Below, piece by piece: positions 1 to 64,000 of a DNA stretch of 64,000 nucleotides. Below the pieces are notes generated by a model that was given only the letters and a program-made list of their open reading frames with translations, was not told where the DNA came from and did not search any database. This DNA is from Sorghum bicolor (taxonomy: Eukaryota > Streptophyta > Magnoliopsida > Poales > Poaceae). A program made the position numbers and the translations under genes. The stretch is from contig NC_012871.2 of assembly GCF_000003195.3 (NCBI RefSeq), positions 58,209,802-58,273,801 of the forward strand. Reading direction: 5' to 3'. Each line of letters opens with the position of its first letter. Position 1 is the first letter of the stretch.

Positions 1-221
1 ACGAGCAGAGACATGGAGAAAGAAAGCAGAGAGGCGTTTCCAGTTTCTGCCAAACCCCCCTGAGAGCCTGAGACCAACACAAGCGCACACATATGCCTAC
101 ATTTTTACCAGGCATTCAGAGGCAGATCCTCTTAATGCGCTTCGTCTTTCCCCGAACCGCGCCGAGCATAAGGGAGACGACGACGAGTGATGCAGATGCA
201 GGCAGGCAAGACGAAACTCAC

Positions 222-1072
222 ATGATGCGGTCGTTGGTCCAGAGGATGGAGTAGTGGTGGAAGTCGTCGGTGGGGTCGAAGGGGAGGTCGTAGCGCTCCT
301 CCCGGCCGGCGTGGGTGCTGCCGTTGCCGTACACGTTGGTCTGCACCCGCCACTCGCGCCCGCGCACGTTGCCCAGGAACTCGAAGTCCAGCTCGTCGTG
401 CGTCTTCTCGTACACGTCGCCGTTGGACAGCTGCATTGCATTGCATTGCAGATCGTCTTTCAGCCTAACAACACACCATTGGACGGGCCGGCGAGGTCCT
501 GACGGACAAAATTGGTGGGATCACGACGACTCACGTAGAACGCGACGACGACGCCCGCCGCGTAGTCGGCGGGCAGCTTGATGGCGGCGCTGAAGAAGCC
601 GTGGAGGAAGACGTCCTGCGATGCGAACCCGGCGCCTGGGCGGAGAAGGACGAAGAAGACGAGGTTTTCGCAAACAACACCCGGGCGTTAGCGAGAAATC
701 GCAACGGCGTCCCTCCGCTGCCGCCAGCTGGGGACTGATCCGGGAGAAAGAAAAGAAAAAGAAGTGCAATGCGCCCCCCGGCTCGTCCTGAAATCACGGA
801 AGGAGAAGACGAAACCGAAGGGGCAGGAGGAAGGGCTGGGGCGGCTCACCGGTGGACTCGTCGAGCGTGAGGCGGACGCGCCGGCCGTCGCGGAGGAGCG
901 CGAGGTTGGCGCTGCCGAAGATCTGGGTGTACCCCTCGTCGAAGGCGAGCGGGCGCACGCCGTGGAGCGGCGGCGGCGGCCTGGCCTCGGCGCCGCGGGC
1001 GGACAGGGCGAGCACGAGGACTACGGCGAGCGCGTGCATCGGCAGCAGCAGCAGCAGCGGGGGAGACGCCAT
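222..1072 (-). CDS. XTH: Xyloglucan endotransglucosylase/hydrolase (XTH, group III-like), 5' three exons, partial
   Basis: Cuts and religates xyloglucan chains in the cell wall (GH16 family). Exons read on the minus strand are 1072-850, 635-535 and 430-222, all with GT-AG introns in matching phase (introns 214 and 104 bp). The donor after 222 opens a third intron that leaves the window, so the C-terminal half is missing here. The start ATG (1072-1070) is followed by a leucine-rich signal peptide, about residues 1-31. Residues 46-55 ([10 protein letters not shown]) and the catalytic block [10 protein letters not shown] at 119-128 are diagnostic; by family knowledge E121 is the nucleophile, D123 the helper and E125 the acid/base. 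An N-glycosylation site (NGS, N144) lies just after, as in most XTHs. The TNDRI stretch and [13 protein letters not shown] favour group IIIB (XTH27/28-like). Nothing visible is broken. Subgroup is inference; family is certain. Confidence 0.93.
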
Positions 1073-1156
1073 CACTCTGCTCTCTCCTGTGCGTTCGTCC
1101 GATGGCCTCCTCCCTCCTCGCTCAGCCCGGCGCCGGGCGGTGACAGTGGGGAGCGG

Positions 1157-1163
1157 TTTTATT
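1157..1163 (-). promoter_or_regulatory. TATA-like box of the XTH gene
   Basis: On the minus strand an AATAAAA motif sits about 85 bp upstream of the XTH start codon in otherwise GC-rich sequence, a plausible core promoter position. It is not a perfect TATAAA and there is no other support. Confidence 0.3.
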
Positions 1164-1207
1164 GCGATGGACCTCGGCCTCTGCCTCGCATCAGCGCTTT
1201 CCCGTGA

Positions 1208-1237
1208 GCCTGCCTGCCTGCCTGCCTGCCTGCCTGC
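1208..1237. repeat. (CCTG)n microsatellite in the XTH upstream region
   Basis: About seven uninterrupted copies of a 4-bp unit lie some 140-165 bp upstream of the XTH start codon, so length variation here would fall in the promoter. Confidence 0.9.
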
Positions 1238-1461
1238 TTTTTCCTCTTCGGGCCGTGCGCCGCGCGAGAGCTGCCGCTGTGTCATTTCGGAATTCGAAAG
1301 CCCAGCTGACGTGGTCGCCCCACACCCGGCCTGTGGGCCCAGCGCCTCTTGGATTCCTGGGGCCCGGCCTGTGCTGACTACTACTACAGCCTGATGAAGT
1401 ACGCACAATCTATCCAAGGAGGCAAAAGGGAGCTCTCAGCTCTGTGTATTTTCTGTTAAAA

Positions 1462-1697
1462 GGTCTTGTTTAGTTTCAAAAATTTTTAAATTTTAGATAT
1501 CGTAATATTTTTATTTTTATTTGGAAAATATTATTCAATAATAAACTAGTTAAGTTTAAAAATTTATTCGTGATTTATAGACAAATTGTCTAATTAGTTG
1601 TTTTCGTTTATATTTAATGCTATATGCATGTGCTGTAAAATTTGATGTGATAGAAAATTTTGAAAAAATTTTAGTTTTTGGTGAAATAAATAAGGCC
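1462..1697. mobile_element. MITE of the GGCC-ended family (family A), copy 1
   Basis: Begins GGTCTTGTTTAGTTTC and ends with the inverted counterpart AAATAAGGCC. The interior carries the family's recurring landmarks: a TTTATTTGG block, 'cgtgatttatagacaaa' and 'aatttgatgtga'. The termini are diverged and no clean target duplication is visible. The same family recurs at least ten more times in this window. Confidence 0.75.
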
Positions 1698-1725
1698 TAA
1701 AAAAGATAGTTCTTTTTGTATTTGT

Positions 1726-1882
1726 ACTAAACAACTGCTTCACTCGATAAAAAGAAGAGTATCGTTGACTAATTTATTGTAAGACAAAAAAATACTGCTA
1801 AATAATTGTTAGATTTAGCTGATAAGCTCGAATGAACAAGTTGTGTTCGTCTTCTTTCTATCGAGTGAAGCAGTTGTTTAGT
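1726..1882. mobile_element. Foldback element with perfect 24-bp inverted repeats
   Basis: Arms 1726-1749 and 1859-1882 are exact reverse complements over 24 bases (core ACTGCTTCACTCGATA) around a 109-bp AT-rich loop. No ORF, and the family was not recognised. It is probably a small foldback MITE; RNA from it would form a hairpin. Confidence 0.7.
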
Positions 1883-2085
1883 TGTTTATCAAGTTTAGGC
1901 AGCCACAGAAAAAAATCAATACTTGTAGCCAGTGGCGGAGCCATAGGGTATGCACCGGCATACCCTGTCTGACCGGGTATTATACATTTGTGTGTGTATA
2001 AGATCACCTAGATCATGCCATTATGGAAGCGGAAAGTCAGAAGGCCCAGGACAAGGCCTAAATAGCAAGTTTTCCTCGGACCTCA

Positions 2086-2327
2086 GGCCTTGTTTAGTTC
2101 AAAAATTTTTGCAAAATAGAAATAGTAGCACTTTTATTTGTATTTGACAAATATTGTCAAATCATGAACTAAATAGTCTCAAAAGATTCGTCTCGTCAAT
2201 TACGACCAAACTGTGCAATTAGTTTTTATTTTCGTCTATATTTAATACTCCATGCAGGCGTCTAAAATTTTGATGTGACGGGGAATCTGAAAAATTTTAC
2301 AAAATTTTTTAGGAAGTAAACAAGGCC
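2086..2327. mobile_element. Family A MITE, copy 2 (TSD TCA)
   Basis: Runs from GGCCTTGTTTAGTTC to AGTAAACAAGGCC. The three bases TCA occur directly on both sides (2083-2085 and 2328-2330), as expected for a 3-bp target duplication of the PIF/Harbinger type. Non-coding. Confidence 0.88.
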
Positions 2328-2556
2328 TCAGTACGTATACACACGTATGTTTCACTTTTTGGTTATTCGTATTCTAATCTCGATCGGAGGCTCGGAGCTG
2401 CAGAACACGCCGCCGCCCTGTGGTGAGGCATGACGGTGACACTAGTCCTGGTGGCCGGTGCGGCGGTGCCCTCTGCCCTGCTGCCTTCCGATCAGTCGTC
2501 TACAATTTGCATGGCCGCGCAGTCACAGAGGCTCGCCAATTTGCTATTTCTGTTAG

Positions 2557-2711
2557 GTTAAATTTAATCTTCTAGTATTTGTTTTTTATAAAAACTTAAT
2601 GTGATGTAAAATCTTGAAAATTTTATATTTAATATTCTATACATGCGTATAAAGACTTAATGTGATGTAAAATCTTGAAAATTTTTGTGTTTTTTGAAAG
2701 TAAACAAGGCC
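2557..2711. mobile_element. Family A MITE fragment with internally duplicated 3' end
   Basis: Only the 3' half is present, ending AAAGTAAACAAGGCC. The segment AACTTAATGTGATGTAAAA occurs twice in slightly changed form (about 2595 and 2655), suggesting a slippage or rearrangement product. Confidence 0.6.
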
Positions 2712-3950
2712 ATGCTCGCCGTGAGGCGTGACCGTTGTGGACGTTGGACGTGAACTGGTGGGGTGATTGAAGGTGCTGGTGAGTGGAGGACCCCCGCGCA
2801 CGGCTTCCCGTGCCGAGTGTGCCGCGCCGTGGGGTTCGTTCTGGGTACCGCCCCACTCTGACCCGTGCTGTAAAAAAAGCGGCTTGCAACTTGACGATTT
2901 GTACGCTACGCACTGTGAAATTTTCAGGCAAGGAGATTAACGTGCCGTACTAGTAGTACGTCGCCGACTTTCCCGTACAGCTATGTGTTGCGTGCTCATC
3001 GTCTGGTACGGTACGGGCGTGCGCACGCACGTATACGTACGTACAGTATGTGCTGTCTCTGTACCTGTACCTGTACTCCTACCCTATCCTAGTAGTATAC
3101 GTTACGTACACGTACGTATAGCCCACACACAGACCACGCATGCAGGAGTATTCTCTGGGCTGTTTGTTTTCCCGTACTCCATATATTGGCTGTATGGCAG
3201 ACCTGAGATTTGATTGTGAAAGCCCGGCAGTAAAAATATGAGGCAATAATAATTAACCTCGATCGGGATATTCTGGGCGAGCCCTTGTGTTGGACCATGG
3301 AGTAGCTTTTTCTTACCGTCCTGGTGATTTGTTTAATCCGATCGATGGGACTTGGCGGCAGTGTGATTTCGGTAACCTCCCCGTTCCCACCTTGATTGAT
3401 CCTGTCGTGTACTCCTGTCCGCTGCCCTCCTCTCGAGTACTCAACCTAACTGGACTCCCAACCATGGCTTGTTTAACCTCATCGATGAGGTTTCATCAGG
3501 AGCGTTACTTTACACCGGGTTGGTAACTCGGGGTTCGGTTAGTGTATTACTCCAGAGCCCAGAGCAAGTGATTTTCACAGCCGGCCTCCTCTGCTGCTCT
3601 ATCTGCTATGAAAAACTATAACTGAAAATATTATTCGCTGATTTATCGTAAAAAAAATAATATTTGCTGATATAAAGTTTTTGTTTATATATATATATAT
3701 ATATTATTTTATATATATACAGTATGATGAGAATTTTAAAAAGTTTTGTAGTTTTTAAAGTGAAAACAGCCTTTCACGGTTTACCCATCACGTCATGCAC
3801 ATCAGACTAGCCGCCGGCGGCAACGCGCGCCTTTGGGGCCTGCGCGCTTTCACGCGAGTCTTGCGGAAAAAAATAACTCTCGATTTTTTCTCACAAAGCA
3901 TAGACGAGCTTTATTAATTAAAGATAGTTATATCTTTCAGTACAAACTTA
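2712..3950. other. Intergenic spacer without a gene
   Basis: No supportable gene. It holds a GTAC-rich stretch (about 2945-3125), an (AT)n run at about 3685-3720, and AT-rich sequence reminiscent of MITE debris around 3600-3740. Confidence 0.6.
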
Positions 3951-4171
3951 GGCTTTGTTTAAATCTAATTTTTTGGATTTTAACATTGTGGCACTTTCGT
4001 TTTTATTTGACATAATGATAGAGTATATAGATTTCTCGTGATTTACAAATAAACTGTGCAATTAATTTTTATTTATATATATATATTTAATGTTTCATAC
4101 ATATGCCGCAATATTCGATATGATTGGGAATCTTGAGAAGTTTTTAGTTTTTGGATGAACTAAACAAGGCC
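3951..4171. mobile_element. Family A MITE, copy 3 (TSD TTA)
   Basis: Starts GGCTTTGTTTAAAT and ends GAACTAAACAAGGCC. TTA lies on both sides (3948-3950 and 4172-4174), the classic PIF/Harbinger target duplication. Non-coding. Confidence 0.85.
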
Positions 4172-4199
4172 TTATTAATAAAACTAGGAGCTCATCGTC

Positions 4200-4940
4200 T
4201 CAAATATATTTTTTCTTAGTTTGTCTAGCTCGCGTTGCCAACTCATGCCCTACACAATTAACATCTCTACCGCACTGGTCAATCGAGATTTCCTGGAAAC
4301 TGCTCCATATGATAATGCATTCATCATAGGTAGCAGGCGCCAAGTTTGCCGAAAAACCTCCATCCTTCATCGTTTCTACCACCTCCATTAAATCTGACTG
4401 AATGATAAGTCTAATCCCTCCAACATGTTGTGCAAGCAAAAGACCTCCCTTTAGTATGTTTCAGCCATAGGCACATCAATTACATGGGGAACAAAGCTAT
4501 GTGTGGCTTTGTTGCAATTACTCCTCCTGTGATCTCAAATTACAACACTTGTGCTTCTACAGCCCTCATCACCATCAAAGGATGCATCCACGTTAACCAT
4601 GATCATTGAGGCTTTTGCCATCCCCTTTTGCACCGTTGCTTCCTTCTTCATCGCCATTTTATAGTTTCTAGTTAGGGTAGCGGTGGATAGAGCTAACCTA
4701 TGTGGTATCTGTGCCAGTCAAAATAAATCCTGTCAGGCGAATATCCATGGCCCAAACTTGGTCACCCTTCGTATTATCTCCTCCAAGACTATCGAACCAG
4801 ACCGGTCCACCATCACCTGTCGAGTAAGAGACTCCCAAGAGACTCCCAGATGCCCAACGTCCTCCACACTTCCTTTGATCTATCACACTCAAAGATGATG
4901 TGTTTAATATCCTCTGCTCCATTTGTTGCTGGTTTGGTCG
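4200..4940 (-). pseudogene. Degraded LINE-type RNase H-like pseudogene with zf-RVT remnant
   Basis: Read on the minus strand, the right part (about 4870-4930) gives EDIKHIIFECDRSKEVW, resembling the zf-RVT zinc-binding region of plant non-LTR retrotransposon proteins. Further on, about 4600-4450 gives MVNVDASFDGDEG and MAETY, and 4439-4200 gives LIIQSDLMEVVETMKDGG followed by GRDVNCVGHELA. These match the order of the plant RVT_3/RNase H-like domain: first Asp in NVDAS, Glu in AET, Asp in QSD, and a C-terminal D..C.GHELA. At least two in-frame stops and one frameshift interrupt it. It is a decayed retroelement or RNase H-like gene copy with no expected function. Confidence 0.7.
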
Positions 4941-5423
4941 CTTCTAATAACACAGTGTTCTGCTAGGTATATAAATTCCTGCAACCTATTTCTCAGCTTT
5001 ATCTATATAATAGTTATATCTATATTATTAATACATGGTTCACTTGTGTATCTCATATATTTTTTTTAGTTTTTATGTCTAAGTCAGCTATAAACTTAGA
5101 GTTTGTTTCTCTTCTCTTTCCCTTCTCTCTATCTTTAATATCAGTATTCAGTATAATTACCGTTCCTTAATCCTTATTATACTTGCTCGTAGATGGCTGG
5201 TACAGTATGTACGAGCCACTAATCCGCTCGTCATGATGACCCCACCCAACAATAATCCGACGGAGTAGGCACACGCACGGGATCGAAAACTCGCTGCCGC
5301 GCGTGCTTCTTTCTGTGCCGTGATGGCCCGTAACGCCCGCTCCATCTCCATCACGCGCGCATCATCATTGCCTCCTATCCATCACGTCAATACCTCTGTT
5401 TGCTGTGTGCGAATAGTATATAA

Positions 5424-5887
5424 GGCCTATTTAGTTCGTAAAAATTTTTAAAATTTCCCGTCACATCGAATCTTTTGTCGCATGCATAGAGTATTAAATA
5501 TATATAAAAATAAAAACTATTTACACAATTTATCTGTAATTTGTGAGATAAATCTTTTAAGCCTAGTTACTCTGTGATTGGACAATGTTTGTCAAATAAA
5601 AACGAAAATACTACAGTAGCTAAAAACCAAAATTTCCGTGAACTAGGCCTTGTTTACTTCCACCTAAAAAACCAAAAAATTTTAAGATTCTTCGTCACAT
5701 CAAATCTTTAGACACATGCATAGAGTATTAAATATAGACGAAAATAAAAACTAATTGCACAGTTTGTTCGAAATTTACGAGACGAATCTTTTGAACCTAA
5801 TTAGTCTATAATTGGACAATAATTACTACAAACAAACGAAAATGCTACAGCTCACGAAATTTTTTCGTTCGGAAAGTAAACACGGCC
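5424..5887. mobile_element. Two fused family A MITEs sharing one terminus (outer TSD TAA)
   Basis: A first copy starts GGCCTATTTAGTTCG at 5424 and ends at GAACTAGGCC near 5649. A second starts in the same GGCC (about 5646, GGCCTTGTTTACTTCC) and ends AAACACGGCC at 5887. TAA flanks only the outer ends (5421-5423 and 5888-5890), so the pair may have moved or arisen as one unit. Confidence 0.75.
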
Positions 5888-6083
5888 TAAATACTAATCA
5901 AAATAGTTGAGAGGATCGTTTTCACAATTTTTTTCGCCCTCGTTTTTTTAGCAATTTTCGCCCCCTTTCTGTGGATTGGAAAAGATCCTGATGGCTTTCG
6001 CCTTTCATTAATTTGCGATGGTGTTTTTAAGGAAATCACCACATTCATTACTGATTGAGCTGGTAGGCGTCAAGTGGAGGAAG

Positions 6084-6308
6084 CTATAGACATATCTGTA
6101 CGTTTACAAAAGAGATTAAGCTCCTAGCTAGATTGTAAACATCAATATTTGAGCTTCTATTCTCATGAGCAAAATCAACAAATATAAAATCACAGGCCCG
6201 AGCCTTTACCTCCTTCATAACTTGGCCATACGGTCCCATGCCCATTTCTTCAAGACTTCTAATGACATTAACACTGTCGAAGCTACCCGGATAAATTGGA
6301 GTCTTCAA
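6084..6308 (-). pseudogene. RNase H-like (RVT_3) fragment
   Basis: Minus-strand translation gives SVNVIRSLEEMGMGPYGQV, then DFIFVDFAHENRSSNIDVYN and LARSL. This resembles the C-terminal half of the plant RNase H-like domain found in LINE proteins and stand-alone genes (aromatic-V-x-x-HENR-x-SN-x-D-x-x-LAR). Only about 75 residues are open and no N-terminal half with the first catalytic residues was found. It lies 1.2 kb from the other RNase H-like pseudogene in the same orientation but is not the same copy. Confidence 0.5.
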
Positions 6309-6811
6309 TCAGAGGCCAACGTTAATCCTTCCTGCGTGCAAAAGCCAACAATTTCAACATCAGTAATTAGGGGAGAAAAGATAAAAGAGAAATTAGGCTG
6401 AGCCCATGGGCCCTAGTGCTTTCTGGTTATCTTCAGGTCGGCCCAAACAACTGAATTTCGTTCCCATATATAACGGGCTGTTCTACCCACGGCCAGCCCA
6501 CGCCAGCTGCAAATCCTGCGATTCCTTCATGCCTAGCAGGTCAAACATGGCTGACTTTTCTCAAAAAAAAAAGGTCAAACATGGCTGACTCGAATCATGG
6601 TAAGATGTGGAATGTACTAATTCTCAAAAAAAAAAAAACCCGTACATGCCAAACAATCTTAGTATCCTTGTTAAAGATATGGAGTAAATTAATTACGAGT
6701 TGAATGTATGTGTATTGGGATGACTGCAATCCAATGTATCTCAAAGTTTGGTACCAGTGTCTGCCCGATTGCCCAAGCCCCAGGGCAACCCTTTACACAA
6801 CGCTTGTCGTT

Positions 6812-6990
6812 AGGCCAGTTTTAATGGAGTTTCACGAGAAGTTTCATGCACATTAAATATGGCCACACCAGTAGATTCGGAATTTTTACATGAAAGAGAG
6901 AGGGGATATGTTTCATCCCCACGAAACGAGCGTGCACCGTTTCCAACAACTTGGAAAGCGCGTGAAACCAGCGTTGAGGGGGAAAGTTTC
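6812..6990. mobile_element. MITE of the GTTTCATG family (family D), copy 1, degraded
   Basis: Carries AGTTTCATGCACATTAAATA, ATGTTTCATCCCCACGAAAC and GTGAAACCAGCG-type segments also present at 22093-22287 and around the Gypsy insertion (45180/57343). Terminal repeats are weak here. Confidence 0.5.
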
Positions 6991-6999
6991 ATCCGAGCG

Positions 7000-7725
7000 A
7001 TCCCATGCTCCAGGCGTGCGACTCTGACTTCTCTCCCGCGCCGCAACTGATTCCTTCCTGTCGCGTGCTCCAGGTGCGCGCCATCCTTCCCATACAGCAG
7101 AGGCGAGCAGGTTGGGAGCTCCGGCGACACCAGGTCTAGATTCAGCACCATGGATCCGTTGAGAGCTGTGGATGGCGCCCTGCTTCCACCGAGATGCATG
7201 GCTAAATCGATGTGGGGCAGAGGGCCATCGGCGCTGAGTCGGTGCTTGTCGGCTGAAATCGTCGCGGGGTAGGCGCAAGGTAGAGCTGAATCTACGCACG
7301 GTGGGGCTTCGACGGGGTGCGACAGGGTGAAGTTGCCGTGCGAAAGGAGCTATGCCTGCAATGTATCACCAAAGAAAGAAGGACGCCCGGGACTCTACCT
7401 CATCTGACCACAAGGAAATCAATCATCGAATCTGCAATATTCGGTAAGTTCATACCCGGATTTAATTAGTTCGTACTTCATGAGTACAGAGACAACACAC
7501 TGATTTTGATTTGCGTGTTGATCTTTGTCCGTTTTAACTTATTTGTTGATTCCCGTGTCACTTGACTTGGGCAGTGAGTGGGCCAACAAATAAGTTCCAA
7601 CCTAGTTAAAACATGATTAAAAGACAAAATTGCTCGCCTGTCTTTTCGTAAATATATCAGGCTCAACAAATAAGGACAGCATGACAAATAAACATCAATT
7701 AGCTAGAGGATTCAAATAGCGCAGC
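7000..7725. other. Intergenic spacer without a gene
   Basis: Moderately GC-rich between 7000 and 7330 with several short overlapping open frames on both strands, none with a recognisable domain, and AT-rich after that. No feature supported. Confidence 0.5.
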
Positions 7726-7729
7726 TATA

Positions 7730-8001
7730 GGCTCTGTCCCTTCTAATTTTTGTCTGTTTTAAAGAATCTGGCTTTTTAGAAACTAGGTGGGATACAAATA
7801 GGCCAGTTTTGCTATCAGGTTTTACCAGATTCTTAAAAACCATGAAGTTGTTGATACCCAGCTTTTGCTAGTTTTTTTGACCCAAAACTTGCGGTATCCG
7901 AACACCGCACCATTTTTTGCTAAGAATTTAAATTTTAGAAACTAGAAGCAAAACCTTTTCTATTTTTTTTTTTAAAATCCGAAACTGTTGCAAATAGAGC
8001 C
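7730..8001. mobile_element. MITE-like element with AGAATCTGGCTTTT core (family E), copy 1
   Basis: Ends GGCTCTGTCCCTTCT and CAAATAGAGCC are roughly inverted, and several 'agaatctgg' and 'aaactag' blocks recur in both orientations. Related sequence occurs just downstream (8023-8110), at about 9350-9470 and at 24836-25128. Superfamily not assigned. Confidence 0.45.
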
Positions 8002-8149
8002 TTGGCTGGCTAAAACAAAGGCCCTATTTGGATCCCTCTGGTTTTTGCCCGTTTTTAACAATCTAGCTTTTGGAAAGTGAGTGGGATCTAAACAGGCTAG
8101 TTTTTGCTTTCAGTTTTTGCCAACTTGGGTCTTGTTTAGGCCCTGTTTA

Positions 8150-9059
8150 GTTCCCCACCCAAAAATTTTTCATCCATCCCATCGAATCTTTGGACAGTTT
8201 ACCATTTACACTTGCTACCTTTGTTTTATTGGCAAAACTAGAAATTTGATGCTCCAACAGTTTGACTAGTACCATCTTGGAGGCTTGCAGTTCGGGCCTT
8301 GTTTAGTTTCTTCCTGAAATTTTTTCGCGATACTGTAGCAGTTTCGTTTGTTTGTGTTAATTATTGTCCAATCATAGACTAACTAGACTTAAAAGATTTA
8401 TCTCGTAAATTTCGATCAAACTGTGCAATTATTTTTCATTTTGTTTATATTTAATACTTCATGCATGTGTCTAAAAATTCGATGTGACAGGAAATTTTGA
8501 AAAGTTTTTGGATTTTGGGTAAAAGTAAACAAGGCCTCGGCCCTGTGTACTCCAGCACATGGTCACAGTGATCACTGTAGCTACTCGTACTAGTCCTAGC
8601 TGGAGGCCTCTTGTAGCTGCTTGTAGCCACGACAATGCAACGCCTGACAAACAGGTGCCCACGCGCGGCCGGCAGCTTTTGTGGCAGAAATGGTGTGACG
8701 TGGACCTCCTTTTCTATTTTACCAAGCCAAAATGACAAACTGTTGCAGATATAAAATTATTTTACTTGTCATTTATTTTAGCAACTTGCCAAACCACAAG
8801 ATTTGCCAAGTGGAATTTGGCAAACTGTTGGAGAGTTTAGTTGAGAATCGCGAGACGAATCTTTTAAGCCTAGTTACTTCATGATTAGCCTTAAGTGCTA
8901 CAGTAATGACAGATTAATTATGTTTAATAAATTTGTCTTGTAGTTTCCTGACGAGCTATGTAATTTGTTTTTTTATTAGTTTCTAAAAACCCCTCCCGAT
9001 ATCCTTCCGACACATTCGATGTGACACCCAAAAAATTTTCAGCCCCAATCTAAACAGGC
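8150..9059. mobile_element. Expanded GGCCCTGTTTAG MITE (family B) carrying foreign sequence
   Basis: Left end AGGCCCTGTTTAGTTCCCC with CATCGAATCTTTGGA, and right end TCTAAACAGGCCC with ATTCGATGTGACACCC, fit the two halves of a MITE type common in grasses. The middle holds a complete family A MITE (8295-8536) and about 320 bp of moderately GC-rich unrelated sequence (8540-8860). Nested insertion explains the first; the rest may be captured or inserted DNA. Confidence 0.5.
8295..8536. mobile_element. Family A MITE, copy nested in family B (TSD TCG)
   Basis: Starts GGCCTTGTTTAGTTTC and ends AAAGTAAACAAGGCC. TCG occurs on both sides (8292-8294 and 8537-8539), an atypical 3-bp target for a PIF/Harbinger-like element. 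Confidence 0.88.
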
Positions 9060-9292
9060 CCTTAGTTCCGAAAATTTTTCGGTTTTCGGAACTGTAGCAA
9101 TTTCGTTTTTATTTGACAAAATTATCCAATCATGATTAACTAGACTTAAAAGATTCATCTTGTGATTTACAGGTAAACTGTGTAATTAGTTTTTTTTCGT
9201 CTATATTTAATGCTCCATGCATGTGCCGTAAGATTCGATGTGACGGGAAATTTTGAAAAGATTTTGGTTTTTTGGGTGAACTAAACAAGGCC
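9059..9292. mobile_element. Family A MITE abutting family B
   Basis: Begins in the terminal CCC of the preceding element (CCCTTAGTTCCGAAAATTTT) and ends GAACTAAACAAGGCC. Internal landmarks are well conserved (AAAAGATTCATCTTGTGATT, ATTCGATGTGACGGG). No clear target duplication because the left end is fused. Confidence 0.75.
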
Positions 9293-9479
9293 AAAATTAA
9301 CAAGCTATTGATACCTAGCTTCTCGTGACCCATAGCGCAATAAATAAAGTCACGGTTTTCAAAATTCCGAAGGATCCAAATACCCTCATCAGTTTCTGCT
9401 CATAATCCAGATTTTACAAACTAGAGGCAAAATCTGGTTTATATAGTCTGACTGAAAACCATTCAAAAAGCCTATGCGT

Positions 9480-10870
9480 GCCGCCTAAACCAAAGCAACG
9501 GGTTTGGGGTCGCGATCAATCATCAACACTCGACTCGATTTTTCCGTGTCCCATCCCACGGTTCGGTGTGGACTGGAGGAGGGATGAACGGTACTGGGCC
9601 GTCCAGCGAGCGGGCCAGGCCCGAGTGAGGCAGCGCGCTTTCCTGGGCCTTTAGCTCACCCGCACGGTGGCAACGGGGGGGGCCTGTCGAGCGCTTCCTC
9701 GCAGCCCACGAGCCTACTAGTTCGACACGCCTAGTGTGCGTGTGTGTCATGTCAGTGCACTGCATGGACATGAAGCAAAGCTGCGCGTGGCGACGGGAGC
9801 TTTGCAACCGCGGCCGCGTGTACGCTCGGGGGCTCGCTCTACGCCAGGCGTCAGCCAGCGGCCGAAGAGCGTCACGGTCAGCGGTGGTGCGGCTCTGCTC
9901 TGCTCTGGTCCTCTCCCTGAGACTCGCCCTGTTTCGGACACGGGAGTTTGTCCCGTTTCTTTCGGACGGAGGGGGCAGGGTTTTTCAATGGAGAGCGAAC
10001 AAAAACTAGCGACGAGCTGCGGCCGAGGAACGCGTCCGTGTGCTGTCCTCCGGCACGAGCGCGACACGAACCCGACGAGGCCAGGGTTTAGCAGCCGCGG
10101 TACTGAAATATGGGCACCTTCCTCGAAATTTTGTTCCAAAACACGCAATAGAAAGAAATATTATGGGACGTCGTTACCAAATACAATGGAACGCGAATCA
10201 TAACGATATGCACGAGCAGTCACAGAAACGTCAGTCCCAAGCGACTATAAAACTTCGTCTGGTGTGCGTGCGTACTACACCATGCCCATCTGTGAGCGGC
10301 CGGCGGCGGGGACCGGCAAACAATCTAGTTGCCAATTGACTCATTGACGTGGACCTGCAATGGGCCTTAAGGTTGGAGTTGGACGGCCTAAAATGAAATA
10401 AAAAAAATACAACAGTAAACTATACCGTGCTAGAAATCGAACTCATCTGGTTTAAAACAACACGTAAAACTAACTGAGACAACCACTATGTCCCAGACAC
10501 GTTTTTTTAAAAAGTGGAACGCGATCCGCAACTTTAAAGACCGAGACGAAGCTATATACCCTCACATTCCACGGTTTATGAGAATGTCATATGACATACC
10601 ACGTTTACGTATTATGTACCTATGTTCCGGTATCTTGGCTGCTAAGGACAAGGGTGTCGACGACCATTATCCTTTCTCGGCCGTCCTGCACTCGTGCACT
10701 GCATTGCATTGGAATCGGAGTGCTGCGGCACATGCAAAAGCAGACGTGCTGGACAGTGTTTGATCCCTCATCCATGCAGTGGGACTCGGTGCAGCAAAAA
10801 TGCAAAATCCTCTCTGCCTGCAGGACCAGGAGAGTGCAGTGTCGGACTGATAAAAAAGACGCGAAAAACA
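9480..10870. other. GC-rich spacer upstream of tRNA-Gly, no supported gene
   Basis: GC-rich from about 9580 to 10110 with several overlapping 90-155 codon open frames on both strands. None has a domain, splice structure or plausible signal. A TATAAAAC motif at 10245 could be a promoter of an unseen transcript but nothing downstream supports one. Confidence 0.45.
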
Positions 10871-10873
10871 AAA
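10864..10873 (-). terminator. Pol III terminator of tRNA-Gly
   Basis: On the minus strand a TTTT tract and then a TTTTT tract follow 7-17 nt after the mature tRNA 3' end, with a further T6 tract at about 10855. This is the standard RNA polymerase III stop. Confidence 0.8.
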
Positions 10874-10880
10874 GCGCAGA

Positions 10881-10951
10881 TGCGCATCCGGGGAATCGAA
10901 CCCCGGTCAGTACCGTGGGAGGGTACTATGATACCACTACACCAGATGCGC
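10881..10951 (-). tRNA. tRNA-Gly (anticodon CCC)
   Basis: 71-nt gene without intron; decodes GGG glycine codons. The acceptor stem pairs GCGCATC with GATGCGC, with A at the discriminator position. The D arm carries the A box TGGTGTAGTGG. The anticodon stem GTACC/GGTAC closes the loop CTCCCAC, anticodon CCC. The T arm pairs CGGGG with CCCCG around TTCGATT, giving the B box GGTTCGATTCC. CCA is not encoded, as expected in a nuclear gene. All stems are perfect, so it looks functional. Confidence 0.97.
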
Positions 10952-11141
10952 CATGATGGTATTGACAGTACCAAAAGTTTACTTGAACAAAAAAATGAAC
11001 TAGTTCAGAATGGGACATTCTGCGAGTTCATTACTTAAAGATAAGATGGGCACTAGTAGATACACCTAAACATGTTGCCTGCCGCGTTATAACTCGAACC
11101 CCTCTTGTGCAGCAGCAACAACAAAAAACCCTAAACAAGTA

Positions 11142-11377
11142 CTCAATCCATTCCAAATTGTAAGTCGTTTGACTTTTTTAATATCAAGTTTGACCACTCG
11201 TCTTATTCAAAGTTTTATACAAAATATCACTTTTTTTTGTTGTGTATTGATTTATTAATAAAAGTTCTTCAAGAATGACTTAAATTTGACTATATTTGCA
11301 CAAATTTTTTGAATAAGACGAGTGGTCAAACTTAGGGTAAAAAAAGTCAAACGACTTACAATTTGGGATGGAGGGAG
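11142..11377. mobile_element. Stowaway (Tc1/mariner) MITE, TSD TA
   Basis: Terminal repeats CTCAATCCATTCCAAATTG and CAATTTGGGATGGAGGGAG are inverted copies flanked by TA (11140-11141 and 11378-11379). An inner inverted pair around GACCACTCGTCTTATTC makes almost the whole 236 bp a hairpin. Confidence 0.9.
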
Positions 11378-12037
11378 TAGCGGAGTACCGAATGAAGGGA
11401 TAATAATGAGGCCTAATTCCCAGTTCAGCCAACCCCACTCCACTACACGGCATGATGCACGATGCGTGTGGGGGAAAATAGGATGAACAGTAAGAACTGA
11501 GACCCTCATCTGGCGACTGGCGTGCGTGTCGATCACGCCGTGCCATGTCACTTGTCACGCCCTCCAGCCGTACTTGCCCGCGCAGCTTGTCACGCCCTCA
11601 GCGAGTATATATATGTACGTGATTTGTCGGGTACCCCAAATAACTACAGATCGTTGATCTAAATGATTATTAGCATATATTACTTTCTACGAGATAAGAA
11701 AAAAGTCTATATAACCCCAAACTATAAGGGTGGATTACTTTATCTCAAACTATAAAATCAGATATTCTATTCACTGAACTTTTCAAACTGGTCAAATAAC
11801 CCCCCTCGAGTGGTTTTGGAGGATGGTTTTGCCTTTTTCTTTTTTATTTATTTCTGTTGAATCTTTGAAAAAACATAATAAATCATAGAATAAATCATAA
11901 AATGAAAAATCTAAGCTTGTTGGGCTCCACATAAGTAGATCTGCACAGTGAATATATAATATGATATGCTTTAGTACAAAGTTTTTGCTATAGCTTTAAA
12001 TCTATGTTTTTTTAATTAGTTAGAATAATTTATATAT

Positions 12038-12240
12038 GCAGGTTCTATGGTCCAATTATTGTATGATTAAAATATAGTAAAAATTTCGTACCCATTGGCT
12101 CACGTATAACTTAGTTATAGATTTATTTAGCTTTATTTTTATTAAATCTATGCTTTATCTATAACTAAGTTATACGTGACCCAATGAGTATGAAAATTTT
12201 ACCAAAGTTGAAGTATACAATAATAAGCCCACCATAAATT
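12038..12240. mobile_element. Foldback MITE with perfect 22-bp central arms
   Basis: Arms 12101-12122 and 12157-12178 (core ACGTATAACTTAGTTATAG) are exact reverse complements, and weaker complementarity extends outward to about 12040 and 12240. AT-rich and non-coding; family not assigned. Confidence 0.6.
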
Positions 12241-12289
12241 TTTTTTTCATAATTGAAAGCTCCAAAATGAGTATAAGGAGGCTGAATAA

Positions 12290-13740
12290 CCTATTTTTTT
12301 ATAAAACACTAGAGCAAAGTGTTAGACTTATAAGATGGCAATAAATCAATTTTGCTCTAGCTCTATAAGGTGCTATGCAAGCCACCTACCGAATGCTATT
12401 GACTACGATCTCTATGTTGTATTCACGCTATCAATGAAGCTGTGTCACTACTTTAACTACAACTAGTGAGCTAGCTAAGAGACTAGATACAACTAATTAC
12501 AGCTTGCTTACTCAACTAGCTAGGCAAGGACTAGCAACTACCACAAGACAAATGTATCAATGAAAGTAATGCAAGTGAGGTAGAGATCAATACAGAATCG
12601 GGCAAATGTCAAGATACAATACCAATGAGACAATTGAGATACTATCGACGAAATATGGTCGGCAGTCTACCTCTATTATGCCCAAGGTCGTAGTAGATTG
12701 TCGACAGACATGTGCGCAAGCTACGAATTAGATGGTGACGCAAGACAAAGACAAAGATTTTATCTTTGTTCGGGCGCCGTAAGGACGTAACACCTATGTC
12801 CCGCGTCTGATTGTATTAATGATATGGGATGTAATGTGTTGAGTTGAGTTGTCCTCTAGGGGACCCCCCATCCTCCTTATATACTATGAAGAGACAGAGT
12901 TGCAAGTAAAGTATCCTATTTAGTACAATATCTTTTTGTAGCCTTGCGGTGCACACCGACCAACATCGTGCGCCACATGTTTTCATCTTATGGGCCGGGC
13001 CACCTCCGATGGTGCGGCCCATGTCAAGCCATGAGGGTATAGGGGTTTATACCCCCACAGGTACAAGATTTATCTTTGAGGTTCGTTGCTTACCGGCAAT
13101 GTACGTCCTCATTGTGGCGAGCTCATGAGCTAATATACATCACACGTCTAGCCCAACACTTGGGCGCCGTAAGAACCAACACAAATGAGGTCTACAAGCC
13201 ACGATCAATCCACTAGAGTTGTCTTTCATGATCTCCCACAGGTAATAGGCATAATAACCCCTCACAAGAACTTGATCGGGGCAGGAACCAATCACCAAAG
13301 CCACTCAACTGTCCTCTGCTGCTCTAAGCGATTTAGGCGTGGTGGTAACCACCAAGAGTAAGAAGAATCATGCAGCTCACATGATCACTAGTGCCACTAG
13401 ATGCTTAAACTCTAAGCAAATACAACTAGGATCACTCCCAATCTCACTTTGGATGATCAACACATGAACGAGATGAGCGGGAGATGTTGGAGTATACTCA
13501 CAAGGTGTATCAACAAGTTAGAGAGCCAAGAGAGTGAGCAAGAGCAAACCAACCTCTATTTATACAGCCCTAAGCCTCCTCTAGCACTTGATCACCATCT
13601 TTTGGTCATCTCCATCACCTTGAGTGCCATCTAGTAGCTCCATAATGGACTTGGACTAACCTATCTCATATACACACATAGAGCATAGGGCTAGTCCAAT
13701 AAATTTCATCAATTATCCAAAACCAAACTAGCACCTTTAG
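12290..13740. mobile_element. Old LTR-retrotransposon-like repeat, host of a nested solo LTR
   Basis: Carries phrases also found at about 37440-37890, such as 'caagattt..tc..gaggttc', 'accaccaagagtaa' and 'ctagtgccact.gatg', together with short-exon-like CA-rich text typical of degraded grass LTRs. No termini found. The solo LTR at 12643-13059 interrupts it cleanly: flanks rejoin as ...GATAC|AAGATTTATCTTT..., as the related copy predicts. Confidence 0.5.
12643..13059 (-). mobile_element. Solo LTR, same family as the right-edge LTR
   Basis: On the minus strand it starts TGTGGGGGTATAAACCCC, has a TATATAAGG core promoter near 12876-12884, then ACAATCAGACGCGGGACATA and a TTACGYCCTYACGGCG block. 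The same order and wording occur at 63596-64000. The far end reads TCGTCGATA (CA changed to TA). Flanks GATAC (12638-12642) and GGTAC (13060-13064) differ by one base, consistent with an aged 5-bp target duplication. No internal retrotransposon sequence remains. Confidence 0.78.
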
Positions 13741-15200
13741 CTAGGGAGTTACTTTATGTAATTTTTATAATTGTAGAGGTAAATACGTTCATAGGGGGTG
13801 AACATGCATACATGACAGCCATAAATATTATAATTTGTGTGCTTTTGTAGTACGATTTGTAAAAAAAGAATAAAAACATATGTTTATTATATTATCCATG
13901 ATGATTTAGAGCCCGCCAAATTAGAAGTCGTATATGGAGTGCATCTATTTACTAATAGCATTTATTGTATCTCACTGAACATCTTTCTGTTTTATGTGAC
14001 AATTTATATAATTTATCTTTTTCTTTTGTAGTTCGTCTTGTGAAAACTAACATGGAGCACATCTATTTACTAATAGCAAGATAGGGTTGCAATCCTATAT
14101 ATTCTTCGCATAGATCCAGTTCGTTTTAAAATATTCATTTCTATATCGATTTTATAAAATAGGATATACACCATAGGTGTGGACACTTGGTAAAAAAACG
14201 GGACCATAATGCTGATACGGTATGGTGATTGTGCCCTCCCTCTCCAGGGGCAAAAAAAACACAGACGACAATTTATTCTTAGAGTGGGAGTGTCCTACAT
14301 GACGAAAAGAAACATTGATTCTCGTAAGGCGTTCCGTAGGATTTTTTCAATTCTTATAGTGGGACAACTGCAGATCTGAATTATAAGAAACAAACAAACC
14401 CTATATGTCCAAAGCGGAACGATACAATACAATCACGGCATGACAACATTGTGGTGGCACTCCTCAAACCTAATAAGGCCCTATTGATATTCTTAAAACA
14501 ACGGTCGCGTGGCTGACACACTCTTTCTTAGCTAGCCAACCACTCCATGGACACCCTGAATCATGTCTGGCCGCTAGCGCGGCAGGAAACCGACAGCAGA
14601 TCGAGTCATCTGGCGGCCAGCAGCTTGTGCTAGGCACACGCAAAGGTGAAGAAAAGGGAGTAGATATAATCATGTGGAGGATGAATGTTCATGTGGAGGA
14701 TATAATCCCTGAAACAAGTCTGGAAATGTCACTGCGATATGCATGCCAGCACGTAAAAAAATAAAGGTAACAATCTTTCCTTCCAGGCTCGCGAAAAAAA
14801 AGCAACAATCATTCATCTTACTGGTACCACAAATGAGAAACAGAGAAATAAAAGCGATGGGCTAGTTGATGCAATCTAGAGGCCATGCTTGCACCTTAAA
14901 TTTTTCTCTAAAAAAAAAAATGCTTGCGCCTTAAATCGCTATGTTTGGTAACAAAAAGTAACAAATTGATCTCACCCATTTTAAAGTCCCAGATAACCAA
15001 TCGTCCAAATCGATATGAGAGCACCATATTGTTGGAATATGATTTGCGTGGAGACAGCGGCTAGTGGGCGTCAACGTTCGTGCTAGAAACACATGAAAAA
15101 GCCGCTTTGAACATCTCGATGCAATCTTGTTCCAGGTCAGCCTCGCTTGTCTGCTTGTTTTGGTTCTCTAGCTCTTTATTCTAAAGCTCCTGTCACCTCA
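13741..15200. other. Intergenic spacer without a gene
   Basis: AT-rich. It holds a short diverged duplication (ATCTATTTACTAATAGCA at about 13944 and 14061) but no gene, RNA gene or complete element that I can support. Confidence 0.5.
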
Positions 15201-15224
15201 GGTCCCATGACCTCACCTTCACCA

Positions 15225-15300
15225 CTTTGGTCATGAAAAAAGGTTGACGACAAGGGCATGAGGCGTGTGGCGGCCACACTCCCCCTACCGGCTTAGCTCG
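15225..15300. repeat. Short dispersed duplicate, also at 17338-17412
   Basis: AAAAAAGGTTGACGACAAGG followed by GAGGCGTGTGG, CCCCTACC and CTGGCTTAG-like text recurs in the same order about 2.1 kb downstream (17341-17412). Both lie within or beside the duplicated segments described separately. Confidence 0.6.
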
Positions 15301-15639
15301 GCTGTGGTAGTCCGCCGCCAACTCAAACCAATAGTGCACTTCATTTTGAAATTTTCCTCTCCTTGTCCTTGCTTTTTGAACCTTGATTTCGATATTAATC
15401 CGGAAGAGTTGGTCATGCTTGCATTGCTCAATTATAAACAAAAAGGTCTTGGTTTTCTTGTTCAGAATAGCTGCTACACTAAGATAGATGGTTAGACAGG
15501 TGATCTATATATATCCTTTGTGGACATCACTGTAGAGAACAAATTGACTTTTAATTATTGCGGGTGCCCGCCCTTATATATGTACCATCCCATTTGAGAG
15601 CATGGAATTAAGATAGATAACGACCTTTGGTGCCATCAA

Positions 15640-17060
15640 AGGGTAGCTAATAGCCAGTAGCCACTGAATAATGCCGTATTTTCATGGCTCCGTTCAGATA
15701 CTAAATCAAATTCGATCACCTAAACATTTGTCTCGACCCTAATGACCTGCACAGATCACACATCGTGTCGTGTGCAGCTGGATCGTCGGCGTGTTAAACT
15801 ACCTCCCTGAAAACCCAGTGGCAAGTAAACTACTGAAGCCGGCTTGTGGCAGGCACACGCAAACGGGGCCATCGAAAGCTCAGTTCAAGCCGCGGAGTCT
15901 ATCCTGGACGGGCTTATGGGAGAAGTTGGAGCTTTTCAGTACAAAATAGCTTTGGCGCTGGTTGTCTGCTCTGCTTGTCTGTGAATGCCTTTGATTGCTT
16001 TTTCAGCTACCAAAATAAAAGTGCGCCTCGATCACTGATTGCCTATGTGTAGCCATCTCTTGCATCATGGGCATACGCACAATGCATCATGGGCTCATGG
16101 CTTGGGAGAATTTGATGGTTTATTAGATGTGATGTGAGTCCTGTAGTAACTAATCAATAATGGTGAATGTAAGTACGTAAACGTACAATGAAGATTCTAA
16201 CTAAAATACCGCAATAATGCTGAAAACTATTCTGCTAAACTATATATAGGTACCAATTTCAGCACGGAAAGCTAGCATGTGTGTGCACAGTTGGTTCTAT
16301 AGCTATTCAACGGTAGTGAAAACACTACGTTTACACCAAACACCAAAGACTGCTATCATATTTTATGGGTTCCTGGGTTACGATCCCGATCCAAACTCTA
16401 TCTGTCGCCTGTCTCTTCCTGCAACTCAAATTAGTTCAAATTTGGTATTGGATTCTGTACACACATTGGATACGAACTCTACTCCCGGCTCCTGTCAATA
16501 CACGTGTGTCTCTCTTCCTCCTCACTGAATCGCTGTCACAAGCTCTCGCTGTTTATCAGCTCTCATAATATTTCCCTATGTATAATAAGGCTGTTCTTGA
16601 CCGCTTGTCGTTGCTGAGGTCAGGTCACGGAACTGCACCGTAGTCTCGATCTATTCTCGATGAGAATCAAAGATTTTTTTTGCCCTTAAGCTGTAAACTT
16701 TCGCCCTTAAGCTTGAGGCTCTCTCTTGCGCGGACTGCGGTAGCAGGATGGCGTCCTTTTCCCAACCTAAAGCTTATTGGGTGGTTTTGGCAAGTTGCTG
16801 CTGGAGTGATGCTGCTGCTCCTAGCTAGTGCGCCGCACAGCCGCACGGGCACGGGTGCCACGGCTAACGCTCGCGGCCGCTGGGCAGCAGCAGCCGCGCC
16901 CTTTGTCTCGTCACGGCCAGCCGCCAGCGCCGGCTACACGACATGGCCAGCGCGCCGCCGCGCCCCACGTGTTGCCACTCCTCTCCCCCACGCACCCGGC
17001 CGGGCTGGAGCGCGCGCGATATCCGAGGGCTCATCTTGCGCCCATCGATGACGACACGGC
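15640..17060. repeat. Diverged segmental duplication, copy 1 (partner 22690-24500)
   Basis: Shares, in order, GATCACCTAAACATTTG (15714), GCACAGATCAC, 'gcagctgga', a GACGGGCTTATGGGAGAAG-like block (15908; partner GACGGGATTGTGGGAAAAG), then GTTTTGGCAAGTTGCTGCTG-type text and the exact 17-mer TAGCTAGTGCGCCGCAC (16822) with the second copy. The 3' part is GC-rich and contains overlapping open frames without recognisable domains. Confidence 0.7.
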
Positions 17061-17548
17061 GATGATGAGCCGCTAGCGGCTAGCCAAAGCGGCGCCCTGT
17101 GCGGCTGTGCCCACTAGCAACACTGTCCCAGCGTCTCTCGGATATCGCGCATGTGGGAGGGTGGGAGCTTGCCGTGCGTGATATATCGCCTGCTCACATG
17201 CATGGTCTCTCTTCCAATCGTTTGAGAGTGCCTAATACTACTCCTGTTGGTCTGAATAATGCTGGGGATTTACCGTACGTGGTGTGTGGCGAGCACACTT
17301 CCGGAATGGTGACCTTCATTATGTCCGTGCGAACTGATGAGAAAAAGGTTGACGACACAAGGGAACGAGGCGTGTGGTGGTCAGATTCCCCTACCTAGTC
17401 CCGTACTGGCTTAGTGGTGACCTCGCCCCAAGCCCCTACATACATTTATGATAAATTTGGTTGAGGACATCGAAAAAATATGTAATTGGTCAGCACATAC
17501 CGCAATAACAAGAATTTACCTAGTATCACTACAATTTCGTGGTTGTAT

Positions 17549-18959
17549 CACTACTAGAAAACTGAGTATCCTTGAGGGCCAGCAATTTCTTTGAGGGGCG
17601 AAATTAAACCCCCAAGGATATACAATTACCTTGAGGGTTATATAAAACCCCCAAGAAAATGCATATTCTTGAGTGCTAAACCAAACCGCCAAGTTAAATC
17701 TATATTTCTTTGAGTGCTAGTTGAACCGCCAAGGTAATTCTATGTTTCCTTGAGTGTTATTATAAACCACCAAAGGTAATTCACATTTACTTGGGTGTAA
17801 CTAGACACCGTTAAGGAAGTTCTAGTTTCTTTGGATGTAAACCCTCAAGTAAATTATTGTAGCTGCCAAGGAAAAAACCGTTTACAGACATATTTCTCTT
17901 AACCACCGATATAGTGAACTCATTGCATTCTTGTTAGTTAGACATTGCATTTTATAGTGAACTCATTGCATTCAAGTAAATTTTTGTTAGTAAATTAATC
18001 CAATAAAAGTTATAATTTTGTGTTGTTATGCATTAGAGAATGCATATACTAGCACTTAGCTTGAGATGCCTGCTTATTTTAAAGCTAAAATGTAACATAA
18101 TATGGTATGGAGGCAAAGTTTATATCAAAGTTATAGAGCCGAAGAGATATACAACTTCTTAGTTGATGAATTTTTCATTTGAAATTATTTGAGGTCCATA
18201 AAATATGTTTTAAATTATTAGAACTTTAAACTTTAATTTTTTTTAATCTTTCAAATGACCTCAGATAGAGATACAACCTAAACCAAAGTTATAGTACTCG
18301 ATGAGATATAAAACTTTATAATTCAAACTTTTTTCATTTGAAATCATTTAGGTTCTCAAATATTCATTACAAGATCCACTAAAGTGAAAACAAAAGGAAA
18401 GAAACATTCACTTAGTCACAAAAGACTTCGTGGTGTAGTGGTAAGTTAGTTTCACATGAAGTATCAAGTCACGAGTTCGATTCTCAATGCATATCCTTGA
18501 GGGTCATCGGCACTCAAGAAAACATCTATCCTTGGGTATTTTTATATTTTCTTCTTTTTTCCATGCATATCCTTGAGGGTCATCGGCACTCAAGAAAACA
18601 TCTATCCTTGGGTATTTTTATATTTTCTTGGGTGCCATCGGCACTCAAGGAAACCTATATCCTTGGGTGTTTTTACATTTTCTTGAGTGTCATTGGCACT
18701 CAAGGAAACCTATATGCTTGGGTGTCGTTATATTTTCTTGATGATGTTAAAAATCTGGCCATTAATTTTTTTTCTTGACGGTTTGACTCTCGAGGAATTG
18801 ATTTGTGGGGGCCGACACTCAAGGAAATAGTATTTCCTTGTCTCTCTACCCTTGGCGGCCATTCCTTGAGTGCTAGCCGCCAATATGGATTTTCTTGGCG
18901 GTTTTAGGGGTTTCCTTGAGGGTTTTTGATCCTCAAGGGTATTCAGTTTTGTGGTAGTG
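17549..18959. mobile_element. Non-autonomous CACTA (En/Spm) element, TSD TAT
   Basis: Left end CACTACTAGAAAACTGAGTA pairs with the right end TTCAGTTTTGTGGTAGTG as an imperfect terminal inverted repeat. TAT flanks both sides (17546-17548 and 18960-18962), the 3-bp duplication diagnostic of CACTA elements. Both subterminal regions are full of CCTTGAGGG/CCCTCAAGG-type repeats in both orientations, as expected for transposase binding. A 50-60-bp unit around CCTTGAGGGTCATCGGCACT is tandemly repeated at 18489-18720. No transposase ORF, so it depends on a partner. Confidence 0.93.
18431..18483 (+). promoter_or_regulatory. Pol III-type internal promoter (A and B boxes) inside the CACTA element
   Basis: TGGTGTAGTGG at 18431-18441 fits the A box consensus TRGYNNARNGG exactly. 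GTTCGATTC at 18475-18483 fits the B box GWTCRANNC exactly. Spacing is 44 bp, in the tRNA/SINE range, and T-rich tracts follow at about 18547-18560. The surrounding sequence does not fold into a full cloverleaf, so this is tRNA-derived rather than a tRNA gene. Confidence 0.55.
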
Positions 18960-19204
18960 TATACCGTAACACATTGCGCATATTATTTTATTCATTTCTC
19001 AATTTTCAAGAGAGAGAGGCAGAGAAAATGACTTCTGTGTTCTAATCTTTAACCTTTGGTTGTTCACTAATTTTTGCTGTAATACACATACCGCCTTAGC
19101 CTTTTCATTGCCATATTTAACCTCTGGCGAGCTTCTGTGGCGAGCACCCCCTCCTCAGGCGAGCTCATATGGCGAGTCCCCTTCCCTTCGATGAGATCCC
19201 CTAG

Positions 19205-21545
19205 CCAGCACGTCTAGGGCTGGCGTGGCCAACTAGGCCGACGTAGCTAGGGGCAAGTGGCAGCTGCTGCATTGGGATTAGGATCACATTGGCAGAAATG
19301 GATGAAGTCGAAGAATCAGTCTGAGGTCGATGCGAGAACTGAGGGAATTGACGGTTGGTTCTGCTCTGCAACTTATCCGATATTTGAGTGTGTTCATCAT
19401 GGTGTGCTCGTGGATACAGTCTATAATGCAGGTCACGTTGGTAGGAAAAATGCACGATGCTTGTGGTGTCCACTGTGCTTTTTGGCCAGCTGTGGGCTAT
19501 GGCGGTGAATCAACAATCACTTCCCGAGCGTGGCCGGCGTGGCTAGGACGGTGTGGCTTCCCTAGCTAGCATGGCAGGAGGCGGTGCGGCCAACTAGGCC
19601 GCGATGACTAGGGGCAAGTGGCTGTGGCAACAAACCAACAGTGGCTGGGCACTGTCCGTAGCTGCTGCATTGGGATCAAGATCACAGTGGCAGATACGAA
19701 TGAAGCCGATGAATCGGTCTGAGGTCAATGCGAGAGCTGAGGGAATTAAGGGTTGGTTCTGCTCTACAACTTATCCGATATTTGTGTGTGTTCATCATGG
19801 CGTGCTTATGGATACAGTCTACAACACAGGTCGCAGTGGTAGGGAAAATGCATGATGCGCATGGTGCCCGCCGTCTGTTTCGGTCGACCGTGGGTCAAAA
19901 TGTCAACGGGGAACCGATTCCCCGCGGGGAATTCCCCTATTTGGTGATGGGTTTGGAGTAAAATCTCTTCCCACGGGAAGTTAAATGGGGCAAAATCTGT
20001 CCCCGTCGGGTTTCGCGGGGGCGGATCTGGTGTGCCTCCCCCCGTCCCCGTTCTCCGTGGAGACCCGATAATAATAAGACTATGCTCGATGTTTGGATTC
20101 TTAGTTGCTATTTCTAGTTGATGAATCACTTGTGGTGAATGTATGAACAATGTGATTGTTTCTGTGTTGTTATGAACTATGCAGTAGGCAATTATGGACA
20201 AATGGCTGTTATTTGCATGTGAATTATTGGATATTTTGCTGTTGTTTCTGTAAGTGAATTGCTGTTGTTTATATAATTGACGCGGGGACGGGGATCCCCG
20301 CGGGGATTTAATCCCCGAGCGGGGACGGGGATGGGGCAGGAGTTCTCCCCGTGACCTTTCACGGGGACGGGGATGGGGAAGAATTTGCCCCCGCAGAGAC
20401 GGGTTTGGGGCAGTAACCTCCGACGAGGAATTCCCCGTTGACACTCTTAACCGTGGGCCGTGGCGACGCATCAATGACGTCCCGAGCGTGGCTGGCTTGG
20501 CTAGGGCCCGCAGCGAACTAGGCCGTCGTGGCTAGGGGCAAGTGGTCATGGCAATAGTACATTGGGATGATGATCACAACAACACAAATGTTTGAAGCCG
20601 ATAAATCATTATGAGGTCGATGCGGGAACTGAGGGAATTGACGATTGGTTCTAATCTGTAACTTAGCTGGGAACTGAGGGAATTGACGAATGGTTCTGAT
20701 CTGCAACTTAGCTGATATTTATGTGTGTTCATCATGGTGTGCCCACAGATACAGTCTACAACATAGGTCCCGATGACAGGGAAAACACACGATGCGCGTG
20801 GTGTTCGTTGTCCGTTTCAGCCGATCGTGGGCTATGGCGGTGAATCAATCACGTCGCGAGCATGGCTGGCGCGGCCACCCAGGCCGACATGGCTAGAGGC
20901 AAGTGACCATGGCAACATACCAACGGTGGCTGGGCACCATCCATAGCTATAACATTGGGATCATGATCAAAGTGGCAAAAACGAATGAAGCCGATGAATT
21001 GGTCCGAGGTCGATCCGAGAACTGGGGGAATTGAGCCTTCGCAACTTATCCGATATTTGCATGTGTTCGTCAAGGCATGCCTGCAAATACAGTCTACAAC
21101 ACAGGTCGTGGTGGCAAGAAAAACACACGATGCGTGTGGTGTCTGTCTTCTGTTTCAGCCGGTCATGGACCCTATCGGCAAATCAATCACGTCCCAAGCG
21201 TGGTCGGTGCGGCCAACCAGGCCGACATGGCTAGGGGCAATTGGCTGTGGCAAGAGACCAATGGTGGTTGGGCATCATCCATAGCTACTGCATTGGGATC
21301 AGGATCACAGCGGCAGAAATGGATGAAGCCGATGAATCGGTCTAAAGTCGATGTGTGGTCCTCTCTACAACTTATCCGATATTTGCGCATGTTCATCATG
21401 GTGTGGCCGCGAATACAGTCTACAACACATGTCGCGGTGGTAGGGAAAACAAACGATGGGCCTAGTGTCAGTCATCCGTTTCGGCCAGTTGTGGGCCATG
21501 GCGAATGAATCACATCCGGAGCGTGGCGGGCGCGGCCTAGGCGGC
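19205..21545. repeat. Degenerate tandem array, about five units of 330-400 bp
   Basis: The motif ATTGGGAT recurs at 19271, 19669, 20561, 20954 and 21292. Each copy continues through a GATGAATCGGTCTGAGGTCG-like block, 'gggaattgacgg', CAACTTATCCGATATTTG, 'gtgttcatcatgg', ATACAGTCTACAACACAGG, and ends near 'ggctatggcggtgaatca'. After subtracting the hAT insertion the second unit is about 329 bp. The third unit contains a short internal duplication of GGGAACTGAGGGAATTGACG. No coding potential is conserved between units. Confidence 0.85.
19895..20449. mobile_element. hAT-type non-autonomous element, TSD ACCGTGGG
   Basis: Exact 8-bp flanks ACCGTGGG (19887-19894 and 20450-20457) are the hAT signature. 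Ends TCAAAATGTCAACGGGGAA and TTCCCCGTTGACACTCTTA are inverted. Subterminal GGGGACGGGGAT-type repeats occur near both ends and the centre is AT-rich. It splits one unit of the surrounding tandem array, so the array predates it. Confidence 0.92.
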
Positions 21546-21549
21546 ATGG

Positions 21550-22090
21550 CCTCCCTAGCCAGGGTGGTTGGGGCACGGCAGCCGGCACCAAGGACGGGGA
21601 GACGCAGTAGTGTGGATGAGGGTGGCCATGGCTGACGGTTCCTAAGGAGGAAGAATGTCCATTTGTAGAAAAGCTCCTCGTACTCTTTACTGTTCATTGA
21701 GCCTATAAGTCATCCCGATAACCCCTGAAAACCTTTATATATTTCAATGAAATTATAGCTAGACACTTTTGCACAGGACCGTCGAAAGTTGAAGACAAGG
21801 GTAAAGAAGTCATTTCCTCCACTTTCTCTCTTTTGAAACCTAAGAAACGAATAAAATAATAGACACGTTGTGTGAAGCAAACAACTACAAATTTGTAATG
21901 GTGCCGGGCAAATCTCTGCCGTGTGTATCGGCTAATTACACGTTTATGCAGTGTGTCAGCAAAATTTAGCTACGTTTATTTATAGCCAAACCCAATAATG
22001 TACTTGATCTTCATTTTTTTTTCCATCTAAATGCTGTATCTTCACCTTTGTCTGTATGCACTGTACTTTTTTTTTCTGCAGCTCAATTCT
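21550..22090. other. Intergenic spacer without a gene
   Basis: No gene seen. A CCAATAATGTACTTGATCTTC segment at about 21999 resembles 15330-15350 and may extend the 7-kb-spaced duplication leftward. Confidence 0.4.
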
Positions 22091-22092
22091 TA

Positions 22093-22287
22093 GGCCATCC
22101 TCAATGGGAGTTTCATGACACAGTTTCCAACACATCAATATTTTGGAAACAGTGCATAGGAGTTTCATGGGGATGAAACTCTCTCTACTCCCATGAAACT
22201 CTTATCATCTCCCTCTTCATTAATATAGCGCCACATCAGCATATTTAATGTGCATGAAACTCTAATGAAACCCCATTGAGACTGGCC
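22093..22287. mobile_element. Family D MITE, copy 2
   Basis: GGCCATCCTCAATGGGAGTT at the left pairs with AACCCCATTGAGACTGGCC-like text at the right. Inner GTTTCATG/CATGAAAC blocks appear in both orientations. TTA precedes the left end, but the right flank (TCG) does not match it. Confidence 0.75.
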
Positions 22288-23074
22288 TCGGTCTGTTGAC
22301 ATTTATTGTTGTTTGTACATTTATGAGGCACACTCCATATAGCACTCAATATCGTAAATGCACACTCCATATAGCACTCAAAGGCGAATATTGACTCCTG
22401 CTGTCAAACAAAAACAGGTGTAGCTGTGAAAATTTGATCACTACTAGTACTTAGCCTCCAAAGATTTTTAGATTTCTCATCGTAGTGAAAAATTCACAAG
22501 AGATACTGGGGAATTGCTATCTAGGAGTAGTGGTTGCTGCTGCTCCAGACGGAAACAAAACCTGGGTGTGCTAGTGCTAGTGCTAGTGCTAGAGGAGATA
22601 TAGCGTATCATGTTTACTCTGACGAAACGCGGGAATAGTTATTCGAATGCAGAAGATGCAAATCCAGATAAGAGATATCCCTTCATGTGACTATATCTAA
22701 AGCAACCACCAACTCCCACTTGCACTATGTACCACACGTTCAAATACTCGCATTGGATCACCTAAACATTTGGCTCTTGCACAGATCACGCATTGCGGCG
22801 TGCGGCAGCTGGAGTGATAAACTACTATTAGTTTTCTAATCAAACATGCCAATGTCAGCTAAACAAATTTAGCCTGCTTGAGTACTTGTGGCGACCACAC
22901 GCAAAAGGGCCCAGCGGAGCGTCCATCCTCGACGGGATTGTGGGAAAAGCTGGAGCCACCTGCCCTACACGGCTACACCCTTGACATTTATATGTTGTCT
23001 ACTCTTGTTGTCTCTGAATGTCCTGCCGTTCTTTTTTCAGATACCAAGCCCCCTTGCTGCTTGCTTATCTACTA

Positions 23075-23223
23075 CTCTATCCATTTCAAATTATAAGTTA
23101 TTTCAACTTTTCTTTACATTCGTTTTACTATACATCTAAATACATATATATTATATCTAGATATATAGTAAAATTGATGGACCAAAAAAAATCTAAATGA
23201 CTTATAATTTAAAACGGATGGAA
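23075..23223. mobile_element. Stowaway MITE, TSD TA
   Basis: CTCTATCCATTTCAAATTAT and ATAATTTAAAACGGATGGAA are inverted terminal repeats, flanked by TA at 23073-23074 and 23224-23225. 149 bp, non-coding. Confidence 0.85.
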
Positions 23224-23704
23224 TACTGTCTACTCTCTCAATTCCAGGTGTAGAAGTGATGTAGATGGGCTCTGCAGAAATGGGAATTTACAAACGAAGT
23301 ACTAGAAGACAGTACTAATTAATAAGAAATGGCAAAATGGAATTCTTTTACTGAAGTTTCCAGAGAAGTTTCTTGCTAATATTAGCATGTTGGTTCCAGG
23401 AGAAGAGGCTAATACTGAAAACGTCACCGAAACATACCTATTGTCTATGTTATGAGCTTCAAATCTTCAATCAACACATAAAAACAAATGGAGGGTTTGG
23501 TATGAGACGGCGTAACGTGCCTTTCCACGTCGGCCAAGAGACGCCTGTCCTGTCCACATATATTTTGTGAAACAAAACCAGCAGATACTACCGTACCGGC
23601 TCTGATCTGATCGATCACCTCAGGCCCTCAGGGCCGGTGTGCTCCATGCGCGCATGTCGTACCCTCTTCGAATCCATACATGCAGTACATTGCTTGGTTA
23701 CTTA

Positions 23705-23942
23705 GGCTGTGTTTAGTTTCTTAGAGAAAAATTTTATGATACTGTAGCACTTTCGTTTGTTTGTGGTAATTATTGTTCAACCATGAACTAATTAATTAGG
23801 CTCAAAAAATTCTACTCGTAAATTCCGATCAAACTGTATAATTAGTTTTTATTTTCGTTTATATTTAATACTCCAGTCTAAAGATTCGATGTGACGGAGA
23901 ATTTTGAAAAATTTTAGATTTTAGGATAAAAGTAAACAAGGC
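23705..23942. mobile_element. Family A MITE
   Basis: Starts GGCTGTGTTTAGTTTC after TTA and ends AAGTAAACAAGGC. Interior TACTGTAGCACTTTCGTTTG and AAGATTCGATGTGACGG are family landmarks. The right flank is altered, so the duplication cannot be confirmed. Confidence 0.8.
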
Positions 23943-24542
23943 ATAAAAAGTTGTGCTTGAAGCCGGCCTGCAGAGCAAAGTTGGTTAGTACTTGGCTCTG
24001 TAAAACTACAAGTCACACGTTTCTCAGCCGTTGGAGGCAACAACTCTACTGTATATATATGCATGCCTCATCAAGCTGTAATTTTCGCCTAGCTCTACTG
24101 CTCTAGCCTTTTATTTTTTTACCCGTTTCATTCACTGTCTGTCTGTCCGTCCACGATCCCTAGCCAGGCCTGCATGTGGCGCTGTGGCGTCCTTGTCACC
24201 AACCGAAAGCTTTGGCTGCTTTTGGCAGAGTTGCTTTGCTGTCGCTGGTACTATAGCTAGTGCGCCGCACGGCGCGCGTGGCGCAAGACCATCGCTAGCT
24301 GACACGGACACGCGAGAGCGAGGGGGAGAGGGAGAAGCTGGCCTTTTGGCGTCGAGGCCCGTGGCGGGCACGCGAACGCGAACACGACGTTGTGTTTGGC
24401 TAGCAGCTGCTGCCGGGGAGGCCGGGCGCCGGGGCGTGTGGCGGCCGCGACCACGCGTTCCCCACTCTCTCCTCCGCCCCAGCGCACTGATCGACCCACT
24501 GAGTAGATAAGGACGTATTTGAATTCACTAGCAGCCAACATT

Positions 24543-24818
24543 TAGGGATGAAAACGGTACGGATATTTTCCGACCGTATTCGAGACCGAATTCGTTTAGA
24601 GAGGTTCAGATGTGTCCGTATCCGAGTCCGAATGTTTAATATCCGATACCGTATCCGTATCCGAATACTTAAATCGTATATTTATGATGTCGACATCCAA
24701 TCATATCTTATCCGACATGATTGACATTATCCGTATTCGTATCCGAATCCGACCAAAAATATGAAAACAAATATGATATCGGTGATATCCGTCCGTATCC
24801 GATCCGTTTTCATCCCTA
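24543..24818. mobile_element. hAT MITE, TSD CCAACATT
   Basis: Exact 8-bp flanks CCAACATT (24535-24542 and 24819-24826). Ends TAGGGATGAAAACGG and CCGTTTTCATCCCTA are perfect inverted repeats. The interior is full of 'tccgtatccga' repeats. 276 bp, non-coding. Confidence 0.95.
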
Positions 24819-24835
24819 CCAACATTACTTAGGAC

Positions 24836-25128
24836 CTATTCAAATGAGTTTTAGATTCTTAAAAAACTAGTTTCGCCTCTAGTTCCTAAAATCTGAATTC
24901 TAACAAAAAACTGATGGGGTGTCTGGGTCCCCCCGGTTTCTAAGAATCTAGCTTCATTTATTGTTAATGTTCACAGAGTCATAATATAAGAATCTGGCAA
25001 AAAGCTCAATAGCTTCTTGGTTTTTAAGAATTTGGTAAAATCTAACACAAGAAACTGGATAAAAAACTAGCCTGTTTAGATCCCACCCATTTCGAAAAGC
25101 CAGATTCTTAAAAACTACTGGCTACCCC
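24836..25128. mobile_element. Family E MITE-like element
   Basis: Recurring 'agaatct', 'aaaactag' and 'ggatcccacccatttc' blocks in both orientations match 7730-8110. Boundaries are approximate. Confidence 0.4.
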
Positions 25129-25217
25129 TGTTATTTGCGAGGGTAAAACTAACTTTTAGATAGGTATTAGTATTGTTAGCTAGATGTCTAGTTAAACATA
25201 TTTTAGCATTTACCGTA

Positions 25218-25309
25218 ACCCTGTTTTAAATTATGGGTTGTTTCTAACTTTTCTAGGTACACAACTTTTGCTATGTAGCAAAACGACCTATAATTTAGAA
25301 CGTAGGGAG
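25218..25309. mobile_element. Short Stowaway MITE, TSD TA
   Basis: ACCCTGTTTTAAATTATGGG and CCTATAATTTAGAACGTAGG-type ends are inverted, with TA at both sides (25216-25217 and 25310-25311). Only about 92 bp. Confidence 0.75.
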
Positions 25310-25311
25310 TA

Positions 25312-27020
25312 CTTGTTTACATATGTGCCTAGTTAATTGCACGTGCTTGAATTTACATGTTATTTTTTAGCAGCTAATCTAGATGAGTGTAAGCAAAGAG
25401 ATATTTAATTTTAACACGGAAAAGAACACAATCTTGTCAGTTACTTAATTGCTCCGCGTCAAATTTTAAGCAGCACAAGATATTTCCATGAGAGATCAGA
25501 GAAGCATTGCGGTAAATCTAACCACAGGATCATCAACTACTCTTTCCAAATCACGGATATGGAGGGGCTTTCGAAGACACTCTACATACAATCAAGGGGT
25601 CTGAAGCTTCTGATGAGCATATAGATATATAGCAAAAAAGAACTTCTGTTGGAAATAAATTCTGTTTAAATCCCGTTGCACAACTGCACGTACATCTAGC
25701 GAAATCCATGCCACCACCAACAAAGACACATAAGCCCGTCTAAAGCACTAGAGCAATACCAATCTAGGAAACAGACGTCGTCAAAATAAGCACTCAAGAG
25801 CTAGTGATCTTCAAGAATCTAGTATCCCAAGCAACACACCCATAATTAAGAAATAGTGCATCTTCAGTCCAAAATAACCCTACTCAAAAGGCTCTAATGA
25901 ACAACAACGGTACAAACTTCAAAGCAATGCCTTTAAAAAGATATAAGTGTTGACGTTGTCTAATCTAGAGAATTTGGGGTTTTCACCTAGAAAACCCTAA
26001 GAGGTGAGTGGAAAAGGGAAAACACAACAATGCCTCCAAATATGACAATGATACCTAGGTTAGGAATATAGTAATAGTGAACAATTTTAGGCAGTCGATA
26101 ACTTTCGAAAACATTAGTTTTTTTCTCCCTATCTAAAACTAGATTTTGTATGTCAACCTCGAATATGATGCAAAACAAACAGTAACCCTTTATATTATAT
26201 GGTAGTGTATATAAAGTCATGGTCACAATTTTAGAGCATGATCTTATCTGTGACATCTTATCTCTTATAAAGTCTTGGTACTCTAGTAATATGAGCCATA
26301 TTTTTTTCTCTTATTCTACCTATCAAAGAAAATAGAAAAACACATAAACCATTGGTAATCATATCCCCACCTCTTTTTTTCTAATTGATCTTGTTGTAAG
26401 ATATAAAAAGAATAACACCCCACCACGCAATGTGCTCAACCAACTTTTTTCACCTTATTTTCACTTACGCAAAAACCAAAACCTATCTAGATAGGTTATT
26501 AGGCTTGTTCTGGAACTTGGACTTTTCTAATATTCATCATTTCACAACCAAGAAATTTTGAAAGTAACAAAAAACAGGTGTGATCATGCTTAAGCTTTCG
26601 TTAGTGACTCTTTTGGTGGAGGCTCTAAAAAGTATTGGGATTGCACTTTAAAAGTATCTAGTTTTGATAGAGAACACTATACTACACTAGTGACTTGGTG
26701 AAAATATGTGAAATAAGCTGAGAACATGCCATGGGATCGTTTTTGCAAACAAACTGAGTAGGAGCTCAGTCCCTACACTAAACTTCTTTTAAGGTGGAAT
26801 GCTATGAGATAGTTTTATGTCAAAATTAAAAGGGCAGTAAAGTGGATTTTTTTTTGTATTTTCCTAAAAAAATATGAATTCAGATGCCAAAGAGAATCAG
26901 CGTAGTAAACCAGACATTCACACTGATTTGAATCCTTGTCAAGCCACCCACTGCAAAGCCACAAAAAGCAACAGCAACCTCCACCCCATGTCCAAGTTGG
27001 TCATTTCCAGAGCCGTGCTA
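25312..27020. other. Upstream spacer of the iron transporter gene
   Basis: AT-rich. No gene, RNA gene or complete element recognised. The last 150 bp become GC-richer toward the VIT promoter. Confidence 0.5.
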
Positions 27021-27025
27021 ACCCC

Positions 27026-27032
27026 TATAAAT
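27026..27032 (+). promoter_or_regulatory. TATA box of the vacuolar iron transporter gene
   Basis: TATAAAT inside CCCCTATAAATCCCCCTCC, 221 bp upstream of the start codon. A start about 30 bp downstream would give a 5' UTR near 190 nt. Position and GC-rich surroundings fit a grass core promoter. Confidence 0.6.
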
Positions 27033-27246
27033 CCCCCTCCCAGCTCTGCCCATTTCGCCTCGCCAACACAGAAAACCTCGCAGGAGCAAGATCTAATTAG
27101 CAGAAACACCACATCCCAGTATCCCACAGGCTGATTAATCATTCGAAATTGAAGACTAATCAGACGAGCGCTTAGCTAAGTAGCGCGCGATCCTTTTTTT
27201 TCTTGAGCGTGCGAGCGAAAGAGAGTACTGAGGCGCGAGAAGAGAG

Positions 27247-29295
27247 ATGGCGGCGCTGAACGGCGGCAAGACGTTCGTGCAGGACGAGGAGAAGCAGCAG
27301 CTGCTCCTGGAGGAGCACACGGAGAAGCACTTCACCGCCGGCGAGGTGGTCCGGGACATCATCATCGGCGTCTCCGATGGCCTCACCGTGCCCTTCGCGC
27401 TCGCAGCGGGGCTGTCCGGCGCCAACGCCTCCTCCGCGCTCGTGCTCACCGCGGGGCTCGCCGAGGTCGCCGCCGGCGCCATCTCCATGGGGCTCGGAGG
27501 GTAAGCTGCATCGATCCCCACTCTTTTTTAGTTTGCCCCCATGCATGCTCTCCGTCCCAAGTTCGCATCGTTTCTCTCCATTTGCTTCGATCCTCGTTCT
27601 TTCAGTTCATTGGTGCCGTGGTGCGGTCAGCAAGCCGACATGCATAGCATAACTGATGCTGAGCTAATCTTGGCTTCACTTGCATGCCTTTTAATTTGTT
27701 TCTTCCCCAAAGTTAAAGAACGTGCTTGCAGCTGTTGGTTTCAGTTTCGTATTCCCCTGCTCAGAATAATGGAGATTATTGCGAGTTTATATATGCAAAG
27801 ATAATCAAAAGGAAAACTCCTATTAACTTTTATAAAAGGGTGTTTATCATGCTCGGAAACATTTTCCGATGGGTACGAATTACATGCATAATTAATTAAC
27901 ACCTCTCGTTCTCTCTCTGGTGACAACCACCAATTTCCTTGAAATTGTAAGTATTGTTTGGCCTCAGGGCACGTTTGGAAGTGTGGTTTTGGTACTGAAA
28001 CCTACCTAGACGTTACTAAATACAATACTTCTCTTCCAAAAACATAAAAGGCACATGCCTTTACAGAGTGGTACATTCAACCTTTTTTTTATGAATTACT
28101 AGTAGTTCATCCATGATCCAACCATGTTAGGGCCGGTAACTAGTTAATTAAAAAATGCCACTTGAACACTGCCGACAGTTATGCCTACAGATCCAGTACA
28201 AGCAGGTTTTCGATGTTGTTTGTGGGATCTATGAGGCAAACTAGCACCATATTTCTTCCACACACAGAAAAAAAAAGTTCCACAGATGCAGTTACTGCTC
28301 TGTGCTACACCCTGGTCACTGGTCAGGAAAGAGAAAGAGAGAGAGGAATTCAGAGAACTTTTATATTACTAGTTTTAAACCCCTGGTTGGGAATCCAAAG
28401 TGCTCTTTTATTTGTTGGCAAATTTTGCTGAGTGACACTTGAGAAACGTGTGTAATTGGCCACGTCACACCGCCAGACCGCGAATTTGTCCAAAGACATG
28501 ACAAATTCGTGGTTGTTTTGTTTGTTTGCGTTTCCAACAGCTTGTGGAGTACCGTTAAAACAAAAACAGCTTTTGGAGTAAATAGGCCTGCACTCGTGCG
28601 TTTGGAGCCGTGTGCTTATCTGAGCCCAAATGAAGTTTGAGCCCAACTACCCACCCACCAAAACTAAACGTTTTCAGTTGCTGTCTGTGCGTGTGTCAGG
28701 TACCTAGCGGCGAAGAGCGAGGCTGACCACTACAACCGGGAGCTGCAGCGCGAGCAGGACGAGATCGACACCGTCCCCGACGTCGGTAAGCAACGCAACC
28801 GCGCGCGGGCGGCGCTCCGACGACGAGCCCACCCTAGCTTCTTCTCTTCTGACGCCGGCTAGCTAATATATGCATGCAGAGGCCGCCGAGATCGCCGACA
28901 TCCTGTCGCAGTACGGGCTGGGCCCGTCGGAGTACGGCCCCGTGGTGACCTCCCTCCGCAACAACCCCAAGGCGTGGCTGGAGTTCATGATGAAGTTCGA
29001 GCTCGGGCTGGAGAAGCCCGAGCCCCGGCGCGCGCTGGTGAGCGCCGCCACCATCGCGCTGTCCTACGTCGCCGGCGGCCTGGTGCCGCTGCTCCCCTAC
29101 ATGATCGTGCCGGAGGCCGGGCGCGCCATGGCCGTGTCCGTCGCCGTCACGCTCGCCGCGCTGCTCTTCTTCGGCTTCGTCAAGGGCCGCTTCACGGGCG
29201 ACAGGCCCTTCTTCAGCGCCGTCCAGACCACCGTCGTCGGCGCGCTCGCCTCCGCCGCCGCCTACGCCATGGCCAGGGCCGTGCAGTCCATATGA
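27247..29295 (+). CDS. VIT1: Vacuolar iron transporter, VIT1/VIT2 type (complete, 3 exons)
   Basis: Tonoplast Fe2+/H+ antiporter that loads ferrous iron (and in rice homologues also Zn/Mn) into the vacuole. Exons 27247-27500, 28700-28785 and 28880-29295 join with GT-AG introns (1199 and 94 bp) into 251 codons without interruption. Five hydrophobic segments are visible: about 36-57, 62-90, 160-188, 193-217 and 225-248. The charged metal-binding helices lie between the second and third (about 91-159). By comparison with the known Eucalyptus structure, transport-path residues D44, E73 and M81 and cluster residues E103, E106, E114, E117, M150, M151 and E154 are all present. The N-terminal EEHTEKHFTAGEVVRD is typical of plant VIT rather than of shorter VTL/nodulin-21 proteins, which lack the binding helices. 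Orthology to VIT1 versus VIT2 cannot be settled here. Confidence 0.96.
27501..28699 (+). other. Long first intron of the iron transporter gene
   Basis: 1199 bp, donor GTAAGC and acceptor GTGTGTCAG. AT-rich, no inserted element that I can delimit; a GA-rich stretch lies at 28329-28346. Long enough to hold regulatory sequence, none recognised. Confidence 0.7.
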
Positions 29296-29630
29296 TGATT
29301 AAGCAGCTTGCAGGCCGTATCATCAGCTCATCACCGGTCGATCGGCCGGCAGCCTAGCTAGGTTGGCCGGCCGTTGGCGACGAAAAATAAGTGCAGCTAT
29401 GCATACGTGGCTTCTGTCACTGGTCAGCTGCTGGTGACTGTACACATGGCAACGCGTAGTGTACTTGTACTAGTGTACTATACTACTACTAGTGTGTATG
29501 TACTCTGTTTGATGGCTGCGTGTAGTCAGTCTAAGATGACGTGCTGTATTTTCACCTGTGGATTATTTAGGTGATGAAGTCAACTGTGGCCCGCTGGGCT
29601 TTCAATCCATTGTTTTATCTGTCTATCTAA

Positions 29631-29762
29631 TGGCAAATAAAATGGCTGAAAATGGGCTGTGTAATGTTGCAAGGGGAGGCCCAAACTGGGTTTCCTTTGG
29701 GCTTTGTCTCTGTTTTCTCCTCAACTACTACTACTACTACCTAATAAGGATTTCTGAATAAA
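29631..29762 (+). promoter_or_regulatory. Possible polyadenylation signals of the VIT gene
   Basis: AATAAAA at about 29636-29642 and AATAAAA at 29757-29763 lie 340-460 bp after the stop codon. They are the only near-canonical signals in a plausible 3' UTR range. A (CTA)n run precedes the second. Confidence 0.35.
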
Positions 29763-29769
29763 AGAGGGT

Positions 29770-31510
29770 GGTGTTGCTAAAAAAAACTAACAAGGATTTC
29801 TATATGTTTGTTCCTAACTACCTTGTAAAGCTGTAATAATAGTTAATCCTCATGGGACATATGATTCTGGCTTCTCAGGCTCACCAAGAGGCACCACCGA
29901 GTGAAACTTTTCTTTTTCACCAAAGAAAAGGCGATGGAAACCTCATGCTGATTGAGTGAGTTGTACCATTTACCATCCCCTGTTGGTCAGTCAGAGTCTC
30001 AGAGATAACGACTTGGGTGGCCCATTACAAAGGTCGAAAGAGAGGTAAAATCTGCTGATGAAACAGAAACAAAATGACTAGTAGCCCAATTGGCACGAAC
30101 TTTTTTCTCCATCAGGCTGTAATTAGTTGGTATAAAATGGGATCAGCACAACTTTACACTATACCGCCAAATTCACCTTTCCTGTTCAAAAAGGAAACTC
30201 TGATAGTGCACTAGCTCATGATAAGCACTTTCTCACCAATCAACATCCCAAACCCAATCAGGACTCAATATATAGGAGCAGCCAGTACAGCATTCCTCAG
30301 TGACAGTGAGCAAACAAATTGCCTTTTTTGTTTCTCTACAATTCCTGCCGCCCCCATGCTACTACTGTATGTGTGACACTGTGTTACATAATAAAGAATC
30401 CTCTCATGTCCCAAACAAAGAAGTGTGATCTGTGATAAAAAAGATCGAGTAGCTAGGCTGAGTAGGGTAGGATGCGGTTGTGGACTTGTGGCTGCGTGAA
30501 GCCTCCAGGTCGATCTCCATTAGAGACAGAGATAGGCCAGAGGTCTGGAACATGCGAGAACTGTGGCCATGGAAGGTGAATCATCCCTGACTTTAGCGGG
30601 CATGATGGGCGGCATTCGGAAGGCAGCACTTCACCGGATGGATAGATAGATAGGGGGGCATTCCTCCAAGTTGCTGGATTTTGGCAATCATGGGTTCGGA
30701 TTCCGGTGGACTCCATGGTATCATTCCGATTTGATCCGGCTGGTGGACTCCTCCATGCTACGAGAATTAGATATATGGACAAATGCCTTCAGCTACATTC
30801 AGAATTAGATATGCATTCAGATGCTTTTGAAAAACATGATACTAGAAAAAGATCCTTGAGATTGAGAGTATATTTATTTATATCACTGTCAATTTGTCAA
30901 CCCCCTCCTCGAGTCCCCGCCTCCTCGGTGAAGCAAGCATTTCTTTCCCGCGGGAATCTAGGCGAAAGCGATGTCGTCTGCCGTTCAGGCAAGCTGCTGC
31001 TCATGGGCGACCGGTAGAGCAGCATCCTATCCTAGCAGTAAGTTGCCTTCGCCTGCACATCAAAGCAGATCAGGCAGGCGGCCACCCAATCCCAGAACCC
31101 ATTCCGGCGGACGGCCGGGGGTGCTGCATGCCCATGTGGCTACCATGGATCTCTCTAAGCCTTGTTCATTGAACCTGTACGTGGTTGCTGCTTTGCTAGT
31201 CGCTGAGTTCATTGGATCTGCGTAGGTTCACGGCCAGGGACATCTATCCATCCATGTTCTTCTCAACAAGCTGACCGCGCGCGCGCCACCAAATTCTTTA
31301 CATGGATTTACTTTCGCCGCAAATCAACCCAGCTTGCTTTTGGTCCAGTCACGTAATGTAGATCGATGTGGCTACACACATCGTGCAGTCCTGTTGCGTG
31401 AAAGGAAATTGAGTGGGTGTGAATGTGGGGGGAGCGCACATGGTGTGTGCATTGCATTGGTTCTCAACATGTCCAACAAATCTTGCCAACCGGTGCGTAG
31501 TATTTAGTAC
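29770..31510. other. Intergenic spacer without a supported gene
   Basis: The 30460-31250 part is moderately GC-rich and carries several 80-110 codon open frames on both strands without domains or splice structure. I assign nothing. Confidence 0.45.
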
Positions 31511-31518
31511 TCTATTTG

Positions 31519-32216
31519 TTATGCTGAAAACGGTCAGAAACGGTTAAAAAACTCTTAAATTATTTTCTACTTTTATATTTAAAATATGAAAATAAAAACG
31601 GTAAAGTCGAACACGAAAACGAACACAAACTTATGAAATATCGAGAATTCCAAAAAAAAACCAATTCGAATGGATTTATATATCGAACATTGTCGATATA
31701 CGAAAACTCCACGGAATACCGACCTGTAGTACCAAGTGCATGAGCATGACTAAGTATATGAATAATTAAGTTTAAGTGCATATAATAATTTAAAAGTGTA
31801 TGATCCTTGGTCTTAGGTACAAGTCTAGAAGAAGCAATAATAGCTAGCAACATTATAGGAATTAAAATTAGATATAGCAACTAGCATAACTAAATGTTAT
31901 AGAAATATGAACTTGAATTGAGAGGACAACACCTCGTGACCGTGCAGTAACCTGTAATTGGGCTGTGTGATTGTGCAGTTGGCTTAATTTGGTTTAAACC
32001 AAAATTTGAATTCATAATATTTCAAATTAAAAGTAAAAAAGTAGAAAACATCGATAAATGTCTAAACCGTTTTCTACTTTTACATTTGAAATACGAAACA
32101 TCTAAAATACGAAAGCAAAAATGGTAAAGTCGGACAAGAAAATACTAATTCAGTCGGATTAAATATGAAAACGATATGGTTCGGTTCGGGATATTTCCGT
32201 TCCGTTTTCATCCTTA
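31519..32216. mobile_element. hAT-type non-autonomous element, TSD TCTATTTG
   Basis: Exact 8-bp flanks TCTATTTG at 31511-31518 and 32217-32224. Ends TTATGCTGAAAACGGTCAG and CCGTTTTCATCCTTA are imperfect inverted repeats of the same type as 24543-24818. 698 bp, AT-rich, no transposase. Confidence 0.88.
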
Positions 32217-32224
32217 TCTATTTG

Positions 32225-33800
32225 GAGTATGTATTCTTTTGGTCCATCTCTAGGATTAATATAGGACAAATGATGAATTAAATAAATAATGGGCATGAAT
32301 ATAAAGAATAAAGCACTAGTCATAAATACAAATAATATCCAAATAATTTCAAATTTGGAACCAATAGACACATCATTTTTTATAGAAGTATTTTGTTCTG
32401 CTTTCATAATTTTAAAATTTAAAATAAACTAATTATGAATTAATACATAAAACAATTTGTATTGTTTCTGAAAAATGCAAAACCATCACCGAAACTAGTG
32501 ATATGGCCAAATTTGTCCAGTTTGATAGTTCAATGGTAGAAAATTTCTAGTTTCAGAGTTACATGGCAAAAAAAAATTCCCCTCATTCAAATAAACACTC
32601 TTTTGTGGCAACAAGAATCATGGACACTTGATTTTACTGATATACCCTTTTCCCACTTTGTGAGGTTTGTAAATGTGGTATGTATAAAAAGTTTCTAATC
32701 TCCCTGTGGAACATACTTCTAGCTAGGACCCATTGTGGTGATTATGGGATTTTCAATGTTTAATGAGAAGATGTATTAATACTAACATGTGTTTTGTAGA
32801 GATGAATGTGTTTGAGTTAGTCACAATAAGAACAACCACAGGTGCTTAAGACTTGGTGATTGAATGAAGCATGGTGCAAAAGATATTTGTGAAGACTAAG
32901 AACAGTGGAGTGAATGTAGGCTGTGTGCATGGTGACAATTGCTGGCACTGTGTATTAGGGATTTGTTTTTTCTTTGGCCATACTATTAAGAGGAGTTCAA
33001 GACGTTCAACTCGATAGAGACATAGAGTCAAAGCGAGAGCAATTGTATGCACAAGAGGCTAACTCTCTCGATTTGATAATGGCCTCAGCAAGATGGTTTT
33101 AACTCAAGAATCTCAAAGAAATTGGATTGTTCGAGATTGAACTTGAAACGGGCTAAAAACAGTGCAAGAGTATGCACCGAACTGCTGGATTAACTCCCGG
33201 AGGAATGTCCAGTGGTATTGTTTCCTGGGTTGAAGGGATTTAACTCCAGCTACCATGTGTGAGAGAGCGTTGTATGATCCACCCGAGGGTTGTGTAACTA
33301 CAACGGATCATCTGTTGAATGTTCAACTTGACTGCATGGAGTGTACCATATGATCCGATGGAGAACTATGTGACCTTGACGGATCATCTAGTGGGGCAAG
33401 CTGGACTTTGTGACCAGTTGACCAAGTCTCTATACTGCACCATATGATCTAGTGAGATAGTGGGCCCATCGGCATATCATATATTCATACGACGCAAAAT
33501 ATTCTAGTATATTCCAAACTAATAGTCAGAGTCAGGCAACACATTGCCACATATGATCCGACGTGGTTTGTGGGGAATTAGAGAATAACACATGAGACAC
33601 AAAGTTATACTGTGGTTTAGATATAGGGCGCTCTATGTCCAGTGAAGATACACAAATTTATATTGTATGATCCGATGAGTGAGCGAGAGAAAAAGGTCGA
33701 TGAGCAGAGAGAGAGAGAGAGGATAAGTATAAATGGGCTAGAGCTAATTTTAGAAAAGGCCACATAAGCATTTACCTTTAAAAATCTAATTTTCTGAGAT
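32225..33800. other. AT-rich spacer, possibly old LTR debris
   Basis: No gene. 'tatgatccga/gtg' recurs about five times between 33270 and 33670 (for example 33271, 33350, 33443, 33554, 33665) at irregular spacing, and a GA microsatellite lies at 33705-33722. This suggests a degraded repeat without recognisable ends. Confidence 0.45.
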
Positions 33801-33805
33801 AGATG

Positions 33806-34062
33806 CTTAGAGCAATTTCAAAAGACTCTTTATATCCTTTCTAAATGCTAGAAATAGAGATTTTGGTGAAAAACTACTTTCCAACAGCTTCTCTATTTGG
33901 TTATACTAGCCGTCTTCTGTTATGGTTTTTTTTGCTAGTCAAAACTAAAAGACGAGAGTGATGTACAATAAATATAGAAAAACTGTTGGAGAGTGAAAAA
34001 ATATAGAAAGCAACTTTTATCCAAATGACTCTCAATATGATGCTCTTGGAGATGGTCTAATA
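33806..34062. mobile_element. Tourist-like MITE (GAGCAAT/GATGCTC type)
   Basis: TTAGAGCAATTTCAAAAGAC at the left and TCTTGGAGATGGTCTAA at the right are imperfectly inverted, with TTA/TAA at the extremes. Internal 'ccaacag' and 'ctgttgg' also pair. Non-coding. Confidence 0.5.
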
Positions 34063-35640
34063 TAGATTGTCTATAACAATGACATAAGTGACCTTTTAAA
34101 ATAGATCCGTCTATAAAAAGTCTAAGTTTAGAGACGAGTTATGACCAGGCGGCCTCGCTCTTGTTTTTTGTTGACAGATATAGTTTTAACCTTCTCTATG
34201 GAAGTAAAATAAGGTGTGATTAATATTGTTCTTCTGAATCTCATTCCGATGTGGTCAATTTGGTTGACTGCTGGTATTCGTCTGGATAGCGCCGAAAGTT
34301 TCTGAGGTGGGCATATACATGGATGGGGCCATGCGTGTATTGTGGACTCAAAAAACACATGATAAATTGAAAAATGCGGCCGGCCGCGATGGAAATAAGT
34401 CAGTGTCAATAAGTGGTGAGTGGTCCATGAAATTGAATCATGCCGGCTAAGAATTTTTAGTATTGGTGGCTTCGGCGTTATTTTGCTATCCTTTTATTGT
34501 GTTATTATTTTTCATCTCTTGATTTCACCTTCACTGGCAGTCTCCTGGTTGGTGGTTTGTGGGTTTTTTTTTGTTTTCTCATTTGTTTTTAGATTTTGGC
34601 TTCATGTGTGAAATCTTTTCCTTTCATCCTAGTTTTTACATTGGTCTATCTTATGATCCACAACGGCTGCACCATATGCGGAGGAGCTAGTGGATGGAGG
34701 TCGCTAGATGAAGACATGCACCTGGGCATGTGCACCAAGTGAAGTGAAGAGAAAAAATGGGGGAGAATGGGAGAGGAGGATGATAGGGTAATGCAAATAA
34801 GACATATTTAGTTCATGGCCTCCCAGGCGAGCTTCTACCCAGGCAGTCATCCTTGCCCTAGGCATCCGAAATCGCACGTTCGGGAGCCACGCTCACGCTA
34901 GGCAGCTTTGTTTGGGTCCGATTCAAATAGACTCATAGTGTGTACGGTGCTCTGGTAACTAGGGTCCACCTATCTATATGACTATATTAATAAATCTAGT
35001 GATGAGAGCTCTCTAGCTACGAAGGAATTTGGAGAGAGAGATGAAGGAAACAGAGAAAGACTAGAGCTATGCTAGTGGAGAAGCACGAAAAACCTAGGGG
35101 ATCAGAGAGTAATGTGAAGGAAACAAAACTATAGGTGGGGGAGTCTGAACAAGAGACAAAGTCCTTGAAAATACAAATGGAAGGAGCATGAGAGTAACGT
35201 GGTGAGGTAGGCAGCCCCTTAAAACTTACTCTTTTATGGCATAGATTTCTTATTTAGTCCATGCATTTGAAGAACATTTCAAATTACCAGTAATACATGA
35301 GAATGGAAAATGATAGCCAATAATGTATAACTCCTCGAAAGTCCCAAGTTAAGTATACTAACACTACTCAGAATTTCTAAATGTAACACTCATGTGTTTA
35401 TCTTAACTATTGAAATTTGGTTAATTAGTCCCAATATAAACATGAAAGCTGATTTAAGATGTTATTTCTAAAATGTTTAGAAGTCAATTGTAGAAATTTG
35501 TAAAGAAGTTGCAAACACATGGTGGATATATGCCCATGTGTGATGAGTGATTGTCAATAGATTGTTGAGCTTTGGTTTAGTGTTCAGACTAACCATTGCA
35601 TGAGTTGTGGTGTGTGCAACATGTATCTTGTCTTGTAATA
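34063..35640. other. Intergenic spacer without a supported gene
   Basis: No domain-bearing frame, RNA gene or complete element recognised on either strand. Confidence 0.45.
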
Positions 35641-36560
35641 TGCAGGTGTTAAGCATTGAGATGGTCAACGATAATTGAGAAAGTCAAGCGAGTTCATGCC
35701 CGGACTGGAGCGGTGAAGGATGGATGTGAAGGCTTGTACTGAGGGATTGATGGCCACCAGATAGACCATGGATGGCTAACACTTGGTGACGTTGATAAGC
35801 AAGTGTGCATAGATGATGTTGACTGAAGTCAAGACGGTGGTTGACCAAATCAAGGCAGGTGAGCGACGACTTGGTGATTGGGTGATTGAGGACAAGTGGT
35901 GACACGCGTCGATATCATGGAGGAGACATAGTGGATACACGACTCTAGTTGGGTTTGATAGTTTTGGCCTCAAAACCTCGGTCGATAGGTTTGTTGGGTT
36001 TTGGTCTCAAAGCCTAAGGGAAGATCTCGGTGTGGCACGTCAGATTATCGGAGATCTTGCGTTGAGGCAAAGCTACTTTATAAAGGGATTGTGGCCTTCC
36101 GCTGTTTAGAAATGATCTTGGGCCATTATGCCCCTAGATTAAGTGGTTTAGGAAAATATCTAAGAGTCATCTTGGAATGTGTAATAGCCCTATAAATAAT
36201 GATGAAGGCCACCCAAGACAATATATCTCTCCCAACTAGGTCATTAGCATAGGCTATCCGAGTTTTCACTATCGTTGAGATTAGTAGTAGAGAAGGGTAG
36301 CTGCCTCTGGCTCTAGCTTCTAGATCTGTAAGAGGGAGGATGAAGGTTGGAGGCTAGACCACGTCTTTGTAAACTTCTTTTCTCCATAATCAATCAAGTT
36401 GACCTCTGATCTCATGATTCAATCTCTCCCTTTTATGAATTTTTGTTTACTTTTGTGATTTTGGTGGTCACTTTGAGCCTTTCATGTGTTTTCTTTGATC
36501 CTAGTTATTCTACATGGTTGATCTTGATCTACATATGCTATGATCCTTGTCTAATACCCT
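35641..36560. mobile_element. Fragment of an LTR retrotransposon-like repeat
   Basis: Text such as TTGGGTTTTGGTCTCAAAGC, 'ccctataaataatgatgaagg' and 'ccataatcaatcaagttgac' followed by T-rich sequence resembles the 3' part of a widespread grass LTR. No TSD, PBS or coding region found. Identity rests on my recollection of similar repeats. Confidence 0.4.
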
Positions 36561-36979
36561 AGGATTTATAAAATTAGTGTGTTAGTTGAACTCACAAATG
36601 AGAGGAGGAAACTTTGAGTTTTTGAACCGTAAGTCGTATGGATGATCAAAGACCGTGGCTACGTAAAGCTCGCTAAAACAAATCAATATGACTACTAAAT
36701 GTTATGTTTGAATATCATATGAATTTAGGACGAATGTTTAAGTTGAGACCATTGATTTGCAAAGGTGGTGTTTCTTGCCAAGGTGTTACACCCTGAGTTA
36801 TGTCTCCATACACTAGATTTGTCAAATTCCTTAGTAGTATAAAGATGTGAGTTTTGGAGGAAATTTGAGAATACCCAACGTGCCAAAAGATTGTGAGGTG
36901 GTATTGGGAATTGTCGGAGATGTTTTTTTTTCAATCTTGCCAGAAACGCAACGGCTAACTGAAACAAATGCGAAACTAA

Positions 36980-37890
36980 AACTATCAGACTAGCTAAGAC
37001 TACACCACTCTATCTAAGTTCACAAGCACCTTATAAAGATCTTAAAGATGCAACAAAGGTGTCGGGCTAGCAAGCGCTCACCTATCCAATTCTAGCTTGT
37101 AAGGTCATACAAACCTTTGAAACTAATACTTCAAGTAAACCACAAAGCACCTACATAATCTAGTAGGCAAAAGCACAAAGCCACCTAGGCTCACTAGCAA
37201 TGCTCAATAACAAGGCTACACAAGCCAAATTAGAGAGCTCAAATTACTTAGCTACACAAACTAAGCAATGTGACTAACAAGGTTACACAAAATCAAATTA
37301 GGCACGCAAAGGAGCTACTTCTAGCTACATAAGCAAGAAGCTAACTAGCAAGCTACACAAGCACAACTAGTTTCAAGAGCAACAATACAAGCACAATATA
37401 TCAAACGTAAGTACAAGGCTTGTGTTAGAAGATTGCAAACCAACAGAAAGACCAAGGTTGACACAATGATTTTCTCCTGAGGTTCACGTGCTTGCCAACA
37501 CACTGGTCCCCATTATGTCAACCAACACTTTTAGTTCGATGGCTAATTGGTATTCCCACAAATTGATTCCTCACGTTGGCATCCAAGAACCTACCGCAAG
37601 TATGGTAGCTCAATGACACGCTCAATGACACGCTGTATTAGTGTTGCTCTTCACAGCTCCGTCGGGGTGAGCACGACACCCCTCACAATCATTTCTTCGG
37701 AGCACCGCACAATCTTCTTTGCGTGCTTCAATAAAGACTACCACCAAGCCATCTAAGAGATGGCAACCTCCAAGAGTAATAAGCACCACCGGCTTGCAAC
37801 TCGATCACCTAGTGCCACTCGATGCAACCTCATGATGCAACGCACTAGAATCACACTCACTAGTAATCGCATTGCACTCTTGTGAGCACT
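36980..37890. mobile_element. LTR-like repeat related to 12290-13740
   Basis: Contains TTCTCCTGAGGTTCACGTGC, 'aagaacctaccgcaagt', 'agctcaatgacacgc' (the last duplicated in tandem at 37607-37632), 'accaccaagcc' and 'ctagtgccactcgatgcaacc'. The order parallels 13060-13400. Ends not found. Confidence 0.5.
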
Positions 37891-38036
37891 CTTATTAAGA
37901 GGGCTGCCTATGAAATAGTAGTATCAAAAAATATTTATCCTTTTTTTACATGAAGTCAGATGAAGATGAGCTTTATACCAAAATTTGCACACGAGCTTTA
38001 TACCAAAATTAAGACCTCAACACAATACATAACTTT

Positions 38037-38186
38037 GCACTCCCTTTGTTCTATATTATAAGCCATTCTAGTTTTTCTAAATATATAGTTTCTACTATGT
38101 ATGTTGACATAATTTATATCTAGGTGCGTAGCAAAAGCTACGTACCTAGAAAAGTCTGAATAACTTACAATTTAGAAAAAATGGAG
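38037..38186. mobile_element. Stowaway-like MITE
   Basis: ACTCCCTTTGTTCTATATTA at the left pairs with TTACAATTTAGAAAAAATGG at the right. TA follows the right end; the left TA is mutated. An inner palindrome TAGGTGCGTAG/CTACGTACCTA marks the hairpin tip. Confidence 0.65.
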
Positions 38187-38189
38187 TAG

Positions 38190-39700
38190 TTGATAAGTTT
38201 TTTTAATTTAGAACCATTTAGAGTCCCAAAAAATCATTTTAAGTTCTGAATTTTAAAATTTTGAACCAACCTCCGATGTTGACATGGTGTATAGCAAAGC
38301 AGTAGTTCTCAATGCAATCTACAAAATGTAGTTGATATGTTTTTTTATCTAAAAGTCAAGTGTTTATTTTAAGTTACCAAATTTTATAGAATTTAGAATT
38401 TTCAAACTACCTCAGACATTGACGTGGTGTGTCTTAAAGTTGTAGTGCTCGACGTTGTGACCTACAACTTTATAGTTAACGATTTAAAACCATTTACAGT
38501 CCTAAGTATTGTAAGAATATTCAATTTTCAGATTCAAATTTTTGATAATTTTGACAGACCTTGGATGAGGCCTGTAAAAAATTGTAGTAGTCGACGAGAT
38601 ATAAGACTTTGTAGTTGACTTTTTATTTGAGATCATTTAAAAGCCAAAATATTTAATATAAGAGAACTAAATAATAATATTCTATACTCACTCACAAGTA
38701 GTGTAATTGTGGTAAAAGATTGCATGAGGCTGGAGGTTCAGATAAAAATTATACAATAAATAAAGATCATTTAGCAGATACAGTCGGCCGTCCGTCTCTT
38801 TAAATTAAAAACGACTGTATTGTGATGATCTACCTATGATATTATGTTCAGACTGGATAACCAGCCTGTCCTTTCCGAGTTGAACCTGGACATGTACATA
38901 GGTGGTGGTTGTGAAAGTTCTAGAAATGAAACTATATGTAATTATAATGCAAGGACACTGCCACATAGTGCCACGTGGCATCAGTCACGTCAACACTATA
39001 TCTTTAGTTTCTTGCTCACTTCCTTTGCTCGCACTCCTCGTCTGAAAGTTACTGCTAAGAGATGAAACAAAAGCGGTATCCTAAAACTAAAAGGAATGGG
39101 CATCCATGCATATATTTACATAGCATATTTTATGCACATCTTACAGCAGAGTTAGAGATATGTTTGGCCGGCCCAGTTGCTGGCTACTTTAACGTGCAGG
39201 GGACAAGCAGTTCTAATCTTAGTGAAGACAGGAAATACCGAACAACTTTTCGTTCGGTGCGTTGTTTGTTTAATCGATCAAGTTGATCCCATTGGTATTG
39301 CTAGTCCATCTCATCAAACTTTTTGTTTGAACCAGTATGCATGGACGATCTAATAAGTGACTGCTCATCTTTCCACTGATGATAGCCTGTTTTGGGTGGG
39401 TGCTTAACTTTTACAAATAGAGTAAATAAACTCTTTTAACTTATTCTTGGTAATTACCATGCGGACCATACAGTGGCATTGTGTATGTATGAATTTTACT
39501 CCTGTGCACACCACTGGTCATAATAACTGACAGATATGCTGGACTGATTTGTTGAGACTAGCTAGTGTAGAAAATTCAAGAAAACAGCAGTGGCTAACAT
39601 ATATATAGACATAATTTGTTCTCACCTGTCACTCCTACAACCTGTTTAATTTGACTACACAAACCTGCAGTGGTGCTTAAACGTGGAATCATCTCCCCTA
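38190..39700. other. Intergenic spacer without a supported gene
   Basis: Three diverged copies of a 'gaccta..actttatagtt.ac.attt' phrase (about 38310, 38440 and 38590) suggest an old repeat. Similar phrases occur inside the CACTA element near 18120-18330. No gene. Confidence 0.45.
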
Positions 39701-39705
39701 GCTTA

Positions 39706-40207
39706 CACTACTACATAATTCTTTTACCGAGGTGGCAAAATCACTTTACCAAGGCGAGCAAATCGAACGCCTCGAAGGAAAGGTCACCATTAATCAATGT
39801 TAACCGAGACGGTCCTAATGCCCGCTACAGTAAATCAATCGGGTAAAACAAAAAAAATAAAAATCTAGATAAGCCCGCTGAGTCCATCCACGGCCCACCG
39901 AGCCCATCCCTGGCCGCTGGATCCGCAGTGCGTGCCGCCGCTCATTGGGGCCGTCCTCCACCAAATCAACCATGTCGACGCCACCAGATCCGCTCATCAG
40001 GCCGCCCATCATCGGATCTGCTTGTCATGTCCTCCACGAGTGCCACTGAAGCTAGATCCACCTCCTCCAAGCACCTCGTCGCCGCCGGGAGAGCCCTCCC
40101 CGAGCACCACTGCAATCAGATCCGCCTCCCCAAACACCGTCGTGACCGAGAGAGGCCTCCCTGAGCGCCGTAGCCGCGGATCTGCCATAGAGAGGGGTGA
40201 GGTGGAT

Positions 40208-40250
<43 letters not shown>

Positions 40251-40902
40251 AAGGCATACCTCTTCCGTCAGGGCACGGAGCTGCTGCCGCCGGGACGTCG
40301 TCCGCGGAGTGGTTTGCCGTTGGTGGGGAGAGTGAGGGGCGGTGTCATTGCCAACACGGCTAGTGGAGGGGCTCGGGGAGGACACCGTCAGTGGAGGAGC
40401 GTGAGGGAAGAGAGGAGATGGGAGGGGAGGAGGCACTGACGCGAGGGAGAAGGAGATGGGCGCTCGGGTGCCGACAGGAGAGGAGACAGGAGGGGAGGAG
40501 ATAGGCGCTCGGGTGCGGCGCTCGATCTGGTGAAGTAAGGGAAGCGAAGTAGTGAACCCTATGTCTGAATATATATGAACCGAATAGTTGATTGGATTTA
40601 GGCTTTTTTGGGCTTCGGGGATATTAACCGAGGTGGGCCTTATAATTGGCCCGCCTCCAAAAATGGAGGTATTTTTGGAGGCGGGCCACTTATAAGGCCT
40701 GCCTCGGTTAATAGATTTTAGGAAGCGGTTATTTTTTAACCGTCTCTGTAAATCGATTTTACGAGGTGGTTGATTGTAACCACCTCGGTTAATGAAAAAT
40801 GACTGCCTCGGTTAATCTCAGACATTAGTCGCGACAGTTGAAATTCTTGCCCGCCTCGGAGGGTGTTTTTAAAAGGTCACGGTAAATCTTTTTTTAGTAG
40901 TG
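39706..40902. mobile_element. Non-autonomous CACTA element with GC-rich interior, TSD TTA
   Basis: CACTACTACATAATTCTTTT at the left pairs with AAATCTTTTTTTAGTAGTG at the right. TTA flanks both sides (39703-39705 and 40903-40905). Subterminal 'taaccgaggtgg' and 'ggcgggcc' repeats occur in both orientations. The middle (39890-40540) is unusually GC-rich for the area and has overlapping short open frames, but no transposase or known domain. Confidence 0.9.
40211..40243. repeat. (GA)n microsatellite inside the CACTA element
   Basis: About 17 uninterrupted GA repeats. Confidence 0.95.
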
Positions 40903-40905
40903 TTA

Positions 40906-41140
40906 GGCCTTGTTTTTAGTTCCCAAAAAGTACGAAAATTTTTTCAAGATTCCCCATCATATTGAATCTTATGGCACATGCATGAAACATTAAATATAGA
41001 TAAAAAAAATTAATTATACCATAATTTACGAGATGAATCTTTTAATCCTAGTTAGTTTATGATTGAATAATATTTATCAAATACAAATGAAAGTGTTACA
41101 GTATCCGAAAACCACGAAATTTTGCCAACTGAATGCGTAA
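40906..41140. mobile_element. Family A MITE abutting the CACTA element
   Basis: GGCCTTGTTTTTAGTTCCC begins immediately after the CACTA target duplication. Family landmarks follow, but the right terminus is degraded near AACTGAATGCG. Confidence 0.65.
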
Positions 41141-41260
41141 GACACAATACCATTTTAATCACAAGAAGAAGAAGGAGGAGGAGGAGAAGGCGGCGGCATG
41201 CTGTGGGTCCCTTTCATAGCCGTCAAAAACAGAATTTGACACGAGTGATAAATTAATCTA

Positions 41261-41503
41261 GGCCTTGTTTAGTTAACCCTAAAAATCAAAAAGTTTTCAA
41301 GATTTCTCGTCATATCGAATCTTTTGGCGTATGCATGAAACATTAAATATAGATAAAAATAAAAACTAATTACACAGTTTAGCTGTAAATCACGAGACGA
41401 ATCTTTTGATCCTAGTTAGTCCATGATTGGATAATATTTATCACAAATAAACGAAAGTGCTACGGTACCGAAAACTTTTTACTTTTCGGAACTAAACAAG
41501 ACC
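41261..41503. mobile_element. Family A MITE (TSD CTA)
   Basis: From GGCCTTGTTTAGTTAACC to GGAACTAAACAAGACC. CTA on both sides (41258-41260 and 41504-41506). Confidence 0.87.
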
Positions 41504-41506
41504 CTA

Positions 41507-43734
41507 GTTGCTAAGATGCAGGCGTCGGTGGTTTTGTTAGGTCCGGACAATTTTTCCTCTCTCTATGACGTGTCTGGTGTGTTCAGGATACAGGATAGCA
41601 ATCAGCACAATCCAAGATCTGATGAGTCCTTATCATACCAAGGCATACATAGAAGAATATCCAAAATTCCCAGATTGGTCAAAGGCTCTTTCATTGCTTT
41701 TTCCATCCAGAATCCAACCAAATCCACCTAGACGCCCACGTTTGTATTCTCGATTGGTGTTTAGCTTCAAATTTCTTCATAGTGAATTAAAGTTGGTTAC
41801 ACGTGTTTGGAAACTGGTAATAAGAAGACAGAAATTCACTAGAAATTATTTAGAAAAAAATAAAACTAAATAAAAATGAAAATCATACTTCTGCCCCTTA
41901 CCTACAGGGGGTCAAATCACATATTCGACATGACACTCTGTGTGCTCACTGATGCTCGGTAGGTGATATAACAAATAGTCTATGTTGACTTCGTCAATCT
42001 CAAAATCAGTAGTATTTTATAAGCATTAATAGGACATTACCACATAAAACATTTGTAGAGTGATCGAATTTCGGTTGTAGGCTAGGACAGTTTTTCCAAT
42101 CACCCCTAACTAAACGTGTGTAGAATCAACCATTGCTAGAGGCAGGTATGTAATCACCATAAACATCAATTTAAGGAGCAGCTGGTAATGTTGCTATAAG
42201 GACCGATGTCCTAAGATGGAGGTACATTGGACTCTAAAAATAAAGCAACAATCTTAACCATCAAAACCCTAAGAGCTTTGACACATAAGTTCACAAAAGC
42301 AATTTATGAAGTCGTTAGGGCCATCACAACTAATTAAGACATTGGCAAGAAAAATTAGGACATTACACCTAATTAAGTCCTTAGCAAAAATTCACACTAA
42401 AAAATGAGTCCTTAAAAAAAATTAAACCTAAACTAAATACAACCATTCAATCCTAGTTGTCACTCAATAAAACTTGCATACAAACAAGTAAAGGAAAAGT
42501 GTACCTAGTTATTTGAACCAAGCAAGTTGGGTCCCCAAGCTTGGTTTTTCGTCCATTTTGTACCTCCATTCAAATAGTGGATATGTACATGTGAAACATT
42601 TAAACCAAAATCATTCATGGTTGACTTATGCCATTTCATATGTAACACTTTTGTGACATTTTTGACCAACCAAAATGTTGAGAAAATCATCGTCAACAGC
42701 TACTAGATTTGTGTAGGGAAGGCTTGCTTGTTTGTGTTAGGATAGGTGTGTGAAATATTAAAGATCACCTCCTTTATTAATATTGTACCTAGTTGTGTCT
42801 TTGTCTTTGAAGCAAACAATCTTTGAGGGTTTAGGGTTTAGGGTGCCAATTCATCAGATCCTTTCAACGCCTAGGAGATGAGATATAAAGGGTGGTGGCT
42901 GAGTCGCATCAGGAAGAGACGATGCGAGTTGGAGAGAGTGGGGCTGACCTTGGGCGCATTAGATTCTAGGTCTGGGGAAGGCTTTAGAATGGCCTTGGCC
43001 TTTTAACAGATGCGGGTCTATTCTGTTAATTAATTTTAGAAGATTATTGTCTGCTTAAATAAACCAACTGTTTTTAAACATTACTAGCTTTCTGGGAGGT
43101 AGTGCCAATTTGTGACCGTCTCCATAGATAAAATGGCTTGTCTCCTAAAATCAATTTTGTGGTATGCTGGGTAATTTAGATAAGATTTTAGGGGTTCTTT
43201 TGACTATTTTTCTAATGGCAAAAGTGTATAAATTTTTAGAAAATAAAACATATCTAATATCTCTTATTATTGGTAATGGTTAGAGTTTGCCGATATTTGT
43301 ATTTTTAAGAATTTCTAATATTTTTTTATCTTATCATGGCGTGGGTGGATTAACGTGATGCTTCTTTGAAGCCTCCAGTTTTCAGTAAGATTATAGGCCT
43401 ATGTGGAAGTGCTCTGCTATATAATTTTTAGTTTCTCTCCATGTTTCTCAGCTAAATAGGTGCAGCTCTACAAACTTTGCTCCATAAAACGATAGAATTG
43501 AGAGAAAAAGGGTGTTGAAAAACTCTACCTTTTTTGGAGCTACTCTATTCCTTGCTCCCCTAAAAAAGCATCCTTTGTACTAGGCTGTGTATACTGCTTA
43601 ATTGTTATCCAAGTTATGTTCTTGTAATCATAATTGTTAATTCATTTCGATTGCCAAGATCATATTAGTAACAATTCGGGATATATAGTAAAATATACGA
43701 CAAAAAATGACATGACATGGTTATCTTACTTAAC
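41507..43734. other. Intergenic spacer without a supported gene
   Basis: AT-rich. It contains a short telomere-like run (TTTAGGGTTTAGGG at about 42829) and no credible coding region or complete element. Confidence 0.5.
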
Positions 43735-43737
43735 TAA

Positions 43738-43979
43738 GGCCTTGTTGAGTTCACTCAAAAACCAAATTTTTTTTTAAATTTCCTGTCACATCAAATCTTT
43801 CGACACATATATGGAGCATTAAATATAGATAAAAACAAAAACTAATTACACAGTTTGTCTGTAAATCGCGAGACGAATCTTTTAAGCATAGTTACTCTAT
43901 GATTAGACAATGTTTATCAAATAAAAATGAAAGTGGTACAGTGTCAAAATCTAAAAACTTTTTGGATCTAAACAAGGCC
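43738..43979. mobile_element. Family A MITE (TSD TAA)
   Basis: From GGCCTTGTTGAGTTCAC to GGATCTAAACAAGGCC. TAA on both sides (43735-43737 and 43980-43982). Confidence 0.88.
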
Positions 43980-43982
43980 TAA

Positions 43983-44513
43983 CTACTAGTGCAATCGGAT
44001 ATGAACTTGGAGTTTGTAATCTACGTCGCTCCCGGACAATCCTATCAACTCGGATATTAAGATATGTCCTGGGATCAAAACCCATCTGCTAGCTAGCTCA
44101 TGTCAAATACAATGCCGGCCTCACCAATCGCCGCATAAGATAACAAACTCTTAACAGTTGGATAATACAGTAAACACCTATTTCAAAGGAAAACGTTGAT
44201 GATGACGCCATGGAAAATACAATCAATGTGTCGCTTAGCTAACTAAGAGTCCAATAGAGATGGAACAGCTCATGATCAGCATTGCAAGCAAGAAGCTAAG
44301 AACCGGCGGCGTCAACATTGAGATGAATGATGCTCGATCGATTGTTCCCCAATTAATTAATCTCTCCAGACACTAAAATCCAAAAAACTACGATTTTACT
44401 CACGCGCACAGGTTGCAGAGCCGCGCCCACACGCTGCTAGCTATGATTGCTATCCACTTGACCGGCCGGACGTGTGGTATTAATATAATTTATTTATTAT
44501 GCATCGATATATA
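43983..44513. other. Intergenic spacer without a gene
   Basis: Nothing recognised. Confidence 0.5.
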
Positions 44514-44515
44514 TA

Positions 44516-44745
44516 CTTCCTTCATCCAGCACAAATAAATGCACGTCATATTTTTCAAGAAGTCAATTTTTTAAATTTAACTAGAAATATATCAAATAAT
44601 ATCAATATTTATATCTACAAATAAATATATTATGAAAATATATTTCATACTCAATCTAATAATACATACTATTATATATAATAAATATTAGTATATTTTT
44701 ATATATTTTTTCGTAAAACGAGATGTGTATTTATTTATGGACGGA
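44516..44745. mobile_element. Stowaway MITE
   Basis: CTTCCTTCATCCAGCACAAA and TTTATTTATGGACGG are inverted ends, with 'aaataaatgcacgtc' pairing with 'gatgtgtatttatt'. TA at both sides (44514-44515 and about 44746-44747). Confidence 0.75.
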
Positions 44746-45179
44746 TAAGCAGGTGACTATTATATTGGTCGCTTTGGTGATTATACAAATTACTTTCAAC
44801 GAGATCCATCTTGCCAAAAAAAGAAATAGTGAAGATAACAGGCACTCTACCCTACTATTACCGCATTAGCTAGCTTTGATCGCTTAAGCTTATCAGCCAT
44901 TATTTTTTAGCTATTGAGCAATATTTTTTTCATAACAAATTAATATCAGCATCAGCTATGATTTCTGCTAATCTCTGTTTTAAGATATATATGGTCGGAG
45001 ATAAGAACTATCTTGACGATCTTGTTTAATTTACACAAAGTTGTTGTATGTCCTTTTCCATGTAGTTTGTCCGCATATGTACATATGTACCAGTAATTAA
45101 TGTTAACCCTCGTAACTGATGCTTATCCTGCTTGCAATTAACTTTGGGAGTATATATCCACTCGAAGATAAGACAAGAC

Positions 45180-45267
45180 TAGTCTCAATGCATGTTTCAT
45201 GAAAATGTCATGCACATTAAATATGGTGCCACATAAGCAAAATTGCTGACTTGTCAGGGTCGAGTTT
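45180..45267. mobile_element. Family D MITE, left half, split by the Gypsy retrotransposon
   Basis: AGTCTCAATGCATGTTTCAT here pairs with ATGAAACTATGCATTGACAC at about 57317-57336, on the other side of the 12-kb retrotransposon. The right half (57232-57343) continues with the family's TTTCATCCCCATGAAACTC block. Removing the insert and one AGTTT restores a continuous element. Confidence 0.82.
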
Positions 45268-45341
45268 TTTTGGTTCCATAATAAGGGATACCCAACTCAG
45301 AGCAATGAAAAAACGCAAAGAAACGTACTAACCACAATCAT

Positions 45342-45645
45342 CAGGGCCTCGGACGCAAGTTCCGACTCGCCCGACCCCTCAGGGCATCGGACGCAAGTTC
45401 CGACTCGCCCGACCCATCAGGACCTCAGACGCAAGTTCCGACTCGCCCGACCCCTCAGGGCATCGGACGCAAGTTCCGACTCGCCCGACCCCTCAGGGCC
45501 TCGGACGCAAGTTCCGACTCGCCCGGCCCCTCAGGGCATCGGACGCAAGTTCCGACTCGCCCGACCCCTCAGGGCCTCGGACGCGAGTTCCGACTCGCCC
45601 GGCCCCTCAGGGCCTCGGACGCAGTTTCCGACTCGCCCGACCCCG
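45342..45645 (+). repeat. 38-bp tandem repeats in 5' LTR, 8 units
   Basis: Unit CAGGGCCTCGGACGCAAGTT plus CCGACTCGCCCGACCCCT. Alternate units read 'gggcctcgg' and 'gggcatcgg', so the array has probably grown by 76-bp pairs. The last unit differs (CGCAGTTTCC). Confidence 0.96.
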
Positions 45646-46101
45646 TCCAGGCTCGGGCGCCGGACCCCACTCCGCCTGGGCAGCAAGACTTCCACCGCAC
45701 GGCGCCCGTACCCACGACATGACAGACGCGACGGCTTCCATACCGCGGCAGGGCAAGGCGATAACTATTCCAACCACCCTGGTCACTGTGGCCTTACCTC
45801 TGTCACTGTACATCCTTACCTCTTTCGCTGTAGCGTACTGACGCACAGTAAAAAGGGAATGGGAGAGGTAAAATCAGCACCACTGTTTGGGGTCTTTTCC
45901 CACTAGTGACGGGATGTGCAGCAGTGCTGGCGATCCGACCCCCGCGACCCCTACAGGGCTCGGTAACCCTCTACAGGAACAGCCATGCCGTCAACCATCC
46001 CTCAAGGACGAGATGGACCAGCCTCAACAGGGTCGGGACTGTGGTTTCACCATTCAATAAAAGACATCTACTCATGTAAATACCTGGCCTTCCCTTGAGG
46101 C

Positions 46102-46108
46102 TATAAAA
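46102..46108 (+). promoter_or_regulatory. TATA box of the 5' LTR
   Basis: TATAAAA in TTGAGGCTATAAAAGGGGAG, about 325 bp before the LTR end. The same motif occurs in the 3' LTR at 56906-56912. Confidence 0.8.
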
Positions 46109-46429
46109 GGGGAGCCGGGGTTCACAACTAAGGGGAAGTTCAGAAGGTTCACACACGCAACATTCTTTCACAGAGCAGCAGCCCGCACTCTGTCCACACC
46201 AAGCCGAGACCTGGGACTTAGCCCTCTCTCGCAACCAGCTTGTACCCCCTACTGCAAGCACCTTTGGGTGCAAGGTTATACAGAATCCACAGCCACACTG
46301 GACGTAGGGCGTTCTTGGCCTGAACCAGTATAAACCCTCTGTGTCTCACTTGCATCACCATCCAAGCTTGGTCAGTCACGCAGACTTATACTTGTTAGTG
46401 CCTAGACCGCGAGTCTAGACGCCGACAGT

Positions 46430-46447
46430 TGGCGCGCCAGGTAGGGG
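46430..46447 (+). promoter_or_regulatory. Primer binding site
   Basis: TGGCGCGCCAGGTAGGGG begins 2 bases after the LTR end. TGG at the start complements a tRNA CCA tail. I do not assign the primer tRNA with confidence. Confidence 0.8.
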
Positions 46448-46489
46448 CCTTCTGCGTGACATTCACCTGTCCCTACTAGGAAGGTTTGG

Positions 46490-47032
46490 ATGGCGGACGG
46501 ATTTCGCCCGCTCTGTCGCGGCACCATCATGGTGTTTGGGAGTTTGGAGTTCATGTCGCTTGGTTCCGGCTACGACATGGTCCTCCTCCCGCCACGTGAC
46601 GACGTCGAGCCTAGCCCCGAGCCGATCCCACCACAGTCAGTGTGTGGGAGACATTCGGGACACCATGCGGGGGGCTCACGGAGGGGGCGTCAGAGATCTA
46701 GGATCTCCGACCCTACCTCTGAGGCTAGGACCCGTCCGGCCTTTCCCCCGCATATTCCTCATCAGGTCGCCCGATCCTCCGGCCCGACAGGCGCTAGAGG
46801 AAGGGCTCGCGGGGCATCAAGCCCCGGTCTCAGGACCAATAGAGGATCATCGCGGCCTCCCGTTCCGCCCCGGTCGAAGGGGAAGGCAAGGACCACACCC
46901 GTCCCCCGCAAGGGGGACAAAGGGGCCTCAACATCCCATCCTCCTCCACCTACGGATGAAGGAGCAGCGCGGCACCTCCTGAGTTACCTTTTGGGCTCAG
47001 GAATGCCGCCGCCACCTACGCCTCTTCCGTGA
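46490..47032 (+). pseudogene. gag: Gypsy gag N-terminal-type ORF (180 codons)
   Basis: First open frame after the primer site. Proline/arginine/serine-rich and low complexity from about residue 45, with no named domain. It closes with a stop whose last bases overlap the next ORF's start in another frame. In related elements this region is the long disordered gag N-terminus, so the split into three frames (46490, 47029, 47898) most likely reflects indels; a true separate leader ORF is the alternative. Confidence 0.55.
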
Positions 47033-48147
47033 GCACTTCATTAAGTGCGTACGCGGAACTTCCAGGGCACCATTTGAGGTCTACACTGGACTTCGTCTCC
47101 ACACCGCCCGTCTCATCATACCCAGAGGACCTAACCTCGGGCGACGACGAGTGGGCTGACGCTGATTTCTCCGGGTGTGGCGACCCGGAGACTTTCATGC
47201 GCTTCTTGGAGGCCAGCAACTATTGTCTCGGCTACTCCGACTCTGACGACGGAAGCTACGATCCGTCACGAGAGTGCTTCAACTTAGAAGTCGGAGGCAC
47301 GCCGCATGACGCCCAGGGGGACGCAGGGCCCTCTAGACAAGAGGACGCAACTCCACCTCCCAATCCAACTCCCGGAACCAATCCCGGAGCCCGTGAGGTA
47401 GCATCTGCCCCCGCTGGGGGACACCGTCCTGACCTCGCACAGCTCGATGAGCTGGAGGCCAGGCTCGAAGAAGAGCGCACACGCCTCCGCCAACTCCGCG
47501 AGGCCCTGGTCCGAGAGCCATCAGGCCGCGGGGATGGGGGCGAGGCTAGACGCCGCGCCCGTGACGTCAACCGCCGTATCATCGAGGACCAAGGGGGTGA
47601 CGCCCCAGTCTTCAGCACGGCCAGCCAAAACGTGATAGCCGCTGCGCTCCTCCTCAGGGCGATGCCCGAACCATCGACCCCTGAGGGAAGAAGAGTGCGC
47701 CAGGGGTTACGTGGCCTCCTGGAGCAGGCTGTGGTGCAGAACGCAGAGAGTTCTGCCTCACAATCCCATAACACAAGACGTCGTGGGGACCGACCCCCCC
47801 GAACAAGGCACCAACGGTACAGGGTCCGCCGCTCGCTGACCCCCAAAGGGGCGACAAGGCCCCGTCGGTACACGAGCGCGTCGGAGCAGGCGCGGACGTG
47901 CGGGCCACCCTCGAGGCCAGGCGACGCGACAGGGACGAAGCCGAGTCCCGACGTTACCGACCCCGCCGAGGTGGGAGGTACGACCCCGATCACGATCGCA
48001 GCACGTCACCAGAGCCTCCGGGTCCCCGCGTCTTCAGCGAGGACATACGCAGGGCCAAGTTCCCGGCGCGATTCCGACAGCCCGCCAACCTCACCAAGTA
48101 CTCAGGGGAAACGAATCCTGAGCTCTGGCTGGCGAATTACCGCCTAG
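47029..48147 (+). pseudogene. gag: Gypsy gag middle region ORF (372 codons), frame-shifted from the gag core
   Basis: Acidic N-terminus (SGDDEWADADFSGCGD), then a probable coiled coil at about residues 137-165 (LDELEARLEEERTRLRQLRE), then arginine-rich sequence. From about 47898 the meaningful reading moves to another frame, where the conserved gag core begins. The end of this ORF is therefore out-of-frame translation. No other homology recognised. Confidence 0.6.
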
Positions 48148-49808
48148 CATGCCAGCTAGGCGGCGCGGATGACGACCTTCTCATCATCCGCAACCTCCCA
48201 CTCCACCTGGCCGATACGGCCAGGGCATGGCTCGAGCATCTCCTTGAGCGCATGATCCATGACTGGACTGACCTGGTCAGAATCTTCGTCGGGAACTTCC
48301 GGGGCACATACATGCGCCCTGGGAACTCCTGGGACCTCAGGAGCTACCGGCAGAAGCCTGACGAGTCCCTCCGAGACTTCATCAGGCGATTCTCCAAACA
48401 ATGCACCGAGCTCCCCAACATCACGGACTCCGACGTGATCGGAGCCTTTATTTCCGGTACCACCTGCAAGGAGTTGGTACACGAGCTCGGACGCAAGACC
48501 CCCACGAGCACTAGCCAGCTGCTCGACATCGCCACCAACTTCGCCTCAGGCGAAGAGGCAGTCGGCGCCATTTTCTCCGACGGCGCAGCCAAGGGGAAAC
48601 AGAAGGCCGAGGCCACCGAAGCCTCAGGATCACGCGACCCCAAGAAGAAGAAGAAGGGTCGCAAGGGGAAGCAGGGTCAGTCGGACGACCACCTAGTCGC
48701 CGCGGCTGATCGCAAGAACCCCAAGAGGGCTCCCGCTGGCCCCGGCCTCTTCGACGAAATGTTGAAGAAGCCGTGCCCCTATCACAGGGGGCCAACCAAA
48801 CACACCCTTGAGGAGTGCACCGTCCTCCGTCGGTACTATACCGACATCATCACCAAGGAGAGTGCCGAAGAGCCTCCCAAGGACGACGACCCCGAGGGGG
48901 AGGTTTTCCCCAAGATCAAGAACTGCCTTCTGATCTTTGGGGGACGCGCGGCTCGCCTCACTGCGAGTCAAAGGAAGCGCGAACTCCGAGAAGTCTGCGC
49001 AGTCAGCACAACCGCGCCCTCGTACCTCAAATGGTCTGAGAGCGCGATCACGTTCGACAGGCAGGATCACCCGGATCGGATTCCCAATCCAGGGAGCTAT
49101 CCGTTGATCGTCGACCCCGTCATCACCGAGACCCGTCTCACTAAGGTGCTGATGGATGGAGGCAGCGGCCTCAACATACTCTACGCCGAGACTCTGGCCC
49201 TCATGGGGATCAGCAAGTCCCGGCTGAGGAACGACACTGCGCCATTCCATGGAGTGGTGCCAGGACATCGTGCCCACCCCCTCGGACAGATCGATCTGCC
49301 CGTCTGCTTCGGGACCCCCGACAACTTCAGACGAGAGGTCCTCACTTTCGACGTGGTTGGGTTCCCAGGGACCTACCACGCCATTCTGGGACGACCATGC
49401 TACGCCAAGTTCATGGCCATCCCTAACTACACCTACCTCAAACTCAAGATGCCAGGGCCAAAGGGCATCATCACCGTCAGCACGACCAGTCAGCACGCCT
49501 ACCAGTGCGACGTCGAGTGCGTCGAGCAGGCCGAGGCTCTAGCAGAATCTCTGGCCATTCTTACCGGCCTCGGCGACTGCGACCAGGACGTCCCCGACCC
49601 CAAACGTCACGCCGAGAGCTTCGAACCGGCGGAGGAAACTAAGCTAGTCTTCCTCGACCCCAGAACCTCTGAGGGCAAGGCGTTGAGGATCAGCTTGTAC
49701 CCTCGGGCGTCCTCATGCGGTGCATCCCACGTCAAGAGGGGGTCAAGCTCCTACAGGACATTCACTCAGGGGCTTGTGGCCATCACGCCGCGCCTCGGAC
49801 GTTGGTAG
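47898..49808 (+). pseudogene. gag-pro: Gypsy gag core plus aspartic protease, broken before RT
   Basis: Residues about 55-190 fit the retrotransposon gag domain (PF03732-like; LANYRLACQLGGADD, TARAWLEHL, SLRDFIRRFSKQ). A lysine-rich stretch follows at about 250-260 (KKKKKGRKGKQG). The CCHC knuckle is reduced to CPYHRGPTKHTLEEC at about 293-307. A protease domain follows at about 390-540, with VLMDGGSGLNILYAETL in place of the usual DTGA active site and ILGRP near the flap end. From about residue 600 the reading is out of frame, because a deletion has joined protease to integrase. No reverse transcriptase follows. Confidence 0.85.
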
Positions 49809-50809
49809 GAAATGCCTTCCGACAAGGTTTCTACTGGCCCACCGCCGTAGCCGACGCCACAGAGATCGTCAGGGCCTGTAAGGGATGTCAATTTTATGCC
49901 CGGCAGATACATCTACCCGCTCAGGCCCTGCAAACGATCCCCATCACCTGGCCTTTCGCTGTCTGGGGCCTCGACCTGGTCGGGCCTCTGCAGAAAGCGC
50001 CCGGGGGCTTCACACACTTACTTGTCGCCCTCGACAAGTTCTCCAAGTGGATCGAAGTCCGACCCATTACAAGGATCAAGGCTGAGCAAGCAGTGTTGTT
50101 TTTCACGGACATCATCCATCGATTTGGGGTGCCGAACTCCATAATCACCGACAACGGCACACAGTTCACCGGGCGAAAGTTCTTGCAGTTCTGCGACAGA
50201 CACCACATACGTGTGGACTGGGCGGCAGTGGCTCACCCCAAGACCAACGGTCAAGTGTAGCGTGCCAATGGCATGCTCCTCCAGGGTTTGAAGCCCAGGA
50301 TTTTCAACCGACTGAACAAGTTTGGAAAAAGGTGGCTCAAAGAGCTACCAGCCGTCGTCTGGAGTCTGAGAACCTCCCGAAGCCGAGCCACAGGCTTCAC
50401 CCCGTTCTTCATGGTCTACGGGTCGGAAGCTGTCCTCCCTACTGATCTGGAGTACGGGTCCCCGAGGGTACAAGCCTACGATGAAAATAACGGCAAAACA
50501 TTCCAAGAAGACGCGCTGGACCAGCTGGATGAAGCCAGGGATGTAGCCCTCCTACACTCTGCCAAATACCAGCAGGCCCTCCGCCGATACCACGCACGAT
50601 GAATCCGAGGCCGAGCCTTTCAAGTCGGCGACTTGGTGCTGAGGCTCAGACAAAGCAACAAGGGTCGTCACAAGCTCACACCCCCCTGGGAAGGACCTTT
50701 CGTCATCGCCGAGGTTCTCCGACCCGGCACTTACAAGCTCGCCAATGAAGCAGGGGAGGTCTTCAGAAACGCATGGAACATAGAACAGCTACGTCGCTTT
50801 TACCCCTAG
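49715..50809 (+). pseudogene. int: Gypsy integrase with two in-frame stops
   Basis: Starts in the HHCC zinc-binding region (H..GACGHHA, ACKGCQFYA). The catalytic core follows, with first Asp in WGLDLVGPL, second in IITDNGTQFTG, then AHPKTNGQV; a stop (50258-50260) falls exactly where the third catalytic residue of the D,D-35-E triad is expected. The frame continues through ANGMLLQGLKPRIF, the GFTPFFMVYGSEAVLP block and a second stop at 50600-50602. It ends with GDLVLRL and GPFVIAEVLRPGTYKL, a C-terminal SH3-like part without chromodomain. Not functional as it stands. Confidence 0.9.
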
Positions 50810-51387
50810 AACTTTTGTAAAAATTTTCGTTTGTTCATCATCATGGAGGAATAAATGAAAATTTAAGTTATATGGCCCTTTTTTGTCAGGGAGCCTCGGA
50901 CCTGCCCAGCAGAGTCCCAGCCTCCCTCGGGGGCTACTTAGGGGGGAACCCCCCGTGTCAGCTCTAAACCTTTTTCCTTTTTTCGCGCAAGTTAAAAGAA
51001 CTCCGACCCATGGTCCTTTCCCCCTTTTCTCTTAGAAAGTTTTAGGGAAACCGGAAACTCACCCCGCAAATCTTAAGGCATGAGCACTAGGAAAGGTCAG
51101 CGCTCACGAGCAAGGGACCGCTCCTACTCACCTTAGATCCGCGGGACGGATTCGGACCTCTAAAAAACCACTAAGGGAAAAAGGAAGAGGACTTCGGCTT
51201 GGGGTTTCTGGTTACCGCAAGGAACTTACCCGACCTCGCGCTGCCGAGGTCGGATCGGCATAAGGAAAAAGAAAACAGCTTAAAGAGCCATTAAACAAAT
51301 ATCTGCATTCAACATTAAACATTGTATATATATGTTACACGGCCCACCGGCCTCAACACCCACAAAAAGAAAAATAAACTAAGAATC
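50810..51387 (+). other. Retrotransposon spacer between integrase and the antisense gene
   Basis: No open frame of note. A-rich sequence with AATAAATGAAAATTT follows the integrase stop. It also forms the 3' flank (terminator region) of the antisense gene. Confidence 0.6.
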
Positions 51388-54300
51388 CTACTGCCCTGTC
51401 TGCCCAGGTCCTTGAGCCCCGAGGGGGGGAAGCTCCACCTCGTCGTCGAAGAAGGTGGCCAAGGCATCTCCGGGGGCAGCCACGGCGTCCTCAAGCCTCT
51501 GCACCTCCTCCTGGGCCTCAGTCTCATCATCCGGGAGAACGTAGCCCTCACAGACTGCCGGCAAATCAATGCCGGCTTAGTGAGAGCTCACCACCGCCAG
51601 GGCTTTCTTCACCCCGGCGTGGAGTGCCTCCCTCATCCTCTCCCCGGCCTGGGAGTAAAGGGCTTCGACCCGACTGCGCAACGACGACCCCGACGCCGAT
51701 ACCCCGAGCCCCTCACACGCCGAGGTAACCACGGCTTCAAGAGCCGAGCGGTCTGAAGCCTCGGCGTCAAGGGACCTTTGTAGGGCCTCGGCAGCAGAGG
51801 ACGTCTCGACCACCTTCCTCTCCAATTCTGGTTGAAAAACAGAGTAAGAAGCAAAAAGTCAAGAAAAGCCAACTCAAAAAGTATAAAGGAGTCCGGGGTA
51901 AAGGGTGCAAGTCTTACCCTCGGCACGCCTCTCGTGCTCCGCCGAGCTCTGATGCCAGCGGGCCACCTCGCTCAGAGCCGCGGACAGGTCGGTCTGGGAT
52001 TGGTTCAAGGCAAGGTCTTTCTCGGCGAGCAAAACTTCAAGCCGAGCGACCTCACCCTTGTACCCCTCAGCCGCCGCCTTCTGCGCCTCAGACTCTTGGG
52101 TGAGGACCCCAATCCTCTCCTCTAGGGGGGCGACCTTATCCCGGGCCTCCCGAGCCTCGGTGGCCAGTGTCGAGCACTTCTGCCGAAGCTCGGCAGAAAT
52201 CTCGCACTCCTTCGCGAGCTCTCCCTCTGCCGCCTCCCTGGCAGCCCTCTCGTTCTCGAAGGACGCCCTAGCATCCCTTTCCCGACGGAGAAATACTGAC
52301 TTCTCCAGGGAGGTGGCCTTGAGCGCCTATAAGATCGAAAGTCACACGGGGAGTAAATATCGCAAAGCAAGGACAAAATTACTTCACAACACGGGTGAAA
52401 ATCTTACCTGAGCCAGATTGAACATGTCACGGCCCACGAGCTGAGAAGCTCGGTTAAGGGCCTCGACACCAGCGCGCCCACACGCGTCCAGACCCTGCCA
52501 GAGGTAATTCTCTGACGGGTCATCCAGAACGAATCTGGCTCCCCCCTCGGCATCGTCAAGGTTGGGCCAGATTACGGGGCTCTTGCCCCATCCGGCACCT
52601 TTCTCCCCTCCCGCCGCGGGGGCCTCGGGCGCCGCGCTGGACACCACGATGGCTCGGCCTCCCTCGGTATGCGCAGGTCGGCCCGCGCCCCCCAGATCAG
52701 CATCTCCCGAAGGAGGCGCAGCCTCGGGGGCAAGGGCCGTCCTCTCCGGTCCTTGGGGCTTCGGCGCCCCCGTGTCTTGCCCCTGGTGACGCCCTGCCTC
52801 CTCGTAGCCCGGAGGTGGCGGCGACACGGGCCTAGCCGACCCGGGGGTTGACTGAGCCCCCCTCTTCACAGCTTTCAGGGGGGCCAGCGCCACCGAAGGC
52901 GCCTTTTGCTTACGGATGGAGGGACAATATCAAGTTAGAAGAAAGAGAAAAACAAAAAATCAGCAGAAGGATCAGGAATCCTATCTCTACCTCGCCCGAG
53001 GAGCAGACTTCTTATGGGAGCTCGGCGCTCCTTGGGGGTCTCCCGCGGTGCCAGGGGCCGTCGGTTGGACCCCTGCCTCGCCTGCCGACGGCGCAGGAGG
53101 CGCCATGATGGCCTCGGCCTGCGACACCTCCACGGGGGCACTGGCTCCCGCCCCGGACGTTGGGGAGGGCTCGGCCCGACCCTCCGGCACTACTGGGTGA
53201 GGGGGCTCCTCGAGCTCTACCCCCGACGCCTTCTCCCCCTCTTGGGGGCTCACGGGGGCTGGATCCTCGCGTGGGGCACTGTCCTCGTCTTCCACAACGA
53301 TGTGGGGGACGGGCTGCCCGCCCTCCGGTGCCTGGGTCCCCTCGGGGGCCTCCGACCCACCTCGGGCCATTGACCCCTCTGGGGCCTCGATCTCCCCGGC
53401 AGCAGGGACTGTGTCGTCCTCCTCCATCAGCTCATCGAGCCAGTCGACGTCGCCGCCCCCGCCCTCTATCTCCGAGACCGAAGTCTCGGGAGACGGAGGC
53501 GGGGCGACCCTCGCCTTCTCGGCTTCACGATGACTTTTGGCGGAGATCTCCCGCCGCTCCGCTTTTCGCGCTGCTTTGGCCTTCTTGTCCTACTTGGCCT
53601 TCTTCTGCTCCTCGTTCCGGGCCCGATTCTTGGCCCGGATTTCCTTGTCCTCTGGGACAGGGGGTGGGGAATCCTTGACAACCCCCATCCTCTGCGAACG
53701 ATCAGGAGTCAAGGAAAAGGCAAGAAGAAAACGAGAAGAAGGCGCAAAAAATCCATACTTACCAGGGAAATGTAACCCTTTTCAGGGCGCATCGGCACTA
53801 CCCGGGAATTTTTCATCTCCGGGTGCGTCGTCTTCTCGACCCGGGCGGTGATGTCCGAGGCCGATATCGGCTCAGCCAACATCCTCGTCCCTGCCCAGGG
53901 GACCCCCCGGGTCATCTCGAACATGGGCACTCGCCGCTGCGCCAACGGAAGCAAACTCCTCTTGTGGAAGGCGATTGCCACCGTCGCCGCGGTGACTTCG
54001 GCATCTCGCAACTTCTGAAGCCCCGCGAGAAGCGGGGCGAGCTTCTTCTGCTCCTCGGACGGAGCGCCCCACGCCCACTTCATGGGAGCCTCCGTCACCA
54101 TCTTCCCGGTATACTTTGGCAGCAAACCGCCGTCATTCCAGAGGTAGAACCACCCGCTCTGCCACCCCCAGTTCGACGACGCCATCGAACTCCAGATATA
54201 CAATCCGGACCGCTGCTCACGAAGCTGCAGCGTGCAGCCACCGGCCCGCAGAGGGATCTTCTCCTTCCCTATGTAGCGGGCCGACATGTCCGCCTTGAAG

Positions 54301-54653
54301 AGGTGAAGCCAGAGGTTCCAGTTGACCGGAACCCCCAGGAACCCCTCACAAACCGTGGTGAAGACGGTGGCCTGCATCACCGAGTTTGGGTTCAGGTTGT
54401 GTAACTCCACCTCGTAGTGGTGGAGGATGGCCCTGATCAGGCGGCCGGCCGGAACCCCGAACCCCCGGTCTAAGAACGACAGGAAGCACACCACATAGCC
54501 CGGCGGCGGGTTTGGCTCCCTGTCGTTCGCCGAGGGAACGATCCATTCCGGGAAACCGACGTCCTTGAGAGGGCGGAGAATCCCGGCCTTCACGCGCGCC
54601 TCCAGCGCGGACTTGGTCACATTGCTGGGCGGCCACGCCTCGATGCTGGCCAT
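51388..54653 (-). pseudogene. Antisense additional gene (aORF) of the Gypsy element: PF04195-like domain plus coiled coil, 5 exons
   Basis: Predicted exons on the minus strand: 54653-53763, 53691-52991, 52902-52408, 52326-51918, 51827-51388, each with GT/AG borders. Exon 1 (297 codons) starts MASIEAWPPSN and contains the hallmarks of the 'putative gypsy-type transposon' domain (PF04195): YVVCFLSFLDRGFGVPAGR, ELHNLNPNSV, CEGFLGVPVNWNLWLHLF. Exon 2 is basic then acidic/proline-rich. Exon 4 is almost wholly a coiled coil (A..EAREARDKVAPLEERIG). In-frame stops occur in exon 2 (TAG, 53592-53590) and exon 5 (TAA, 51579-51577), and my exon 2/3 junction is out of phase, so this copy is broken or spliced differently. 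Function in the family is unknown; retained antisense position suggests a role in the element's life cycle. Confidence 0.82.
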
Positions 54654-54778
54654 GGCTCCGAGAGGAAGAGGAGAGTCTGCGCGGTGGAGGTGGAAGACAT
54701 GGCGGCAGATGAAGGGGCAGGAGGCAGAGGTTTTGTGGCGCAGGAGCGAGAGGAAAGAAACCAGACCCACAGCGGCCG

Positions 54779-54786
54779 CTTTTATA
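54779..54786 (-). promoter_or_regulatory. TATA box for the antisense gene
   Basis: On the minus strand TATAAAAG lies about 130 bp upstream of the MASIEAW start, in GC-rich sequence, giving room for a 90-100 nt leader. An (AG)n run (54832-54849) lies just upstream. Confidence 0.65.
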
Positions 54787-54863
54787 GAAGGAGGCGAGCC
54801 ACGACCACGCCCCTGCGAGGAAGGCCAGGCGAGAGAGAGAGAGAGAGAGCAACCGTCGCCCAC

Positions 54864-55994
54864 TCAGGTGAAAAAACTCGAAAGCGCCAACTCCCTCCGA
54901 TTCCCGCGCCCACCGCACGCACGCATTAATTTCGCAGGCGAAACGTCCCATCCAGCCGGGGCGAGACGGCACGGCCGTTTCGAGTCCCCACGCGCCGCGC
55001 CTCAAAAGGAGCGCCCTGAAAAGTTATATCAGGACGGTTCCTTCCAGGGGACGCGGCGCCCGACCGCCCGCGGACCAAGTGTCACAGGGAGGTCACCGTC
55101 AGGCGCAGTTTTCCGTCTCGCCCGACCCCATCAAGACCCCGAGCTGAAGTTGCAAAGTGGTCTCCTGTCGGGCGCAGATTCCGTCTCGCCCGACCCTCAA
55201 CACTACAGAACGAGTCTAAAAAAAGCCTTTCGAGGCCCAAAATCCCCAGGCCATGGCCACCTACGTTCCAGAGGTTGCGAGACTGACCTGCGAAACAGGT
55301 TCGAACAGTCGCCTCAGGATGACTGAGCGAGGGATGACTGGAGATGAGCACGATAGAGGCCAAGGTCCGAGCCCAACAGGGAGTCGGCGCATCTTTGCAA
55401 GTCATATCCGAGACCCATGCGGGTGTCACGTGAGTGGGATCCCATCGAGGGAGGCATCGAGCCCTCGGAACCTAACGAACGGTTCCGACACCCACCGTGA
55501 CTGCCCTCGGGTACTTTTTGAGATGTGCCCATAAGGCCACTAGCCGACCCCTATCGAACGGGGCTCGGGCATCCACTCGGATCTACCCGCCTGTAGCTCC
55601 CGGGAAGCGTCGTCACTCGCCCAACGAGGGTAGTACGGCACGACCCACCCCTCCTCCGAGCGAAAGGAAGAATGAGGGACGTAATTACAAGACGAGAAAG
55701 AACCTGATCGACCCTCGCGGGGAAAGGGCTCGGGGGCTTCCTCGCACCATGGGAACAGGCACTACGTGTAAAGAACACGCAACCTATCCCTTAAAACACT
55801 CCAGACTAAAGATGTCAAGGGGTGAAAGCCTTTGAAGGAATAACACCATTCCTCCAAAAGGCTCGAGGGCTACACCCGGCGGGTGCGCTCGCGCGCACCC
55901 CCCGGAGAAGAGTAAAAGGCTCCGAGTCGACTACAGCTCGTGGGGAAAGAACCTCTAAAGAGGTGACCTCACCCCTTCAGAGGCTCGGGGCTAC
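54864..55994 (+). other. Non-coding 3' region of the Gypsy element, degenerate LTR-like repeats and polypurine tract
   Basis: Two decayed units related to the LTR 38-mer (GGCGCAGATTCCGTCTCGCC type) lie at about 55097-55195. The last bases, AGAGGCTCGGGGCTAC, precede the 3' LTR and take the polypurine-tract position, though purine content is imperfect. Similar 'aaaggctcgagggctac' text occurs earlier at about 55857, a possible second tract. Confidence 0.55.
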
Positions 55995-57231
55995 TGTTGG
56001 GTACCATAATAAGGGATACCCAACTCAGAGCAATGAAAAAACGCAAAGAAACGTACTAACCACAATCATCAGGGCCTCGGACGCAAGTTCCGACTCGCCC
56101 GACCCCTCAGGGCATCGGACGCAAGTTCCGACTCGCCCGACCCATCAGGGCCTCGGACGCAAGTTCCGACTCGCCCGACCCCTCAGGGCATCGGACGCAA
56201 GTTCCGACTCGCCCGACCCCTCAGGGCCTCAGACGCAAGTTCCGACTCGCCCGGCCCCTCAGGGCATCGGACGCAAGTTCCGACTCGCCCGACCCCTCAG
56301 GGCCTCGGACGCAAGTTCCGACTCGCCCGGCCCCTCAGGGCATCGGACGCAAGTTCTGACTCGCTCGACCCCTCAGGGCCTCGGACACGAGTTCCGACTT
56401 GCCCGGCCCCTCAGGGCCTCGGACGCAGTTTCCGACTCGCCCGACCCCGTCCAGGCTCGGGCGCCGGACCCCACTCCGCCTGGGCAGCAAGACTTCCACC
56501 GCACGGCACCCGTACCCACGACATGACAGACGCGACGGCTTCCATACCGCGGCAGGGCAAGGCGATAACTATTCCAACCACCCTGGTCACTGTGGCCTTA
56601 CCTCTGTCACTGTACATCCTTACCTCTTTCGCTGTAGCGTACTGATGCACAGTAAAAAGGGAATGGGAGAGGTAAAATCAGAACCACTGTTTGGGGTCTT
56701 TTCCCACTAGTGACGGGATGTGCAGCAGTGCTGGCGATCCGACCCCCGCGACCCCTACAGGGCTCGGTAACCCTCTACAGGAACAGCCATGCCGTCAACC
56801 ATCCCTCAAGGACGAGATGGACCAGCCTCAACAGGGTCGGGACTGTGGTTTCACCATTCAATAAAAGACATCTACTCATGTAAATACCTGGCCTTCCCTT
56901 GAGGCTATAAAAGGGGAGCCGGGGTTCACAACTAAGGGGAAGTTCAGAAGGTTCACACACGCAACATTCTTTCACAGAGCAGCAGCCCGCACTCTGTCCA
57001 CACCAAGCCGAGACCTGGGACTTAGCCCTCTCTCGCAACCAGCTTGTACTCCCTACTGCAAGCACCTTTGGGTGCAAGGTTATACAGAATCCACAGCCAC
57101 ACTGGACGTAGGGCGTTCTTGGCCCGAACCAGTATAAACCCTCTGTGTCTCACTTGCATCACCATCCAAGCTTGGTCAGTCACGCAGACTTATACTTGTT
57201 AGTGCCTAGACCGCGAGTCTAGACGCCGACA
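55995..57231 (+). repeat. 3' LTR of the Gypsy element (1237 bp)
   Basis: TGTTGGGTACC...GACGCCGACA. Differs from the 5' LTR by a few substitutions (for example near 56504, 56646, 56682, 57049 and 57125) and by two extra 38-bp units. Confidence 0.96.
56070..56449 (+). repeat. 38-bp tandem repeats in 3' LTR, 10 units
   Basis: Same unit and alternation as in the 5' LTR. The diverged final unit is shared, so the extra pair was gained or lost inside the array. Confidence 0.96.
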
Positions 57232-57343
57232 AGTTTCATCAGATGAGAGAGAAGTTTCATCCCCATGAAACTCATATGGCTCGGTTACCTAGTTTATAAT
57301 CTTGGTAAGTGTGCCATGAAACTATGCATTGACACTGACCTAA

Positions 57344-58029
57344 GAGCACTCACAATGCAAGACTCTATCACAGAGTCCAAGACACTTAATTACGTATTAT
57401 TTATGGTATTTTGCTGATGTGGCAGTATATTTATTGAAGAAAGAGGTAGAAAAAATAAGACTCTAAATCTTATTTAGACTCCAAGTCCACATTGTTCGAG
57501 GTAATAAATAACTTTAGACTCTATGATAGAGTCTGCATTGTGAGTGCCCTCATAATACAGACTCTATCGTAGAGTCTAAAGTTATTTATTATCTCGATAA
57601 ATGTGAACTTAGAGTCTAAATAAGACTTGGGGTCTTACTCCCTCCGTCCATTAGTCTCCTTCGTTTAAGCCTTGTGCACAGAGACCAAGGAGCATGAATG
57701 ACTCACGTCTTTTCAATAAATCATTGTGGTCCAATTAATCTAATTAATATGCATGCCTGCATGCAACCAAGGAGTAGCCAAGATGGTCCAAGTCTTGCAT
57801 AGAGACGTGTGCATACATCCAAGGAATAGCCATAATTACAGCCGATCACCTCAAGATGACGGAGATAATTGGAAGAAAATTTTTTCTTAAATGATTGAGA
57901 TAAATGGACGGAGGGAGTATTTTTTTACCTCTTTCTTCAATAAATATGCTGCCACGTCAGCAAAATACCATAAATAATATATAATTAATTGTCTTGATTT
58001 TTGTGATAGAGTCTTGCATTGTGAGTGCC
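57344..58029. mobile_element. Two joined Tourist-like MITEs (GAGCACTCACAATGC family), outer TSD TAA
   Basis: First copy 57344-57547 runs from GAGCACTCACAATGCAAGAC to TCTGCATTGTGAGTGCC. The second starts directly after (CTCATAATACAGACTCTA) and ends TCTTGCATTGTGAGTGCC at 58029. TAA flanks the pair (57341-57343 and 58031-58033) but not the junction. A Stowaway interrupts the second copy. Confidence 0.8.
57638..57917. mobile_element. Stowaway MITE nested in a Tourist-like MITE, TSD TA
   Basis: CTCCCTCCGTCCATTAGTCT and AGATAAATGGACGGAGGGAG are inverted ends with TA on both sides (57636-57637 and 57918-57919). 280 bp. Confidence 0.92.
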
Positions 58030-58033
58030 TTAA

Positions 58034-58546
58034 TCACTTGTACTTTAGGGCGGTAGATATTATTATACTCCCTTAGAGTTCAAATGTATACCAGAACGTA
58101 AAGTATTCTAGATGTGCAAATACTCCAGGAAATTGTTGAAGATGGATATGACCCAAGCGAACACACCAGCATGGTTTTGGATGCCCAAAAGAGGTTACAA
58201 ACAACCTACAACACAAGAATGCATCGCAATTTGTCAAACCGATCTAGAGACCAGTAAAATCGATGTAGAGCCCCTTTTTGGGCGAAAACACTCATGAACT
58301 TCTCTTGGAAAGACTCGTTAGGGAGGAGCACTTGGAGGATCTCCTAAGACCAGCAAAGGCTAGGATAAGGACAAATTTCGCCAGGAGATGTGCCGAACAG
58401 CAAAAGGGGTTGAGAGATGAGTAAAGGGGCAAAAGGAGTTGATAGATTGGTTTTCTTGATGATTGGATAGACTGAAACTCAATCGACCGTGATCCTCTTA
58501 TATTTATAGAGGAGTGGTCTTATCCCAGTAGAAAACATCTCCAATA
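58034..58546. other. Intergenic spacer without a gene
   Basis: No domain-bearing frame or element recognised. Confidence 0.5.
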
Positions 58547-58551
58547 CGCAT

Positions 58552-61372
58552 TGTAATACCCGATTTTAAGGACAAAACCAGATATGCACCATATGTGAGT
58601 TTTAGAAAACAAATAAGGGGTAATATCGAAAGACAATGCATAAATATATAACGTACTTAGTATAAAAGAGATAACCTTCAGTATCAAACAGCGGATAGAT
58701 AACTCCAAACTTCGGGTATTAACTCCTCTCCACAGGATCAAACTGACTGGTTGATCACAAGCCTAAACTCCTCCTGAGGTATGGGGGAAATTGCAAGAGT
58801 GAGCACATATCGTACTCAACAAGTATAACTAGGGGTTCATGAGGCTCAAATAGCTGACACTGGTTTGACTGCATAGCTTTTAATAGTGGATAACATGTTT
58901 AATTATTGGATAACAAATATCAAGGTAGAATAAATAATCCCATAACCACATGATCAATGTATACAAGAATTAAGAATAACACATATAAACAACATAATAA
59001 ACCATCATTTATCATCATTAATCATGTTCATTAGTGTCCATCTATTCCGTCAGTTTTCCGGGCCACCCGTATCCGTGGGCACGGCTAGTATACCATACTT
59101 AACACTCAGCATAGGTTGTACATCTTTACCCATGAGTCATGATTTACCGTTTCGCCCGAGGCCTGTCGACCTCTTAGCTCACTTCCAAGGAAAGCCGACA
59201 GGGTTCACTATGAAGTCTTTCAAAGATTCGTCTAACAAGTTAGGGCCACAAAGTTTCTTTTGCGCGTAGATATAGAGCCCCCCTTCCGATGGCACAATGA
59301 CTCGCAGCCTATACACATACAGACAGAGGCCACACTATACCCAAAACGGTTCAGCCCCTCCGCCCTTTCGGGTAACCTCTAACAAGCTAGAAAAGCTTAC
59401 TCATACTTGACTAAAGCCAGAGCCATATAGCCCTCATCGTTGTACGAGTTGTCTCAGCTTTTGCCAAGGGATAAGTCCTTACGGAGGGTCAAGATCAATC
59501 TAGCAAAAGCCAGAGTTCTTTTCACCCTTTATATTCAAGTTGTTAGAAAGCTTATTTTATTGTTTATTGTATATCCAAACATTCATGTTACAAGATCATG
59601 GATTATAATCAAGCACTAGCAAGAACTATCCAAATGCATATCCAAATAGGTAACAAGGAATTCAGGATAACAATCATCTATGATTTTGCTAAGGTCATCA
59701 AGGTGGACACATGCATATGATAAATATTGTATTAATTGTGTATAGGTAACAAGGATGATCCCAAGTTATACTTGCCTTGATCAAAGCTCTCCTGAGCCTA
59801 CGGCTGATCTTCAAAAGCTTGACCTTGATCACCAACGTATCGCTCACCGTCTATACCCGATCATCAATTAACAACACGCAATCCAATATAGACAGTCATA
59901 CACGAAACAAACAAGCTATAATTAGAACAATACACCAAATAATGGTAAAACAAATATAAAAGTTTATCAAAATATTCTACGCAGCGCTACGATCACATAA
60001 ACGTACAGTTCACGAAAATCGGAGCTAAAACGGAGAAGTTATGAATTTTCTAAGATTTTATATAGAAAAGTAATTAATTAATTAGGGTCACGAAAATAAA
60101 AAGTTTCAAACTGAGAAAACAATGTTACTAACATGTAGAGCTCATTAAAACGAACCTAACGCAATTTGAATGGGTCAAATCGAATTTAAAACGAAGATTT
60201 TATAAGCAATTTAAATTCAGTGGCAATCTTGTAAATAGCAGAAAACGTATTTTGCTTTCAAACCGACAAAAATACGTATTCAATGTTGAGAAAACGTATT
60301 CAGCGGAATACGCTAGGGACTGCGGGCTTCATTACCAGAATCGGCAAGGGCTCTTTAGCAAAACTGGCACCGAAACGTTATTTTCTAATCTCGGGCGTTG
60401 ACTCAGGATCGGACGGCTTAGGTCGCGTCTGCGGAAGGGTTGACTGGCCTCCTCACCGGAGCAGGCTCCTCCACGGCTGCGCGCCATGGCCGGAGGCCTC
60501 AAGCTCGTCGGAGCTTCTCGGTTTCGTGTTTCCGAGCACCAAAAGCAACACCGAGACCATCGGGAGATAGAGGAAGACATCGCGAGTTCACCCACTGGCT
60601 TTACTCGGGCTGAGAGCTAGCGGGGAGGTGTGGCTATGCGCGGCGGCGGGAAAATCTCCGGCGAGATCCGAAACACTGCGTCCGAGACGGCTAGGGTGCG
60701 GATGAGTCAGCTTAGGCGCTAAAGGAAACCCGCGGGGTGGAGAAGAAGCTTTATAGGGGTTCGGAAGATCTTCTATGTGGTTAATCCCGTCCAAAACGGG
60801 ATTCGTTGCCCACCTAGAGTCCCGGTCGGCTGGGAAGAAGAAAGGAAGGAGGGATGAGACGCTGCCGCGTGGGCCCGGGCTGTCGGTGACAGAAAGTGGA
60901 GGGGAGGCGCGCTGGCGGCCTAGTCGCTGGGAGGAGAAAGCCGCGCAGGATGGGCAGGCCGCGAGAGAGGGGAAACGGCTCGGCCCAGGGGGGAAGGGGA
61001 GCTGAGCTCGGCCTGCTTGCAGCCCGAGAGAGAGAGGGGAGGGGAAGTTTGGGCCCTCAGGCCAGGAACAGTGGGGAAAGTTGTTTTCCTTTTTCTTTTC
61101 TTTTGTTTGTTTTTTTCTTTTATTTAAAAGCCTTTTCAAACTCATTTAAAAATCCTTTTTAAATCTGTTTGAAATATTTTGAACTTTTGTCAAACACACA
61201 CATACCAATAAATCAAATGCAAAGGCATGAATTCTCAAACATATTGCTAAACTCCTATGATAATTTTTAATTTAATAAAAAAATATTATTTCTCTATATT
61301 TCATGAACAGGAAAATACAAAATTAAATCTTTTTCACCTATTTCAAAAGAAACAAATTTTTAGGGTGTTACA
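58552..61372. mobile_element. Large solo LTR (2821 bp), TSD CGCAT
   Basis: Begins TGTAATACCC and ends GGGTGTTACA, the inverted TG...CA form of LTR ends, flanked by exact CGCAT at 58547-58551 and 61373-61377. The interior has no gag-pol, PBS or second LTR. It passes from AT-rich text to a GC-rich stretch (60380-61070), then a T-rich end. Length and ends suit the long LTRs of Gypsy chromoviruses, but lineage is inference. Short proline-rich open frames in the GC-rich part are not genes. Confidence 0.82.
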
Positions 61373-61523
61373 CGCATTCTCCAAGTTTCCTACATCAAAA
61401 ATTACTAAAAACCAAGTTTCAAGTGTAACCTAGTCGGTTTCTAGGGGGCGTCGGCTTAGCCGACTTTTGCGGGTTGAATCAGCCCCACCGCTAGCTGGAG
61501 GGCCACTCAGCTAAGTCGACCAA

Positions 61524-62290
61524 GTCCTTGTTTAGTTCAAAAAATTTGCAAAATTGACACTATAGCACTTTCGTTTGTATTTGATAAATATTATCCAATC
61601 ATGGACCAAGAGCATCTAGGGAACTATCATGACTGATACGAACCAGGGAAGATGGAGAGACAAACCCGTCTTCTTCATGCGTGATCTGACTGGAGGCCGA
61701 CGTGGGATGGACGTTGGGTGGCCTTGAACTCGCGTTGAACACCGGTGTGGGAGGGACGGATGGCGGCTTTGAACTCATGGCCTCGGGCGATGCGATTCTC
61801 CGACTACGGCAGCGGACAGCGGCGCGTGTGGAGGTATTTATGTCGCGAAGAGGAGTCGGAGGCCGATCGGGATATGTCGCGACGGAGGGTTCCCCTATAT
61901 GGCGCGAAGACGAGTCGGAGACGCTTGGGAGACCGGAAACCGCGTGGGAGGAGAGATCGATCGGCCTTTGCCAAGTCGTCCGAGGTTTGGCAAAAATGCC
62001 AAGTTTCCTCCCTCATTTACCAACTTTTCCAAAATGGAAAACTCAAATACAAAACTATTGGATACCTCAATTTGAGTTTTTTGGCAAATTAGTCAAATGT
62101 AAACCTCAATTGCAAAACCGTTGGAGATGCTCTGACTAGGCTTAAAAGATTCGTCTCGCAAATTACAGGCAAACTGTGCAATTAGTTATTATTTTTATCT
62201 ATATTTAGTATTTTATACATGCGCTGCAAAATTCGATGTGACGGGAAATCTGAAACTTTTTGTAGAAAGTTTTGGAAACTAAACAAGGCC
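61524..62290. mobile_element. Family A MITE interrupted by a second element
   Basis: The left part GTCCTTGTTTAGTTCAAAA to ATTATCCAATCATGGAC ends at 61606. The family text resumes at 62134 with ACTAGGCTTAAAAGATTCG and ends GGAAACTAAACAAGGCC. The missing junction matches other copies of the family, so the middle is an insertion. Confidence 0.8.
61610..62132. mobile_element. GAGCATCT-ended element nested in the family A MITE
   Basis: AGAGCATCTAGGG at the left and TTGGAGATGCTCT at the right are inverted ends common in grass MITEs. GAC occurs just outside the left end and just after the right end. The GC-rich interior has 115-145 codon open frames in two frames, without domains; it may be captured genomic DNA. 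Confidence 0.6.
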
Positions 62291-62350
62291 TACTAAAGGA
62301 GGAGCCAACTAGCTCGGCTCGCCATCGACGCCAAATATGGTATTGATAGC

Positions 62351-63179
62351 TAAGGATGGAAATGCATCAAATTCACATGGAACTGGATCCGTATGTCACC
62401 TTTTATCACATTTTAATCTGGATCTGAATGCAAATACCGATATTTTTTAATACGAATACAAAATAAATTTCTCGAATTCATATTTCTATTTGTATATTTA
62501 CTCAATTCAACTCAAAGGGAAAATTGTTAAATTTGCAGTAAATGAATCAAATTTTACTACTAAGTTAGTTGATAACCTAAGTGAAATAAACCAAAGTACA
62601 CTTCTAATAATCTCAAACATCGAAGCAAATCAAATTATAATGATTAATATTAATAGATTCATAGTTCAAGTGAAGAAATTTAAATAAAATAATATAGTTA
62701 TCAATAAAAATTTATAATTAAATATATTAATTAATCAATAATTATCTATATAATATTTCTCTTAATAATTATATGAAATAATTTACATTAGCAAAAAATA
62801 AATTATTAAAATGATTTACAAATATATATATATATTAGGTTTAAACTTAATTTTAAAATAATGAAATTAATTTAATATTTATGTATCATTAATAACATTA
62901 AATTATATTAAATAATTAGTCACTTGTCATGGAGAGAAAAATTTAAATACATTCATTATATCTTGTTCTTTGCGGATACGTATACATATAAATGTCGGAT
63001 ATTCCGTATTTTTTTCGAATACAAATATAGAATCTATAAAGAAAAATACTGAAAAGCAAATTCGGATATACCCATTTGGTATCCACATTACAAACAGACA
63101 CGAATACAAATATTTATTACAGGTTTAACAAATACAAATTCGGATAATTCAGATTTCCAAACACCCATTTCCATCCCTG
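62351..63179. mobile_element. hAT-type AT-rich non-autonomous element
   Basis: TAAGGATGGAAATGC and CCCATTTCCATCCCTG are inverted ends. Flanks TTGATAGC (62343-62350) and TTCATAGC (63180-63187) match at seven of eight positions, an aged hAT duplication. The interior is very AT-rich with 'gaatacaaata' repeats. Confidence 0.82.
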
Positions 63180-63187
63180 TTCATAGC

Positions 63188-63595
63188 AAGAGATGGTAAA
63201 GTGATCTTCTCGGCTTGGCGTTTCCATGAGGTGGCCAGTGCGGCTTGCCGCAAGCTATTAATCACTTCAGAAATGGGAAGTGCAGCTGAAGACAGATCAG
63301 TCTGGTCAATTGGTAGCCTGCTGAAGGGGCTCGCTCGCCTGCCGAACAGTTGAAAGTTTTCCAAGTGAAGAAAGACGGCGTAATCAGTAGCAAATGCATT
63401 AGCTAGATTAGCGCTAGACGTAGTAAACACTCTGCGATTTGGCACCTACGCGAGCCTGGACTCTCCTCAACGTCGACTGTAATTTTGTTCCTATCTAGTT
63501 AATAAACTTCTCTCTTTACTAAAATAAAAGAAAACGAGAAAGACTTCTCTCATTTGTTTGCGCGAACCGTGCGCACGTAGTTGTGGTAATGTGAC
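63188..63595. other. Intergenic spacer without a supported gene
   Basis: A 98-codon minus-strand frame covers the left part, but it starts inside the hAT element and has no domain. Nothing assigned. Confidence 0.4.
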
Positions 63596-64000
63596 TGTGG
63601 GGGTGGGGTATAGAACCCTATACCCTTATGGCTAAGCTTGGGTCGAGAGAATTGATCCATTATGAGATTGATGCGTGGCTTGATCGATCTGCTCGGAGTT
63701 CTGCGCAAAAAAGACAGACGTGGAGATCAAGCAAGATCCTCGTCGGTTAGAATATGAATTGATATCGAACTATTTATGACAATTGTAACCAACTAGAATT
63801 AGTTTCCAGATTTATAATCTTGTCCCTCGGACTATATAAGGTGGGGCAAGGGACCCTCCTCAACTCAATTCATATCGATACAATCAGACGCAGGATGTAC
63901 GTATGTATTACGCCCTCACGGCGGCTGAACCTAGATAAAATCCTTGTCTGTGTCTTGCGTCACCATCAAATTTGTAGCTTGCGCACCTGTCTGTCGATCC
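63596..64000 (+). mobile_element. LTR of a retrotransposon running off the right edge
   Basis: TGTGGGGGTGGGGTATAGAA at the start, core promoter CTATATAAGG at 63832-63841, ACAATCAGACGCAGGATGTA, TTACGCCCTCACGGCGG, then TTGCGTCACCATC and TGTCTGTCGATCC. The same blocks in the same order form the solo LTR at 12643-13059. From that copy about 60-70 bp of LTR should remain beyond the window; whether an internal region follows is unknown. Confidence 0.8.

What the first reader, a model, noticed from the sequence alone, without database searches (positions are those of the whole stretch)
51388..54786. Antisense five-exon gene with its own TATA box inside the retrotransposon
A spliced, minus-strand gene (PF04195-like domain then coiled coil) sits between integrase and the 3' LTR with a clear TATAAAAG upstream. 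Antisense extra ORFs are known in Tat-lineage Gypsy elements, but the role of this domain is not established. A sense genomic RNA would overlap the whole antisense mRNA, so the two could form double-stranded RNA or the antisense protein could regulate the element. The introns in antisense would also be invisible to sense splicing, which protects the gene through retrotransposition.
Basis: partly seen in the sequence, partly recalled or inferred. Interest (0 to 1): 0.78.

Follow-up and report, generated by a model that had tools for sequence, protein, structure and literature searches.

The report
Spliced antisense gene inside sorghum retrotransposon
A jumping element in what appears to be the sorghum genome carries, on its opposite strand, a five-exon gene whose protein and splice sites look kept by natural selection across copies of its family, although this particular copy is broken; antisense genes of this kind are already known in the lineage, but this spliced structure was not described in the papers that could be read.

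Summary
The five-exon, minus-strand gene (TATA 54786-54779, ATG 54653, last codon 51388) is real at family level. Across 30 genomic copies exon 1 has dN/dS 0.14 in the predicted frame against 1.5 and 1.9 in the other two of that strand; exons 2-5 give 0.43, 0.21, 0.35 and 0.38/0.18. Splice dinucleotides are kept in 25-30 of 30 copies (introns 1-3) and 15 of 16 (intron 4); no precisely intron-less copy was seen. A second family in the same genome, 24-31% identical in exon 1, has a like five-exon plan under like constraint. This copy, however, is dead: stops in exons 2 and 5, lost acceptor of intron 2, a private deletion of about 2.1 kb where reverse transcriptase/RNase H should be, a stop in integrase. 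Antisense PF04195 (TRP28) genes are a known mark of Retand elements (PMC11963269), and the protein-regulator and dsRNA ideas are in print (PMC7264820). New here: the separate antisense ORFs are exons of one selected gene, and its introns persist through retrotransposition. Function is inferred: a nuclear regulator of the element.

The parts
45268..57231 (+). whole LTR retrotransposon (Ty3/gypsy, Retand-type layout), target duplication AGTTT at 45263-45267 and 57232-57236
   Evidence: LTR alignment and flanks
45268..46427 (+). 5' LTR; begins TT where the 3' LTR begins TG; 38-bp tandem array, 8.0 units
55995..57231 (+). 3' LTR; 38-bp tandem array, 10.0 units
   Evidence: downstream of the arrays the LTRs differ at 5 of 783 bases
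47772..49695 (+). gag and protease region (PF03732; protease by eye; the ORF runs on to 49808 across the deletion junction)
49695..49696 (+). private deletion junction of about 2.1 kb; no reverse transcriptase or RNase H found in this copy
   Evidence: of 40 scored matches only the window's own runs across it; distance to exon 1 is 2140 and 2142 bases longer in two other copies
49696..50602 (+). integrase (PF17921, PF00665), in-frame stop at 50258-50260
54779..54786 (-). TATA box TATAAAAG of the antisense gene, 133 bases before the ATG
   Evidence: exact in 28 of 30 copies; 8 of 330 local 8-mers, itself included, as conserved
53763..54653 (-). exon 1, PF04195 (TRP28) domain; dN/dS 0.144 (30 copies)
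53692..53762 (-). intron 1 (phase 0); GT 30 of 30, AG 29 of 30
52991..53691 (-). exon 2, proline- and acid-rich; in-frame TAG at 53592-53590 in this copy; dN/dS 0.430 (29 of 30 copies)
52916..52990 (-). intron 2 (phase 2); GT 28 of 30, AG 25 of 30; acceptor lost in this copy (AT at 52917-52916)
52408..52915 (-). exon 3; dN/dS 0.213 (27 of 30 copies)
52327..52407 (-). intron 3 (phase 0); GT 28 of 30, AG 27 of 30
51918..52326 (-). exon 4, heptad-patterned (coiled-coil-like); dN/dS 0.345 (16 copies)
51828..51917 (-). intron 4 (phase 1); GT 15 of 16, AG 15 of 16
51388..51827 (-). exon 5; TAA at 51579-51577 in this copy only (1 of 16); last codon at 51388 is a stop in 9 of 16 copies; dN/dS 0.376 before (13 of 16 copies) and 0.180 after (16) the TAA

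Best explanation
This is a decayed copy of the antisense accessory gene of a Retand-type Ty3/gypsy element of sorghum. In the family, RNA polymerase II starts at an internal TATA promoter about 1.2 kb inside the 3' LTR and transcribes back towards integrase; four introns of about 70-90 bases are spliced out and a protein of roughly 980 residues (the length varies between copies) is made: a TRP28 globular head (exon 1), a proline- and acid-rich linker (exons 2-3) and a coiled-coil-like tail (exons 4-5). The protein most likely acts in the nucleus, in trans, on the element's own DNA or chromatin to control expression or integration. Because the RNA that is reverse-transcribed is the sense strand, in which the introns read backwards, they are not removed and the whole gene is copied with the element. 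Shown here by comparison: gene structure, selection on all five exons, intron retention, conservation of the TATA motif. Inferred: transcription, splicing, nuclear place, regulatory role.
For: dN/dS of all five exons below 0.45 in the predicted frame. Variants shared by three or more copies are mostly silent in exons 1 and 3, while singletons are near the neutral expectation: exon 1 N:S 23:72 against 93:66 (expected ratio 1.86); 20 of 21 nonsense variants at biallelic sites of exons 1-3 are singletons. So selection acts on the copies that multiply and ends after insertion. Splice sites and TATA conserved. Like five-exon plan and constraint in a second family of this genome, exon dN/dS 0.088, 0.228, 0.275, 0.182, 0.168, next to integrase at 0.028 and 0.098. 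An NCBI sorghum model splices junctions 1-2 and 3-4. Confident exon-1 model. Published: maize Grande's antisense gene23 has its own promoter and a nuclear product (review PMC7264820, passages).
Against: No RNA data. This copy carries two in-frame stops and a lost acceptor. The DNA-binding or regulatory role rests on published prediction and analogy; the exon-1 model matches no solved structure. Pairwise dN/dS and the Fisher tests treat related copies as independent, and the copies analysed are the best-scoring ones. Exon 2 is only moderately constrained (0.43; shared variants N:S 62:58). Two sense-strand frames also give values below 1: 0.235 over exon 1 (7 stops in this copy) and 0.513 over exon 2 (2 stops). 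Six of 16 copies do not stop at 51388, so the true 3' end is uncertain. In family 2 a strict TATA motif was found upstream in 9 of 16 copies only.
Confidence: 0.62

Rival explanations
1. The antisense transcript, not its protein, matters: it pairs with genomic RNA, is diced to small RNAs and limits the element.
For: Full overlap with the sense RNA follows from the layout; the idea is in print (PMC7264820, passages). TATA motif conserved.
Against: An RNA-only role predicts no codon pattern; instead all five exons have dN/dS 0.14-0.43 in one frame each. It may still act in addition.
Confidence: 0.12
2. The protein is an anti-silencing factor, like VANC of Arabidopsis VANDAL elements (recalled, no call), that lifts methylation from the family so that copies can be transcribed.
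For: A nuclear product and a coiled coil would fit; constraint is seen in the copies that multiply.
Against: No sequence or fold link to any known factor was found. Nothing here tests methylation.
Confidence: 0.2
3. The gene serves the replication cycle itself, for example nuclear import of the pre-integration complex, packaging or target choice.
For: Constraint on exon 1 of family 2 (0.088) equals that on the second part of its integrase (0.098); a role like that of retroviral accessory proteins, import among them, is discussed in PMC7264820 (passages).
Against: A separate promoter and antisense orientation uncouple it from gag-pol dosage; no interaction evidence.
Confidence: 0.2
4. Passive debris: a captured host gene or nested insertion drifting with the element.
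For: This copy is broken.
Against: dN/dS far below 1 in every exon in two families; shared variants of exons 1 and 3 mostly silent.
Confidence: 0.03

Closest known systems
Retand-lineage elements with antisense TRP28 (PF04195) ORFs (PMC11963269; abstract, section 11 part 1 of 2, and discussion read)
   Same: Domain, antisense orientation, place between integrase and 3' LTR; here that stretch is 5.4 kb, within the published 2.9-6.6 kb
   Different: The paper counts separate antisense ORFs, and the word 'intron' does not occur in its text; here the ORFs are exons of one gene with dN/dS support. RT phylogeny cannot be done on this copy
maize Grande gene23 (Gomez-Orte et al. 2013, not read; passages of review PMC7264820 read)
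   Same: Antisense gene after pol, own promoter, nuclear product
   Different: No sequence comparison made; whether gene23 has introns could not be seen
rice RIRE2 antisense ORF (Ohtsubo et al. 1999, not read; named in PMC7264820)
   Same: Position and orientation
   Different: Not compared here
HTLV antisense genes (named in PMC7264820 and PMC11963269)
   Same: Antisense accessory gene in a retroelement (that it is spliced is recalled)
   Different: Antisense promoter there lies in the 3' LTR (PMC7264820); relation of the proteins not tested; analogy only

Membership tests
Retand lineage (Tat group, Ty3/gypsy) | placement by reverse transcriptase phylogeny | not testable with these tools
   no RT in this copy; letters of other copies' pol were not available
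Retand lineage (Tat group, Ty3/gypsy) | gag, protease, integrase in Ty3/gypsy order | tested here: met
   PF03732 then PF17921 and PF00665 in sense; protease seen by eye only
Retand lineage (Tat group, Ty3/gypsy) | long region between pol and 3' LTR (2,933-6,566 bp published) | tested here: met
   50603-55994, 5,392 bp
Retand lineage (Tat group, Ty3/gypsy) | antisense ORF with TRP28/PF04195 | tested here: met
   65.3 bits, exon 1, minus strand
Retand lineage (Tat group, Ty3/gypsy) | LTR 315-1,194 bp (published range) | tested here: inconclusive
   5' LTR 1,160 bp inside; 3' LTR 1,237 bp slightly above, with two more 38-bp units
functional antisense accessory gene (Grande gene23 type) | own promoter active in antisense | tested here: inconclusive
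   TATA conserved in 28 of 30 copies; activity not testable
functional antisense accessory gene (Grande gene23 type) | protein-level selection | tested here: met
   dN/dS 0.14-0.43 over five exons
functional antisense accessory gene (Grande gene23 type) | intact coding capacity in this copy | tested here: not met
   stops in exons 2 and 5, acceptor of intron 2 lost
functional antisense accessory gene (Grande gene23 type) | nuclear product | not testable with these tools
   no expression data

The most novel reading that the evidence does not exclude
Antisense orientation is a general shelter that lets a multi-intron gene live for tens of millions of years inside an element that replicates through RNA. 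The many antisense ORFs reported in Retand elements of flowering plants (TRP28, SMC-like and others) are exons of one ancient spliced gene whose head has a fold not yet in the PDB and which acts as a trans-acting nuclear regulator of the element.
Probability: 0.35. Interest if true: 0.75.

Novelty: new variant of a known kind. Interest (0 to 1): 0.52.

Why it matters
Introns are normally lost when a gene passes through an RNA copy. A five-exon gene kept by selection inside a retrotransposon, because it is encoded backwards, shows how such elements can carry complex genes. It also turns a set of unexplained antisense ORFs in a widespread plant lineage into one testable gene with defined exons, promoter motif and a confidently modelled head domain.

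Tried and rejected
Rejected: exon 3 starting after AAAAG at 52903 (out of frame by one; other copies show the acceptor 13 bases upstream). Rejected: a conserved upstream ORF at 54700 (ATG in 1 of 30 copies). Rejected: an RT-less, non-autonomous family; the junction is private to this copy among 40 scored. Rejected: a partly spliced retrocopy; L073 lacks intron 4 and the start of exon 5, but the break lies at two GCCGAG repeats and is not splice-precise. Led nowhere: first structure model from 40 close sequences (pLDDT 40); structure and PDB-sequence searches; viral contigs; Pfam at E up to 1 for a link to other retrotransposon domains; a first alignment with loci in mixed orientation (redone). 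Dropped rows: L009-L012 of 20 family-2 loci (no blastn piece to L023); L069 of 16 fetched exon 4-5 stretches (351 of 1101 bases align); L057 of 30, and sites with more than two letters there; copies with more than 12% gapped codons; family-2 integrase used the 11 loci that matched of 20 in the file. Family-2 loci were 20 that I chose, mainly from the top, of 150 listed of 4325 candidates; family 1 was the best 40 of 482, of which 30 had letters; exons 4-5 were fetched for 16 of these.

Full report
What the window is. The genome search places the window at G000:C2:58209802-58273801 in a 709-Mb, 846-contig genome. The best protein hit with an organism name is an uncharacterised Sorghum bicolor protein on a contig exactly as long as C9, and the chromosome lengths fit sorghum as I recall them; the species name rests on that.

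The element. Two LTRs (45268-46427 and 55995-57231) are flanked by AGTTT on both sides. Downstream of the 38-bp tandem arrays they differ at 5 of 783 bases, so the insertion is young (about a quarter of a million years at a recalled grass rate of 1.3e-8 per site per year). Sense genes: gag (PF03732), protease by eye, integrase (PF17921, PF00665) with an in-frame stop at 50258-50260; no reverse transcriptase or RNase H in the ORFs scanned. Searching the genome with 49300-50000 gave 40 scored matches of 4314 candidates: the window's own copy matches through, the other 39 end at query position 396 or 397. In two copies, taking the nearest exon-1 match as the same element, the distance from exon 1 to this point is 2140 and 2142 bases longer. 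So a private deletion of about 2.1 kb lies here; its size and place fit RT/RNase H, but the letters of the other copies' pol were not read.

The antisense gene. TATAAAAG lies at 54786-54779, the ATG at 54653. Exons: 54653-53763, 53691-52991, 52915-52408, 52326-51918, 51827-51388; phases 0, 2, 0, 1; 2,949 bases in register. The introns have 42-46% T against 10-19% in exons, measured on nearly the same boundaries. PF04195 scores 65.3 bits in exon 1. Exon 2 is rich in proline and acid residues; exon 4 has a heptad signal that 16 of 500 shuffles reach, exon 5 one that 36 of 500 reach.

Family 1 test. Searching with exon 1 gave 40 matches (92-100%) of 482 candidates; 30 came with letters (L029-L058; L029 is the window's own). 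TATA exact in 28 of 30; TATA-ATG distance equal in 23 of 30. Splice dinucleotides: donor 1 30, acceptor 1 29, donor 2 28, acceptor 2 25, donor 3 28, acceptor 3 27 of 30; intron 4 both ends 15 of 16. Intron-internal dinucleotides are kept on average in 19.1 of 29. Pooled pairwise dN/dS (Nei-Gojobori): exon 1 0.144 (30 copies; other frames 1.47, 1.94), PF04195 part 0.107 (1.31, 1.76), exon 2 0.430 (29 copies; 1.15, 0.91), exon 3 0.213 (27; 1.65, 1.33); exon 4 0.345 (16; 1.24, 0.93), exon 5 0.376 (13; 0.82, 1.44) and 0.180 (16; 1.45, 1.06). Against a clean contrast: in the short PF04195 part the median pairwise values of the other frames were 0.80 and 0.54, on the 98 and 43 of 435 pairs with enough silent change; and one sense-strand frame each over exon 1 (0.235, 7 stops in this copy) and exon 2 (0.513, 2 stops) is low. 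I take the last two as mirrors of the antisense wobble sites.

Timing of selection. Among 29 copies, exon 1 sites with a variant in one copy are N 93, S 66, nonsense 5; in two copies 12, 20, 0; in three or more 23, 72, 0 (expected neutral N/S 1.86). Exon 2: 120:40, 24:12, 62:58; exon 3: 135:28, 36:15, 13:33. Fisher p for singletons against three or more: 1e-7, 8e-5, 7e-12, to be read with care because copies are related. This is the pattern of a gene selected in the copies that multiply and released after insertion. By raw reading 18 of 30 copies keep exon 1 open and in length register, and 4 of 30 show no stop in exons 1-3.

Intron retention. No copy of 30 lacks intron 1, 2 or 3 precisely (lengths 66-113, 62-97 measured to 52903, 66-106), and none of 16 lacks intron 4 precisely. 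The spliced exon 1-2 junction pattern has 0 matches in the genome at up to 2 mismatches; 28 of 30 copies would meet it if spliced, so this covers near relatives only. The intended unspliced positive control did not complete. This fits copying through the sense RNA.

Family 2. Sixteen of 20 fetched high-scoring PF04195 loci align to one of them at 75-98%. Protein identity of these loci to the window's exon 1 is 24-31% (19 of 20 found). They too show five exons: L023 1821-2708, 2778-3241, 3316-4130, 4204-4329, 4404 onward, with each GT or AG kept in 15-16 of 16, dN/dS 0.088, 0.228, 0.275 (16 copies), 0.182, 0.168 (15 copies), other frames 1.15-2.32 (exon 2 measured to 3230, exon 5 to 4930). Phases are 0, 2, 1, 1, so introns 1, 2 and 4 agree in phase with family 1 and intron 3 does not. 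Integrase of the same family gives 0.028 and 0.098 (11 copies). A strict TATA[AT]A was found in 9 of 16 upstream stretches, so the promoter claim is weaker there.

Independent model. NCBI's sorghum protein LOC110430389 (P0022) joins exon 1 to exon 2 and exon 3 to exon 4 at these junctions, but skips from mid exon 2 to mid exon 3 and starts at an inner methionine; whether RNA supports it is unknown.

Literature. PMC11963269 (abstract, section 11 part 1 of 2, section 12): all but two of 63 Retand clusters carry antisense TRP28 ORFs, 104 antisense ORFs counted, DNA binding predicted, regulatory role proposed; 'intron' does not occur. PMC7264820 (passages): Grande gene23 own promoter and nuclear product; protein and dsRNA roles both proposed; the authors ask for a look at antisense and spliced transcripts; 'intron' does not occur. 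PMC6317226 (passages): PF04195 in 23% of Retand elements. Searches of the open library (listings) showed no title or abstract opening on a spliced antisense gene of such elements, but papers that were not readable here (Gomez-Orte 2013, Ohtsubo 1999; Steinbauerova 2011, cited in PMC7264820) may describe introns.

Verdict. Observation largely right, in a dead copy of a family whose antisense gene is under protein-level selection. The kind is known; the five-exon structure, its conservation in two families and the intron-retention evidence extend it.

Noticed in passing
45341-45644 and 56069-56448: A 38-bp tandem array inside each LTR, 8.0 units in the 5' and 10.0 in the 3' LTR, so the two LTRs of one insertion differ in unit number.
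   Followed up: partly
54700-54620, minus strand: An upstream ATG that would overlap the main start exists in this copy only (1 of 30).
   Followed up: yes
50258-50260: In-frame stop within the integrase of this copy.
   Followed up: no
2085-2332, 5440-5893, 8300-8538, 9051-9300, 23699-23942, 41253-41503, 43730-43980: A family of about 180-250-bp repeats in both orientations, 78-85% alike, looking like a short dispersed element.
   Followed up: no
18487-18741: Tandem units containing the palindrome-like CTTGAGTGCCATCGGCACTCAAG.
   Followed up: no
L073 (G000:C10:8078246-8079346): A copy whose intron 4 and start of exon 5 were lost between two short GCCGAG repeats, which imitates intron loss.
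   Followed up: yes
19262-21537: Overlapping direct repeats of 200-500 bp at 76-87% identity, including a 338-bp unit in 1.9 copies.
   Followed up: no
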